In this document: piece by piece, positions 1 to 46,065 of the stretch
Numbering within the stretch: position 1 is the stretch's first letter
How the letters are laid out: each line of letters begins with the position of its first letter
IMG/VR virus record: IMGVR_UViG_3300027857_000027
Span: 1-46,065 of that record
From: a virus
Direction: 5' to 3' (one strand)
DNA: 46,065 nucleotides
The notes under the pieces: generated by a model
What the model was told of the DNA's origin: nothing
Database searches by the model: none
The model's input: the letters and a program-made list of their open reading frames with translations, nothing else
Translations under genes and position numbers: made by a program

Positions 1-25
1 TTGGGGTTGGTTGGTTTTCTGTCGC

Positions 26-334
26 TCACGCTGGCATCTCCTCGTTACCGCCCTCGCCGCGACAGCGCGGGCACTCGTTGTCAAACCGCTCAAACACCCC
101 TGCCGAATCGAACCGGGGACCACTCCCGCCCATTCCCAGACAGTCCAAACATGTCACCCAGCGCGAGCGCTGGCTGCGTCGCAAGTTCAAAAACACACGT
201 TGGAATGCGCTCCGTTCTCTCGCGCTCAGTGTCTCTGTTGTTGAGAGCCGTGTCGTTGTCACCCAGAGGCCTAACACTCCCCGTATCAACAGCCCACTCG
301 CCAGAATCCAAATCAGTAGCATGCTGATTGCCAT
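26..334 (-). CDS. Small membrane-anchored zinc-ribbon protein
   Basis: This 102-residue protein opens with a hydrophobic segment (about residues 2-26) that looks like one membrane helix. A basic, Arg-rich middle follows, then a CxxC pair (CLDC) and a second pair (CPRC) near the C terminus, each followed by a Gly-rich turn as in the DnaJ-type zinc centre. The architecture suggests a single-pass protein with a cytoplasmic zinc-binding tail; the function is unknown. An in-frame TGA lies two codons upstream of the ATG, which fixes the start, and GAGGG just before the ATG can serve as ribosome-binding site. It lies at the distal end of the leftward operon and overlaps another ORF in a different frame. 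Confidence 0.6.
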   Translation of the reverse strand: MAISMLLIWILASGLLIRGVLGLWVTTTRLSTTETLSARERSAFQRVFLNLRRSQRSRWVTCLDCLGMGGSGPRFDSAGVFERFDNECPRCRGEGGNEEMPA

Positions 335-434
335 GATCCCTCACGTACGTGCGCGCTGTCACGTCCGCGAACTCGGACCACTCAGCGTGCGTTAAACTGT
401 TAATGTCGTCCCGGGAGAGAGTGAAGTCGTTCAC
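90..434 (-). CDS. Hypothetical ORF overlapping the zinc-ribbon gene
   Basis: A GTG-started frame of 114 codons begins inside the last codons of the 44-residue gene upstream (GTGA overlap). The first 35 residues look like real protein (acidic/amphipathic, containing LTHAEWSEFADVTARTYV). The rest lies opposite the better-supported zinc-ribbon gene in another frame and may simply be an open shadow in GC-rich DNA. I cannot assign a function. Either two genes share about 245 nt, or the upstream gene is degraded and only its N-terminal part is genuine. Confidence 0.35.
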   Translation of the reverse strand: MNDFTLSRDDINSLTHAEWSEFADVTARTYVRDHGNQHATDLDSGEWAVDTGSVRPLGDNDTALNNRDTERERTERIPTCVFELATQPALALGDMFGLSGNGREWSPVRFGRGV

Positions 435-565
435 CGGGGCAGTCTCCAGGTGCCTGGGCGTTTCATCGTGGGTCGGCCCTTGGCGTCGTTGTACCAAAGC
501 CAGCCGTTGATCAACTTTCCGCTCACCCTCTCCCACTCGTTTCCGTTCCAGATTTCGAATTTCAT
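431..565 (-). CDS. 44-residue protein beginning MKFEIWNG
   Basis: The ORF begins MKFEIWNGNEWERV and is rich in Trp, Asn and Lys. GGGGCAG upstream of the ATG is a usable ribosome-binding site. Its first 19 codons and start region recur at 968-1031 with only two mismatches in 64 bp, where a truncated copy is found. The function is unknown; the size and composition resemble small phage proteins that fold as a beta hairpin, but that is only an impression. The stop overlaps the next GTG by 4 nt. Confidence 0.55.
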   Translation of the reverse strand: MKFEIWNGNEWERVSGKLINGWLWYNDAKGRPTMKRPGTWRLPR

Positions 566-591
566 TTTGCTGCCCCTTTCGTTGCGTGGTG

Positions 592-612
592 GCGGGAGAT
601 GAGCTCTCCCGC
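592..612. other. Perfect 8-bp hairpin between small genes
   Basis: GCGGGAGA and TCTCCCGC pair around a 5-nt loop. There is no T-run on either side, so it is more likely an RNA-stability or partial-termination element after the 70-residue gene than a complete intrinsic terminator. Confidence 0.5.
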
Positions 613-619
613 GAGTGAC

Positions 620-832
620 CTAAAAGCGGGAGAATGTCGGCAATGCTGGCCTCGGCGGGCTGGTTGAGAAGTCAACAGCCTCGATCACCGAGATCACAAA
701 ACCGTCCCGATTGCCGAAACAAGCGCGCGCCTTGGTCTGCGCTGACTTGGTGTTTTTGGCCCGAATCTCAATGCGCGAGCGGTAGGGCCCGGTCAAACCA
801 ACAAACTCAACTGTTACGATGTAGCTTCTCAT
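620..832 (-). CDS. 70-residue hypothetical protein (cargo gene 1)
   Basis: Begins MRSYIVTVEFVG; the predicted pattern is alternating beta strands and one helix with many basic residues, ending in a Pro-rich tail. I do not recognise a family. Two in-frame ATGs exist, 9 nt apart; the second is preferred because AAGGAG lies 9 nt before it and abuts the first. It is driven by the promoter at 854-883. The flanking DNA on both sides is nearly identical to that around the unrelated 85-residue gene at 1032-1289, so this gene looks like one of two interchangeable cargoes. Confidence 0.55.
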   Translation of the reverse strand: MRSYIVTVEFVGLTGPYRSRIEIRAKNTKSAQTKARACFGNRDGFVISVIEAVDFSTSPPRPALPTFSRF

Positions 833-969
833 TTTGTTCATCTCCTTGCCTTAACAGTAATGCTATCCGCGTGCCTAGGTCAACATCTAACAGTTTCGCT
901 CAGGTGCGTGTATCCTACCCCGGGTAAGCCGCGACACATGGGTCGTCAATATTCACCCGGGGAGGCAGT
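830..969. repeat. 140-bp direct repeat, copy A (promoter, start signals, gene end)
   Basis: This matches 1287-1426 with 9 mismatches by direct comparison. Read leftward it contains the last codons of a gene (CLPG, stop), a spacer, a promoter and the ribosome-binding site plus start of the next gene. It directly abuts the 64-bp repeat at 968-1031. Confidence 0.85.
854..883 (-). promoter_or_regulatory. Leftward promoter, copy A
   Basis: On the minus strand TTGACC is followed after 18 nt by TACTGT, then TAAGG and the AAGGAG ribosome-binding site of the 70-residue gene. The same elements occur at 1311-1340 and, with a 17-nt spacer and the opposite orientation, at 22273-22301. Confidence 0.6.
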
Positions 970-1027
970 TGATCAACTTTCCATTCACCCTCTCCCACTC
1001 GTTTCCGTTCCAGATTTCGAATTTCAT
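953..1027 (-). pseudogene. Truncated duplicate of the MKFEIWNG gene
   Basis: The reading frame starts MKFEIWNGNEWERVNGKLIN, as in the 44-residue gene at 431-565 (one substitution), then switches after 20 codons to CLPG and a stop, the same end as the winged-helix gene at 1410-1628. The join falls exactly where the two direct repeats meet (966-970). This is a duplication junction, not an independent gene, although a 24-residue peptide could still be made: GGAG precedes the ATG. Confidence 0.7.
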
Positions 1028-1031
1028 TTTG
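968..1031. repeat. 64-bp direct repeat, second copy of 506-569
   Basis: It matches 506-569 with two mismatches and covers the first 19 codons and start of the MKFEIWNG gene. With the 140-bp repeats it forms a unit (MKFEIWNG start, cargo gene, promoter block) present twice in tandem with different cargo. Confidence 0.85.
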
Positions 1032-1289
1032 TCACTCCACAACGGTGTCGTTCAAAATTAACCCCCACACCCGTTGGGCCTCATAAATATCGCGCGCCCG
1101 CTCGACAGCCTCGGATATCGAGTTAACCCCACCGCCGCTGGCAACATGCTCGCGCTCGCCGTTCGGCAGGATTACAACGAGACGGTCGTTTGTCGGCCCC
1201 CAGACGATCTTTGCCCTACCGGCCGGAGCACCATCCGAACTATCGACCAAAATAGTACCAATCACTGTCTCAACCATTGTCTGACTCAT
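1032..1289 (-). CDS. 85-residue hypothetical protein (cargo gene 2)
   Basis: Begins MSQTMVETVIGTIL and continues as a probable beta-rich domain (AKIVWG, DRLVVILPNGE) with a C-terminal helix. No family is recognised. As for cargo gene 1, the second of two in-frame ATGs is chosen because AAGGAG sits 9 nt upstream of it. It has no sequence similarity to the 70-residue gene occupying the equivalent slot in the neighbouring repeat unit, although promoter, ribosome-binding site and downstream flank are nearly the same. Confidence 0.55.
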   Translation of the reverse strand: MSQTMVETVIGTILVDSSDGAPAGRAKIVWGPTNDRLVVILPNGEREHVASGGGVNSISEAVERARDIYEAQRVWGLILNDTVVE

Positions 1290-1426
1290 TTTGTTCATCT
1301 CCTTGCCTTAACAGTAATGCTATCCGCGTGCCGAGGTCAATCCCTAACAGTTTCGCCTAGGTGCGTGTGTCCTACCCTGGGTAAACCGCGACACATGGGT
1401 CGTCAATATTCACCCGGGGAGGCAGT
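1287..1426. repeat. 140-bp direct repeat, copy B
   Basis: Partner of 830-969, offset 457 bp. It includes the true end of the winged-helix gene (the CLPG codons and stop at 1410), which suggests that this copy is ancestral and that 830-969 is the derived duplicate. Confidence 0.85.
1311..1340 (-). promoter_or_regulatory. Leftward promoter, copy B
   Basis: Minus-strand TTGACC, 18-nt spacer, TACTGT, then TAAGG. It drives the 85-residue gene. The spacer shares GGCACGCG with the rightward promoter at 22273-22301. Confidence 0.6.
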
Positions 1427-1628
1427 AGATGACCGACTTAGGCCCACGTAGACCCTCGCGGGCCTTCGAGGTGACGATCTGGGCTCCGTCCTCTTCCAGG
1501 GTTTTGATCCGCTCGTACACTGTGGGTTTGCTCAGGCCGGTGTGCGCGGCCAGCTGCCTCGCTGTGCGCGGGGTGCGGAGGGCTCGTCGAAAACTCAGTA
1601 GATCTGCTGCGCTAATTTGTCGTGACAT
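1410..1628 (-). CDS. Winged-helix DNA-binding protein
   Basis: A 72-residue protein. Residues about 22-50 (ARQLAAHTGLSKPTVYERIK) form a clear helix-turn-helix of the MarR/ArsR winged-helix type, followed by a short wing (GAQIVTSKAREG...). It probably binds DNA as a small transcription regulator; targets could include the repeated promoters immediately downstream. There is no Shine-Dalgarno sequence; instead TACAGT lies 6 nt before the ATG on the minus strand, the same arrangement as at 22308. It may therefore be transcribed separately from the operon as a leaderless message. Its last codons lie inside the duplicated 140-bp repeat. Confidence 0.7.
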   Translation of the reverse strand: MSRQISAADLLSFRRALRTPRTARQLAAHTGLSKPTVYERIKTLEEDGAQIVTSKAREGLRGPKSVIYCLPG

Positions 1629-1647
1629 AGCCTAACTGTAACCCTGT

Positions 1648-1971
1648 TCAGTCCCCGAGTACAGTGGTAACATCCGCGAGAGAGCGGGCGAGGATATAGA
1701 TCGCGCCGAGGCGGGTAACGGATGCCTCAAACCGCAGCTGATCTGCAGACTGGGTGCCTCTGAGCGATTTGCACTCGATGAACAGCGCGCGCCCGGGGCC
1801 AGACCCCAGAGATATCCGCCAAACCCCGGAGATATCCGCCTGACCGGGTAAACCGAAAAACACCGGGCGCCCATGCATGACAGCCATGCCCGTGTTCTGA
1901 CGCCAGAGAAAAATTCTCGGGTGCTTGTCGTAGTGATTGAGGATTCGTCGAACGAGGGCGGTTTCGTTCAT
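1648..1971 (-). CDS. VRR-NUC family nuclease
   Basis: A 107-residue protein with the VRR-NUC (PD-(D/E)XK superfamily) pattern: GQADISG with Asp46, then ALFIECKS with Glu66 and Lys68, and a Gln at about 78 in the following helix. Stand-alone VRR-NUC proteins of phages act as structure-specific or Holliday-junction nucleases; I infer a role in resolving replication or packaging intermediates. The start is the ATG that overlaps the stop of the HD-domain gene (ATGA); an upstream extension in frame would overlap that gene by about 100 nt and is less likely. Confidence 0.8.
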   Translation of the reverse strand: MNETALVRRILNHYDKHPRIFLWRQNTGMAVMHGRPVFFGLPGQADISGVWRISLGSGPGRALFIECKSLRGTQSADQLRFEASVTRLGAIYILARSLADVTTVLGD

Positions 1972-2612
1972 AGGCTGAGTTCCGCGAAACGTTTCAAAAA
2001 GCGTCGAGATCCGTACTCGCCGAAATCGAATGCATTCGCGTCTGGATCGTCCACGCCCTCTGTTTCGTGCCACTTACACCATCTCGCTCGCAGCCTGTCG
2101 GTCTCTGACCAGTCAATTCTGAGCATGTGTCGTTTGACCTCAAGCAAACACACCATCGTATCCGCTTCTTTGATGACCTCGGGCTCCTCTGAGAGCAGAC
2201 CAAACGTGTTATAGATTCTATCCTGCCATCTGCGGTCTAAGTCGCGAAATTGAGACATCGCAGGGAGTCGCTTCACCGGGCGAGCCATATCTCCGAGCCC
2301 GTACTCGGCCGCGTCGTGAAGTAGTCCGTAGAGAGCAATTTGCCTGAGGTATTCCTCGGGGTCACCCCACGCCTCAGCTGCGTCACCGGACAGTTCCTCA
2401 GCCAGGTAGCTCACCCGAAGCGAGTGCTGTGCCACGCTGAGAAACTCATTCGCTTGACCGCGGAACCGACTCTCCCGAGCCAGTCCGAGCGCGATCGACT
2501 GGATCCGGATCATCTCCGGCCGCAGGTCTAGCACGTCGATTTTCTCGCCCTGAGATCCTCGGATCCAGCCGTCCGCATCCATGAATTCTCTCACTTCGTC
2601 TTCGAGCGTCAT
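1968..2612 (-). CDS. HD-domain phosphohydrolase (nucleotidase-like)
   Basis: A 214-residue protein of the HD superfamily, most like YfbR-type 5'-deoxynucleotidases. Metal-ligand positions visible are His63 (AQHS), His99-Asp100 (LHDAAEY, with Glu103) and Asp151 (KEADTMV). The likely role is hydrolysis of (deoxy)nucleoside monophosphates or control of nucleotide pools during replication. Its ATG overlaps the stop of the small zinc protein upstream and its stop overlaps the VRR-NUC start, so it is translated within the operon. Substrate is inferred from family only. Confidence 0.75.
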   Translation of the reverse strand: MTLEDEVREFMDADGWIRGSQGEKIDVLDLRPEMIRIQSIALGLARESRFRGQANEFLSVAQHSLRVSYLAEELSGDAAEAWGDPEEYLRQIALYGLLHDAAEYGLGDMARPVKRLPAMSQFRDLDRRWQDRIYNTFGLLSEEPEVIKEADTMVCLLEVKRHMLRIDWSETDRLRARWCKWHETEGVDDPDANAFDFGEYGSRRFLKRFAELSL

Positions 2613-2755
2613 TCGTCATCTCCGGGGCAAGATGCTTTCAATGCCCGTGCTGTTACCTCATTGCGCAATGCAACGAGTCCGCATTTTGCGCAGTACTTGA
2701 GCCAGGCCAGTTTCGAAACCCAGGCTCCGATTCTATGTCCCCGTTTGTTTGGCAC
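2609..2755 (-). CDS. 48-residue zinc-binding peptide
   Basis: GTG start just after the methyltransferase stop, with GGA close by. The product reads VPNKRGHRIG... then YCAKCG and a single further Cys near an acidic end (CPGDDE). One CxxC plus a lone Cys suggests metal binding, perhaps as a dimer. Longer upstream readings of the same frame run opposite the methyltransferase and are probably not used. Stop overlaps the next ATG by 4 nt. Function unknown. Confidence 0.5.
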   Translation of the reverse strand: MPNKRGHRIGAWVSKLAWLKYCAKCGLVALRNEVTARALKASCPGDDE

Positions 2756-2760
2756 GCTTC

Positions 2761-3384
2761 CTATTCTGTCCCCGCGCAAATCTTGAACTTCTCGTGATCT
2801 TCCTTGATCAATCGTCGAGTTTCCGCATCCTTCTCGGATGCGGTCTGATCCCTCTTCTGTGAATCCTCGATCAGCTGCTGGGTCACGCGGCCGAACACAA
2901 CGACGCACGAGGCGAAGCGCGCCGGCCCGAGCTTTTTCCCCTGGTACGTAAACCGCAGTCGACCGCGCAAAAACACCACGTCTCCGGGCACGAGGCCCTT
3001 ACGCACGGGCTCTACGAAGTCGTGCCACCACGCCGTGGACGTGTCGACGGGGAGGAGCATGACCACGGTGCAGCGCCCTTCCCAGGCCTCCTTCGCAGCC
3101 TTGGCTACAAACCGTGTTTTGAGCGGCGAGGAGTAGGGCGGGTTACACCAGATCACCGGGGATGGGTGATCGGGCTCGTCTTCCCACGGATTCCAGGAAC
3201 CACTCAGCGCGTCACCTAAGCTGCCATCCCCGGGGCGCTCGGCTGCGCTGAAAAAAAACGGACAGAGCCGATTCTCTCGATTTGCGGCTGCGTCGATCAC
3301 GAAGTGAAACTGTTTATCTAGCTCCGCGAACAGCTCCGGCGGGGTTCCGTATTCGTCTGAGAGAGAGGCCTGGGATCGCGCCAC
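2761..3384 (-). CDS. Phage N6-adenine DNA methyltransferase (PF05869-like)
   Basis: A 207-residue protein. The opening DEYGTPPELFAELD and the following DAAANRENRLC are typical of the phage Dam family PF05869; the catalytic NPPY motif is WCNPPYS at 79-85. The C-terminal 40 residues form a charged helix (KRDQTASEKDAETRRLIKED). It should methylate adenine N6 in phage DNA, which for phages usually serves to evade host restriction. The start is a GTG two bases after the preceding stop. A second, different adenine methyltransferase lies at 14848-15549, and no cognate endonuclease is seen for either. Confidence 0.85.
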   Translation of the reverse strand: MARSQASLSDEYGTPPELFAELDKQFHFVIDAAANRENRLCPFFFSAAERPGDGSLGDALSGSWNPWEDEPDHPSPVIWCNPPYSSPLKTRFVAKAAKEAWEGRCTVVMLLPVDTSTAWWHDFVEPVRKGLVPGDVVFLRGRLRFTYQGKKLGPARFASCVVVFGRVTQQLIEDSQKRDQTASEKDAETRRLIKEDHEKFKICAGTE

Positions 3385-3385
3385 G

Positions 3386-3850
3386 TTAAAACCCCAGCCC
3401 GCGCGCTATCAACCACTGTTTCCAGTCTCTGCGGTCACACGCCAGCCAGGCCTCGTGAAGGGACTGTGTATTAATGAAATACAGCGCTTCTGCACATGCG
3501 CCCAAGCGGAGCAGTGACAAAACCACAGGGTTTGTCAAACAAAGACCGCTTTTCGCGCCCTCCAGGTCCGCACTCTTCAGGTCCGCGCCCACCAGGTTCG
3601 CGTTCCGCAGGCTCGCGCCCGCCAGGTCCGCGCTCCGCAGGTCCGCGCTCCGCAGGTCCGCGTTCCGCAGGTTCGCGTTCCGCAGGTCCGCGCCTCGCAG
3701 GTCCGCGCCCGCCAGGTCCGCGTTCCGCAGGTTCGCGCCCGCCAGGTTCGCGCCTCGCAGGTCCGCGCCCGCCAGGTACGCGCGCTTTCCTTTCGTTGGG
3801 TCTTTCAACCACTCTGAGTGTTGCTCCAAAATCTCTTTAAGGTTTTCCAT
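3386..3850 (-). CDS. Pentapeptide-repeat protein with AW/WxxWL tail
   Basis: A 154-residue protein: a short helix ([15 protein letters not shown]), then about 15 tandem A(D/N)LxX pentapeptides (residues ~25-100) that should form a right-handed quadrilateral beta-helix, then a tail containing [16 protein letters not shown], a module often seen on phage pentapeptide proteins. Roles of such proteins range from DNA mimicry to scaffolding; none is shown here. Start chosen at the ATG preceded by GGAAGGG, not the upstream ATG. Gene start and upstream 68 bp are identical to the paralogue at 11892-12524, but the C-terminal domains are unrelated. Confidence 0.8.
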
Positions 3851-3865
3851 TTTTCCCTTCCTCTC
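3798..3865. repeat. 68-bp perfect direct repeat, copy 1
   Basis: Identical to 12472-12539. Covers the ribosome-binding site and first 17 or so codons of each pentapeptide-repeat gene. The two copies are 8.7 kb apart in the same orientation and flank the polymerase-helicase-nuclease block. Confidence 0.9.
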
Positions 3866-3875
3866 TGAAAACACT

Positions 3876-4946
3876 TTAGCTTAATAGTTTAGGAATAGCA
3901 ACTCGAAGCTTAGGATAGTAATTCTGCGTGCATCCGCTCTGACAGGCTTTCTGCCACCCGTCCGCGCGGCACCCCGGACACGGCGGGCGCCAGACTTGGA
4001 GCACCCCATCTACGCGCACTGTTTCGGCGCCCTTGTACCAAAACTCCATCGCCGCGGGCTCTGCGTCCACGCGCACGTCGGGGCAAAGCGCTTGCATCTC
4101 CTCGCGCATGATCAGAGCCATCCGATCTGCTGCCTCGGGCATCCGGGCTAGGGGCATCTCTGAGATATTTTCATCGTGCACAAACACGGCGATGTGCGAA
4201 TCCCAGAGGGGGGAGCCTCGGTCTGTGTCCGCCTCTTTCGTGATTCGGTACAGCGCGCGTTTGGCACCCTGCGCTGCGCGGTTCTGAAACAGGTGATTCG
4301 AGCCAGAACAAAACGGGTTTTTGTCGTTCGTTAAATCCCGCTTCATTCCATTGCCGAAACTCAGAATGAACCCATCCGTGTCGCAGAGCTTGGAGATCAG
4401 CGCGAAGTAGTCGTTCATCTCCTCCCACTCTTCGAGCCAGAGCTTTTTGTACTTGACCGCGAGTTCCAGGCATTCGACGCACGTGGGGACTATGTCCCGC
4501 CCCTTCCATTGCGTTGTTTTTTCGCCGCAGTAACGCCCCGCGCCGTTGCACCGGAAGCAGTCTTTGACCTGCCCCGCGCAGACACAGGGCACCCCGCCGT
4601 CCGCAAGGACACAGAACCGGATCCCGTCCTTCGCGGCCGTAAAAACCAGCTTGGGAGGGCCCATGCCTCCACCAAGGCCGTAGTTGACTGGCTTGGCACT
4701 CTGGCGTGCATCAACAGCACGCTTCTCCTTCGCTTTGCGCCGGGCGAGGATGTCCTCGTAGGTGGTGGAGAGCATGCGCGCGGCGATTCGGGAATGGAGA
4801 TCTTGCCCCGCGTTGATCGCTTCGGCCATTCGCGAATAGTGAAACAAGTCCACGTTGGATTGGGAGAGAGTCACGAGCTCAATGCCCGCGTAGTCAACCG
4901 ATACGTAGGGACGCTCGCAGATGGTGGGGCCGGAGTAATCGATCAT
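3876..4946 (-). CDS. polA: Family A DNA polymerase, C-terminal half (palm/fingers)
   Basis: A 356-residue protein carrying the polymerase active site: motif A VDYAGIEL (about residues 17-24), motif [19 protein letters not shown] (K..R....K...YG pattern), and motif C FVHDE. Between motifs B and C lies an insertion with several Cys pairs ([20 protein letters not shown]), and another CPGC...C...C cluster sits near the C terminus, probably zinc sites. The N-terminal part of the enzyme is the preceding ORF; the ATG here overlaps its TGA (ATGA). The two products presumably assemble into one polymerase. A GTG 15 nt upstream is a less likely start. Confidence 0.85.
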
Positions 4947-6058
4947 CGGGCTTTGAAACACTCTCTGATTTTCCCGCCGCGCGGGAGCTGCTGCAGCGGT
5001 GGTTCTGCGATCGATGTCCTAGCCGTGACCATCGGGTTCTGGTACTTCGCGTTGATAGGCACCGTGGTTCCCTGAAGAATGACTTTACTATAAACCGAAT
5101 AGAGTCTCTCGTTCGGGCCGGCTTTCCCGAAGTCGGCGAGCACCGGATCTCCCGAAGCTAGGAGCGTATCGCGAGCCGTAGAGACCTGACCCCGAGGGAA
5201 TTTCTTGCTCGGGGGCGTAATCGGGGGTTTCCCCTGGTACGCCTTGGTCACTAGTGCGGCGAGGTGTTTCGTGTCCGTGGCCCAGCGCATGCCTACCCCA
5301 TCCCGAAAAAACTCCGGCGCCTCGGGCTTTTTCCCTCCCTTGCATTTCCGCTCTTTCACAATCTTATGATCCAGAAACCTCAGCCTTGTCTCCTCGTGCT
5401 GGCGCTGAATCTCCGCGACCAGCGCCGCGGTCTTCTCCGGATCCGTACGCAAGCCCCACTGGTGAGCCCGGTGCAACGCCCACGCGGCGCGCATCTCGTC
5501 TCCTCTGCAGTGCGCGTTTTCGTGCCCCGCCTGCGCTGCGTCGATCAGCCAGGCATTGTGCGCATCGGCCTTGGGATACTCCACCGCTTCCGCCGGCCAC
5601 TGGTCGATCGGCGTGCCCTCGAGCTCGTGATACCTGAGACGCCACACATCCGGGCCCTTCTTCTCCGCGGTCCGATCTACGCCTAGGTAGCGCTGCTCGA
5701 GGAGCCCCTGCCAGTAGAAAGGGAATTCTCGGCCCGTGCTCTGATCTAGATAGGCGCACCCTCGGCCGATATCGTGCAGAGTCTCGCTCACGAGGATGCA
5801 CCGGATCCTGTCCTGATCCAGGGCGCGGTAGACGAGATCCATCAGCGTCGGGTCATCCGCTACCATGCACCCGAGATCGTAGACGGTAAACGCGTTTGTG
5901 AGTTCGTGCTCGGTAAGGATGTGCCGGATGATCGGCCGAGCCCCGCGGAGATCCACGAGGTCAGTGGTTTTGCCCTCCGACACAGCCGCGCAAACCACAG
6001 GCGGGCTGGGCAGGCCCGGCTGAATCGGATGTGTCTCAACATCGAACGCGTAGATCAC
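4943..6058 (-). CDS. polA: Family A DNA polymerase, N-terminal half (3'-5' exonuclease and thumb)
   Basis: A 371-residue protein. It opens with FDVETHP, the DxE of a DnaQ-like proofreading exonuclease; a motif-II-like VYDLG and a motif-III-like YPKADAHNAW follow, so the exonuclease may be active. The thumb and early palm follow, ending with TARTSIAEPPLQQLPRG and KIRECFKAR, the conserved segment that normally runs directly into motif A. The ORF stops there and the active site is in the next gene. Start is a GTG overlapping the exonuclease stop (GTGA). Confidence 0.85.
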   Translation of the reverse strand: MIYAFDVETHPIQPGLPSPPVVCAAVSEGKTTDLVDLRGARPIIRHILTEHELTNAFTVYDLGCMVADDPTLMDLVYRALDQDRIRCILVSETLHDIGRGCAYLDQSTGREFPFYWQGLLEQRYLGVDRTAEKKGPDVWRLRYHELEGTPIDQWPAEAVEYPKADAHNAWLIDAAQAGHENAHCRGDEMRAAWALHRAHQWGLRTDPEKTAALVAEIQRQHEETRLRFLDHKIVKERKCKGGKKPEAPEFFRDGVGMRWATDTKHLAALVTKAYQGKPPITPPSKKFPRGQVSTARDTLLASGDPVLADFGKAGPNERLYSVYSKVILQGTTVPINAKYQNPMVTARTSIAEPPLQQLPRGGKIRECFKAR

Positions 6059-6651
6059 GGCTCGCGCTCAAACTCGGCTTCCCACTGTTCGCGGGTCTTT
6101 CCCTGAACCAGAGCCCCGGGATCGGGCAAGAAGAAGTGCTCCCGGTAGAATCTCAGCGCCGCAATCGATGCGTCCAGATCGGCCAGCGGCGTGTGTTTCG
6201 GCTCCCCGTCTCCCTTCCATGGATCAACCCAACCAGCATCGGCGAGCACTCTGAATACCGAAACATCCAACATTCGGTAATGCCACAGCGAGAACAGCGA
6301 AGGATCCGCCTCTCGAAGAAAGCGCGCGTCAAAATGCACCGAGCTCCCTGCGAGTACGCGATCGGCAGGCTTGCCAGGTGCTTTGGTTAGAATGAGATGC
6401 CTCACCAGCGTGAGAGCCTCTCGGAGCGAGAACAGTGATTTCGCGCAACGATTTAGCAAGCCTGACCTTTCGTGCATTTCTCGCGCGGCTGTATCCATGT
6501 CATCGTATCGATCCCCATTCCAGCTCACGTCGACCTCGATTTCGCCGAGGGTGTTCAAGTTCGTGTTCGTCACCCGGCAGCCCACGGACAAAATCTCACG
6601 TGTTTGCGGATCTAGCCCTGTCGTCTCCAAATCAACCCAGATAAAAAACAT
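6055..6651 (-). CDS. DnaQ-superfamily 3'-5' exonuclease (oligoribonuclease-like)
   Basis: A 198-residue DEDD exonuclease. Motif ExoI is WVDLETTGLDP near the N terminus, ExoII falls in SSVHFDARFL, and ExoIII is KHTPLADLDASI (HxxxxD, the DEDDh type). The closest resemblance is to oligoribonuclease. It could trim primers or degrade short oligonucleotides beside the polymerase. Start at the ATG after AAGGAGGAG, not the ATG 18 nt upstream, which sits inside that ribosome-binding site. Confidence 0.8.
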   Translation of the reverse strand: MFFIWVDLETTGLDPQTREILSVGCRVTNTNLNTLGEIEVDVSWNGDRYDDMDTAAREMHERSGLLNRCAKSLFSLREALTLVRHLILTKAPGKPADRVLAGSSVHFDARFLREADPSLFSLWHYRMLDVSVFRVLADAGWVDPWKGDGEPKHTPLADLDASIAALRFYREHFFLPDPGALVQGKTREQWEAEFEREP

Positions 6652-6665
6652 TTTGTGCTCCTCCT

Positions 6666-6815
6666 TCATTTGTTGACGTAGGATCCCTTACGAGGATCAG
6701 GCGGCTCTTGTTCACGGATATAGAGCGCACCGGGTGGGCCCTCTCTCGGCGGGCAGCCGTGCGGGTCAATCGCCCGAACTCTACGCCGCTTCTTCCTCGC
6801 TGCTCTCCGGCTCAC
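6666..6815 (-). CDS. Small basic, proline-rich protein
   Basis: A 49-codon frame starting at a GTG inside the end of the upstream gene. The N terminus is extremely basic (RRAARKKRRRVR); the remainder (IDPHGCPPREGPPG, ALYIREQEPPDPRKGS) has normal coding character and its stop overlaps the ATG just before the exonuclease (ATGA). It would otherwise be a 130-nt gap, unusual in this operon. The start is uncertain and the ribosome-binding site weak. Function unknown; nucleic-acid binding is a guess from charge. Confidence 0.4.
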   Translation of the reverse strand: MSRRAARKKRRRVRAIDPHGCPPREGPPGALYIREQEPPDPRKGSYVNK

Positions 6816-7335
6816 CAGCCACGATCTCAGCCAACCACTTCCGGTTCGCCGCTACGGTCTTGGCGTCATTCTCGAGCGTCGCCCAGACGGGAACGTGAAT
6901 CGTCTTCTGCTTTTTCACGGTCTGTTTTGTCGTGACATCAAAGCCGACCTGCATTCCCGTGGCCAGCTGTTCCTTGCCGCGCATCTCGTTCAGCGTTTCC
7001 TTGTATTCGGTGTCGGAGATTGTCTCGACCCCAAAGAGAGTCATGACGAAATCTTTGACGCGCCCGGGGGCCTGGTCGTACTCGTCATACTTCGGGTCGA
7101 GGAGCTCGATGTACGTGCGCTTCTGCCCGACCGTGTGAGGCCCACGGTCGTCGGTAGCGAACGCTGTCTTGATGCGCATCTCGACCAGCCAAATCAGACC
7201 CTTCATTTTGGTCTGTTTGAGTGCAACCTTTGCCACTACCGCGGAGCCGCGGCCTCGATCTATGTAGCTTCCGATTCCTGCGCCGCGCTCTGCTTTCGCC
7301 AACACATCCAGTTGATCTTCTACTGTCCTTGCCAT
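6781..7335 (-). CDS. Hypothetical replication-module protein
   Basis: A 184-residue protein starting MARTVEDQLDVLAKAERG, preceded by a good GGAAGG ribosome-binding site. It is predicted mixed alpha/beta with a beta-rich core (GIGSYIDRG, GLIWLVEMRIKTAF, RTYIELLDP) and an acidic C-terminal tail (EPESSEEEAA). A beta-rich core with an acidic tail, placed beside helicase and polymerase, is what one expects of a phage single-stranded DNA-binding protein, but no family signature confirms this. An ATG 39 nt upstream precedes the ribosome-binding site and is rejected. Confidence 0.6.
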   Translation of the reverse strand: MARTVEDQLDVLAKAERGAGIGSYIDRGRGSAVVAKVALKQTKMKGLIWLVEMRIKTAFATDDRGPHTVGQKRTYIELLDPKYDEYDQAPGRVKDFVMTLFGVETISDTEYKETLNEMRGKEQLATGMQVGFDVTTKQTVKKQKTIHVPVWATLENDAKTVAANRKWLAEIVAGEPESSEEEAA

Positions 7336-7366
7336 TGTCGTTTCCTTCCGCCCTTTTATTTTACTG

Positions 7367-9283
7367 TTACACACTCAGATTCAAAGTGCAATATCCCAGT
7401 TTCTGCACATTTCCTAATGTCTCGTGCCGGTAGCGGCAATCCTCAATCGCGCGCTTGAATCCCTGCATGAACTCAGCGCTGTGCAGGTACACTTCCGTGG
7501 TGACCTCGTCTGCCTCTTGCCCGATGCGGTGCAACCTACCTAGCAGCTGCTCCCACAGATCTCCGGATGCTGGGGGATGCGCCACTAACTGATCCGCCCA
7601 GAGAAACTGTGCCCCGTCCGTCCCAGTCCCGCGCGCGGCAATGGACGCGATCACCGACTTCTTGCACCGCGTTCGGACCGCGGCGTTGACCCTGTCCGAT
7701 GCTTCATCGCCACCAGTCCAGTAGTCCGCGCGGGTCACCTGCGCGAGACGCTCGCCGAACGAAACGAAATCGACCCAACAGATCCCCCTGTGTTTGGCCA
7801 GCCACCCCGCCGCATCCTCGAGAAGCCAGTCCGAAATCCACACAGCTTTTTTTGAAGGCTCGACCTGATCGGCGATCTCCTTCCACGCTTCCCAGGTATC
7901 GGACTGCCACACGGGCAACGGACCCTTGTAGTCGGCGAGGTAACGATCGGCCGCGTGCTGACACAGGGCTAGCGAGTCGAGGTGCACCTCACGGCGCCGA
8001 ATCTTCCCCCGGACCTCGGAGTGCCACTCCGAGCGGCGTTTGAGCCATTCGTCGATCAGCTTGGGGGGCTCCTTCCGGGGGAACGTCCGCTGATAGTAGA
8101 ACCCCGAGGCTAGCTGGCGCGCGCACTCAGCCACCGCCGCGACCTCAACGAGTACCTCTCCGTCTGGGCGGCACCAGTCCCCCTGATCGGGCTCCTCGAG
8201 TTCCCCTTTGCGGTTGAGCATGCTTACCCCGTTCGGGCCCCGTAACTTGCGCAGTGCGTCGTGCACAGCCTTCGGCTGAGGGCCCGGATCCCGCTGGGTG
8301 ATAACCAGCGACGTGGGGATAGCGCTCTCCGTAGTGGACACCACGCCCGGAGTCTCCCTCAGGCGACGCTGGAACCCCTGTCGGGCGTTCTCTCCGGGCT
8401 CGCAGAGCCGCGACAGCGCGCCCATAGGTTTAGCCCACAGAGCGGTGCGCCCGACCGAGTCGATTGCGGCGGCCCACTCCTCGACCACGGTCTTGCTCAG
8501 TGGAAGTGGGGAGCCTAGTTTGAGACTCCAGGCCGATAGGTGCCAGTAGTCTTTGAGGCTGCGTTTGCTGAGAGAGCCCGACCACGCGCACGCGCGGGTG
8601 TTCGGGTATTTGTCGAAGTACCGGCGCACGCGCCCGGTGCGGACCGAGTCGCGGGCGATCTCCTGGCACTCGTTGGCAATTATCAGATCGGGCCGGATAC
8701 GCTCCAGCGCCGCGGTGCTCTTGGCGTGGGAGAGCTCCGAATAGGCCATGACATGGAGCACCGGCCGCCCCCCGGTGAAGTAACGCCCGCCGGCTAGGTT
8801 AGGCAGATTCCAATGCTGTCCGTAGAGGGGAATATCCTGCTCTAGCAGCTGCTTTCGCCCGCTGGGTTTGATGAATAAAACCGCGACCTTGCAGTTAGGG
8901 ACAACCATCGGCATTAGGAGCCCCAACAATTCCTTCCCGTGCCCAACCCCGATGGGTCCGAGCACCCCCTGACCCACTGAACCTTCGTTCAGTGCCCAGG
9001 CCTGGATAGGAAGGAGCTCAGTAATGCATTTGCGACCCATTGCCGCGCAGGCGCAACGCTCGTTCATGCGTTTCAGCCTGTGTGCGTCAAACGCCACGGG
9101 CTCTGGGGCGCGCCGAGGGAGCGCCTCGATCCGAGCCAGGTCCTCCGTAAACTGCACCGCGTCGTAGGGCTCGACCAGCGGAGCACTCTCGGTTTTCACA
9201 CCGGACAGCCCGAACTGTTCCAGCGGCGAGCCCCGCGAGGGGGCAGCGATGGGCGCCGCGCCGCGCCGTGCGAGCAGTCCCAT
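7367..9283 (-). CDS. SNF2/DEAD-like helicase with degenerate ATPase motifs
   Basis: A 638-residue superfamily 2 helicase-like protein. Order: N-terminal Cys cluster (CACAAMGRKC, 77-86), Q-motif-like LLPIQ, motif I GVGHGKELL (112-120), motif II region IIANECQEI (202-209), motif III-like AWSGSLS, and near the C terminus a well-preserved motif VI, QLLGRLHRIGQ. The usual GKT/GKS is GKE and the usual DEAH/DEAQ is NECQ, so ATP hydrolysis is doubtful. Its ATG overlaps the upstream stop by one base (TGATG), which sets the start; the frame is open further upstream but there it runs opposite another gene. Confidence 0.7.
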   Translation of the reverse strand: MGLLARRGAAPIAAPSRGSPLEQFGLSGVKTESAPLVEPYDAVQFTEDLARIEALPRRAPEPVAFDAHRLKRMNERCACAAMGRKCITELLPIQAWALNEGSVGQGVLGPIGVGHGKELLGLLMPMVVPNCKVAVLFIKPSGRKQLLEQDIPLYGQHWNLPNLAGGRYFTGGRPVLHVMAYSELSHAKSTAALERIRPDLIIANECQEIARDSVRTGRVRRYFDKYPNTRACAWSGSLSKRSLKDYWHLSAWSLKLGSPLPLSKTVVEEWAAAIDSVGRTALWAKPMGALSRLCEPGENARQGFQRRLRETPGVVSTTESAIPTSLVITQRDPGPQPKAVHDALRKLRGPNGVSMLNRKGELEEPDQGDWCRPDGEVLVEVAAVAECARQLASGFYYQRTFPRKEPPKLIDEWLKRRSEWHSEVRGKIRRREVHLDSLALCQHAADRYLADYKGPLPVWQSDTWEAWKEIADQVEPSKKAVWISDWLLEDAAGWLAKHRGICWVDFVSFGERLAQVTRADYWTGGDEASDRVNAAVRTRCKKSVIASIAARGTGTDGAQFLWADQLVAHPPASGDLWEQLLGRLHRIGQEADEVTTEVYLHSAEFMQGFKRAIEDCRYRHETLGNVQKLGYCTLNLSV

Positions 9284-9570
9284 CAGACTGGCACCAGTCT
9301 CATGTGCTGTTTCCCCTCTGAGTTCGTAGTCCACTCCAGCCGCTCGGCTGCTCCCTCGGTCCGCACCGGCACGTAAAATCGATCGGCAATCTCCTCGTCT
9401 GTGTAGGCGAGGATTCGCGCGATTTTCCACCAGCAAGAGCATCCCCGGCATTTGTAAAACAGATACCAACCATCCCAGCCGAGACACCCGCCGCAGTCGC
9501 GGTGGAATAGCACCTGCCGAGTGATATCAGCGCGCGTGGCCTTGCAGTGTCCTCGTCCGAAGTCTTTCAC
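9283..9570 (-). CDS. Zinc-ribbon protein
   Basis: A 95-residue protein with Cys9, then CGGC (26-29) and CRGCSC (41-46), spaced like a zinc ribbon, within an aromatic-rich stretch (WDGWYLFYKC). The C-terminal half is beta-like and ends in a short basic/hydrophobic strand. No family is recognised. It is translationally coupled on both sides (ATGA upstream, TGATG downstream) and may partner the helicase encoded next. Confidence 0.6.
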   Translation of the reverse strand: MKDFGRGHCKATRADITRQVLFHRDCGGCLGWDGWYLFYKCRGCSCWWKIARILAYTDEEIADRFYVPVRTEGAAERLEWTTNSEGKQHMRLVPV

Positions 9571-9779
9571 GCGCTTAGTCTCCGCAATTCCGTTTGCACT
9601 CTCGCGCGCCGGCTCATGAGCTTATCGAACAGCGCGTTAATCCCCGGATAGGATCTCTCAGCCTCCTCGAGGATGGCCGAGGATAGCGCTTCGATCTGGG
9701 AATCGAGGCGGATCAGCTCCTCGGAGGGAGACACGGGCTCTTGCTCGGAGATAGCCGCGAGTATTTGCTCGATTTTCAC
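9567..9779 (-). CDS. 70-residue coiled-coil protein
   Basis: GTG start overlapping the previous stop (GTGA). The sequence (EELIRLDSQIEALSSAILEEAE...LFDKLMSRRARVQTELRRL) is almost entirely helical with heptad-like hydrophobics; probably a small dimeric coiled coil. Function unknown. Confidence 0.55.
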   Translation of the reverse strand: MKIEQILAAISEQEPVSPSEELIRLDSQIEALSSAILEEAERSYPGINALFDKLMSRRARVQTELRRLSA

Positions 9780-10099
9780 TGCAGTAAATCTCCGGTCGGG
9801 GACATGTTCTCCAGGCGTCGCTGCTGGGCGAATACTGTGTTTGCCACAGTCTTCCAGTACGCAATTAGTCGCCTATCCCCGCCATTGTGAGTCACGATCG
9901 CATTGATGCGGTCTGCAAGAAACGGAGATATCAAAAGCAATGCGTAGATCTGCGTGGCGCCTCCACCATCTGGTAATGGTTGATTTTCAATGTAGTCGTG
10001 GATAGCTGCGTAAATACTCCTCAAGAGCTTGTTTGCCTCAGGCAGTGCCTGACGCAAGACTGTCTCTGCTTCTTCGCTGGTTCCCATCTCAACTTTCAT
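9776..10099 (-). CDS. Hypothetical protein, 107 residues
   Basis: Predicted all-helical (EEAETVLRQALPEANKLLRSIYAAIHDYI...) with a hydrophobic helix (IYALLLISPFLADRINAIV). No family is recognised. ATG overlaps the nuclease stop by 4 nt, so it is read through from the nuclease gene. Confidence 0.55.
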   Translation of the reverse strand: MKVEMGTSEEAETVLRQALPEANKLLRSIYAAIHDYIENQPLPDGGGATQIYALLLISPFLADRINAIVTHNGGDRRLIAYWKTVANTVFAQQRRLENMSPTGDLLQ

Positions 10100-11754
10100 C
10101 GCGTACCTCGAACCAATGCCCCTTCAGGCAGGATTGCAGCCAGGGACTCCACCACTACTCGCGAAAGCTCGTCGTCTACCGAGTAGTAGAAATCCCCGCT
10201 AGCCAGGGGGAGCGCGGTCTTGATCGCGTACGCGAGCGCTCCCTTCCACTTCCCAAACGCGAGCGCGCTCTCGTTGTCAGCCAGCCGGATATCGATGAGC
10301 CGGAACTTGAGCTCCATCGGCTCGAGAACAGTGCTCCGAACCCACGCCGCGAAATTCTGCACCGGTGCGTTGGGGAGGCAGTTCACGTAGAGACGGAAAG
10401 CTAATAGAGCATGTCGTTGAGGCGCTCCTCCGGATGTGACGGGAACTGGCGCTCGAACCTCGCTAGCGCTGCTTTCTGGCGCGGGCTTCGGCTCGGTCGG
10501 CGCTGCTTTTTGCGCTCGGGCTTTCTTGGGCACTGAGACTGCCGGGGTCCCCACTGGATCGGGCTTTGAGTGTCCCGCCGGGTCTGACTTGGGCGCGTCG
10601 GGGGGCAGGACTCGGGCGGGCACTTCGGCGTGCCGAGCCACATCCGGGCAGAGAGAAGGGTCGATTCTGGACCCGGGTGGACGTTTGCCGAGGTCTCGGC
10701 CGCAGACTGCGCAGGGGATTGAAACCCAACCGGCCTGAGAGTTGAGTGGTACTCCTGGAGGAGCCGATCGAGGCTCTGGGGTGGACTCATCCTGAATGGG
10801 CAGTCGCGGCCGAAGCCTGGTGTCTGGGGCCACCGCTGCCACGCCGGCTTCCACCGCCTGCGCTGCCCCTCTCCTCTCAGCTGCTCCTGCCACGCTCGAT
10901 ATTCCTTCGGGTTCATTCTTCTTTCCTCCTAGTAATCCCACGGTTAAAACCTCCAGTGCGTCGTTCTCACAGCGTCCGTAAAAACTGCAGCGCCGGTTGT
11001 ACGCCCGGCATGCCCCTTTGTTCCCATGTACCGCCGACCACTCGGTTTGTTGCGCGGCGATTTTCATCCGCTCGATGTGTCCTTCGATAATACTGACGTT
11101 ATGTTTAACTGTTGTCAAGTCGACCAGCACGGTTCGCTTCAGCCCCTCGTCTGCATTCTTGGGCGCGACGATGTGCGAGAAACGAAACTGTTTAGTATCT
11201 AGTCCCAGACTCAGAATAAACGCCGCGTAGACGTTCAGCTGTACCGAGACCTTGAGCTGTGCCGCGGTGAGCGCGTACCCCGCGCACGCGGCGCTCTTGT
11301 AATCGATGATCTCAACGATGCCTGGATCCTGTTCCCGGGTTTCGCCCTGCCCGTCCACGTATTCGCCGCGGTTCGGTACTATGAGATCGATGTACCCCTC
11401 GAGCACCGTGTCGGCGAGTTTGAATGTGTTTTCAAAATCCCGCTCGATGCAAAGATCGTTTCCACGCGCGGGCAGAAAGTGCCTAATCTTCCCCGCCAGT
11501 TTGCCGAGCACGTTTTCCCCCGTGCGCATGAAATGCTCCAGCTGGAAGTGGAACGTGGTGCCGTCGTCCTGCGCCGCGGTGGATGGGTCCTTCTCCTTCC
11601 CCGGGTAGTTGAACCACCACTTGCGCGGGCAACCTGTCGCCGTCTCGCCCTCGTACTTCCCTGCGAACTTCTCGATCTGGGAAACGGACGTGTAGACAAG
11701 CTGGCCGTTCTCGACCGCGTGCTTGCCGACAAACCAGGGGTGCCGGTCTCTCAT
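10096..11754 (-). CDS. RecB/Cas4-like PD-(D/E)XK nuclease with long C-terminal extension
   Basis: A 552-residue protein. The first ~265 residues are a PD-(D/E)XK exonuclease: His/Glu motif FHFQLEHF, EGYIDLI (Asp123), VEIIDYKS (Glu148, Lys153). Four cysteines, Cys42 plus Cys249, Cys256 and Cys262, are placed as in the iron-sulfur cluster of Cas4 and AddB nucleases. A disordered Pro/Ala-rich linker follows, carrying a CAVCG...C motif, then a ~120-residue C-terminal domain without assignment. It probably acts in phage recombination or end processing. Start ATG overlaps the stop of a 12-codon mini-ORF. Confidence 0.8.
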   Translation of the reverse strand: MRDRHPWFVGKHAVENGQLVYTSVSQIEKFAGKYEGETATGCPRKWWFNYPGKEKDPSTAAQDDGTTFHFQLEHFMRTGENVLGKLAGKIRHFLPARGNDLCIERDFENTFKLADTVLEGYIDLIVPNRGEYVDGQGETREQDPGIVEIIDYKSAACAGYALTAAQLKVSVQLNVYAAFILSLGLDTKQFRFSHIVAPKNADEGLKRTVLVDLTTVKHNVSIIEGHIERMKIAAQQTEWSAVHGNKGACRAYNRRCSFYGRCENDALEVLTVGLLGGKKNEPEGISSVAGAAERRGAAQAVEAGVAAVAPDTRLRPRLPIQDESTPEPRSAPPGVPLNSQAGWVSIPCAVCGRDLGKRPPGSRIDPSLCPDVARHAEVPARVLPPDAPKSDPAGHSKPDPVGTPAVSVPKKARAQKAAPTEPKPAPESSASEVRAPVPVTSGGAPQRHALLAFRLYVNCLPNAPVQNFAAWVRSTVLEPMELKFRLIDIRLADNESALAFGKWKGALAYAIKTALPLASGDFYYSVDDELSRVVVESLAAILPEGALVRGTR

Positions 11755-11789
11755 GCCTGCGCCACCAGTGATTTAACACGCTCGATCAT
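11751..11789 (-). CDS. 12-codon mini-ORF bridging two genes
   Basis: ATG overlaps the preceding stop (ATGA) and its own TGA overlaps the nuclease ATG (ATGA). It encodes MIERVKSLVAQA. A GGAGGAG lies just upstream of its ATG. It may exist to pass ribosomes to the nuclease start rather than to make a functional peptide. Confidence 0.35.
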   Translation of the reverse strand: MIERVKSLVAQA

Positions 11790-11890
11790 TTTCGTTTCTC
11801 CTCCAGCCACTCGCCAAGACCTACCACCAGAACAGCGACACAAACCGTGCAAATGAAAGCGCCAATGAATGCTCGCAGATCCAAATCCAT
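11786..11890 (-). CDS. 34-residue membrane peptide
   Basis: Begins MDLDLRAFIGAFICTVC and continues with a hydrophobic run to about residue 26, then EEKRK. A single membrane helix with an acidic N terminus and a basic C terminus, so it should insert with the C terminus in the cytoplasm. The ATG lies 2 nt after the preceding stop. Function unknown. Confidence 0.5.
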   Translation of the reverse strand: MDLDLRAFIGAFICTVCVAVLVVGLGEWLEEKRK

Positions 11891-11891
11891 T

Positions 11892-12524
11892 TCAGTAATC
11901 CCGCGCCTCTTCGAACGTCATGAAAAAATGAATCCCTTTCGTGCACTCCACTCGGATGTCTGAGTCCAGCGTTGCGCTCACGTCTGTACCAACGCAATAA
12001 ACAAACTGGCTGTCATGTGTTGATCGCAGGGGGCGCGGTGAGGAGTCCCATTTTCCGTCAATCCACGCAGCCAACACGCGCACTGCTGAGGCGCGACACT
12101 TGCGTCCGACCAGCGATGAAACGCGCGCAGCGCCCTCGAGGATCTGTAGTTTCAACACCACACCCTCGGCTTTTTTGAACGCAATAAACGCCCCTTCCGT
12201 GGGGCAGATGGAAAAAGCGGGCAGGTTCGCGCCCACCAGGTTCGCGCCCACCAGGTTCGCGCCCACCAGGTTCGCGTCTCGCAGGTCCGCGTCTCGCAGG
12301 TCCGCGCTCGCCAGGTACGCGCCCTCCAGGTCCGCACTCTTCAGGTCCGCACCCCGCAGGTTCGCGCTCCGCAGGTTCGCACCCTCCAGGTTCGCGCTCG
12401 CCAGGTTCGCGCCACGCAGGTCCGCGTTCACCAGGTTCGCACCCCGCAGGTTCGCGCGCTTTCCCTGCGCTGGGTCTTTCAACCACTCTGAGTGTTGCTC
12501 CAAAATCTCTTTAAGGTTTTCCAT
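11892..12524 (-). CDS. Pentapeptide-repeat protein with unrelated C-terminal domain
   Basis: A 210-residue paralogue of 3386-3850: same N-terminal helix, about 16 A(D/N)LxX repeats, then a different ~115-residue domain ([31 protein letters not shown], ending [17 protein letters not shown]). That tail resembles the domain found after pentapeptide repeats in other phage and bacterial proteins (DUF5758-like); its role is unknown. Start at the ATG after GGAAGGG. The shared N-terminal DNA is identical to the paralogue over 68 bp, which points to recent gene conversion or duplication with tail swapping. Confidence 0.75.
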
Positions 12525-12539
12525 TTTTCCCTTCCTCTC
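12472..12539. repeat. 68-bp perfect direct repeat, copy 2
   Basis: Partner of 3798-3865, at the start of the second pentapeptide-repeat gene. Just upstream at 12551-12561 is a perfect TTAACAGTTAA motif. Confidence 0.9.
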
Positions 12540-12562
12540 AACCACATACCTTAACAGTTAAT

Positions 12563-14851
12563 TTATGCCGATGCAACCTGCTGCATTATCGTCCCTGCGC
12601 TTATCCCCCGCGCTAGTGTCTTACCTACCCTCGGCGCTGTGCGCAGCCAGTCGGGCAGGCGGTACAGCGTCACGCTAGACGGCACTCCGTCAATCCGCTG
12701 CTTCGTGCGCTCGAACCCTGCGAGACGCAACGAGCGGGAAATTCCTTGCATGCTCCTCCTCTCGCCGCTGCCCTCCGACGCGAGGTGGTCCAGCACCTGA
12801 TACGGGCGCACCCACTCCGGGCGTTTCTCGGGTTCCAGCGTGCGCAGCCAGTCAACGATACGCTCGGAGTCGCCGTCCGCGCCAACGCGGGCTTGCGCAT
12901 TCGCCTCGGCGCGCCGGGCGTGCTCACCAGTCATGTGCCAGACCTCGCCCGCCTCGAGCCGGGCCACCGCCTCGGCGAATAGCTGGTCTCGGTCCGCGGC
13001 GAGCGCCTCGCGATCCAGCCGCGTGACGCGCACGGGCCAGTAGCGCCGATTGCCCGTCTCGTCCTCCAAATAGTCCTCTGAGTTTGTCGTGCCGATGAAC
13101 ACGCTACGCCGGGGGAATTCGCTCGGAGTGGCCGCATATGGCACGCGGTACGTGTCCACACACTCAGCAATGAACGCCTTGATTCGCGTTTTCTCGACCT
13201 TTCGCATGCCCTCCAGCTCGTTCAGTTCAGCAAGCCAGTATTTAGTTGCTACCATCCGCGCTTCTTTGGTTCCTAGATCCGGCGCGCTGGATGTCCCCCA
13301 GGCCCCACCCAGCATGCGGACGAACGTGGATTTTCCCACGCCCTGCTTGCCCTCTAGAATCACCACGGTATCTAGCTGGCAGCCGGGCCTGAGTCCCCGC
13401 GCGGCCAGGCCGATGAAAAACCGTCGGCTGATTTCACGCACGTATTCCGCGCCGTCTCGCTCCACGTCCACGCCGAGGTAGCGCTCGAACGCGGTATCGA
13501 GCCGGTCGACGCCGTCCCACTCGAGACCGTTCAGGTATTCTTGCACGGGATCATAGGGGTTCTCTGCGGCGATGCGCGCCGCAATTTCCATGACCGCTTT
13601 ACTGTTATTGCAGCTCAAACGGTAGGGCGGTCCCTGCAGCCAGACTGTGATTGCGGTGTGGAGGGTTTCGGGCAGCCACACCTTGAGCGGCCCACCTCGC
13701 AACTCCACGCGACGGGAGAATGTGTTGAACACGATAACGCCCTTCCATTCGGGCGAGTTCCGCAAAATGGTTTCGACGTTTCGCATGGTGTTTTTGATGT
13801 CTCCGTCGGCGGTGTAGTCGAGGTCATCCGCCCACTCGCCTCCTATACCGCTATCCGCTTTTGGGCCCCTCTCGGCGTCTTCGGCCACCTCTCGCAACGC
13901 TTTGCCCGCGTCCTTGTTGAACGTCGCACGGCGCGCACGCTCCTCCTCAATCTGTTTTCGGTGCCGAGCCAGCTTTTGGTCGAACAAGTCGAGCCAGTAA
14001 TACAACCCCTCCGGCTCAGTTTCCATCGCAGTGATGGACGGGCGCGCAATCGCCTGCGCCGTCTCGGTGGATACTCCCGGGGGCAACAAGCGCGCCATGG
14101 CGAACGTGAGCGCGTTCAGGTTCGTGTCGCGCTTGCCTGGCAGTGCTAGCGGCTCGCCCGCGAGCACGCTGGTAATGAGTTCTTTCTCGCCCTTGGCCCG
14201 ACACCGGCGCAACGACGCGCGCAAATCGTAGAGGTCAGTTACCTGGGCGGGTGGGGGAGGAGGTGCCGATCGCGGGGCGGCGCGCGCGCGGTCGAGGATT
14301 CCCTGCACGTCGAGCGGGCGCCCCTCGTGGATATTTGTGAATGACTCACGGCCTTTCGGCACGCGATTGACGAAATACAGCCGGCTCGCATCCTTGCACG
14401 ATGTGTCGTGTGGAACGGCGAGCTCTTTCATCGCCTGCGCCCAGAATGTTGGCCATTCGCGGGCGAGCACCGGGCGGGAGAGCTCGAACACTAGGCGAAA
14501 CGCGTAGGCCCCCTTCGCTGGGTCGCAAGAATGCGTGGAGTAGGAAAACCAGGCGTGTGGCAGCGCCTCCAGCTGCGCGGCGAGTGCCTCAGCCGCGGAC
14601 AGGTCGAGTTTGTCCACGTCCGCAACGAGCGCGGAGATAGTGAGGACGTTTTCTTTTGCCCGTGGGGTGCCCTCCGTGAGGCTGTGAGGGGCCCACGCGC
14701 CTCGGGTCTTCTCAGGACACTCCTTACCCACACAATGCTCGCCACAGGGCGTATAGACGGTATCCGTGAGGGTCTTGGCTAGGTCGGCGAAGGAGAGCTC
14801 CTCGGACACAGCCTCGCGATCGAACTGATTCTGGTAGCGGGAAATTTTCAA
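12563..14851 (-). CDS. Primase-helicase: AEP-like N-terminal domain plus VapE-like helicase
   Basis: A 762-residue replication protein. Residues ~1-190 resemble an archaeo-eukaryotic primase-type (prim-pol) domain: VADVDKLD with two acidic residues (Asp78, Asp80), a STHS motif at ~105-108, and CKDASRLYF. The C-terminal half is a VapE/D5-type SF3 helicase: Walker A GKQGVGKSTF (around 495-505), a basic/acidic Walker B region, and GTTNSEDYLEDETGNRRYWP around 590. It is likely the phage primase and replicative helicase. The ATG overlaps the methyltransferase stop (ATGA), so the two are cotranslated. Confidence 0.85.
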   Translation of the reverse strand: MKISRYQNQFDREAVSEELSFADLAKTLTDTVYTPCGEHCVGKECPEKTRGAWAPHSLTEGTPRAKENVLTISALVADVDKLDLSAAEALAAQLEALPHAWFSYSTHSCDPAKGAYAFRLVFELSRPVLAREWPTFWAQAMKELAVPHDTSCKDASRLYFVNRVPKGRESFTNIHEGRPLDVQGILDRARAAPRSAPPPPPAQVTDLYDLRASLRRCRAKGEKELITSVLAGEPLALPGKRDTNLNALTFAMARLLPPGVSTETAQAIARPSITAMETEPEGLYYWLDLFDQKLARHRKQIEEERARRATFNKDAGKALREVAEDAERGPKADSGIGGEWADDLDYTADGDIKNTMRNVETILRNSPEWKGVIVFNTFSRRVELRGGPLKVWLPETLHTAITVWLQGPPYRLSCNNSKAVMEIAARIAAENPYDPVQEYLNGLEWDGVDRLDTAFERYLGVDVERDGAEYVREISRRFFIGLAARGLRPGCQLDTVVILEGKQGVGKSTFVRMLGGAWGTSSAPDLGTKEARMVATKYWLAELNELEGMRKVEKTRIKAFIAECVDTYRVPYAATPSEFPRRSVFIGTTNSEDYLEDETGNRRYWPVRVTRLDREALAADRDQLFAEAVARLEAGEVWHMTGEHARRAEANAQARVGADGDSERIVDWLRTLEPEKRPEWVRPYQVLDHLASEGSGERRSMQGISRSLRLAGFERTKQRIDGVPSSVTLYRLPDWLRTAPRVGKTLARGISAGTIMQQVASA

Positions 14852-15549
14852 TTTTTTAACCAGACCACTTCTTTGGATACCCTACCGTTCAAACCGGACT
14901 TTAGGGTAGCAAACGGCATGAACGGTAGCCATGTCGCGCCTTCATTCTCACAAACAATGACTTGCCCTGGGCGTGTCTTGCACCACTCTCCTAATTTCGG
15001 AAAATCCAGGGAGGAATGCACATAATAACTGCCTGCTTTGTTGTTGTAGGGAGGATCAATGAACCACGTAGCAGGCACATCAGGCGCCTGAGAATAATCC
15101 CCCTCGATGATCTTCCAGTGACAAATATGCTCGACTTGGTTCGCCACGCAAACGCGCTGGGCATCCGTCCATCCCTCGTACTTGCGCCCAGCGAGAGCCA
15201 TGCGCTTCCGGCCCGAAGAGAGACGTCTACAAGGCGAAACCGTGGCGTTATTCATAGCAAACCCGACCAGCCATCGAGCCCCTTGAGGTACCCAGCCCGG
15301 GAGATCATCCACGTGCTCGACCAGAGGGATACGCAAAACCTCTGCACGGGACACACCAATTAGGTAACGCCAGATCTCAGCAATAACCGGATACGTTTCG
15401 ATCAGAATCACATTTCGATCTGGGTAGCGCATTGAATATCCCGCCGCGCCCGCGAAAGGCTCGATGATCGTCTTGCAGAGGGGCGCAGGGTAGCGCGGAG
15501 CTGCGCGATACTTGCCTCCGTAGTACCTCCAGAATGGTCGAAGTCGCAA
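14848..15549 (-). CDS. D12-class N6-adenine DNA methyltransferase
   Basis: A 233-residue protein of the MethyltransfD12 family: PFWRYYGGKYR at the N terminus, the AdoMet-binding EPFAGAAGYS (30-39) and catalytic DPPYN (165-169). It is the promoter-proximal gene of the leftward operon. The start is a TTG with GGTGG upstream; an in-frame TGA lies immediately before it, so no longer form exists. Likely role: phage DNA modification against host restriction. It belongs to a different family from the methyltransferase at 2761-3384, so the recognition sites probably differ. Confidence 0.85.
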   Translation of the reverse strand: MRLRPFWRYYGGKYRAAPRYPAPLCKTIIEPFAGAAGYSMRYPDRNVILIETYPVIAEIWRYLIGVSRAEVLRIPLVEHVDDLPGWVPQGARWLVGFAMNNATVSPCRRLSSGRKRMALAGRKYEGWTDAQRVCVANQVEHICHWKIIEGDYSQAPDVPATWFIDPPYNNKAGSYYVHSSLDFPKLGEWCKTRPGQVIVCENEGATWLPFMPFATLKSGLNGRVSKEVVWLKN

Positions 15550-15602
15550 TCAAACCACCAAACCCCGCCGCACCGCGGTTGTGACGGACCGCGGGGGCGG
15601 GA

Positions 15603-15635
15603 GGCGCTCGGAAGGGGAAGACGAGCGCCGTTTTT
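15603..15635 (+). terminator. Intrinsic terminator facing right
   Basis: GGCGCTCG and CGAGCGCC pair around an 11-nt loop and are followed by GTTTTT. No rightward gene precedes it, so it would stop rightward transcripts that run antisense to the methyltransferase gene. Confidence 0.65.
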
Positions 15636-15877
15636 GGAAAAAGTCGGTCACGTGGTGCACTGTACGCCCACCGCGCAGAAACAGAAAGGGAACGGGCGTT
15701 CAGTAGCAGCCGGCTCCTCCCCCACGCAAAACGACTCTGGAACGGGTTTCAGCATGTTCTCGGTAAAGATTTTTTACTCGAACGGTCTAACTATTGTTTT
15801 TTACGTTTCTTTTCTCTCTCTGTTCTTCTCTTTCTACTCTTTTAAAGAAAAAGAATATATAGAGAAATGAGGTTAAG

Positions 15878-15890
15878 GTAGGACTCCTAC
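15878..15890. promoter_or_regulatory. 13-bp perfect palindrome containing the TCCTAC motif
   Basis: GTAGGA-C-TCCTAC. It is the only place where the repeated motif appears as a full palindrome, so it is a candidate protein-binding site in the intergenic region. Confidence 0.5.
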
Positions 15891-16066
15891 ATCAAACTGA
15901 GATCTAATAGGTTAGGACGTTCGTTTTTCTTGCGAACGCACGAACTAGACCCTTCTCACGCTCGTAAAAACACTGTCGCGGAGTGCGCCGAAACGCGAGC
16001 GTGTTGCTCGTGTTTCTATGCGGAACAGGAGCGAGTTAGTGTAGGTATTTGTATGTTCTGAACTCG

Positions 16067-16307
16067 TATCCTACATGTCCTACATGAGTTAAATTGATCA
16101 TATCCTACATCAGTTTAGCCCGCCGCGAGCGCCTTGGGTTTTTGTGATATGTTGGAACTATGCGAAAACACACAAAACCTCGTGTAAGTAAAGATACTAC
16201 CCGAGCTGTTTCACCTAACTCGGGTGTAGTGCGGTATCCTACACGAGCTGGGTCGTCACTTCTTAGTAAAAATCATAAGTTAGATAAACCACAATATCCT
16301 ACACGAG
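16067..16307. repeat. Iteron-like TATCCTACAY repeats
   Basis: Direct copies of TCCTACAT or TCCTACAC occur at 16069-16076, 16078-16085, 16103-16110, 16237-16244 and 16297-16304, with an outlying copy at 15885-15892 and an inverted near-match (GTGTAGGTAT) at 16039-16048. Several extend to TATCCTACAYSAG. The last two are inside the first rightward gene, where they encode YPTR at residues 26-29 and 46-49. Confidence 0.75.
16145..16153 (+). promoter_or_regulatory. Extended -10 promoter before the terminase small subunit
   Basis: TG-A-TATGTT ends 6 nt before the ATG at 16160. This would place the transcription start at or next to the start codon. No convincing -35 element. Confidence 0.45.
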
Positions 16308-16966
16308 ACTCGTTGAGAGTTGCCCTGGATGCCATCGAGCGGGCGGCCACTCCCTACGTTAGTCACAAACGACGTGAGGAGCCCTCCGGGAAAACGGTCC
16401 GGGATATCTGCACTCTCATTGCGGCGGGAGTCTACCCCCGCGAGGCAGCTGTCTCTTGCGGCGTGCCCCCGCCCACGTTCAAACGGTGGCTCTCTATAGA
16501 GTCGGTGCGCCACGAGGTAGACATGGCCAGCGCGCAGGCACGCGTTGCGGCCGAGGCACGGGTTGCGCTCGAGAATCCCCTCGCGTGGCTCACCAAAGGC
16601 CCCGGGCGAACCAAGCCGGACCGCGACGGGTGGACGGATTCCACTGCAGTAACTGGCCCCGATGGGGGGCCTCAGTTAACGGAACAGCGTGTTACCCTCG
16701 GGGTGAATGACAACCTCTCCGCCGCTCAACTCCGATACCTGGAGCTCGCTCTTGAAGCAGGGAGCAGCGAACCGCGACCTCCTGCGCTCGTTGAGGGAGC
16801 AGCGGGAGAGGGAAGAGGCAGCGTTTCAGCACCTGTGGCCGTTCGCCAAGATGCTCTGGCCGATACTGGAGCCACAGACGGCGCTCAAGGAGAACTGGCA
16901 CCTCCAAGTGATCTGCGAACATCTGGAAGCGGTGAGTGCGTACCAGATCCAAAACCTGATAATTAA
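16160..16966 (+). CDS. Probable terminase small subunit
   Basis: A 268-residue protein. Residues ~78-112 (VRDICTLIAAGVYPREAAVSCGVPPPTFKRWL) form a helix-turn-helix typical of terminase small subunits that bind the packaging site, and the gene directly precedes the large subunit. The first 55 residues are low-complexity and contain two YPTR units encoded by the DNA repeats, so the protein start may be partly a by-product of those sites. The last ~86 codons overlap the large-subunit gene by 260 nt in another frame and are Pro/Gly/Ala-rich, perhaps not functionally constrained. Confidence 0.65.
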   Translation: MRKHTKPRVSKDTTRAVSPNSGVVRYPTRAGSSLLSKNHKLDKPQYPTRDSLRVALDAIERAATPYVSHKRREEPSGKTVRDICTLIAAGVYPREAAVSCGVPPPTFKRWLSIESVRHEVDMASAQARVAAEARVALENPLAWLTKGPGRTKPDRDGWTDSTAVTGPDGGPQLTEQRVTLGVNDNLSAAQLRYLELALEAGSSEPRPPALVEGAAGEGRGSVSAPVAVRQDALADTGATDGAQGELAPPSDLRTSGSGECVPDPKPDN

Positions 16967-18257
16967 CGTCCCGCCGGGCTCGATGAAGTCGTTGCTTGTT
17001 TCGGTGCTGTGGCCGGCGTGGCAGTGGTTGCATCGGCCGAGCTGGCGCTGCATCGCCGCATCCGCCTCCATCGGGCTCACGCTGCGCGATGCAATGCGAA
17101 ATCGCGATGTTATTACATCAAACATGTATCAGGAGGTTTTCAAACCAAAATGGAGTCTCAGCGAAGACCAAAATGCCAAGGGATTTTTTAAAACAACCGA
17201 GACAGGTTTTCGAAAAAGTGTATCAGTCGACGGAAAAGTTACCGGCGAAAGAGGGGACGCTATTTTGGTGGATGATCCCCTTGACGCGAAGGAAGCGTTC
17301 TCGAAGCCTGCTCGAGATACCGTGCTTTTGTGGTGGGATCAGGCAATGGCGAATCGAGTCTCGGACCCGGCGCGTGTTCAGCGTGTGCTCATCATGCAAA
17401 GGCTTCACGAGGAGGACCTCACGGGCCACCTCCTAAGGCAGGGCGGGTGGGAGCACCTCTGTATCCCGATGGAGTACGAATCCGCGCGGCACTGTCGCAC
17501 GGGCATCGGCTGGAGCGATCCACGCACAGAGGAAGGGGCGCTAATGTTCGAGGCGCGTTTTCCTCGCGACGTAGTGGAAGCAGAGCGCAAGCGGCTCGGC
17601 TCCGCGGGGTACGCAGGGCAGATGCAGCAGCTCCCCGCCGCGGCCGAGGGCAACATGTTCCGCCGCTCGGATTGGCGCTGGTGGCGGCCGAGCGGTGCCG
17701 CGCCCGCGCTGAGGCGCCCGAAGGGTTCGACGGAGCTACCGTCCGTCGAACCCCCAGACCGGTTCGACATCATTTATATAAGCGTGGACGCTTCGTTCAA
17801 GGATGGGGCTAAAACCGACTTCGTGGCGATTCAAGCGTGGGGGCTCAAGGACGCAAGCCGCTATCTGCTACGCCGACTCAAGAAGCGCATGGGCTTTACC
17901 GATACCCTGCTCAGTCTCGAGGCGTTCCGCAAAGCCTATCCACGCGCGAAGATCCTCATCGAGGATAAAGCAAACGGATCGGCGATCGTGGATGTACTTA
18001 AGGGGAAGGTCACAGGTGTGATCGAGATCAACCCCGAGGGCGGGAAGGAATCGCGCGCGGCTGCAATCCAGCCTCAGGTGGAGGGCGGTAACGTTTTTCT
18101 ACCGGAGTACGATCCAACCATTGAGGAATATGTAGATGAATTCGCGGCGTTCCCGCGCGGGCGCAACGACGATGAGGTGGACGCCACGTCGCAGGTTTTG
18201 CTCTACGGCGCAACCTCGCGGGAGATGATGCGCGCGCGGATGCTCGCGACCTTGTAA
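16707..18257 (+). CDS. terL: Terminase large subunit
   Basis: A 516-residue packaging motor. The N-terminal pattern (WPILEPQTALKENWHLQVICEHLEAV, then LIINVPPGSMKS as a deviant Walker A at about 84-95) is characteristic. Walker B is AILVDDPLD near 185. The RNase H-like nuclease domain has YISVDASFKDG (~358), ILIEDKANG (~416) and RNDDEVDA (~488), supplying the acidic residues. It translocates DNA into the prohead and cuts concatemers. Start at 16707 is preceded by GGGGTGA; the ORF lies partly inside the small-subunit gene. Confidence 0.9.
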   Translation: MTTSPPLNSDTWSSLLKQGAANRDLLRSLREQREREEAAFQHLWPFAKMLWPILEPQTALKENWHLQVICEHLEAVSAYQIQNLIINVPPGSMKSLLVSVLWPAWQWLHRPSWRCIAASASIGLTLRDAMRNRDVITSNMYQEVFKPKWSLSEDQNAKGFFKTTETGFRKSVSVDGKVTGERGDAILVDDPLDAKEAFSKPARDTVLLWWDQAMANRVSDPARVQRVLIMQRLHEEDLTGHLLRQGGWEHLCIPMEYESARHCRTGIGWSDPRTEEGALMFEARFPRDVVEAERKRLGSAGYAGQMQQLPAAAEGNMFRRSDWRWWRPSGAAPALRRPKGSTELPSVEPPDRFDIIYISVDASFKDGAKTDFVAIQAWGLKDASRYLLRRLKKRMGFTDTLLSLEAFRKAYPRAKILIEDKANGSAIVDVLKGKVTGVIEINPEGGKESRAAAIQPQVEGGNVFLPEYDPTIEEYVDEFAAFPRGRNDDEVDATSQVLLYGATSREMMRARMLATL

Positions 18258-18266
18258 ACTGTTCCC

Positions 18267-19904
18267 ATGGGCAAGATTCTGCAGCTTTCCGAAAACCAAT
18301 TTGATCAAATCGACTGGGTCGCGGGGGATGTCCCTCCAATCGAGGAGCTACGCGACGATCGTCAGAAAGCGGCGATGGCTGCGTTCTTCGAGCAGGTGAA
18401 GCCTGTCTCGGGTCTGCGCGCAGATGGGTGGATCAACTCGCTCACGGGCATGGGAGATCCAAGCCGCGACAAGCGGCACCTATCGAACCTCACGAATGAC
18501 TTAACCATCCTTCAGCAGCTGGACGCTGAGTTCCTCTGGCGCTCAGACGACATGTGCGCGCGCATCATCGAGAAAGTGCCGGAGGAGATGACCCGCGAGG
18601 GCTACGAGATACAGTTAGGGGAAGCGGACAAGGATCTCAGCGAGGCGACGGAGAAATACGCCACCGACTTTGACGTCTTAGGGAAGATCAAGGAAGCCCT
18701 AGAGTACGCGCGCGCGTACGGGGGAGCCGGGATTTTCCTCGGGGCAGACGACGGTGAGCCGGATCTCACCAAGCCGCTGAACATAGAAAACGTCAAGAGT
18801 TTCGACTGGATGAACGTGCTCACGCCTCTCGAGCTCTTCCCGCGCATCTGGTACGGAGATCCCCGCGCCCCCAAATACGGCGAGGTCATGATCTACCGAA
18901 TTCAGCGATTCGTTTTCGGTGGCGCGGTGGAGTCGGGATTCTCCGAGCGCGTCTACGAGATGCCCCTCGTGCACGAGAGTCGAATCATCCGGTTCGACGG
19001 CGTGCGCGTCTCGAGGCGCCAGCTTCGCCAGCGCAACGGGTGGGGCGACTCGGTGCTGATGCGCGTGCTCCAGGTAATCAGCGACTTCCAGCAGAGCTAC
19101 ACCGGCGCAGCGATTCTGATTCAAGACTTCGCGCCCGCGGTAGTGAAAATCAAGGGACTCGCGGAGCTCCTAGCCTCGCAAGATCAAGCGTCCATCCAAA
19201 AGCGCGCGCAGGCCATCGAGTTAGCGCGTTCCATCGCACGGGCAATCATCATTGATTCGGAGGAGGAGTACGAGCGGAAGAGCACCACGGTCACCGGGCT
19301 CCCCGAGCTGCTAGATAGGATGGCGCTCCGTCTCGCAGCTGCTGCTGAGATGCCCGTTACGATGCTGATGGGCCAAGCCCCAGCGGGGTTGAACGCCACC
19401 GGCGCAAGCGATATTCGATGGTTTTACGACCGAATCAAGAGCCAGCAGACGCGCAAGCTCAAGCCCGCGCTGGAGCGCATTCACGAGCTGATTTTCCGTT
19501 CCAAGAAGGGTCCCACCGGGGGGAAAGTGCCAGAGAACTGGAGCATCAAGTTCCCGCCCCTATGGCAGAACGACGGGCCGGCCGAGGCCGACATGCGGCT
19601 CAAGATGGCCAACGCAGACGTTGCTCTGGTCAACGCGGGCATCCTCTCACCGCAAGAGGTCGCGGCCAGCCGATTCGGTGGAGACGAGTACTCGCTCGAG
19701 ACCCAGCTCGATATCGAGAGTCGCGAGGCAATCGAGCAGGCCGCACCGGACGAGCCCCTTCCCGGGCCCGTGCCGAGCGCCACACGCACACCACAGCCCC
19801 CGCCCGATGATGAGGCGCCGAAGGGCTCGACCACGGACGACAAGGGAAACGCTCGAAGCAAAAACCCCCCAAACCTTGGGAGTACGGACGGTGAAGCCGC
19901 GTAA
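18267..19904 (+). CDS. Portal protein (DUF1073-like)
   Basis: A 545-residue protein matching the DUF1073/Mu-type portal pattern: LDAEFLWRSDDMCARIIEKVPEEMTREG, a central ALEYARAYGGAGIFLG, HESRIIRFDGVRV, and MPVTMLMGQAPAGLNATG. It forms the dodecameric DNA channel at one capsid vertex. The C-terminal 60 residues are Pro/Asp-rich and probably disordered. No Shine-Dalgarno sequence precedes the ATG; TAAACT lies 6 nt upstream, overlapping the terminase stop codon. Confidence 0.85.
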   Translation: MGKILQLSENQFDQIDWVAGDVPPIEELRDDRQKAAMAAFFEQVKPVSGLRADGWINSLTGMGDPSRDKRHLSNLTNDLTILQQLDAEFLWRSDDMCARIIEKVPEEMTREGYEIQLGEADKDLSEATEKYATDFDVLGKIKEALEYARAYGGAGIFLGADDGEPDLTKPLNIENVKSFDWMNVLTPLELFPRIWYGDPRAPKYGEVMIYRIQRFVFGGAVESGFSERVYEMPLVHESRIIRFDGVRVSRRQLRQRNGWGDSVLMRVLQVISDFQQSYTGAAILIQDFAPAVVKIKGLAELLASQDQASIQKRAQAIELARSIARAIIIDSEEEYERKSTTVTGLPELLDRMALRLAAAAEMPVTMLMGQAPAGLNATGASDIRWFYDRIKSQQTRKLKPALERIHELIFRSKKGPTGGKVPENWSIKFPPLWQNDGPAEADMRLKMANADVALVNAGILSPQEVAASRFGGDEYSLETQLDIESREAIEQAAPDEPLPGPVPSATRTPQPPPDDEAPKGSTTDDKGNARSKNPPNLGSTDGEAA

Positions 19905-20058
19905 ACTCGAGCATGCCCAGCTTCTGACATGGGAGAAGGACCGTTTCGCGCGCCCGTTCGAGGAGTGGCAGATCTGGCAGGTGCCCTGCCCCGCGGGGTA
20001 TGGCGCAAACTACGCGCTCGACCGCATGGTGAGCGCCCGCCCTTATGCCAAAGCGTGA
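19891..20058 (+). CDS. 55-residue hypothetical protein
   Basis: GTG start 14 nt before the portal stop, with GGGAG 7 nt upstream. The product (VKPRKLEHAQLLTWEKDRF...EEWQIWQVPCPAGYGANYALDRM) has good coding character. Longer readings of this frame lie opposite the portal frame and are rejected. Function unknown; the position suggests a head accessory protein. Confidence 0.55.
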   Translation: MKPRKLEHAQLLTWEKDRFARPFEEWQIWQVPCPAGYGANYALDRMVSARPYAKA

Positions 20059-20089
20059 CATCGCTGCCTTAAACAGTTAAGCTGATCTC

Positions 20090-20950
20090 GTGAGCCGTCT
20101 GCACATGTTTTTCCGGGGTCTCAAGCGCAAAGTACCGAAGCGCCTGCCCCGTCAACAACACCCCACACGTATTGCGGAGATGTACTTCGCAGACATCAAA
20201 CGCCACGTGCTCGATCCCCTGCATGTGCTCTGGTACAAACACGGGCTTCCGGTGTTGCTTGCCCTACGCGTTGATTCCTATGGCTGGGATCAGATGTGGT
20301 ACGTGCGCCTTACGCCATACTTCGCGCGCCTCGACGCCTCGTCTAAGACCGTACATGACGCAATCAACGAGATAGCGGCGACGTTCGTGCGGAACACGCC
20401 CACACGCTCCCTCGAGGGGCTGGCCGAGCGCTACGCGCGCGAAACGAGCGAGTGGCAGAAACAGCAGCTCGGGCTCGCCATGAAAGCGGCGATCGGCGTG
20501 GCGCTTGTGCCTGAGGGCAAGGATCTACCCGAGCGCTTCGCGAATTTCGCCTCAGAGAATGCAGCGCTCATTACGGGCATGACCAACGAGCTGACCGACT
20601 CCATCGCCAAAACTGTTACGCAGGGCATTGCGGACGGGGACCGCGCCGAGGACATCGCCGCGGACATCGAGGACAGGTTCGACGTGGGAGCGTCCCGCGC
20701 CGCGCTGATAGCGCGAGATCAGGTGGGCAAGTTCTACGGAGATCTCAACAAAGCCCGACAAACGGAGCTCGGGGTGGCCGGGTACACGTGGCGCACGATG
20801 CACGACCAGCGCGTGAGGGACGAGCATGTGGAGCTCGACGGGAAACACTTCGAGTGGGATGATCCACCGGAGGATGGGCACCCCGGGGAGCCGATTTTGT
20901 GCAGGTGCTTTGCCGAGCCCGATTTCTCGGGCATTTTGGAGGAAGAATGA
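20090..20950 (+). CDS. Minor head protein (Mu F / SPP1 gp7-like)
   Basis: A 286-residue head morphogenesis protein. The diagnostic C-terminal pattern is clear: ARDQVGKFYGDLNKARQ, then GYTWRTMHDQRVRDEH, WDDPPEDGHPGEPILCRC. Such proteins bind the portal inside the prohead and may be ejected with the DNA. The start is GTG with no Shine-Dalgarno sequence; TAAGCT lies 6 nt upstream, and a TTAAACAGTTAAG motif sits at 20069-20081. The last 13 residues (FAEPDFSGILEEE) are duplicated exactly at the end of the next gene. Confidence 0.85.
   Translation: MSRLHMFFRGLKRKVPKRLPRQQHPTRIAEMYFADIKRHVLDPLHVLWYKHGLPVLLALRVDSYGWDQMWYVRLTPYFARLDASSKTVHDAINEIAATFVRNTPTRSLEGLAERYARETSEWQKQQLGLAMKAAIGVALVPEGKDLPERFANFASENAALITGMTNELTDSIAKTVTQGIADGDRAEDIAADIEDRFDVGASRAALIARDQVGKFYGDLNKARQTELGVAGYTWRTMHDQRVRDEHVELDGKHFEWDDPPEDGHPGEPILCRCFAEPDFSGILEEE
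20907..20950. repeat. 44-bp perfect direct repeat, copy 1
   Basis: Identical to 21095-21138. It contains a hairpin (GCCCGA, TTTC loop, TCGGGC), a strong GGAGGAAG ribosome-binding site and an ATGA stop-start overlap. Confidence 0.95.
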
Positions 20951-21138
20951 ACTCAAGGTGCTGTGATTCCCCGGCGATTAAGAAAGGCAGGTGCTTGAAA
21001 TGTAGACAGTACGTGTTTGACTCACGCAATGATCGAGTCTTTTTTCAGGGCATTGAACTCAGAGATGCTGAAGTGACGCCCACGCATAGAGAACGCTTTG
21101 CCGAGCCCGATTTCTCGGGCATTTTGGAGGAAGAATGA
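20947..21138 (+). CDS. 63-residue Cys-rich protein, possible inserted cassette
   Basis: ATGA overlap with the minor head gene and strong GGAGGAAG upstream. The N terminus is NSRCCDSP, then KGRCLKCRQ: a CC...CxxC metal-binding pattern shared with the N terminus of the 126-residue protein at 21517-21897. The C-terminal 13 residues are an exact copy of the end of the minor head protein, because the gene lies between two 44-bp direct repeats. Unique DNA between the repeats is only about 144 bp. Function unknown. Confidence 0.6.
   Translation: MNSRCCDSPAIKKGRCLKCRQYVFDSRNDRVFFQGIELRDAEVTPTHRERFAEPDFSGILEEE
21095..21138. repeat. 44-bp perfect direct repeat, copy 2
   Basis: Partner of 20907-20950; it ends in the ATGA that starts the lipoprotein gene, just as copy 1 ends in the ATGA that starts the Cys-rich gene. 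Confidence 0.95.
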
Positions 21139-21272
21139 GAGAGTGGATCTGGTTTTCGGTTTTCATGGGGTTGGTGATTGGCGTTTTGGTTTCCGCGTGT
21201 CCGGCACACCGCTGGAAGGCCGTCCCGCCTCCGCTGGGGTGCCGGGATTCGGACTGTAAGGAGAGACAATGA
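21135..21272 (+). CDS. Small probable lipoprotein
   Basis: A 45-residue protein with a hydrophobic helix (WIWFSVFMGLVIGVLVSAC) ending in VSAC, an acceptable lipobox with Cys22, then a short Pro-rich tail with two more Cys. If processed, the mature lipoprotein is only ~24 residues. It is coupled to the next gene by ATGA. Small lipoprotein plus adjacent membrane coiled-coil protein is reminiscent of outer- and inner-membrane spanins, but the order is reversed and it is far from the lysis genes. Confidence 0.5.
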   Translation: MREWIWFSVFMGLVIGVLVSACPAHRWKAVPPPLGCRDSDCKERQ

Positions 21273-21520
21273 TCACATTCACAATATTTACTCTGGTGGC
21301 GGTTATAGGGGCGCTGATTTTGCATGCCAAGTTCTCGGAGCGGTCCCTGCTGCGTCGAAGGCGACTGGAGGAACGGCGCCTTGCCCAGCAGGCCCGTGAC
21401 GCGGATACTTACTGGAGGGAGGCGGACAAGGCCGATCGCGCGCGACTGAAAAAGAGTCAGGCTGAAACAATGCGAGAGGAATTTCAAACAATATACAACC
21501 TTGGAGGTATTAGAAAATGA
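21269..21520 (+). CDS. Membrane-anchored coiled-coil protein
   Basis: An 83-residue protein: N-terminal membrane helix (ITFTIFTLVAVIGALIL), then a long, highly charged helix rich in Arg, Glu and Gln. Topology is like an inner-membrane spanin or a small membrane scaffold. GGAGAG precedes the ATG. Coupled by ATGA upstream and overlapping downstream. Function inferred only from architecture. Confidence 0.5.
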   Translation: MITFTIFTLVAVIGALILHAKFSERSLLRRRRLEERRLAQQARDADTYWREADKADRARLKKSQAETMREEFQTIYNLGGIRK

Positions 21521-21897
21521 GCGCGGGATGTTGCGGTTTCCCGGTGATTGAGGAAGGCAAGTGCGTGAGGTGTGGCGCTGAACAAGCGGTGGTTTGGGCG
21601 CAAATTTCCACGCTCTGGGACTCGGCCGAAGGGATTAGCGAACTGCGCGCGGGAATGCAGGCGTGGCTGGATGCCGTGATCGCGGCTGTTCGAGATGTGT
21701 CTGCTCCGCGCACTCAGGAAGAACAGGCCGCGGTTAGGAACTCAGCTGATACTCTGCTGGCTTGTCCCAAGAAGTGGATTCCCGGCATGTTGCTCTGTGA
21801 GAACGGGCACACGCTGCAGGAACACCGCGCCGCCGAGAACCCGCCCGAAATCCCGACAGACGAGGACGATGAGGATGATGATTACCCGGACCTGTAA
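21517..21897 (+). CDS. 126-residue protein with N-terminal zinc-binding motif
   Basis: N terminus SAGCCGFPVIEEGKCVRCG has the CC...CxxC motif; its first 60 nt resemble those of the 63-residue gene at 20947, so the two share an ancestral N-terminal module. A helical middle (WDSAEGISELRAGMQAWLDAVIAAV) follows, then two more Cys (LLACP, MLLCENGH) and an extremely acidic C terminus (DEDDEDDDYPDL). GGAGG lies upstream of the ATG. Function unknown. Confidence 0.6.
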   Translation: MSAGCCGFPVIEEGKCVRCGAEQAVVWAQISTLWDSAEGISELRAGMQAWLDAVIAAVRDVSAPRTQEEQAAVRNSADTLLACPKKWIPGMLLCENGHTLQEHRAAENPPEIPTDEDDEDDDYPDL

Positions 21898-21966
21898 AAG
21901 TCCAGCGCTGCGGCACTGAAAAACCCGTGCTAGAAAGGCCGCTCACCCGTCGCACTGGAGAACCCC

Positions 21967-22185
21967 ATGCCCGTAGATAACACCCAGCTCGAAGCCCTCG
22001 TTCACGACGTCGAAGCGAAGGAACAGATCCTCTCCGATGACAGCGCCGCGAACGACCAGGCCCAATCCGCTGCGCAGGCCGCGGTCGCCACCGCCGCAGG
22101 CACACTGCAGACCAAGAACCAGGCACACGACGCACTGAGCGCCTCCATCGATGCGCTGGTCGCGTATGTGCAAGGCCTGAAGTAG
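21967..22185 (+). CDS. 72-residue coiled-coil protein
   Basis: Ala/Gln-rich, fully helical sequence (LEALVHDVEAKEQILSDDSA...) with GGAG 6 nt before the ATG. It resembles small phage structural or scaffolding helices; no family is recognised. It is followed by a large inverted repeat at 22196-22236. Confidence 0.55.
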   Translation: MPVDNTQLEALVHDVEAKEQILSDDSAANDQAQSAAQAAVATAAGTLQTKNQAHDALSASIDALVAYVQGLK

Positions 22186-22195
22186 GTCCAAGTAG

Positions 22196-22236
22196 CGGGG
22201 TCATCCGCGTTGACCCAGCGGTAACGGATGACCCCG
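22196..22236. terminator. 12-bp perfect inverted repeat after the coiled-coil gene
   Basis: CGGGGTCATCCG and CGGATGACCCCG flank a 17-nt loop. There is no T-run, so it may be a factor-dependent terminator, an RNA-stability hairpin or an operator. It lies just before the promoter at 22273-22301. Confidence 0.5.
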
Positions 22237-22272
22237 TGTAGGACACTGCAGATCAGCGAAACTGTTAAGCCC

Positions 22273-22301
22273 TTGCATTGGCACGCGCGAAGCATTACTG
22301 T
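22273..22301 (+). promoter_or_regulatory. Rightward promoter
   Basis: TTGCAT, 17-nt spacer containing GGCACGCG, then TACTGT, ending 6 nt before the ATG at 22308. The spacer and -10 match the duplicated leftward promoters at the window's left end. An AAACTGTTAAG motif lies just upstream at 22259-22269. Confidence 0.65.
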
Positions 22302-22307
22302 TAGGTC

Positions 22308-22544
22308 ATGGACAACGCAACGGAGATGAAAATGGAAAAAGTAACGCGAATCCCCCACCTGGTCTCATTCGGCGATAAACCCCACACGTTCAAAGTAGGA
22401 CGCGGAGAAGCAGGCTGGACTGTGCGTGACTGTGGCGACGCTCGATCGGCTGCATTGTTCTTCGAATGTCACCAGTTTGCAGCAATGCCTTGCTGGGTGC
22501 GTTTTGAGGTGATTGGGGGCGAGCTCTTCGATCGTGGTGCCTAG
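22308..22544 (+). CDS. 78-residue hypothetical protein
   Basis: Product contains VTRIPHLVSFGDKPHTFKVGRGEAGWTVRDCG and is likely a small beta-rich domain. Two starts compete: the ATG at 22308, placed exactly where a leaderless transcript from the 22273-22301 promoter would begin, and one at 22332 preceded by CGGAG. It has its own promoter and a terminator, so it is a self-contained transcription unit (moron-like) inside the head gene cluster. Function unknown. Confidence 0.6.
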   Translation: MDNATEMKMEKVTRIPHLVSFGDKPHTFKVGRGEAGWTVRDCGDARSAALFFECHQFAAMPCWVRFEVIGGELFDRGA

Positions 22545-22571
22545 TCTTCTTTCTTACTCGCCGCAGACTCG

Positions 22572-22595
22572 GGCCCCTTCGGGGGCCTTTGTCTT
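22572..22595 (+). terminator. Intrinsic terminator with UUCG loop
   Basis: GGCCCC, loop TTCG, GGGGCC followed by TTTGTCTTTT. Closes the transcription unit of the 78-residue gene. Confidence 0.8.
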
Positions 22596-22628
22596 TTCTA
22601 CGTTAGAACGCGTGGTAGACTTTCCCCC

Positions 22629-22691
22629 ATGTCTACCCACCGTGCGGACCGTATCGAAAAGCGTGGCTCCAAGTACGTCGTTTTGCCGTGA
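22629..22691 (+). pseudogene. 20-codon truncated copy of the following gene's start
   Basis: Encodes STHRADRIEKRGSKYVVLP then TGA; the segment aligns with the first 18 residues of the gene at 22741 (SFRSDRIEKRGSSYVVLS) at DNA and protein level. Upstream GTGGTAGACT also matches GTGGCAGACT before the second copy, each 7 nt before the ATG. This is a partial tandem duplication about 112 bp long; whether the short peptide is made is unknown. Confidence 0.65.
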
Positions 22692-22715
22692 CGGTAAGGT
22701 AGCCTTCCCTGCACG

Positions 22716-22740
22716 GGCGTTCAGTGGCAGACTGAACGCC
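22716..22740 (+). promoter_or_regulatory. Hairpin occupying the ribosome-binding position
   Basis: GGCGTTCAG and CTGAACGCC (9 perfect pairs, 7-nt loop) end at the base before the ATG at 22741. No Shine-Dalgarno sequence is available. It could be a regulatory structure, or irrelevant if transcription begins at the ATG. Confidence 0.5.
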
Positions 22741-23271
22741 ATGTCCTTCCGTTCCGACCGAATCGAAAAGCGCGGCTCCTCCTACGTCGTTCTAAGCGAG
22801 GCCGGGAAGGTTCTCGGCAAGCACCCCACGCGCGCCGAAGCGGTCGCCCAGCTCGGAGCCGTCGAGGCATCCAAAGCCCGTGCTAAGAAAGACGTCGACA
22901 ACTCCGGCACTTGGGAAGGCAACGAGGCCGCTAGCGTCGAGCTCCCCGAATCGGAGTGGGCCCACCGCAAGGGCGAAGCCCCGGCCCCCGCCGCAGCTGA
23001 GATTGCCCACCTGCAGACCGCTTCCGACCCCCACGCGCACGCGGGCTCCCCAGGATCGCCGAAAGGCTCCGTGGTGAAGGCCCCGAACGACGAATCCGAT
23101 TATCCGGACGAAGAGGAGGAAGAAGAGAAGGACGACGAATACGGAGACGATGATCACGCCACGGGCGAAGCCCAAGGAGAGTTGAATGCCCTCAGTGTCC
23201 ACGACCCTGAACGGATGGAGCATGACGCTAGTCCGGCCCTGCACCGCAGTCGTGCTCACGTCGGGAAGTAG
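22741..23271 (+). CDS. Head-associated protein with acidic C-terminal region
   Basis: A 176-residue protein. The N-terminal ~45 residues (RIEKRGSSYVVLSEAGKVLGKHPTRAEAVAQLGAVEASKAR) match a short module common in phage head genes near the prohead protease. An Ala/Pro-rich middle and a strongly acidic stretch (DYPDEEEEEEKDDEYGDDDH) follow. It may act as scaffold or as part of the protease assembly. No ribosome-binding site; see the hairpin at 22716-22740. Longer upstream readings in frame cross the terminator and are rejected. Confidence 0.65.
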   Translation: MSFRSDRIEKRGSSYVVLSEAGKVLGKHPTRAEAVAQLGAVEASKARAKKDVDNSGTWEGNEAASVELPESEWAHRKGEAPAPAAAEIAHLQTASDPHAHAGSPGSPKGSVVKAPNDESDYPDEEEEEEKDDEYGDDDHATGEAQGELNALSVHDPERMEHDASPALHRSRAHVGK

Positions 23272-23273
23272 CA

Positions 23274-25463
23274 ATGGCGACTACCCCCAAAGAATCATCG
23301 GGCGGTACATCCCCCCGCGGGGATAACGCCCTCGATCTCATCGCTGGACCCGGTCAGGCGAAGCAGCCCGACGAGGTCAAGGTCCGCAAGCACGGACTCG
23401 CGAAGGCGCAGCCGGATATGCGCGAGCTCCCCACGGAGGATCCCGCAAATCTCGGCACCGGTGAGGAGCTCGAGAAGGGTATCTACAGTGACCTTTCCGA
23501 CGAAGAGAAGAGTACCTACGACAAGCTAGACGCCGAGGGCAAAGCAGCTTTTATGAAAAATCGAGCCGGCGGGCTCAAGGCCTCGGGCGCGCGCGGTCCC
23601 GCGGGCGGGCCCGCTGACAAGCTCGGCAAGAACGGGATCAAAGACGACCTTAACGTGGGCCTCGGCGGTGCTCGTAAGGGCCCTTCAGACCTGCTCGCAA
23701 CCCAGGAAGGGCCGTTGCCCCACGCCAACGAGGCCAACGAGCCCAACTACGCCGAGGCGAATCCGCGCGCGCTGGGCGGCCCGGACGGCGCTCGGCGGGC
23801 TAACGACCCCGCTGGGGATGATGACTTCCAACGCCTGAAGCAGGCGGGCATCAAGGCGGGCCCTACGTCGACATCGGACGGCGGGCGCCTCTCGAGCCAG
23901 GTTCGGAAAGATTTTGATCCGGATCAGCCGCGGGATGAAAGCGGAAAGTGGAGTGGTGGCGGAAGCTCTGATCAGATCGCAGCGCACGTAAGCAAAGAGG
24001 GTTTTACTCCGCGTCGAACTAGCAGCGGGGTTGAGATGGTTAAAGGGGCTAGGTCTCACGGAGAAATCCCCTACGGGGCAACACACGAACGAGCAGTAGA
24101 AATTACTGCCAAAGCACACGCCTCACACGCACGAATGGTTGCTAATAAGCCAACTACGCCAAACACACACGAAGTGAAATTACACCAGAATCAGGCTGTG
24201 CGAGAGCGCTACCAAAAGAATTTCAACGAAGGGGGCGAGGGCTATAACCCCCACGATCCGCGGTACCAACTACAATCCAAAAAACATGATTCCTTGCTAG
24301 TGGACGTGTGCCGATACGACTCCGGTGCGCTAGCCAGGCCCGAGGTGCTCGATAATGGCTGGATGCGCCTCGAGGCCCATCTCACACGGTCCGGGATCTT
24401 CGAGTACAAGCAGCCGGACGGCACTGTGCGGCGCGAGTATCGCCCGGCGGACGAGGTGTTTAACGAGAAATCACTGAGTACGTTTCGTATGGTTCCTGTC
24501 ACAGATGATCATCCCCCGTGTGGTTTCCTAGACTCCTCGAACGTCAAGCTCTACCAGGTCGGGCAGCTTGGCGACGCGGTGGGGCGGGATGGCGACCGCG
24601 TGCGCGCGGCCTTGATGGTTACGGATCCAATGCTCGTCACGCGGCTACAAAACGGCCACCCGGGGCAGCTTTCGTGCGGCTACCACTGCGACCTTGAGCT
24701 GACCTCCGGCCAGTTCAACGGCGAGAAATACGACGCGATTCAGCGGAATATCCGAGGCAACCACGTTGCGGTGGTGGAGACTGGGCGCGCGGGTCCAGAG
24801 GCGCGCATGCGCCTAGACAGCGCGGACGCAACGATGCTAACTTCTGTAGGTACTGAACAAGCGTTCACGTCGGAGGCCCTCGTGGCGAACAAGGTTTTGC
24901 GAATTGATGGAGTTGACTTCGAGGTGACGGAGCAGGCCGCGCAAGCGGTCGCCAAGCTCCAGGCCGAGCGCGAGACCGCGCGGGCTGATCTCGAAAAGCT
25001 CCAAGCGCGGGCTGACAGCCTCGCGGAGAATCTCCAGAAAGCCGAATCGGCGCGGAAAGCCGCGGAGGATCCCAAGCGCGTTGCTAGCCTGGTCGCCGCT
25101 CGCGTTTCGCTGGAGCGCACCGCCAAGGAGATTCTCGGAGACGTGAAGGTCGATTCCATGAGCGCAGCTGACATCAAGCTCGCGGTCATCGCCAAGGCTT
25201 CCCCCGACTTCAAGGCCGAAGGCCGCTCCCCGGAGTATCTGCAGGCCCGGTTCGATACCGCGCTCGAGACTCTCGAGGCGGGCAAGACCCGCGCGATCGA
25301 CAAGGTCCGCGAAGTCATCGTGGAGGGCGAGAAGAAAACCGACGCTGTCCCCACCGAGGACGCGTACGACAAAATGGTTCGCGAGCAGCGCGAATACTGG
25401 AAGTCTCCCCCGAAGGACGCCAACGGCACCCCGGCTATTCGCTGGGCCACCGCCAACAGTTAA
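23274..25463 (+). CDS. Prohead protease (DUF2213-like) fused to scaffold and N-terminal extension
   Basis: A 729-residue composite. Residues ~1-215 are disordered and Gly/Ala/Asp-rich. DFDPDQPRDESGKWSGGG follows, a linker known from phage head proteins, then a segment of more A-rich DNA (about residues 238-335). Residues ~340-515 match DUF2213 prohead protease: VCRYDSG..., SGIFEYKQPDG, VTDDHPP, LSCGYHCDLE, GPEARMRLD. Residues ~550-610 form a coiled coil (KLQAERETARADLEKLQARA), as expected of a scaffold. It probably guides capsid assembly and then cleaves itself and the head proteins. GGAAG precedes the ATG. Confidence 0.8.
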   Translation: MATTPKESSGGTSPRGDNALDLIAGPGQAKQPDEVKVRKHGLAKAQPDMRELPTEDPANLGTGEELEKGIYSDLSDEEKSTYDKLDAEGKAAFMKNRAGGLKASGARGPAGGPADKLGKNGIKDDLNVGLGGARKGPSDLLATQEGPLPHANEANEPNYAEANPRALGGPDGARRANDPAGDDDFQRLKQAGIKAGPTSTSDGGRLSSQVRKDFDPDQPRDESGKWSGGGSSDQIAAHVSKEGFTPRRTSSGVEMVKGARSHGEIPYGATHERAVEITAKAHASHARMVANKPTTPNTHEVKLHQNQAVRERYQKNFNEGGEGYNPHDPRYQLQSKKHDSLLVDVCRYDSGALARPEVLDNGWMRLEAHLTRSGIFEYKQPDGTVRREYRPADEVFNEKSLSTFRMVPVTDDHPPCGFLDSSNVKLYQVGQLGDAVGRDGDRVRAALMVTDPMLVTRLQNGHPGQLSCGYHCDLELTSGQFNGEKYDAIQRNIRGNHVAVVETGRAGPEARMRLDSADATMLTSVGTEQAFTSEALVANKVLRIDGVDFEVTEQAAQAVAKLQAERETARADLEKLQARADSLAENLQKAESARKAAEDPKRVASLVAARVSLERTAKEILGDVKVDSMSAADIKLAVIAKASPDFKAEGRSPEYLQARFDTALETLEAGKTRAIDKVREVIVEGEKKTDAVPTEDAYDKMVREQREYWKSPPKDANGTPAIRWATANS

Positions 25464-25475
25464 GGAAAAACGTTC

Positions 25476-25985
25476 ATGTCGCAGACCGACGTTGCAGTCT
25501 CCAAGTCGCCCGTCAAGGGCATGATCGCGGATGCCATGGAAGGCATGGATATCCGTTCGTTCGCCAACACTGACACCATCAATCTCGACTTTGGGTACAT
25601 GGTTGCCCTCGGCGCGGATGACGCTGGCGCTATTGCGCCCGCGACCTCTGGCGCCAAGATGCTCGGGATCAACACCTACGCCGCGACGTTTGACCCGGGG
25701 CCCTTCGGCCTTTTGGTTCAGACTGGCTCGAACCCAGGCCTCAAGCCAGGCGCCGCGCTGAACGTCATGGCACGCGGTCGCATCTGGGTCGCTGTCGAGG
25801 AAGCAGTCAACGCCGAAGACCAGGCCTATGTCCGCTACGCCTCCGGCGCAGGCGGGACCATTCTGGGCGCATTCCGAAAGAGCGCCGACACCTCGACCGC
25901 CGTTGCGGTCAAGGGCAAATACAAGACCTCCCAAGCAACACCGGGCGGGCTGGCGATTCTCGAGTTCAACGCAGAAGTCTTCTAG
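25476..25985 (+). CDS. Capsid cement/decoration protein (DUF2190-like)
   Basis: A 169-residue beta-rich protein (DTINLDFGYMVALGADDAG, MLGINTYAATFDPG, GRIWVAVEEAVNAEDQAYVRY) with the pattern of head-stabilising proteins encoded between protease and major capsid genes. It should coat the capsid surface after expansion. AAGGAAA lies before the ATG, overlapping an ACAGTTAAGG motif at the end of the protease gene. Confidence 0.75.
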   Translation: MSQTDVAVSKSPVKGMIADAMEGMDIRSFANTDTINLDFGYMVALGADDAGAIAPATSGAKMLGINTYAATFDPGPFGLLVQTGSNPGLKPGAALNVMARGRIWVAVEEAVNAEDQAYVRYASGAGGTILGAFRKSADTSTAVAVKGKYKTSQATPGGLAILEFNAEVF

Positions 25986-26018
25986 CAGTAGACCCCGAGC
26001 GGGTCTGAGGAAAACACG

Positions 26019-26996
26019 ATGGGCAGCTTCAACCGAGATCAGTTCCGCGCGGACATCGCCGAGAAATGGGCGCGGGCCACCGGAAGGCACGACGCGGCCG
26101 AGTCGGCGTTTTTCGCACGGCAACTCGAAGATATTCGAGGGCGAGCGTACGACTACAAGCTGATCGAGCTCAAGGCCCGGATGTTCCTACCGGTCGATAA
26201 CTCCGTTAACCCCGGGGCTGAGTCGGTCACTTACTCGCAGTTCACTCCCCGTTCGCTGGCGAAGATCATCGCCTCCTACGCGGATGATCTCCCCCGCTCG
26301 GATTCGACTGGTCTGCAGTTCACCGCTCAGATCAAGGGTATCGGCGGGAGCTACGGATACTCCATCCAAGAGATTCGGGCCGCGCAGATGGCAGGCCTTC
26401 CCCTCGACCAGCGGCGAGCCAACGCGGCCCGGCGCGGTGTTGAGGTGGTGATCGACAAGATCGCGCAGAGTGGCGACTCAGATTACAAGCTGGTCGGTTT
26501 CTTCAACCAGCCCTCAGCGACCACGTTCACCGTCCCCGCTGGTGTTAGCGGATTCACCGACTGGGCTCGGAAGAATCCTGGAGAGATCCTCTCCGACATG
26601 AATGGGGTTGCGAACTTCATCGTTTCGAATACGAGCGAGGTCGAGAAGCCTGACACTCTGCTGGTCCCGATCAAGCAGTACACTCAGATCGCTACCACGC
26701 CGATGAACTCGGCAAACGCCTCGAACGTGACCATTCTGGACATGTTTCTTAAGAATCAACCGTTCGTGCAGATGGTTGCCCCCTGGTACGCGCTCACTGG
26801 CGCCGGGGCTGGGTCCACTGACCGAATGATCTGCTACAAGCGGGATCCGGATCACCTCATGCTCGTCATCCCCCAAGAGTTCGAGCAATTCCCTCCCCAG
26901 CAGCGCAACCTCGAGTTCGTGGTCAACTGCCACGCCCGCTGCGGCGGGGTGCAGGTACCGTACCCTCTGGCCATAGCTTACGCGGATGGCGTGTAG
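26019..26996 (+). CDS. Major capsid protein (DUF2184-like)
   Basis: A 325-residue protein with the DUF2184 capsid pattern: FLPVDNSVNPGAESVTYSQF, ADDLPRSD, GGSYGYSIQEIRAAQMAGLPLDQRRA, ending FVVNCHARCGGVQVPYPLAIAYADGV. It forms the icosahedral shell by an HK97-like fold. GAGGAAAA precedes the ATG. A cluster of hairpins follows the stop, consistent with a highly expressed, separately terminated gene. Confidence 0.85.
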   Translation: MGSFNRDQFRADIAEKWARATGRHDAAESAFFARQLEDIRGRAYDYKLIELKARMFLPVDNSVNPGAESVTYSQFTPRSLAKIIASYADDLPRSDSTGLQFTAQIKGIGGSYGYSIQEIRAAQMAGLPLDQRRANAARRGVEVVIDKIAQSGDSDYKLVGFFNQPSATTFTVPAGVSGFTDWARKNPGEILSDMNGVANFIVSNTSEVEKPDTLLVPIKQYTQIATTPMNSANASNVTILDMFLKNQPFVQMVAPWYALTGAGAGSTDRMICYKRDPDHLMLVIPQEFEQFPPQQRNLEFVVNCHARCGGVQVPYPLAIAYADGV

Positions 26997-27003
26997 ATCT
27001 ACT

Positions 27004-27042
27004 TAGCCCGCACGGGCTATTTGAGGCGGGACGTATCCCGCC
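27004..27042 (+). other. Tandem hairpins after the capsid gene
   Basis: TAGCCC-GCAC-GGGCTA at 27004-27019, then GGCGGGA-CGTA-TCCCGCC at 27025-27042. Neither has a proper T-run; they may protect the capsid mRNA 3' end. Confidence 0.55.
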
Positions 27043-27072
27043 GAGTCACCGGCTGGTGGCGGACACGTACGG

Positions 27073-27103
27073 AAAGCCCGGTTAGCGCCGGGCTTTCGTC
27101 TTT
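27073..27103 (+). terminator. Intrinsic terminator upstream of the tRNA
   Basis: AAAGCCCGG and CCGGGCTTT form a 9-bp perfect stem with a 6-nt loop, followed by CGTCTTT. Confidence 0.8.
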
Positions 27104-27104
27104 G

Positions 27105-27113
27105 TGATACTGT
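27105..27113 (+). promoter_or_regulatory. tRNA promoter, extended -10
   Basis: TG-A-TACTGT ends 7 nt before the first base of the tRNA, immediately after the terminator, so the tRNA appears to have its own transcription start at or near its mature 5' end. Confidence 0.55.
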
Positions 27114-27120
27114 TACTCTC

Positions 27121-27192
27121 AGCGCGGTAGGAAAGCGGTAATCCGTCGGGCTCATAACCCGAAGATCCTCGGTTCGACTCCGAGCTGCGCTA
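27121..27192 (+). tRNA. tRNA-Met (CAT), initiator-like
   Basis: A 72-nt cloverleaf: acceptor AGCGCGG/CTGCGCT (one G-U), 3-bp D stem GGA/TCC, anticodon stem TCGGG/CCCGA around CTCATAA, T stem CTCGG/CCGAG around TTCGACT, discriminator A. CCA is not encoded. The anticodon stem carries the three G-C pairs that mark initiator tRNAs, and the arm is the same as in E. coli tRNA-fMet. Position 11-24 is G-C (purine-pyrimidine), also initiator-like. The 1-72 pair is a weak A-U instead of the bacterial C-A mismatch. Confidence 0.9.
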
Positions 27193-27208
27193 CTGAAAGG
27201 CGGTACAC

Positions 27209-27685
27209 ATGGCAGATGCACCCAAGACCGCGCCTCAGGCGCCCCGGCACGCGGGTTTCGTGCGCGTTGTTTCCCACAAACACTCAATCTGGCAGTTCGG
27301 CTCAGAGGCAGAGGGGCACCGATTCCTCCCTGGAGTGAATGAGGTACCTGACAAGGCGTGGACCTACCTCAAGACGCTCAAGACGAGTTTGGCCAAGAAA
27401 AACAAGGATGGTAGTTACAAGGATTTCAATTTTCTCGAACACCACATCAAGGTGAAGGATCTCGAGGTCCTCTCCGAGGGCAATACAAAACCGTTTGATG
27501 AACTCCCCGCGGAGCAGGCGCTTGAGCTGGTCAAGGAAACCGCGAATCCCGAGCTCCTCGAGGAGTGGTCCGAGATGGACCTTGAGACCGAGGTCGCCCG
27601 CGCGGTGCGCGATCAGAAAGACGATCTAAAGCCCGGTGCGCCGCTCGACCCGCTCAAAGAGGGGCAAGGCACGGCTAACCCGTGA
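27209..27685 (+). CDS. Hypothetical head protein, 158 residues
   Basis: AAGGCGG upstream of ATG. N-terminal part (HAGFVRVVSHKHSIWQFGSEAEGHRFLPGVNEVPDKAWTYLK) is a small mixed alpha/beta unit; the C-terminal half is acidic and helical (ELVKETANPELLEEWSEMD). Its location between capsid and connector genes suggests a head accessory role. No family is recognised. Overlaps the next gene by GTGA. Confidence 0.65.
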   Translation: MADAPKTAPQAPRHAGFVRVVSHKHSIWQFGSEAEGHRFLPGVNEVPDKAWTYLKTLKTSLAKKNKDGSYKDFNFLEHHIKVKDLEVLSEGNTKPFDELPAEQALELVKETANPELLEEWSEMDLETEVARAVRDQKDDLKPGAPLDPLKEGQGTANP

Positions 27686-28038
27686 TTGTTTGGGCAGACG
27701 TTGTGAACATCGCGCCGGGCGACGCCAAAATCGCCGCGGTGCCGCTCGCCTCGCAGACCGCGATCCTCGCCGACGTCTATGCTCAGATGAGCGCGGCGAA
27801 TTGGGGCACGCGGTTGGACCTTGGTGCGAAGTGGTTTGCCGCACACCTCGCGACGGTGGGAGCCCAGGGGGCCCTCGGCGCTGGCGGGCCCGTGAGCGAG
27901 CATCGAGTTGGCGAGGTGGCGCGCTCGTACGCGGTGCCCACGGCGATGAATGTGCTCCTAGAAACTACGCCTTACGGTAAAGAATTCGTGCGCCTTTACC
28001 GAAGCCTCAATCTCCGCTGGCTCATCGGATCGGTGTGA
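27682..28038 (+). CDS. Head-tail connector (DUF4054-like)
   Basis: A 118-residue protein matching DUF4054: WGTRLDLGAKWFAAHLA, VSEHRVGEVARSYAVP, LLETTPYGKEFVRLYRS. These are adaptor proteins that bind the portal ring. GTG start overlapping the preceding stop; its own stop overlaps the next GTG. Confidence 0.75.
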   Translation: MIVWADVVNIAPGDAKIAAVPLASQTAILADVYAQMSAANWGTRLDLGAKWFAAHLATVGAQGALGAGGPVSEHRVGEVARSYAVPTAMNVLLETTPYGKEFVRLYRSLNLRWLIGSV

Positions 28039-28526
28039 AGTTCTCCCTCAAGAGCTCCCTCAAAGGCTTCGAGCAGCTCACGCAAGCCCTGCGCGGGATT
28101 AAGGGAAACAGTTACGCTAAAGCCGGATTGCTCGGGGCGAACAACGCACGGGACGACTCTACGGCAGGCAACGTGGAGATCGGCCTCGTTCACGAGTTCG
28201 GCTCAGAGGTAAACAACATCCCCGCCCGCCCATTCGTCTCAGCCGCGTTCAAGAAAAACCTGCCGGCTTACAAGGAGACTCTGCGCGAGTACGTCCGAGC
28301 CATCTACGCGGGCAAAATGACCCCCGCCAAAGCACTTGGGCTCATCGGGCTCCGGATGGCCGCGGACATGAAGCTTTACGTCACCGAGGGACCGCACATC
28401 CCCCCGCCGCTCCAACCCGAGACTGTGGCGCGCAAGGGCTCGGATCGCCCTCTCGTAGATACCGGAAGAATGGTCGACTCCATCGCCCACGAAGTGGTGC
28501 TTGGCGGGCGCTCGCAATCGGAATAG
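28035..28526 (+). CDS. HK97 gp10-like tail-completion/neck protein
   Basis: A 163-residue protein with typical features: EIGLVHEFGSEVNNIPARPFVSAAFKKN, a helical middle, and RPLVDTGRMVDSIAHEV at the C terminus. Members complete the neck or tail. GTG start in a GTGA overlap. Confidence 0.75.
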   Translation: MKFSLKSSLKGFEQLTQALRGIKGNSYAKAGLLGANNARDDSTAGNVEIGLVHEFGSEVNNIPARPFVSAAFKKNLPAYKETLREYVRAIYAGKMTPAKALGLIGLRMAADMKLYVTEGPHIPPPLQPETVARKGSDRPLVDTGRMVDSIAHEVVLGGRSQSE

Positions 28527-28536
28527 GATGGACCCC

Positions 28537-28995
28537 ATGAAAAACTTTCTTTTGTCCCTCGCTGTGCCGTGTCTGCTCGCCTTCGTGATGATTGGCCTCG
28601 CCGCGCCGCTGGCGCGTGCCTCCAGTGATTTTCAGTACCAGCTCTCTTCTAGTTCCGCGGACGGTGGGGCTGTTACCGTGCGAAACTGGAACGCTCTTTC
28701 TGACGCTGGGCTTCAGGGTCCGCTCTTTTCGCCCCGACAGACGGTCAGTTTCCAATGCAACACGGATAGCTATCTGGCACTGGTCGCCAGCGACGCTGGC
28801 TTTTTAGATGACGGCGGGACACTCTCCTCGTCCAACGGGCTGCGCATCCAAGCAAACGACAGGCCGCTGCCTCAGCAAGTCGTTGTCCCCTCGGTGGGTG
28901 TATTGATGACTCCCAAAAGCACCGCACTCTGCACCGCAGGATCGCCCTGTACGTGCAACGTGTTTCTCGAAAGCTCTTTACCGGTCAATCCGTAG
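28537..28995 (+). CDS. Exported protein encoded in the neck cluster
   Basis: A 152-residue protein starting with an apparent signal peptide (KNFLLSLAVPCLLAFVMIGL..., likely cleavage after ARA at about residue 30). The mature part is beta-rich with four or five Cys, including CTAGSPCTC near the end, consistent with disulphides in the periplasm. AGGATGGA precedes the ATG. Not a recognised neck protein; see also 29376 and 29705, which begin the same way. Confidence 0.65.
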   Translation: MKNFLLSLAVPCLLAFVMIGLAAPLARASSDFQYQLSSSSADGGAVTVRNWNALSDAGLQGPLFSPRQTVSFQCNTDSYLALVASDAGFLDDGGTLSSSNGLRIQANDRPLPQQVVVPSVGVLMTPKSTALCTAGSPCTCNVFLESSLPVNP

Positions 28996-29004
28996 CGAGC
29001 AGCT

Positions 29005-29379
29005 GTGTCCGTCGAGGACCTCAGCGACGTTATTTTTCAGCTCCAGTCTGGCACGTACACGGTCACGCGCTCTGCACCGGGCGTGATTGGTTCGGACGGG
29101 CGTCTCGTGCCTGGCTCTCAATCTACGTTTTCAATTCTCGCCTCAGTACAGCCTATGACAGGGCGGGACCTGCTCCGACTCCCTGAGGGGCAGCGGACCA
29201 AGGAGAATCTCAAGATCTGGAGCCAAACCCAGCTTTTTACATCCGGCGCGGGGCAGGATCCCGACACGGTCGCGGTGGACGACGCTGATTTCCAGGTGCA
29301 GATGTGTCGTCGCTGGGGACCGAATGGCAACTACTGGTATGCTGAGGCGTCGAAGGTCGGCAGGGAGCTTGGAGCATGA
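29005..29379 (+). CDS. Neck protein, probable head-tail stopper
   Basis: A 124-residue protein (GTYTVTRSAPGVIGSDGRLVPG, SVQPMTGRDLLRLPEGQRTKENLKIWSQTQLFT, ending in an aromatic strand) matching a family found between connectors and tail terminator in Mu/Pam3-type myophages. GTG start, 9 nt after the previous stop; no clear Shine-Dalgarno sequence. Confidence 0.65.
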   Translation: MSVEDLSDVIFQLQSGTYTVTRSAPGVIGSDGRLVPGSQSTFSILASVQPMTGRDLLRLPEGQRTKENLKIWSQTQLFTSGAGQDPDTVAVDDADFQVQMCRRWGPNGNYWYAEASKVGRELGA

Positions 29380-29708
29380 AGCGTTTGATTTTTGTGGTGC
29401 TGTTCGTAGCGGGCGCGGTACTGGCCGCGGGCCTCACCTCGGAGGTCTTGGTTCAGTCCAGCGCCCCTACTCTCATGGTGCGCAACCCACAGAGCGCTGG
29501 GTTTGAGTTCTACAACCACGGCCCTAACGCGATCTGGTGCGCCATCGGCGGGGACGGCGGGACCGCGCTGAGTGGCAAGAGCAGGAAAATCGCCTCCGAG
29601 GGAACCTGGAGCGCTGCGCAAAACGGCACTGTCCCTGTGTGGTGCGTGGCAGATACCGCAGGGCAGGACAGCGGCGCGGCCACGGTGATGACGGAGTCAA
29701 TCCCGTGA
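29376..29708 (+). CDS. Small exported protein
   Basis: A 110-residue protein: KRLIFVVLFVAGAVLAAG is a signal peptide, then a small beta-sandwich-like domain (FEFYNHGPNAIWCAIGG, VPVWCVADTAG) with two Cys that could form one disulphide. ATGA overlap upstream and GTGA downstream place it firmly in the operon. Function unknown; possibly displayed at the cell envelope or on the virion. Confidence 0.65.
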   Translation: MKRLIFVVLFVAGAVLAAGLTSEVLVQSSAPTLMVRNPQSAGFEFYNHGPNAIWCAIGGDGGTALSGKSRKIASEGTWSAAQNGTVPVWCVADTAGQDSGAATVMTESIP

Positions 29709-30577
29709 AAAAGTTTTGGTTTGGTTTTCTGGTGATCGCTGGTGTGGCGATCGCCCAGCAAGCACCGTTCGAGTCTGGGAGCACCGGCGCCTCGCTCTCT
29801 AACACTTCGGGCACGAACACCGGCGATGTCACGCTTGGAGCACCAAAAAACGGACTCGGAATCTCAGGGCAGACCCTCACGTTGGATACCACAACGCTTG
29901 ACGCGGGCACGCTCAACATCAACGCGGCGAACAACTCCGGAAGTGAGAACCTCGCTGGCACTCTGGATGCTGGTACGGTAGTGACGCAAAACCTACTGGT
30001 GAAAGCCTCTCAGTCCGGTGGGATGACTGTTGTGGAGAACAACACCTCCAACACAGCGGGCGGGTTCGTGAAGCATTTCCTACAGGCGTCAAACACCTCA
30101 GTGGATGTCCAATATCAGTTAGAGAACCCGGGTCAGGACACCACGCTAGGCATCTATCACGGCACGAACCACTATCAGCTGGTGAACGGACTCGCGCTCA
30201 ATACCAATGTGTTGCAAGACGTTGATCCGTCTCAGGGTAACCACTACGTTGTGGGACGGCTCTCTCTTGGCCCGTTCAGTGGCACGCAGAGTGGGACTGC
30301 TGCGTATCTCAATGCGGTGCCAACGATTTCTTACGTGCAAGGCTCGGCGAATGGCACCATCTACAACATCGAGGAGGGCGTGAATGCACTGACCGCCGGG
30401 GCATACACAGCCACTCTGCACTTCTCCTCCGGCGTTCCGATGTGTACGTGTAACGAGGTTGCGGCCACCCCACTTGCGTGCGGCCTATCCGCCGACCCGA
30501 CAAACACGTCTGCTGCTTTCGCGGTCTCCGCTGGGGGATCAAATAAAATTCACTGGCGCTGCGAAGGCATCCATTAG
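29705..30577 (+). CDS. Fibre-like protein with signal peptide
   Basis: A 290-residue protein from a GTG overlapping the previous stop. KKFWFGFLVIAGVAIAQ is a probable signal peptide. The following SNTSGTNTGDVTLGAPKNGLGISG is a motif recurrent in phage tail-fibre proteins, followed by Asn/Thr/Gly-rich beta repeats and a Cys-containing end (MCTCNEV...CGLSADP...HWRCEG). Encoded between neck genes, it could be a neck whisker or fibre, but the signal peptide does not fit cytoplasmic virion assembly. A longer frame upstream overlaps the previous gene and is rejected. Confidence 0.65.
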   Translation: MKKFWFGFLVIAGVAIAQQAPFESGSTGASLSNTSGTNTGDVTLGAPKNGLGISGQTLTLDTTTLDAGTLNINAANNSGSENLAGTLDAGTVVTQNLLVKASQSGGMTVVENNTSNTAGGFVKHFLQASNTSVDVQYQLENPGQDTTLGIYHGTNHYQLVNGLALNTNVLQDVDPSQGNHYVVGRLSLGPFSGTQSGTAAYLNAVPTISYVQGSANGTIYNIEEGVNALTAGAYTATLHFSSGVPMCTCNEVAATPLACGLSADPTNTSAAFAVSAGGSNKIHWRCEGIH

Positions 30578-31173
30578 TGTCCGCAGCTAATTGGAAATCC
30601 ATCGAGGATGCCCTGCGCACCTGGATTCAGGGCGTGACTGGATTCGACGACCAGCACTGCTACTTTGCCGATCAGAACGTGAAATCCCCGGGCTCTGGAC
30701 CGTGGGTGACGATTCGTCTGGAGGGTACCGAGGCGGTAGGCGCGTTCGACGGCACGTTCGCTCTGGATCGCACGGTTCTTGGGTTCCCCCTCACGCCCCC
30801 AATCACGATGGGCGGGCCGGCTCCAGGGACCGAAATAGAACTTCAATCTATGGCACCGCGGTACATGGACGTTACGCTTCAGGCGTTCAACGGACTGGTC
30901 ACCCACGGAACCGATTTCCTCTACCTCTCCGGTGCCACCTTACTGACGCGCGTGCAGGCCTCCCTCGGGCAGCCAAGCTTCCGCGATCCTCTGAACTCCG
31001 CTGGGCTGGGCGTGGTGGATATCGGGCGCGTGCAGAACGTTGCGGCCAACATTGAGACGCGGTTCGAGGGTCGGGGCATTCTCACGGTTCGGTTTAACCT
31101 GTTCGATTCTGCCAGCGATTTCACGGGGTACATCGCTACGGTGACGGGCCCCACGGGAACGCTCAACCCCTAG
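30577..31173 (+). CDS. Tail terminator/neck protein (gp12-like)
   Basis: A 198-residue protein of the neck-terminator family: SIEDALRTWIQGVTG, GPWVTIRLEG, APRYMDVTLQAF, ending VRFNLFDSASDFTGYI. It should cap the tail tube and join it to the head. GTG start overlapping the previous stop by one base. Confidence 0.7.
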   Translation: MSAANWKSIEDALRTWIQGVTGFDDQHCYFADQNVKSPGSGPWVTIRLEGTEAVGAFDGTFALDRTVLGFPLTPPITMGGPAPGTEIELQSMAPRYMDVTLQAFNGLVTHGTDFLYLSGATLLTRVQASLGQPSFRDPLNSAGLGVVDIGRVQNVAANIETRFEGRGILTVRFNLFDSASDFTGYIATVTGPTGTLNP

Positions 31174-31194
31174 CGCGCTTGCGCTGAACGCCTG

Positions 31195-31200
31195 TATAGT
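31195..31200 (+). promoter_or_regulatory. -10 hexamer before the tail sheath gene
   Basis: TATAGT in the 33-nt gap before the sheath gene, ending 6 nt before its ATG. No ribosome-binding site is present, so a leaderless message for this highly expressed gene is plausible. No -35 match. Confidence 0.5.
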
Positions 31201-31206
31201 ACCCTC

Positions 31207-32517
31207 ATGGCGCTTTCCGACATCGTCAACATTGCGATCTCTGTGGCCTCGGCCAACGCGATCCAGCCCGGCTACGGCAAGGCGCTGATCCTCCAATACC
31301 ACACGCACTACGCGGACCGGATTCGTACGTACGTGAACGCGTCCGATCTTCTCACGGATGGTTTCGGCGCGACCGAGCCGGCCTACCTCGCAGCGCAGGC
31401 GCTCTGCTCGCAGAACCCGCGCCCTCCAGATTTCCAGGTCGGGCGCCTCGCGCTCGCCCCCACGATGCATTGGACCCTCACCCCGGGCGTGCACGACTCC
31501 ACCGTCTACACGGTCTCGGTGGACGGCCAAAGCGCTTCATTTACCTCGGGCGTGGGCGCCACTGCTTCGACTATCTGCTCCGGGCTAAAGACAGCGATTG
31601 ACGCTCTTTCCCTCGCGGTGACCGCTGTCGCGGGCACGACTCTCACCCTCGCTGCCAACGTCGCGGGCGTGTATCACTACTTTGAAGCAGCCGATCCGGC
31701 CCTTGAATCAATCGTCATGGATCACGCCGATCCGGGCGTCGCCACCGACCTGGCTGCAATCGCCACGGCGGACAATACCTGGTACGCGCTGATCAATCCT
31801 TACCCCTCCGTGGCGATGTCCGCGGCTGTATCGACCTACGCTGAGGCAAACACCAAAATCTACCTCGTGGCGTCACAAAACGGGGATATTCTCACGGGCT
31901 CGACCACGGATATCGCCAGCGCGGCACAGACCAACGGGGACACCCGAACTGCGGTTCTGTACCATCCACAGCCCCACCAGTTCGCAGATGCGGCGTGGGC
32001 TGGCGCACGGCTATGGACGAACCCGGGATCGGAAACGTGGGCGTTCGTCGCCCTCGCTGGAGTCTCGGCGACTACGCCTCAACTCACGGCCACTCAGCGG
32101 ACCAACGCGCTCGCCAAGAATGCCACTGTTTACGAGACTGTGGCGGGACTCAATATCACCGAGTTCGGGCACGTGGGGGCCAATACTGGGGGTAGCTGGA
32201 TCGACATCATCCGCTTTCGCGACTGGCTCCAGAGCACGATGCAAATCAACATCCTCGTGGCGCTCACGAGCAACCTCAAGATCCCATACACCGACTCAGG
32301 AATCGGGATCATCGAGGCGCAGGTACGTGCCACCCTGGAGGCGGGAATCAGCGCGGGCGGGCTCGCGCGCAACCCCGCCTATCAAGTTAGCGTGCCCAAG
32401 GCCTCGAGTGTTTCCAGCTCTGACCGCACAGCCCGCGTGTTGAACAATGTCACCTTTACCGCCCAGCTAGCCGGGGCGATTCACACCGTCAACATCAAGG
32501 GTCAGGTGACCGTCTAA
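31207..32517 (+). CDS. Contractile tail sheath protein (DUF3383-like)
   Basis: A 436-residue sheath protein: ISVASANAIQPGYGKALIL at the N terminus, a variable inserted domain (~90-160), WIDIIRFRDWLQSTMQ near 340 and LKIPYTDSGIGIIEAQV. The C-terminal strand (VNIKGQVTV) is the one exchanged between sheath rings. It contracts to drive the tube through the envelope. Start lacks a Shine-Dalgarno sequence; see the TATAGT upstream. The stop overlaps the tube start (TAATGA). Confidence 0.85.
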   Translation: MALSDIVNIAISVASANAIQPGYGKALILQYHTHYADRIRTYVNASDLLTDGFGATEPAYLAAQALCSQNPRPPDFQVGRLALAPTMHWTLTPGVHDSTVYTVSVDGQSASFTSGVGATASTICSGLKTAIDALSLAVTAVAGTTLTLAANVAGVYHYFEAADPALESIVMDHADPGVATDLAAIATADNTWYALINPYPSVAMSAAVSTYAEANTKIYLVASQNGDILTGSTTDIASAAQTNGDTRTAVLYHPQPHQFADAAWAGARLWTNPGSETWAFVALAGVSATTPQLTATQRTNALAKNATVYETVAGLNITEFGHVGANTGGSWIDIIRFRDWLQSTMQINILVALTSNLKIPYTDSGIGIIEAQVRATLEAGISAGGLARNPAYQVSVPKASSVSSSDRTARVLNNVTFTAQLAGAIHTVNIKGQVTV

Positions 32518-32939
32518 TGAAACAGTATGACCCAAAGCAGTTGATTATCACCTTCGCGAATGTCCCAATCTCGGGCTTCGACGCGGGGAGTTTCGTCAAA
32601 GTAGCGCGCAACGAGGATACGTGGACCCTTTCCGTGGGTGCCGACGGGCAGTCCGCGCGCACGCGAAACCAGAACCGCTCAGGCATCGTGGTTTTCACCC
32701 TGCAGCAGTCATCGCCCAGCAATGACGTTCTGAGCGCTTTTGCCGTCCAAGACGAACTTTTGGGGGTCGGCGTGGCGCCCATGCTGGTGAAGGACTTGGT
32801 TGGCACCTCACTGTACGCCGCGCAGAACGCGTGGGTGAAAAAGCCCGCGGACACCGAGTTTGCCAAAGAATTTCAGTCCCGCGAGTGGACGATCGAGTGC
32901 TCTGACCTGAACGTGTTCGTTGGCGGGGCGCTAGGGTAG
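32517..32939 (+). CDS. Tail tube protein (DUF3277-like)
   Basis: A 140-residue protein with the tube family pattern: PKQLIITFANVPISGF, KVARNEDTWTLSVGADGQSARTRN, PSNDVLSAF, VKDLVGTS, EWTIECSDLNVFVGG. Forms the inner tube inside the sheath. Directly follows the sheath gene with a one-base overlap. Confidence 0.85.
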   Translation: MKQYDPKQLIITFANVPISGFDAGSFVKVARNEDTWTLSVGADGQSARTRNQNRSGIVVFTLQQSSPSNDVLSAFAVQDELLGVGVAPMLVKDLVGTSLYAAQNAWVKKPADTEFAKEFQSREWTIECSDLNVFVGGALG

Positions 32940-32959
32940 TCCTCAGAAAGTAGGCAGTC

Positions 32960-33406
32960 TTGATCAAGACCGAAGAGAAGGAGATTGACGGGCTCCGTTT
33001 CTCCGTCACCCAGCTTCCAGGAATGCGCGGGCTTCGGATGTCTGTTAGGTTAGGCAAGCTCTTGGGGCCTGCCCTGGCCCGCGCGGCCGGGGCCGCAACC
33101 GGAGGGCTTGCCTCGCTCGACGTAAGCAAGCTCTCCGGCGCGGTGGACGCGCTATTTGAGCACCTCACCGAGGATGAGATTGAATCGGTGACGAAGGCCC
33201 TACTCGAAAGCTGCCTGGTAACGATCGAGGGCAAGACCGGCCCCCTTATGCCAATGTTCGACACGGTCATGGGTGGGAAGGTCGCCACGGTCTACAAACT
33301 GTTACGGTTTGCCTTCGAGGTAAACTTCGGAAATTTTTTCGGCGGGCTCGCCGCGCTGGGCGCACAATTCGGGGCGGGCCCGGAGTCCAGGCCCCTCCAG
33401 CAATAG
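32960..33406 (+). CDS. Tail assembly chaperone, short form
   Basis: A 148-residue protein starting at TTG, between tube and tape-measure genes where tail assembly chaperones always lie. It has a helical core (GALVDALFEHLT-like segment at ~55-75, ESVTKALLESCLVTIEG). It binds and keeps the tape measure soluble. Its frame ends at 33406, but a slippery site at 33376-33382 lets a fraction of ribosomes continue in the -1 frame to 33558. Confidence 0.7.
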   Translation: MIKTEEKEIDGLRFSVTQLPGMRGLRMSVRLGKLLGPALARAAGAATGGLASLDVSKLSGAVDALFEHLTEDEIESVTKALLESCLVTIEGKTGPLMPMFDTVMGGKVATVYKLLRFAFEVNFGNFFGGLAALGAQFGAGPESRPLQQ

Positions 33407-33558
33407 CTGATGTTTGGCCCGCGTGGCGCCTAGTTCTTGAGAAGATTGCCACGCTGCCGGAGCTCGAGACCGTCTGGAGCGTTGACGATATACTCGACGC
33501 TAACGAAGCCCTAGACGCTTGGGGCGAGGCGGAGGCCGCAAGTCGTGAACGTCGCTGA
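32960..33558 (+). CDS. Tail assembly chaperone, -1 frameshift fusion
   Basis: After a -1 shift at GGGCCCG (33376-33382) the reading frame stays open for 60 more codons to 33558, giving a product of about 199 residues. The extension (PAWRLVLEKIATLPELETVWSVDD..., EALDAWGEAEAA) has strong protein character and has no start codon or ribosome-binding site of its own in a suitable place. Short and long forms made this way are the hallmark of G/GT-type chaperones in tailed phages. The extension overlaps the tape-measure start by 14 nt. Confidence 0.75.
33376..33382 (+). promoter_or_regulatory. Slippery heptamer GGGCCCG
   Basis: Read in the zero frame it is G-GGC-CCG, the canonical X-XXY-YYZ layout: both codons can re-pair in the -1 frame as GGG-CCC. 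It is 22 nt before the zero-frame stop. Confidence 0.75.
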
Positions 33559-35062
33559 ACTAGTTGCCACTCTTGGACTTGAGGTAGACGAGGGCGCTTT
33601 CGAGAAGGGCAAGGAACTCTTGCACCGGCTCGGCACTGCCGCGGGCATTGTGGCGGGCGTGGCAACCGCGGCGGGCGTGGCGCTTTACGAAATGGCCAAG
33701 TCCACCGGGGAAGCGGCGTTCCAGGTCTCGAAAGCCTCACAGAAGCTCGGGGTTAACGCGCAGGCGTTGCAAGAGCTGGGGTTCGCGGCTGAATCCACGG
33801 GAGTCTCGTCTGAGACGCTGCAACACGGGTTGCTGCTGCTCTCCCGAACGGCCTTCGGCGCGACCGAGAACTCTAAGGAACTAATGTTCGAGTTCCGCCG
33901 GCTAGGGCTCCAGATCTACGGCGCTAACGGACAGATGAAGCCCGCGAACGAGCTCCTCGAGGATGTCTCGGACCGTTTCTCAAAAATGCCCGATGGCATC
34001 CGCAAAACGGCGCTTGCCACGAAGCTCTTCGGCCGCTCTGGCGCGGAGTTGATCCCGTTCCTCAACAAGGGGCGCGTGGGGATTGACGCGCTACGCGAGA
34101 AGGCGTCCGAGTTCGGCGTGGTGCTCAGTGACGAAGTGATTGCGGACGCCAAGGAGTGGGAGCACGGGAATCACATGCTCGCTGCGTCCCTCCAAGGGCT
34201 CAAGTACGCGATCGGCGGCCCACTCCTAAAAGGCGCTGGGAAGTTCAAGGAGATGCTCGCGGAGATCATCGCCAAGAATCGCAAGTGGATTGCCTCGGGC
34301 GTGCTCCACTTCGTCGACATGCTCAAGGGCGGATTCACTCGGTTGGCACGGATTGCTGAGCCGCTGGTCGAGCTGATCAAAGCGTTGGCATCTAAGATCG
34401 AAATTCTTGCAATGGTCGCGGGCGGGCTAGCTGTTGCGTTTCTTGGGCCACTTGCGCTTATCGTGGCCGCGTGGCTCGGACTCGCGCTGATCGTGGAGGA
34501 TATCTATCGTTTCCTTCAGGGCGAGGGATCTGTGACCGGGGATCTCCTCAACAAATACCTGGGAAAGGAAACCGTCGACAAAATCCGCAAGGGTTGGATG
34601 GACCTCAAGGAGTTCTGGCGAGCGCTATTCAACGATGACTTTTTCGCGTGGGTGAATGACGGTCCCTTTGGGCACCTGAGCGAAATCCTAGAAGAGTTCG
34701 CCAAGACGTGGCACATGATCGTGGACGGCATCAAGCACGATCTCGAGGTCATCTCCCGTTTCATTCCCAGTTCAAAAAACTCCCTGTTTGGCACCGTGCA
34801 GCAACTCTACGGGGCAACTCAACAAACCTTCGGTGGGGGTGCCTCCCCCGGCGCCTCGGTGGGCGTGTCCACGTCCATCGCCCGCGCTTCGGTGGCGCCG
34901 AGCATGTCTGCAAATTTCGTAATCAACTCCGCGGGTGGGGACCCGAAGGAAATCGCGGATACGGTTTCCGCGAGGATGGATGCTTTCTGGTCGCGGTCCA
35001 TCCGTGAGACCTATGCGGCCGTCGCCGCGCCCTCGCCGCTGTTACCTGGGGTGACTCCGTGA
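33545..35062 (+). CDS. Tape measure protein
   Basis: A 505-residue protein: hydrophobic/helical segments (GIVAGVATAAGVALYEMA near the N terminus; EILAMVAGGLAVAFLGPLALIVAAWLGLAL around 280-310), central TATKLFGRSGAELIPFL-type sequence common in tape measures, and a Ser/Gly/Ala-rich C terminus. Length sets the tail at about 75 nm by the usual 0.15 nm per residue. GTG start inside the chaperone extension. Confidence 0.8.
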   Translation: MNVAELVATLGLEVDEGAFEKGKELLHRLGTAAGIVAGVATAAGVALYEMAKSTGEAAFQVSKASQKLGVNAQALQELGFAAESTGVSSETLQHGLLLLSRTAFGATENSKELMFEFRRLGLQIYGANGQMKPANELLEDVSDRFSKMPDGIRKTALATKLFGRSGAELIPFLNKGRVGIDALREKASEFGVVLSDEVIADAKEWEHGNHMLAASLQGLKYAIGGPLLKGAGKFKEMLAEIIAKNRKWIASGVLHFVDMLKGGFTRLARIAEPLVELIKALASKIEILAMVAGGLAVAFLGPLALIVAAWLGLALIVEDIYRFLQGEGSVTGDLLNKYLGKETVDKIRKGWMDLKEFWRALFNDDFFAWVNDGPFGHLSEILEEFAKTWHMIVDGIKHDLEVISRFIPSSKNSLFGTVQQLYGATQQTFGGGASPGASVGVSTSIARASVAPSMSANFVINSAGGDPKEIADTVSARMDAFWSRSIRETYAAVAAPSPLLPGVTP

Positions 35063-35643
35063 GCGATGTTGCTCAGCTTGTATTTCTTCCCACGCCGACT
35101 CAAATCGGCGCGCTCACGCTCGACTGCTCGGTCACCGAGTCGCACCACGGCGAGGTGGAGACCACGGATCACCCCGTGGAGCAGGGCGCGGATATCACGG
35201 ATCACGTGCGCCCCCGGCCGGACTCGCTCACGATCGAGGGAATTGTTTCAAACACGCCCATCGTTCAGGTGGGCGACTCGGGACAGCAGTTTCCCCTCTA
35301 CGCGTCTGGGCGACGCGACGACGCCTATTCTCAGCTCAAGTCGTTCAAGGACAACGGCACGCTTTTGACGATCGTCACAAAACTACACACCTATTTGAAC
35401 ATGGTTCTCACGTCCCTCGAGGTCCCGCGCTCGGCTCAGACTGCAGATGCGTTACACTTCACCGCCGGATTCAAAGAAATCCGGATCGTGCAAAACCAGA
35501 CCGTGGTGCTCCAGACAGCGACCCCCCAGGGCAAAGCAAGTGTAAACAAGGGCAAGCTCGCGGCCACTGAAATCACCCCCCCAGCGCGGACGGACAGTCA
35601 GTTGCATCAGCTCACGGGCTTTTTCGGACTCAACCCACGATGA
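35059..35643 (+). CDS. Distal tail (Dit-like) baseplate protein
   Basis: A 194-residue protein with the N-terminal Dit-like pattern (ALTLDCSVTESHHGEVETTDHPVEQGADITDHVRPRPDSLTIEG) seen in Mu/Pam3-type tails. It links the tube end to the hub. GTG start in a GTGA overlap with the tape measure. Confidence 0.75.
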   Translation: MSDVAQLVFLPTPTQIGALTLDCSVTESHHGEVETTDHPVEQGADITDHVRPRPDSLTIEGIVSNTPIVQVGDSGQQFPLYASGRRDDAYSQLKSFKDNGTLLTIVTKLHTYLNMVLTSLEVPRSAQTADALHFTAGFKEIRIVQNQTVVLQTATPQGKASVNKGKLAATEITPPARTDSQLHQLTGFFGLNPR

Positions 35644-35966
35644 AACTCGCGCTTCCCCTACAGCCCGGTGTTCCTGCATACACGTTCTTCGCTGTGCTCG
35701 ACGGGGTGACTTACGGGTTCGACGTGCTGTGGAACGACCGCTCTGCGACGTTTTTCATGGATATCACCGACGTGCAGGGGAATGAGATTGTAGCCGGCGC
35801 TAAGGTCGTGCTTGGAACCACGCTATTCGGGCGATCTCCCGCCGTGGCGATGCCCCCCGGGCAGTTCATCCTCGTAGACACCTCAGGCGCAGACCTCGAT
35901 GCGGGGCTGAATGACCTGGGGAACCGGGTACAGGTCGTCTACTACAGCGCGAGTGAGTTCGCGTGA
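35640..35966 (+). CDS. Baseplate plug protein (Pam3 gp18-like)
   Basis: A 108-residue protein matching the small beta protein family that plugs the hub of simple contractile tails: YTFFAVLDGVTYGFDVLWNDRSATFFMDITD, ILVDTSGADLDAGLNDLGNRVQVVYY. ATGA overlap upstream, GTGA downstream. Confidence 0.75.
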   Translation: MKLALPLQPGVPAYTFFAVLDGVTYGFDVLWNDRSATFFMDITDVQGNEIVAGAKVVLGTTLFGRSPAVAMPPGQFILVDTSGADLDAGLNDLGNRVQVVYYSASEFA

Positions 35967-36838
35967 GCCAGCTTTTCCAGCGGCGGGTAAACCTGATTAT
36001 CGCCCCGCCCGAGCCCGCGAACTTCGTTCAAACGGTAACTCCCGCCGTGAGCATTACCGGACTGCGCGTGCAGTTCCACATTACCAAGACGATCACCAAA
36101 GAACCCAATGTTGCGGAAATTTCGGTCTCGAACCTGAACAAGGATTCCCGGGCCAAGTACCAAGATAGGAGTTCGAAGATCGTCGTGCTGGCCGGATATG
36201 AGGGAACGCTCGCGCAAATTTTCTCAGGCGAGGCCCGGACCATCGATCACGAGCATCAAGGACCGACGTGGGTCACGAAGATCCAGTGCGGCGACGGGGA
36301 GCGCGCCTATCGCTTCGCGTACGTCAACGCGAACTTCGGACCGGGGACTGCAGTCCCTGAGGCGCTCAAGCCCGTGTTGAGTTCGCTCAAGGGGCTAGGA
36401 ATCGATGTTTCCGGCGCGCTGCAAAAGGCTGCGGGAATCGCGTCTTTCCTAACAAACGGCTACGCCGCGCAGGGGCAGGCAGTGAAGGAGCTAGACTCCC
36501 TGCTTCAAGGCACGGGCTATGCTTGGTCTATTCAGGACGGCGTGTTGAACTTCCTGCTTCCGGGGCAAGCGCTCGCAAACGCGGTGGTTCTCCTCACGCC
36601 GACCACGGGCCTTGTGGGCTCCCCCGAACACGGCTCCCCGGACAAAAAGTTTGGCTCCGTGCTCAAGGTGAAGTCTCTCCTTCAACCTGAAATCCGCCCG
36701 GGCGGGACGGTGCAGATCAAAAACACCCAGAGCGCGGACGGAACCTATTTCGTTGAAAAGGTAGTGCACACGGGAGACACTCACGGGGGAGACTGGTACA
36801 GTGAGTTCGAGTGTCGTAACACAGGAGTGAAAAACTGA
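35963..36838 (+). CDS. Baseplate hub protein
   Basis: A 291-residue hub protein of the Mu gp44/T4 gp27-like class: beta-rich N-terminal domain (VTPAVSITGLRVQFHITKTITKEPNVAEISVSNL), GLGIDVSGALQKAAG, then a second beta domain ending FVEKVVHTGDTHGGDWYSEFEC. Forms the trimeric base on which the spike sits. GTG start; stop overlaps the next ATG. Confidence 0.8.
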   Translation: MSQLFQRRVNLIIAPPEPANFVQTVTPAVSITGLRVQFHITKTITKEPNVAEISVSNLNKDSRAKYQDRSSKIVVLAGYEGTLAQIFSGEARTIDHEHQGPTWVTKIQCGDGERAYRFAYVNANFGPGTAVPEALKPVLSSLKGLGIDVSGALQKAAGIASFLTNGYAAQGQAVKELDSLLQGTGYAWSIQDGVLNFLLPGQALANAVVLLTPTTGLVGSPEHGSPDKKFGSVLKVKSLLQPEIRPGGTVQIKNTQSADGTYFVEKVVHTGDTHGGDWYSEFECRNTGVKN

Positions 36839-37536
36839 TGGGTTACGAGCGCTCACCGACTCTGCAGCAGCTGTTCGACGGGTTCCGCACCGCCGTGTTC
36901 GCCGATCTACACGTGGCGTTCCCTGCCGTGGTACGGGCGTTCGATCCCGTGGCGCAGTCCGTGGACGTGCAGCCCGCGCTGCAGATTCCAGTCCCGAACG
37001 AGGATGGGACTAGCACGTTAGTCAGCATGGCGATTATTCCAAAGGTTCCGGTGGTTTATCTCGGCGGTGGTGGATTCAAACTTGTCTACCCGCTGGTCGC
37101 GGGCGACACGGTGCTGGTTGTGGTGGCCGAGCGATCCATCGATCGGTGGTGCTCTCAGGGCGGGGTGCTCGATCCCCAGCAGCAGCGCTCCCACCATCTC
37201 GCCGATGCGGTGGCGATCCCCGGGCTGCGCCCCTTCAATACGCTGCAATCCGTGCGCACGGATGCGATCGTGCTCGGTGGGGATGGGGGAGGGAAGCAGG
37301 TAGCTGTGACGGGTTCCCAGGTGCATCTCGGAGTGACCGATGCGGTGCAGATGGCCACGGATGCGCTCGCTCTGGCCAGTAAGGTGGACGCGAATTTCAC
37401 TGCATTCAAGGGGGCCTACGACGGGCACACGCACGTGTACTCTCCGGGCCCGAGTCCTCCCATCCCAACAGCTCCGCCCATCCCCTCAGCCCCCGCGCCG
37501 AGCCTCACGGGCTCAGCCGTGGTAAAGTCGAACTGA
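36838..37536 (+). CDS. Baseplate spike (Mu gp45/Gp138-like)
   Basis: A 232-residue membrane-piercing spike. N-terminal OB-like domain (LHVAFPAVVRAFDPVAQSVDVQPAL, VVYLGGGGFKLVYPLVAGDTVLVVVAERSIDRW) matches Gp138 N-terminal proteins; the C-terminal HTHVYSPGPSPPIP stretch carries the HxH iron-binding motif expected at the spike tip, followed by a Pro-rich end. Confidence 0.8.
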   Translation: MGYERSPTLQQLFDGFRTAVFADLHVAFPAVVRAFDPVAQSVDVQPALQIPVPNEDGTSTLVSMAIIPKVPVVYLGGGGFKLVYPLVAGDTVLVVVAERSIDRWCSQGGVLDPQQQRSHHLADAVAIPGLRPFNTLQSVRTDAIVLGGDGGGKQVAVTGSQVHLGVTDAVQMATDALALASKVDANFTAFKGAYDGHTHVYSPGPSPPIPTAPPIPSAPAPSLTGSAVVKSN

Positions 37537-37537
37537 A

Positions 37538-37939
37538 ATGAGCCAGCCCCTCCCGCGCGATTTGCTGCTGGACCCATCCTCGGGCGATTTGTCTATTCAG
37601 TTCGGGGATTTGCAGCTCGTGTATGACGATCCGGACAACAAGAACCCGGCGGGGATTGTCTCGGACGTTCGGTCCCGACTCCAGTTTTTCGCTGGCGAGT
37701 GGTTCCTAGACCAGTCGATAGGGCTCCCTTACTACCAGCAGATCTTGGTCAAGAACCCTAACCTAGCGGCCGTTAAGGCCTTGTTCTACCGAGAAATTCT
37801 CGCCACTCCCGGGATTAGCTCGATCACCTCGCTCACGTTGGATTTCAACCGCGCGCAGCGGCAACTCACGGTGACCTACTCGGCTGCGAGCGATTTCGGA
37901 CCAATCATCAGCCAGGCCGAGGCGCTGAAAACACCATGA
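37538..37939 (+). CDS. Baseplate wedge protein (gp25-like)
   Basis: A 133-residue protein: VSDVRSRLQFFAGEWFLDQSIGLPYYQQILVKNPN is the lysozyme-like gp25/GPW fold signature with the conserved E/W pair. It triggers sheath assembly at the baseplate. Overlaps baseplate J by 4 nt. Confidence 0.85.
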   Translation: MSQPLPRDLLLDPSSGDLSIQFGDLQLVYDDPDNKNPAGIVSDVRSRLQFFAGEWFLDQSIGLPYYQQILVKNPNLAAVKALFYREILATPGISSITSLTLDFNRAQRQLTVTYSAASDFGPIISQAEALKTP

Positions 37940-39312
37940 GTGGCCCCTTCGGATTGTTGCTCACCGGATTCGTCCCCAAGCAAACCGCGGACATCGTCGC
38001 GGATCTAGACGGCGCCCTACAGACGCAGTTTGGAAATTCGATCAACCTCTCGCCACAGGCCCGGTTCGGGCAGGTGGTGGGCATCCTCGCGGAGCGGTAT
38101 CAGGAACTGTGGAGCCTCGCACAAGAGCTCTACGCCTCGCTGGACCCCGACATGGCCACAGGCACGGCGCTGGCCAACCTCTGCGCCCTCACAGGCACCA
38201 CCCCACTATCTGCCACAGCCTCAACTGTTACCGCAACCTGCACGGGCACCCCTGGAACCATCCTCACGGGCGCAACGTCGCCAGTGCAGGCAAGCGTCAC
38301 AGGCACAAACGGCGGGGTGATTTTTCAATCCGTAATCAACTCGACCATCGCCGCAGCTACCGCGTGGGCGGGCACCACGGGCTACACCCTAGGCCAGCGG
38401 CGAACCAACAGCGGGAACATTTACGAGGTAATCACGCCCGGCACCTCGGCAGGCTCGGGCGGTCCGAGCGGCACGGGCACGAATATTACTGACAACACGG
38501 TGCATTGGAAGTTCATCGGCACGGGCACGGGCTTCGTTGACGTCGCCATGGCATGCACCCAGGTCGGCCCCCTCGCAGCCCCCGCGGCAACCCTTACGAC
38601 TATCGCCACCGCAATCAGCGGCTGGAATAACGTCTACAACGATCTTGATGCGGTGCTCGGGCGCGCCCTCGAAACAGACGCGGCGCTGCGCATTCGCCGC
38701 GAGGCGGAGCTCCGAATTGCAGGCAATGCCGCGCTGGAATCCATCCGCGCCAAGGTGCTTGCGGCGCCGAACGTCACTACGGTTACCGTGTTTGAAAACG
38801 TGACCGACACAACGGACGGCAACGGACTCCCACCACACTCCATCGATGTACAGGTTCAGGGGGGAGGCGTCGATCCGGACCCGAATATCACGGGCGCGAT
38901 TTTCGCCAGTATCGCGGCGGGCATCAACACATTTGGAAGCATCTCCGGCACAGTGACGGACTCACAGGGTACCGCCCACACGATCAACTACGATCGACCG
39001 ACGAACCTCCTCGCGTATATCATCGTCAACGTGATTGTGAATCCATTAGTTTTCAACGCCACGTCCGGCCCGGCTGCCATCAAGGCCGCGATCGTCGCGT
39101 TCGGGAACACGTTCATTACCGATCAGGATCTGATCTCCAGCGCTATCGCCGCGCAGGGCTACTCAGTGCCGGGCGTCATGGACATGCAGCTTCCGCTGAT
39201 CGGCACTGCGCCGGCCCCGGCGAGTTCCACGACAATCAACGCCACGCCGCGGCAACTCTTCGTTTTCGACACCTCTCGAATTACTGTCAACATCACCAAC
39301 GGGACCTTCTGA
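37936..39312 (+). CDS. Baseplate J-like wedge protein
   Basis: A 458-residue gpJ/gp6 family protein: LNLSPQARFGQVVG-type N terminus, DMATGTALANLCALTGTT, a repetitive Thr/Gly-rich insertion (~95-190), then the conserved core DAALRIRREAELRIAGNAALESIRAKVL and VPGVMDMQLPL. Forms the wedge ring that opens during contraction. Confidence 0.85.
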   Translation: MSGPFGLLLTGFVPKQTADIVADLDGALQTQFGNSINLSPQARFGQVVGILAERYQELWSLAQELYASLDPDMATGTALANLCALTGTTPLSATASTVTATCTGTPGTILTGATSPVQASVTGTNGGVIFQSVINSTIAAATAWAGTTGYTLGQRRTNSGNIYEVITPGTSAGSGGPSGTGTNITDNTVHWKFIGTGTGFVDVAMACTQVGPLAAPAATLTTIATAISGWNNVYNDLDAVLGRALETDAALRIRREAELRIAGNAALESIRAKVLAAPNVTTVTVFENVTDTTDGNGLPPHSIDVQVQGGGVDPDPNITGAIFASIAAGINTFGSISGTVTDSQGTAHTINYDRPTNLLAYIIVNVIVNPLVFNATSGPAAIKAAIVAFGNTFITDQDLISSAIAAQGYSVPGVMDMQLPLIGTAPAPASSTTINATPRQLFVFDTSRITVNITNGTF

Positions 39313-39313
39313 T

Positions 39314-41779
39314 ATGCGCAAAGTCTTCGCCCTCATCTGCTGCCTCACCGCCGCTGCGGTTCTGTCCGGTGATTTCATCTACGGCGGGGGAGCAATCCCC
39401 ACGGCCAACAAGGTCAACGCGGGGCCGCTGCTGGTGAACCCAAATCAGGCGCTTACCGCGACTGAGATGAACCAGATTATCAACGCGCTGCAGTCCACAC
39501 AAAACGCGATTCTGAGCGGCCAGTACCAAGGGCTCGCAAGCCAGCTCACCGCGCCACCCACCGATGCCGGTATATCGACCATCGCCACGGTGCTAGGACG
39601 TTACGTTGTTTCAGAGAACGGGGGGAACTACCGCAAGGCACTGCCTTACTGGTTTGATACCACCGACTACGGTGCCAAAGTCGACGTGGTTGGGATTCAG
39701 TTCGACGCGAATATCACCACGGGCACCGCGGCATTTTCCACCACGGCTTCCACGCCTTTCAAAGCAGGACGAGACGAGGGCAAACTTCTGGTGGTCGAGG
39801 GCGCGGGCGCAACAGGCGGATCGCTAGTCACTACGATTTCTTCGGTCACCGACTCGAAGCACGTGGTGCTCGCGGCCACCGCCTCGGCCACAGTGACAAA
39901 CGTCCGAGCCCTGTTCGGCACAGATGACACCGCGGCAATTCAGGCCGCAATCAATGCGGTGGCGAGCGGTCCGGGAAACGGTACGGTTTACCAGCCGGGC
40001 GTGTCGCTCACTTCCGCAACGTTGGTGAACAACACTGACACCGCGCATGTTCGTTTCCAGGGGCAAAACTGGTTTACCTCGGCCGTGCTGAGCGTGCAGG
40101 CCGCGGGGGGGAGCAACCACGGCACTTATCAGGTGACTGGCACTACAGTGAGCGGGGGAAACGTGCAGGTGCCGGCGGGAGGGTCTTGGTTCGAAATCGA
40201 CAACATGACTCTCGCTTCGCTGAACGGACACGTACTTAACTTGCAATCCTCTAACGGCAAACTCCACGATCTGTGGCTCGCCGCAGCGGCGCCCGATTCG
40301 GTGCTATCTGGATCGGCATTCATTTCGCTCAACGCCAACGTGCTTGAGGGCTGGAACATTCGCGAGGGTGGAGGCAACATGCTCTCCGGGCCGACTCCGG
40401 CCGATGTCGGCTGGCTCGGCGGTATCGGTGCGGTTTATCAGGTTGGATCGTCTGGTGTCGCTTACAAAGGCAAGCCGGCCTATGGCCACTCGGCAATCAG
40501 CACAAACGCGGGCGTGGGAGGCGGGAACCAAAACAATGAGCACCATTTCCGCAACGTTCAGAACCACGCGTCTTTCTCCGTGGCAGGCGTTTACGTCGCA
40601 GACACTGGAGGCTCGGGCACCGCGACCTCCCCCTTCGGATTTGAGTACACTGATTGTCAGTTCAAGGCTGATCAAGTCACTGTGAGCGCACAAGCGGCAT
40701 ACCTCGCAGATGGGTGCGGTGATTTGGATTTAACGGTAGCCAGCTCGGAAAATATAGGGAGTGCCCCCTGGCTATTGATCAAGTCCACGAACAACCCGTG
40801 TACTGTACGCGTGCATGGCGGGGTTGGATATACACAGGCCGCCATTAACGTTGACCGCTCCTCCGGAAATCTTGGGTCATATGTCACGATCGACAACGCA
40901 AACTTCTCGCTGTTCAATTACGTGAATGACACAGGGGGTACCGGGTACGCGCGAATGAACAATTCGGATCTATATACCGGCTGGAGAGGCAGCGTAGCCC
41001 AGCCTGCGGGTATTCAGAATCGCGTGACAGGGGGTTTCTCGAGCCCGCCAGTGATGCTTCCTGCTACTATCTCTGGACAGTACTATCCAAGCACCTGGGC
41101 ACATTTTTACGAGGGGAACGGCTTCCAGGCCAAAACATTTGAGCAAGAATTTATTGGGGGCCCCTCAGGGGGAGATGATATTTATTACAGAGCACGCACC
41201 AACCCAGACCCCAGCCACATGACTGCGCTGCTGAGTGGCGACGGGTTGTGGGAAAAAGATGTCTACGGCCGAGAAACAACCGGGGGCGGAACTTGGCAAC
41301 CCGCGGTGGCGGAAATTACCGGCGTGTCTGCTATCTCGTCTGGCGCAATCAAAGCATTTTGGTTGTTGCAGCTCCGAAATGGGTTATCCGGGTTAACCGA
41401 CGCGTTGCGCGCAGATATGAACACGGGGGCGCTGGGCACAGGCCTGAAATGGAACACGACGGGGAGCCAGAGCCACGGCGTGACTTCCACAAGCTCCACG
41501 GGCTACGCAGTGCTAACAACTGACTATCTCGTGCACATGACCGCAGCTGGTGCACGAACAGCCACGCTACTTGATGCAACCACGGTATCCGACGGCACCG
41601 TCATAGAAATCAAAGACGCGGCAAACCCCTGCACTGCGGGAGGTGCTGGGCCGATCAATGTTGTGTCCTCCGGCTCCAGCACCTTAGACAACACTGCGGC
41701 CGGAACGGGGCTCAATATCACCACTAATTGCGGCCATTTAAAGTTCTACGCCCAAGGCGGGAACTGGTGGACTGAATAG
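39314..41779 (+). CDS. Tail spike/fibre with pectate-lyase-like fold and signal peptide
   Basis: An 821-residue protein. A phage-typical TTDYGAKVDVVG segment and GTDDTAAIQAAINAV (~195-215) open a right-handed parallel beta-helix, as in spikes that bind or degrade polysaccharide. The C-terminal ~110 residues (TSSTGYAVLTTDYLVHM...TVIEIKDAANPC) form the common trimeric end domain. Unusually it begins RKVFALICCLTAAAVLSG, a good signal-peptide-like segment. It is encoded one base after baseplate J and is the likely receptor-binding protein. Confidence 0.75.
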   Translation: MRKVFALICCLTAAAVLSGDFIYGGGAIPTANKVNAGPLLVNPNQALTATEMNQIINALQSTQNAILSGQYQGLASQLTAPPTDAGISTIATVLGRYVVSENGGNYRKALPYWFDTTDYGAKVDVVGIQFDANITTGTAAFSTTASTPFKAGRDEGKLLVVEGAGATGGSLVTTISSVTDSKHVVLAATASATVTNVRALFGTDDTAAIQAAINAVASGPGNGTVYQPGVSLTSATLVNNTDTAHVRFQGQNWFTSAVLSVQAAGGSNHGTYQVTGTTVSGGNVQVPAGGSWFEIDNMTLASLNGHVLNLQSSNGKLHDLWLAAAAPDSVLSGSAFISLNANVLEGWNIREGGGNMLSGPTPADVGWLGGIGAVYQVGSSGVAYKGKPAYGHSAISTNAGVGGGNQNNEHHFRNVQNHASFSVAGVYVADTGGSGTATSPFGFEYTDCQFKADQVTVSAQAAYLADGCGDLDLTVASSENIGSAPWLLIKSTNNPCTVRVHGGVGYTQAAINVDRSSGNLGSYVTIDNANFSLFNYVNDTGGTGYARMNNSDLYTGWRGSVAQPAGIQNRVTGGFSSPPVMLPATISGQYYPSTWAHFYEGNGFQAKTFEQEFIGGPSGGDDIYYRARTNPDPSHMTALLSGDGLWEKDVYGRETTGGGTWQPAVAEITGVSAISSGAIKAFWLLQLRNGLSGLTDALRADMNTGALGTGLKWNTTGSQSHGVTSTSSTGYAVLTTDYLVHMTAAGARTATLLDATTVSDGTVIEIKDAANPCTAGGAGPINVVSSGSSTLDNTAAGTGLNITTNCGHLKFYAQGGNWWTE

Positions 41780-41780
41780 C

Positions 41781-42404
41781 GTGGGCTTCCCCTACACATT
41801 CCCGATCGTCTTCGGACCCCCGGTCATCGGGCAGATTACAAACCACGTTCAGGCGGCAATCAACCGCCTCGCGGAACAGTACAAAAAGCCCAACATCCAA
41901 GGCTTCCTCACCGCGTTCGCCACGGAAATTCAGGACGTGGAAAACATGCTTTGGGGGCTCTACACCGGGCGCTGGCTTTCCACGGCGCAAGGGGCTTCCC
42001 TGGATCAGCTCGGGAAAATAGTGGGGCAGCCGCGCAACGGGCAGGACGATGTTACTTATCTGATCTACATCGGGTCTCGGATCGCCCTCAACAAGGAGTC
42101 TTGCACGGTCGAGGACCTCTACCGAATTTTCATAGGGCTTCTTCCGGGCGCCACGTTGAGCATCGTCAACTACCTGATTTGCAACTTCGTTTTCTACATT
42201 TTCAACTTCCCCCTGACCAACGTGCAGGGGCAGACTCTGCTCCAGTTATTCCGACAGGCTCGCGCCGCGGGGGTCGGCGGGCAGATGCGCTGGAGCCCCG
42301 TGGTGGAGTCCCAGACGTTCAGCTTCGCGGGGGGTCCGGGGCTGGGCTTCGATGACCTCAACGCTCCGGGGGGCGGTGGGCATTTCGTGTCCGTTTACGG
42401 ATAG
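41781..42404 (+). CDS. Baseplate/tail protein (DUF2612-like)
   Basis: A 207-residue protein: FLTAFATEIQDVENMLWGLYTGRWLSTAQGASLDQLGKIVGQPRNG matches the gpI/DUF2612 family that attaches fibres to the baseplate. Hydrophobic middle (LSIVNYLICNFVFYIFNFPL) and a Gly-rich end. GTG start immediately after the spike stop; its position after the spike differs from the common order, where it precedes the fibre. Confidence 0.7.
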   Translation: MGFPYTFPIVFGPPVIGQITNHVQAAINRLAEQYKKPNIQGFLTAFATEIQDVENMLWGLYTGRWLSTAQGASLDQLGKIVGQPRNGQDDVTYLIYIGSRIALNKESCTVEDLYRIFIGLLPGATLSIVNYLICNFVFYIFNFPLTNVQGQTLLQLFRQARAAGVGGQMRWSPVVESQTFSFAGGPGLGFDDLNAPGGGGHFVSVYG

Positions 42405-42413
42405 GATGGAGAC

Positions 42414-43577
42414 ATGCCAGCTCCCAAACCGATCAGCGTGCCTGACTGGGCAACCACCGCGACGGGCATTGCGAATAGCACCACGCCAAGCGCGGGGTTT
42501 CGTGGCGACGGGTGGCCGAACGGCTACCAGCCCCCCTCACAGTATTTCAACTACTGGCAAAATCTCGTGGGCCAGTGGTGTGACTGGCTCAACGATTTAC
42601 AAAACGAAGTGCTCCTCTGGACAGCGCTCAACACATTCTCGGCAGGCATCGCAGTAACGCAGTCTGTGCTCAATGGCAGCGCTGTGATTGGCACCGGAAA
42701 CGGCTCAGGTGCTGGCGTCTACGGCGTGTCGGGCGACACCAACAATGCCTCGGGCGTCTTGGGGTTCGTTGGGGCAGGGGCGACGAACGGCCGAGGAGGG
42801 CAGTTTACCGGGAAAGGTACGGGCGAGGGGGCGACGCATCTCGGGGGTACGAACGGGCCTGGATCCATCAACACGGCGGGCGGGGGCAATAACTCCGGAG
42901 CCGTCAATACCGGCACAGGATCTTCCCCAGGTGCTCTCAACCTCGGAGGGGACACAGGTGCTGGATCGGACAACGCCGCGGGCGCTGGGTCCAATACCTA
43001 CGGCGCTCGTGGGTTAGGTGACGGTACCGGCGTCGGCTTGCTTGGCGTAGGTGGATCCAGTAGCGCGGGCGTTCAGGCCACCGCAGGGGCGGGGGGGATC
43101 CGCGGAGCGTTGCGTTTGAGTGTCCAGGCTACTCCCTCAGCGCCACTCAACGGCGATGCTTGGGTTGACAACAGCGGATCTAGACCGCGCGCCGGGGTGG
43201 CGGATTTCAACGGAGCAACCCGATATTTCGTTGGACACGACGTTCCCACGGGATTGACCTACGACAATTCTTGGACCGACCACAGTACAGCCCCCGCGGG
43301 CTTCTACACATCAGGTCAGGGACGGTGTTACCTACGAGGCTCTATCCGAAATGCTGGCACGCCAACACTTCCTCAACAAGTTGCGCACAGTCTGCCGGTT
43401 CCTAGCGCACTCACTGCTGCCGGCTTCTTGCAACTTGCAGCCTCCGTAAATGGTGGCAGTTACGTGTTCCTACGGATTAGCAACACCGGCACACTGACCC
43501 TCGCTGACCCTGGGGGCAATTGGGCGAGCGGAAACTCTGTAGACCTCGAAGGCCTTTCCTACGACGTGCAAACATGA
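42414..43577 (+). CDS. Second tail-fibre-like protein
   Basis: A 387-residue protein. N-terminal ~65 residues (VPDWATTATGIANSTTPSAGFRGDGWPNGYQPPSQYFNYWQNLVGQW) are a known baseplate-attachment motif in phage fibres. Residues ~85-220 are Gly/Ala/Asn/Thr repeats (GVYGVSG, LGGDTGAGSDN) suggesting a fibrous shaft, and the last ~130 residues are a globular tip. GGAG precedes the ATG. Confidence 0.7.
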   Translation: MPAPKPISVPDWATTATGIANSTTPSAGFRGDGWPNGYQPPSQYFNYWQNLVGQWCDWLNDLQNEVLLWTALNTFSAGIAVTQSVLNGSAVIGTGNGSGAGVYGVSGDTNNASGVLGFVGAGATNGRGGQFTGKGTGEGATHLGGTNGPGSINTAGGGNNSGAVNTGTGSSPGALNLGGDTGAGSDNAAGAGSNTYGARGLGDGTGVGLLGVGGSSSAGVQATAGAGGIRGALRLSVQATPSAPLNGDAWVDNSGSRPRAGVADFNGATRYFVGHDVPTGLTYDNSWTDHSTAPAGFYTSGQGRCYLRGSIRNAGTPTLPQQVAHSLPVPSALTAAGFLQLAASVNGGSYVFLRISNTGTLTLADPGGNWASGNSVDLEGLSYDVQT

Positions 43578-43870
43578 TTGATCTCAAACTCATAGTCTCA
43601 TCCGCCGGATTGCTCGGAACCCTCGGGGTAGCTGCGATGGGTTACGGCTCTCTACGAACCACTGTCACGGTCCACGACAGGGCAATCGAGACGCATGGGG
43701 TAGCGCTCAACAAGCTCAACAAAGAGCGAGAGGCCCACGCAATCGAAATCCAGAAAATCGACGATTCCCTTGAAACCCTCAAAGACAACACCGAAACAGC
43801 GCGAGACATGCTCCGGAAGCACGGGGAAACGCTCGACCGTCTCGAGGCGTTGATGCGCCATGCCCGTTGA
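43574..43870 (+). CDS. Membrane-anchored coiled-coil protein of the lysis cassette
   Basis: A 98-residue protein: N-terminal membrane helix (LIVSSAGLLGTLGVAAMGYG), then a long charged coiled coil (AIETHGVALNKLNKEREAHAIEIQKIDDSLETLKDN). This is the plan of an inner-membrane spanin or of phage XhlA-type holin partners. ATGA overlap with the fibre gene; it overlaps the endolysin by 11 nt. Confidence 0.6.
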   Translation: MIDLKLIVSSAGLLGTLGVAAMGYGSLRTTVTVHDRAIETHGVALNKLNKEREAHAIEIQKIDDSLETLKDNTETARDMLRKHGETLDRLEALMRHAR

Positions 43871-44384
43871 ACTTTTCAAACGGATAGACCTCGATCTCCT
43901 AATGCCTGACTTTCGGGACAGGTGGCTGGAGCTCGTTGCTCGATGCGCCTCGAGAGGGGCCATCTACTGCGCTCTTTCGGGTTGGCGGACTCAAGGCGAG
44001 CAGATGTTCGAGTGGTCCAAGGGACGCACGACACCAGGCCCCCACGCAGGCGAGGCTGGTTACGGACCCCTCGGGCAGACGGTGACCAAAGCCAAAGCTT
44101 GGGAAAGCGCGCACAACTTTGGCATTGCTGGCGACTGCGTTCGGGTAGTTAACGGAATCCGGCGCTGGGAGGTGCCTTTTTACAATGAGCTCGCCGAGGA
44201 GGCCCCTCACGTCGGACTGATGACCGGTGCCAGGTGGCAGGATTTTGATCACGTGCAAGTGCCCGGATTCGTCACCTGCGATGATCTGGCTCCCCTGACT
44301 GCGATCATGAAAAACGGTGGAAATATTCAGGATTGCTGGAACATTGTCCTCTCGAGGTGGCAACCCGCGCCCGTTTGCGCGTAG
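43860..44384 (+). CDS. Endolysin, M15-type peptidase
   Basis: A 174-residue peptidoglycan peptidase of the VanY/M15 class: GWRTQGEQMFEWSKGRT, then ESAHNFGIAGDCVRV, the SxHxxGxAxD zinc motif (with Asn in it), and DFDHVQVPG, the third zinc ligand. It should cleave the peptide part of the cell wall (D-Ala-D-Ala or L-Ala-D-Glu type). No signal peptide, so it needs a holin. Confidence 0.8.
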   Translation: MPVELFKRIDLDLLMPDFRDRWLELVARCASRGAIYCALSGWRTQGEQMFEWSKGRTTPGPHAGEAGYGPLGQTVTKAKAWESAHNFGIAGDCVRVVNGIRRWEVPFYNELAEEAPHVGLMTGARWQDFDHVQVPGFVTCDDLAPLTAIMKNGGNIQDCWNIVLSRWQPAPVCA

Positions 44385-44394
44385 TATCGAATCC

Positions 44395-44694
44395 ATGGAC
44401 GCGAACTCGTTGAAGCGGTGGGCGATGACGTTGATCGGCATGGCGGTCATTGCCGCAGGCAATAAACTCGGGCTGACTCCCGGGCAAGAAGCGATGATCA
44501 CCGGACTGCTCGGGCTGTTCCTCGCCCAGTCCGGAGTCAATGCGGTGTTTGAAAAGCTGGCAGCCTCCAAGGGGCTCGGCACTGTCTTGGGCGACCTCGG
44601 CAAGCTCAAGGCCGCGTTTGATGCAGCCAAGGCGCAACAAGCGCAGTCTGCGGCGATGGCCACTCCGCCCGCCCCCGGCGCGGCGAACGCCTAG
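44395..44694 (+). CDS. Probable holin
   Basis: A 99-residue protein: two short hydrophobic segments (WAMTLIGMAVIAAGNKLG and AMITGLLGLFLAQSGVNAVF) and an Ala/Lys-rich cytoplasmic tail. Position right after the endolysin supports a holin. No Shine-Dalgarno sequence; TAGTAT lies 7 nt before the ATG and overlaps the endolysin stop codon. Confidence 0.6.
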   Translation: MDANSLKRWAMTLIGMAVIAAGNKLGLTPGQEAMITGLLGLFLAQSGVNAVFEKLAASKGLGTVLGDLGKLKAAFDAAKAQQAQSAAMATPPAPGAANA

Positions 44695-45068
44695 TGCTCT
44701 GGCCGCTTCCGCTTTTACTCGGGGCGGCCCTGCTTCCCGGGCCTCGCGCGCTGCCCGACGCACCGACATCAATCACCCTGTTTGATGATTTCGGTTGTCC
44801 CTCGGCCCCGCCGATGACCCTGAATTCGGACGGCACGTGGACGGCAACCCAGGCACGTAAGGACAGGCTCGACTGCGGCATTACCCGCGCACAAGTCAAA
44901 CTCGACTTCTACGACGGGAAACCTGCGAAGCAGGCGCCAGATCCCGGCTTCCAGCTCCAGCTATCCCATGGGGTTGTTGCGGTGGTTACGGCTGTGCTCG
45001 CGCTAGCAACGGCCATGGTACAAAACCGAACCTCGCGTCACTGCCGGGCCCTTGTCGGCGCCTGCTAG
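44694..45068 (+). CDS. Membrane protein with N-terminal signal, possible spanin
   Basis: A 124-residue protein from a GTG that overlaps the holin stop by one base. It starts with a signal-like segment (LWPLPLLLGAALLPGPRALPD), has a soluble middle with two Cys, and a C-terminal membrane helix (GVVAVVTAVLALATAMV). N-terminal export signal plus C-terminal membrane anchor is the layout of a unimolecular spanin, although no lipobox Cys is present. Confidence 0.5.
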   Translation: MLWPLPLLLGAALLPGPRALPDAPTSITLFDDFGCPSAPPMTLNSDGTWTATQARKDRLDCGITRAQVKLDFYDGKPAKQAPDPGFQLQLSHGVVAVVTAVLALATAMVQNRTSRHCRALVGAC

Positions 45069-45089
45069 TGTGTGTTTAACTGTTAAGTC

Positions 45090-46065
45090 ATGACTGAAAA
45101 AACCTGCACGCGTTGCGGTTTGCCCAAACCTCTTACCCCCGAAAACTTCAATCGCGATCGCCGAAACTTGACGGGTTTCGTGAGCATGTGCGTCCCCTGC
45201 AGGCGGGCATACAACGTTGAGAAAGAGCGAGATCGCTGTATCCGCCGAGGGATAGCACCTCCAGTTCCGCGGAAACCCAGAGGTGATGAATTCGAGATCA
45301 CCGAGGATGCGGAGCCCTCAACGAAGGCCGAGGAAATGACCCAGCGGGTTACCGCTCGCCAAGAGGCGCATGCCCAGAAAATCGCCGATGAGTTCGCTCC
45401 ACTGGGCCCAGATGCGATCGGCCACGCATTCGAGGGCGATGAGTACTTCGTGCGCGTGGCGAATGATCCGAAGGCAGCGAAGGAGCACAAGCAGGAATAC
45501 TCCAAGCTCATGGGTCAGAGCGCAAATTTCCTCTCAGCACTGGCCAAGGGAGATCTCTCGATGTTTGCGGATGCGGATGCGCGCAAGCTCGCCCTGTACC
45601 GCGCCGCGCTGGCTGAGGAGGAACTCAGGTACATGGGTCGACGCAACGCTCGCTCGGAGACGCTGCACCTCGCACGCGAGGCGCTGATCCAGCGGGAATG
45701 GCGGGACCTAGCAGAGCGCTATCTCGCTGAGAAGATCGTGCCTGCGGGTTTCGCCAAGGAGCCCCGGGAGGCGAACGAGCAGCGAGCGCTACTCCTGATG
45801 CTCTCGGATCTCCACCTAGGTTCGGACCTCGAGGGCCGCGGCAACCCGCTACCCTTCCGCGCGCAGGAGGAGGCCCGCTGCCTCGAGTACCTCCTACGCA
45901 ACGTGCTCGGGTACAAAACTGACCACCGGCTCGAGACCGCGCTCTATGTCTTCCTCGCGGGGGACATCATCGAGGGCACATTGGGCCACGACAAACGATT
46001 GAGGGTGCCGGGCGCCGAACAGCGAATGATTTTCCTGCAGCTGTTTCTGCCCTTCGTGGCACACT
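45090..46065 (+). CDS. Zinc-finger metallophosphoesterase (partial, runs off the window)
   Basis: The frame is open from ATG 45090 to the window end (325 codons, no stop). N terminus: TEKTCTRCGLPKPLTPENF...MCVPCRRAYN, a four-Cys zinc finger. After a long helical region, LLMLSDLHLGSDLEG and YVFLAGDIIEG give the first two metal motifs of the calcineurin-like phosphoesterase family (Mre11/SbcD type). Probably a DNA-acting nuclease or phosphatase. No Shine-Dalgarno sequence; AACTGTTAAGTC directly precedes the ATG and includes a perfect TTAACTGTTAA (45076-45086). Confidence 0.75.
   Translation, partial: MTEKTCTRCGLPKPLTPENFNRDRRNLTGFVSMCVPCRRAYNVEKERDRCIRRGIAPPVPRKPRGDEFEITEDAEPSTKAEEMTQRVTARQEAHAQKIADEFAPLGPDAIGHAFEGDEYFVRVANDPKAAKEHKQEYSKLMGQSANFLSALAKGDLSMFADADARKLALYRAALAEEELRYMGRRNARSETLHLAREALIQREWRDLAERYLAEKIVPAGFAKEPREANEQRALLLMLSDLHLGSDLEGRGNPLPFRAQEEARCLEYLLRNVLGYKTDHRLETALYVFLAGDIIEGTLGHDKRLRVPGAEQRMIFLQLFLPFVAH

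What the first reader, a model, noticed from the sequence alone, without database searches (positions are those of the whole stretch)
27121..27192. Phage-encoded initiator-like tRNA with its own promoter
The lone tRNA has the three G-C pairs in the anticodon stem and the exact anticodon arm of bacterial tRNA-fMet, plus a purine-pyrimidine 11-24 pair. Its 1-72 pair is A-U rather than the bacterial C-A mismatch, a weak pair that may still allow formylation. It sits between a perfect terminator and the connector genes, with TGATACTGT 7 nt upstream. A phage carrying a translation initiator tRNA could favour its own, partly leaderless, messages.
Basis: partly seen in the sequence, partly recalled or inferred. 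Interest (0 to 1): 0.72.

Follow-up and report, generated by a model that had tools for sequence, protein, structure and literature searches.

The report
Phage initiator-like tRNA with archaeal-style end
A virus that most likely infects bacteria carries a single gene for an initiator-type tRNA, the molecule that starts protein synthesis, whose end pair (A1-U72) is normal in archaea but was absent from 4,438 surveyed bacterial initiators; it belongs to a widespread, little-noticed set of phage initiator-like tRNAs.

Summary
A well-formed lone tRNA(CAU) lies at 27121-27192 (+) with the full fMet anticodon arm (three G-C pairs), G11-C24, A1-U72 and A73, just after a perfect terminator. In published tables of 9,917 bacterial CAU tRNAs, GGG/CCC and G11-C24 mark initiators, but A1-U72 occurs in 0 of 4,438 initiators; it is the archaeal form (archaeal pattern in 51/148 Nanoarchaeota genomes, 0/299 Proteobacteria). 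An archaeal host is nevertheless unlikely: bacteriophage gene content, a post-capsid terminator hairpin recurring in six of ten relatives examined, and relatives with bacterial-type initiators. Phage initiator-like tRNAs are common: at least 120 viral stretches with the arm. In a sample of 63, positions 2-4/69-71 are largely kept, while 1-72 is relaxed (12/63 Watson-Crick, versus 1.4% in bacteria). An A1-U72 example sits in a contig related to Pseudomonas phages. Two relatives carry lone initiator-like tRNAs at other sites, so the element looks accessory and repeatedly gained. Best reading: a supplementary phage initiator, possibly spared by initiator-targeting host toxins; function untested. 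The promoter is weakly supported and leaderless messages are unsupported. New variant of a known kind.

The parts
27121..27192 (+). initiator-like tRNA(CAU): A1-U72, G11-C24, three G-C pairs in the anticodon stem, A73, no encoded CCA
   Evidence: class frequencies
27072..27097 (+). perfect 11-bp intrinsic terminator hairpin followed by GTCTTTG, at the end of the capsid operon; six of ten relatives examined have a strong GC-rich hairpin at this place, most with a T-rich tail
   Evidence: top hit of the scan; relatives
27105..27113 (+). TGATACTGT, imperfect extended -10-like sequence 7 nt before the tRNA, no -35; function doubtful. Relative G001 has TGCTAACGT at the same distance
26019..26996 (+). 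major capsid protein (phrog_264), upstream neighbour
   Evidence: E 1.2e-85
27209..27685 (+). downstream gene of unknown function (phrog_1983), ATG 16 nt after A73 with a weak SD-like AAGG

Best explanation
The element is a phage-encoded initiator-type tRNA of a myovirus that most likely infects a bacterium. It sits as an accessory insertion in the gap between the post-capsid terminator and the next late gene. Shown: the tRNA, its initiator hallmarks (three G-C pairs, R11-Y24, G2-C71, C3-G70, G4-C69, A73), its unusual A1-U72, its position, and the presence of other initiator-like tRNAs at other places in two relatives and in many unrelated phages. Inferred: it is made late in infection by read-through of the terminator or from a weak extended -10 promoter, receives CCA post-transcriptionally, is charged with Met by the host MetRS, is at least partly formylated despite A1-U72 and enters the ribosomal P site, so that it tops up or replaces the host initiator. 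A likely selective reason, not shown, is that its altered acceptor stem (A1-U72, C5-G68, G6-U67) spares it from host enzymes that disable the initiator tRNA.
For: Initiator identity. Formylase determinants other than 1-72 (A73, G2-C71, C3-G70, G4-C69) are all present (list from PMC9976931); 48 of 63 viral initiator-like tRNAs keep all four, while 1-72 is relaxed. Bacterial setting: family A polymerase and VapE-type primase/helicase genes, capsid, terminase and sheath relatives in bacteriophages, post-capsid hairpin terminators in relatives. An A1-U72, A11-U24 tRNA (L223) lies in a contig whose replication region matches Pseudomonas phages and whose terminator-tRNA unit matches phage D3 at 74%; D3 itself has a C1.U72 initiator-like tRNA directly after a terminator. 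Relatives: G001 (68% capsid identity, collinear) has U1.U72 with GGG/CCC between terL and portal; G008 has C1.A72, A11-U24. Toxin idea: acetylation of E. coli initiator by AtaT falls to about 20% with A1-C72 and 25-50% when 4-69, 5-68 or 6-67 is turned to C-G (PMC7595197).
Against: A1-U72 is absent from 4,438 bacterial initiators, and review text gives the unpaired 1-72 as the main formylation determinant, so formylation may be poor. The host is unknown and no host initiator could be compared. Expression is not shown and the promoter is weak. The effect of A1-U72 itself on AtaT was not measured in the paper, and no initiator-targeting enzyme is known for this host. Most relatives (37 of 43 contigs searched, many of them fragments) show no tRNA, so it is dispensable.
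Confidence: 0.62

Rival explanations
1. Archaeal virus: the host is an archaeon and the tRNA is simply a copy of the host's A1-U72, G11-C24 initiator.
For: A1-U72 plus G11-C24 is an archaeal combination: 51 of 148 Nanoarchaeota genomes match the AGCG...CGCTA pattern, and of 29 parsed 15 are G11-C24 and 14 A11-U24; 0 of 299 Proteobacteria match. One capsid relative (44%) is in a Nanoarchaeota MAG, and CCA is not encoded.
Against: The other capsid relatives found in genomes are in bins of five bacterial groups, so binning is the likelier reason. Family A DNA polymerase, bacterial-type post-capsid terminators in relatives, relatives with C1.A72 and U1.U72 initiators, and lower identity to archaeal initiators (mean 0.70, best 0.76) than to the best phage tRNAs (0.84-0.85).
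Confidence: 0.12
2. It works mainly as a Met elongator: with A1-U72 it escapes formylation, binds EF-Tu and inserts internal methionine.
For: A1-U72 occurs in 36 of 5,479 bacterial CAU elongators and 0 of 4,438 initiators. A single acceptor-end change lets the E. coli initiator act in elongation in vitro (title of Seong and RajBhandary 1987, seen in the reference list).
Against: GGG/CCC (3 of 5,479 elongators) and G11-C24 (0 of 5,479) would be unexplained.
Confidence: 0.12
3. RNA punctuation: the tRNA is kept as a processing site that cuts read-through capsid transcripts and frees the 5' end of the next late message, whatever its decoding role.
For: It sits 16 nt before the next ATG and after a terminator. 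In G001 it lies between terL and portal, in QDWS359 shortly after terL. A terminator-like hairpin lies within 60 nt upstream of 10 of 101 initiator-like viral tRNAs against 7 of 449 control windows. The flanks can pair around the tRNA (single prediction).
Against: Punctuation needs no initiator identity, yet three of the five clear tRNAs in this phage group (window included) are initiator-like.
Confidence: 0.08
4. tRNA-dependent lysogeny: the phage integrates into a host initiator tRNA gene and supplies a replacement.
For: The mechanism is established for other isotypes in actinobacteriophages (PMC10865867).
Against: No integrase among the window proteins scanned, and the tRNA lies inside the structural module.
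Confidence: 0.04

Closest known systems
Bacterial tRNA-fMet
   Same: anticodon arm with three G-C pairs, R11-Y24, G2-C71, C3-G70, G4-C69, A73
   Different: A1-U72 instead of a mismatch (0 of 4,438), G11-C24 instead of A11-U24 (3 of 4,438), no CCA, short D loop, C5-G68 and G6-U67
Archaeal initiator tRNA
   Same: A1-U72, G11-C24, three G-C pairs, A73, AGCG/CGCU acceptor end
   Different: D loop AGCGGTA is short and has GGTA where the archaeal set mostly has GGAGT; found in a virus with bacteriophage genes; at most 0.76 identity to the archaeal set
Phage-encoded tRNA-Met/fMet (Pseudomonas phage D3; phiLM21-like Sinorhizobium prophages; Stenotrophomonas phage QDWS359)
   Same: initiator-like or fMet-annotated phage tRNA; in D3 directly after an intrinsic terminator; in 15 phiLM21-like prophages a single tRNA, Met in 10 and fMet in 4 (PMC12429752)
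   Different: D3 has C1.U72; the window has A1-U72 and G11-C24
L201, L230 and L236 viral tRNAs
   Same: same AGCGCGG/CTGCGCT acceptor stem; L201 also the same T arm
   Different: other D arms and variable loops (L201 and L236 also other anticodon stems), unrelated or unexamined phage context

Membership tests
tRNA (RF00005) | cloverleaf scored above the gathering cut-off | tested here: met
   66.3 bits against 29
bacterial initiator tRNA-fMet | three G-C pairs at 29-31/39-41 | tested here: met
   sequence; frequencies
bacterial initiator tRNA-fMet | R11-Y24 pair, A-U in 4,430 of 4,438 | tested here: met
   G11-C24: R-Y but the rare form
bacterial initiator tRNA-fMet | 1-72 mismatch (or U-A) | tested here: not met
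   A1-U72, 0 of 4,438
bacterial initiator tRNA-fMet | secondary formylase determinants A73, G2-C71, C3-G70, G4-C69 | tested here: met
   sequence; list
bacterial initiator tRNA-fMet | formylated Met-tRNA bound by IF2 in the P site | not testable with these tools
   needs biochemistry
archaeal initiator tRNA | A1-U72 with three G-C pairs and R11-Y24 | tested here: met
archaeal initiator tRNA | carried by an archaeon or archaeal virus | tested here: inconclusive
   bacteriophage-like genes and terminators, but host not identified
elongator tRNA-Met or tRNA-Ile2(CAU) | 11-24 pair C-G (5,465 of 5,479), not R-Y | tested here: not met
   G11-C24, 0 of 5,479 elongators
tRNA-dependent lysogeny systems | integrase plus cognate tRNA | tested here: not met
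   no integrase among the proteins scanned; window may be incomplete

The most novel reading that the evidence does not exclude
Bacteriophages across many lineages carry their own initiator tRNAs in which the universal bacterial 1-72 mismatch has been relaxed, in this one to the archaeal/eukaryal A1-U72 pair, making a phage-specific initiator that bypasses or resists host control of initiation (formylation, or enzymes that disable the initiator tRNA).
Probability: 0.25. Interest if true: 0.75.

Novelty: new variant of a known kind. Interest (0 to 1): 0.45.

Why it matters
The 1-72 mismatch is nearly universal in bacterial initiators and is read by formylase. Phages that keep every other initiator determinant but let this pair change offer natural variants for asking what the mismatch is needed for, whether phage messages can start on a separate initiator, and whether initiator tRNA is a contested target in phage defence. 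It also suggests that CAU tRNAs listed only as tRNA-Met in phage genomes deserve re-annotation.

Tried and rejected
Archaeal host: serious after the A1-U72/G11-C24 match; weakened by terminators, gene content, relatives and the L223 example. Own sigma-70 promoter: no consensus site in 16000-35900; TGnTAnnnT at distance 7 occurs in 2 of 136 viral initiator-like tRNAs, the window and G001 only, noticed after the fact. Leaderless messages: SD analysis with mechanically chosen starts gives no support, but is biased towards SD. DNA search for the locus in sequenced phages found nothing. The capsid search of GTDB gave six MAGs of six different groups, no usable host. Portal search gave only two loci. 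RNA folding of the tRNA alone does not give the cloverleaf as the minimum-energy state, as often happens for unmodified tRNA sequences. Pseudanabaena phage Pan5 has an A1-U72, A11-U24 tRNA but T at 73, so it was not used as a clean cultured example. No covariance models for initiator against elongator were built; published class tables were used instead.

Full report
What is there. The window is a 46,065-base virus record with capsid, portal, terminase and tail sheath genes of a myovirus, a family A DNA polymerase and a VapE-type primase/helicase. Its only tRNA is at 27121-27192 +. Read by position: A1-U72, G2-C71, C3-G70, G4-C69, C5-G68, G6-U67, G7-C66; G10-C25, G11-C24, A12-U23; D loop AGCGGTA; anticodon arm TCGGG-CTCATAA-CCCGA; variable loop AGATC; T arm CTCGG-TTCGACT-CCGAG; A73; CTG follows instead of CCA.

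Which class. A survey of 9,917 bacterial CAU tRNAs (PMC5143459) gives 4,438 initiators and 5,479 elongators (Met and Ile2). GGG/CCC occurs in 3,849 initiators and 3 elongators, G11-C24 in 3 and 0, A1-U72 in 0 and 36. A naive combination with pseudocounts gives about 200:1 for initiator, but A1-U72 does not fit any bacterial initiator in that set. It fits archaea: the pattern AGCG...GGGCTCATAACCC...CGCTA is in 51 of 148 Nanoarchaeota genomes and 0 of 299 Proteobacteria, and archaeal examples use both G11-C24 and A11-U24.

Is the host an archaeon? Probably not. The structural, terminase and replication proteins have their relatives in bacteriophages. The terminator after the capsid gene is a perfect hairpin, and six of ten relatives examined (L002-L006, L009) have a strong GC-rich hairpin at the same place, most with a T-rich tail; such terminators are a bacterial trait (established knowledge). 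Relative G008 has a C1.A72, A11-U24 tRNA and relative G001 a U1.U72 one, both bacterial forms. A capsid relative in a Nanoarchaeota MAG stands beside others in bacterial MAGs. The host remains unidentified.

A wider class. Of 82 distinct tRNAs parsed from them, 63 have R11-Y24. In these 63, G2-C71 is kept in 60, C3-G70 in 62, G4-C69 in 53 and all formylase secondary determinants in 48, while 1-72 is Watson-Crick in 12 (bacteria: 63 of 4,438, p about 3e-10), A1-U72 in 3 and G11-C24 in 9. The sample may include some host flanks and archaeal viruses, so the figures are approximate. A direct search for the A1-U72 form gave 59 stretches. One, L223, has A1-U72 and A11-U24 directly after a terminator, in a contig whose replication region matches Pseudomonas phages and whose terminator-tRNA unit resembles that of phage D3. 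D3 itself has a C1.U72 initiator-like tRNA after a terminator, annotated tRNA-Met. So A1-U72 initiator-like tRNAs do occur in phages of bacteria.

Accessory element. Of 43 related contigs, many of them fragments, six have any tRNA match and four a match above the family cut-off. G001, 68% identical in the capsid protein and collinear with the window, has its tRNA between terL and portal; G008 has its own about 1.5 kb after the capsid gene; in relatives L002-L005 the post-capsid gap holds no tRNA. Three of five clear tRNAs in this group are initiator-like and lie in three places, which suggests repeated gain or movement. G001 also shares TGnTAnnGT seven bases before the tRNA and the trailer CTACTGA-AGGC, so the cassette may be common; this was noticed after the fact.

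How it may work. Shown: structure and hallmarks. Inferred: late transcription by read-through or a weak extended -10 sequence, post-transcriptional CCA, charging by MetRS, partial formylation and use in initiation. A reason for keeping it could be supply late in infection or escape from host enzymes that attack the initiator. For AtaT, A1-C72 lowered acetylation to about 20% and C-G at 4-69, 5-68 or 6-67 to 25-50% (PMC7595197); the window tRNA has A1-U72, C5-G68 and G6-U67, but A1-U72 itself was not tested there. A published hypothesis holds that phage tRNAs evade anticodon nucleases; its authors report that phages generally avoid tRNA-fMet where the anticodon itself is the target (PMC10264068). 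The window's anticodon loop is unchanged; G001 has C at position 38.

Verdict. A real, well-formed initiator-like tRNA with an end pair not recorded in a large survey of bacterial initiators; a new variant of the known kind 'phage-encoded fMet-like tRNA'.

Noticed in passing
window 3876-4961 and 4943-6058, - strand: The family A DNA polymerase appears split into two overlapping frames matching adjacent parts of phrog_17 (792-1003 and 1009-1232): a split gene, programmed frameshift or sequencing frameshift.
   Followed up: no
window 26997-27097: Between the capsid stop codon and the tRNA the RNA is predicted to form several hairpins in a row before the terminator (TAGCCCGCACGGGCTA, GGCGGGACGTATCCCGCC, CACCGGCTGGTG); z-score -4.1 for 26985-27215.
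   Followed up: partly
window 27104-27113 and 27197-27209: The tRNA flanks GTGATACTG and GGTACAC are predicted to pair around the tRNA and to cover the region just before the start of the next gene; chance not excluded.
   Followed up: no
L190/L298 (G001), terL-portal gap: Initiator-like tRNA with U1.U72 and C at position 38 (CTCATAC loop), near the cleavage site recalled for VapC in initiator tRNA.
   Followed up: partly
L292 (Xanthomonas phage Elanor, about 4.07 kb): Unannotated initiator-like tRNA (U1.U72, A11-U24) after terL; Stenotrophomonas phage QDWS359 has an annotated tRNA-fMet in the same position.
   Followed up: partly
L309 (Pseudanabaena phage Pan5, 31.58-31.66 kb): A1-U72, A11-U24 initiator-like tRNA overlapped by a CDS annotated 'omega transcriptional repressor', with T instead of A at position 73.
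   Followed up: partly
L201, L230, L236 and window: The acceptor stem AGCGCGG/CTGCGCT with a G6-U67 wobble recurs in initiator-like tRNAs of apparently different phages.
   Followed up: no
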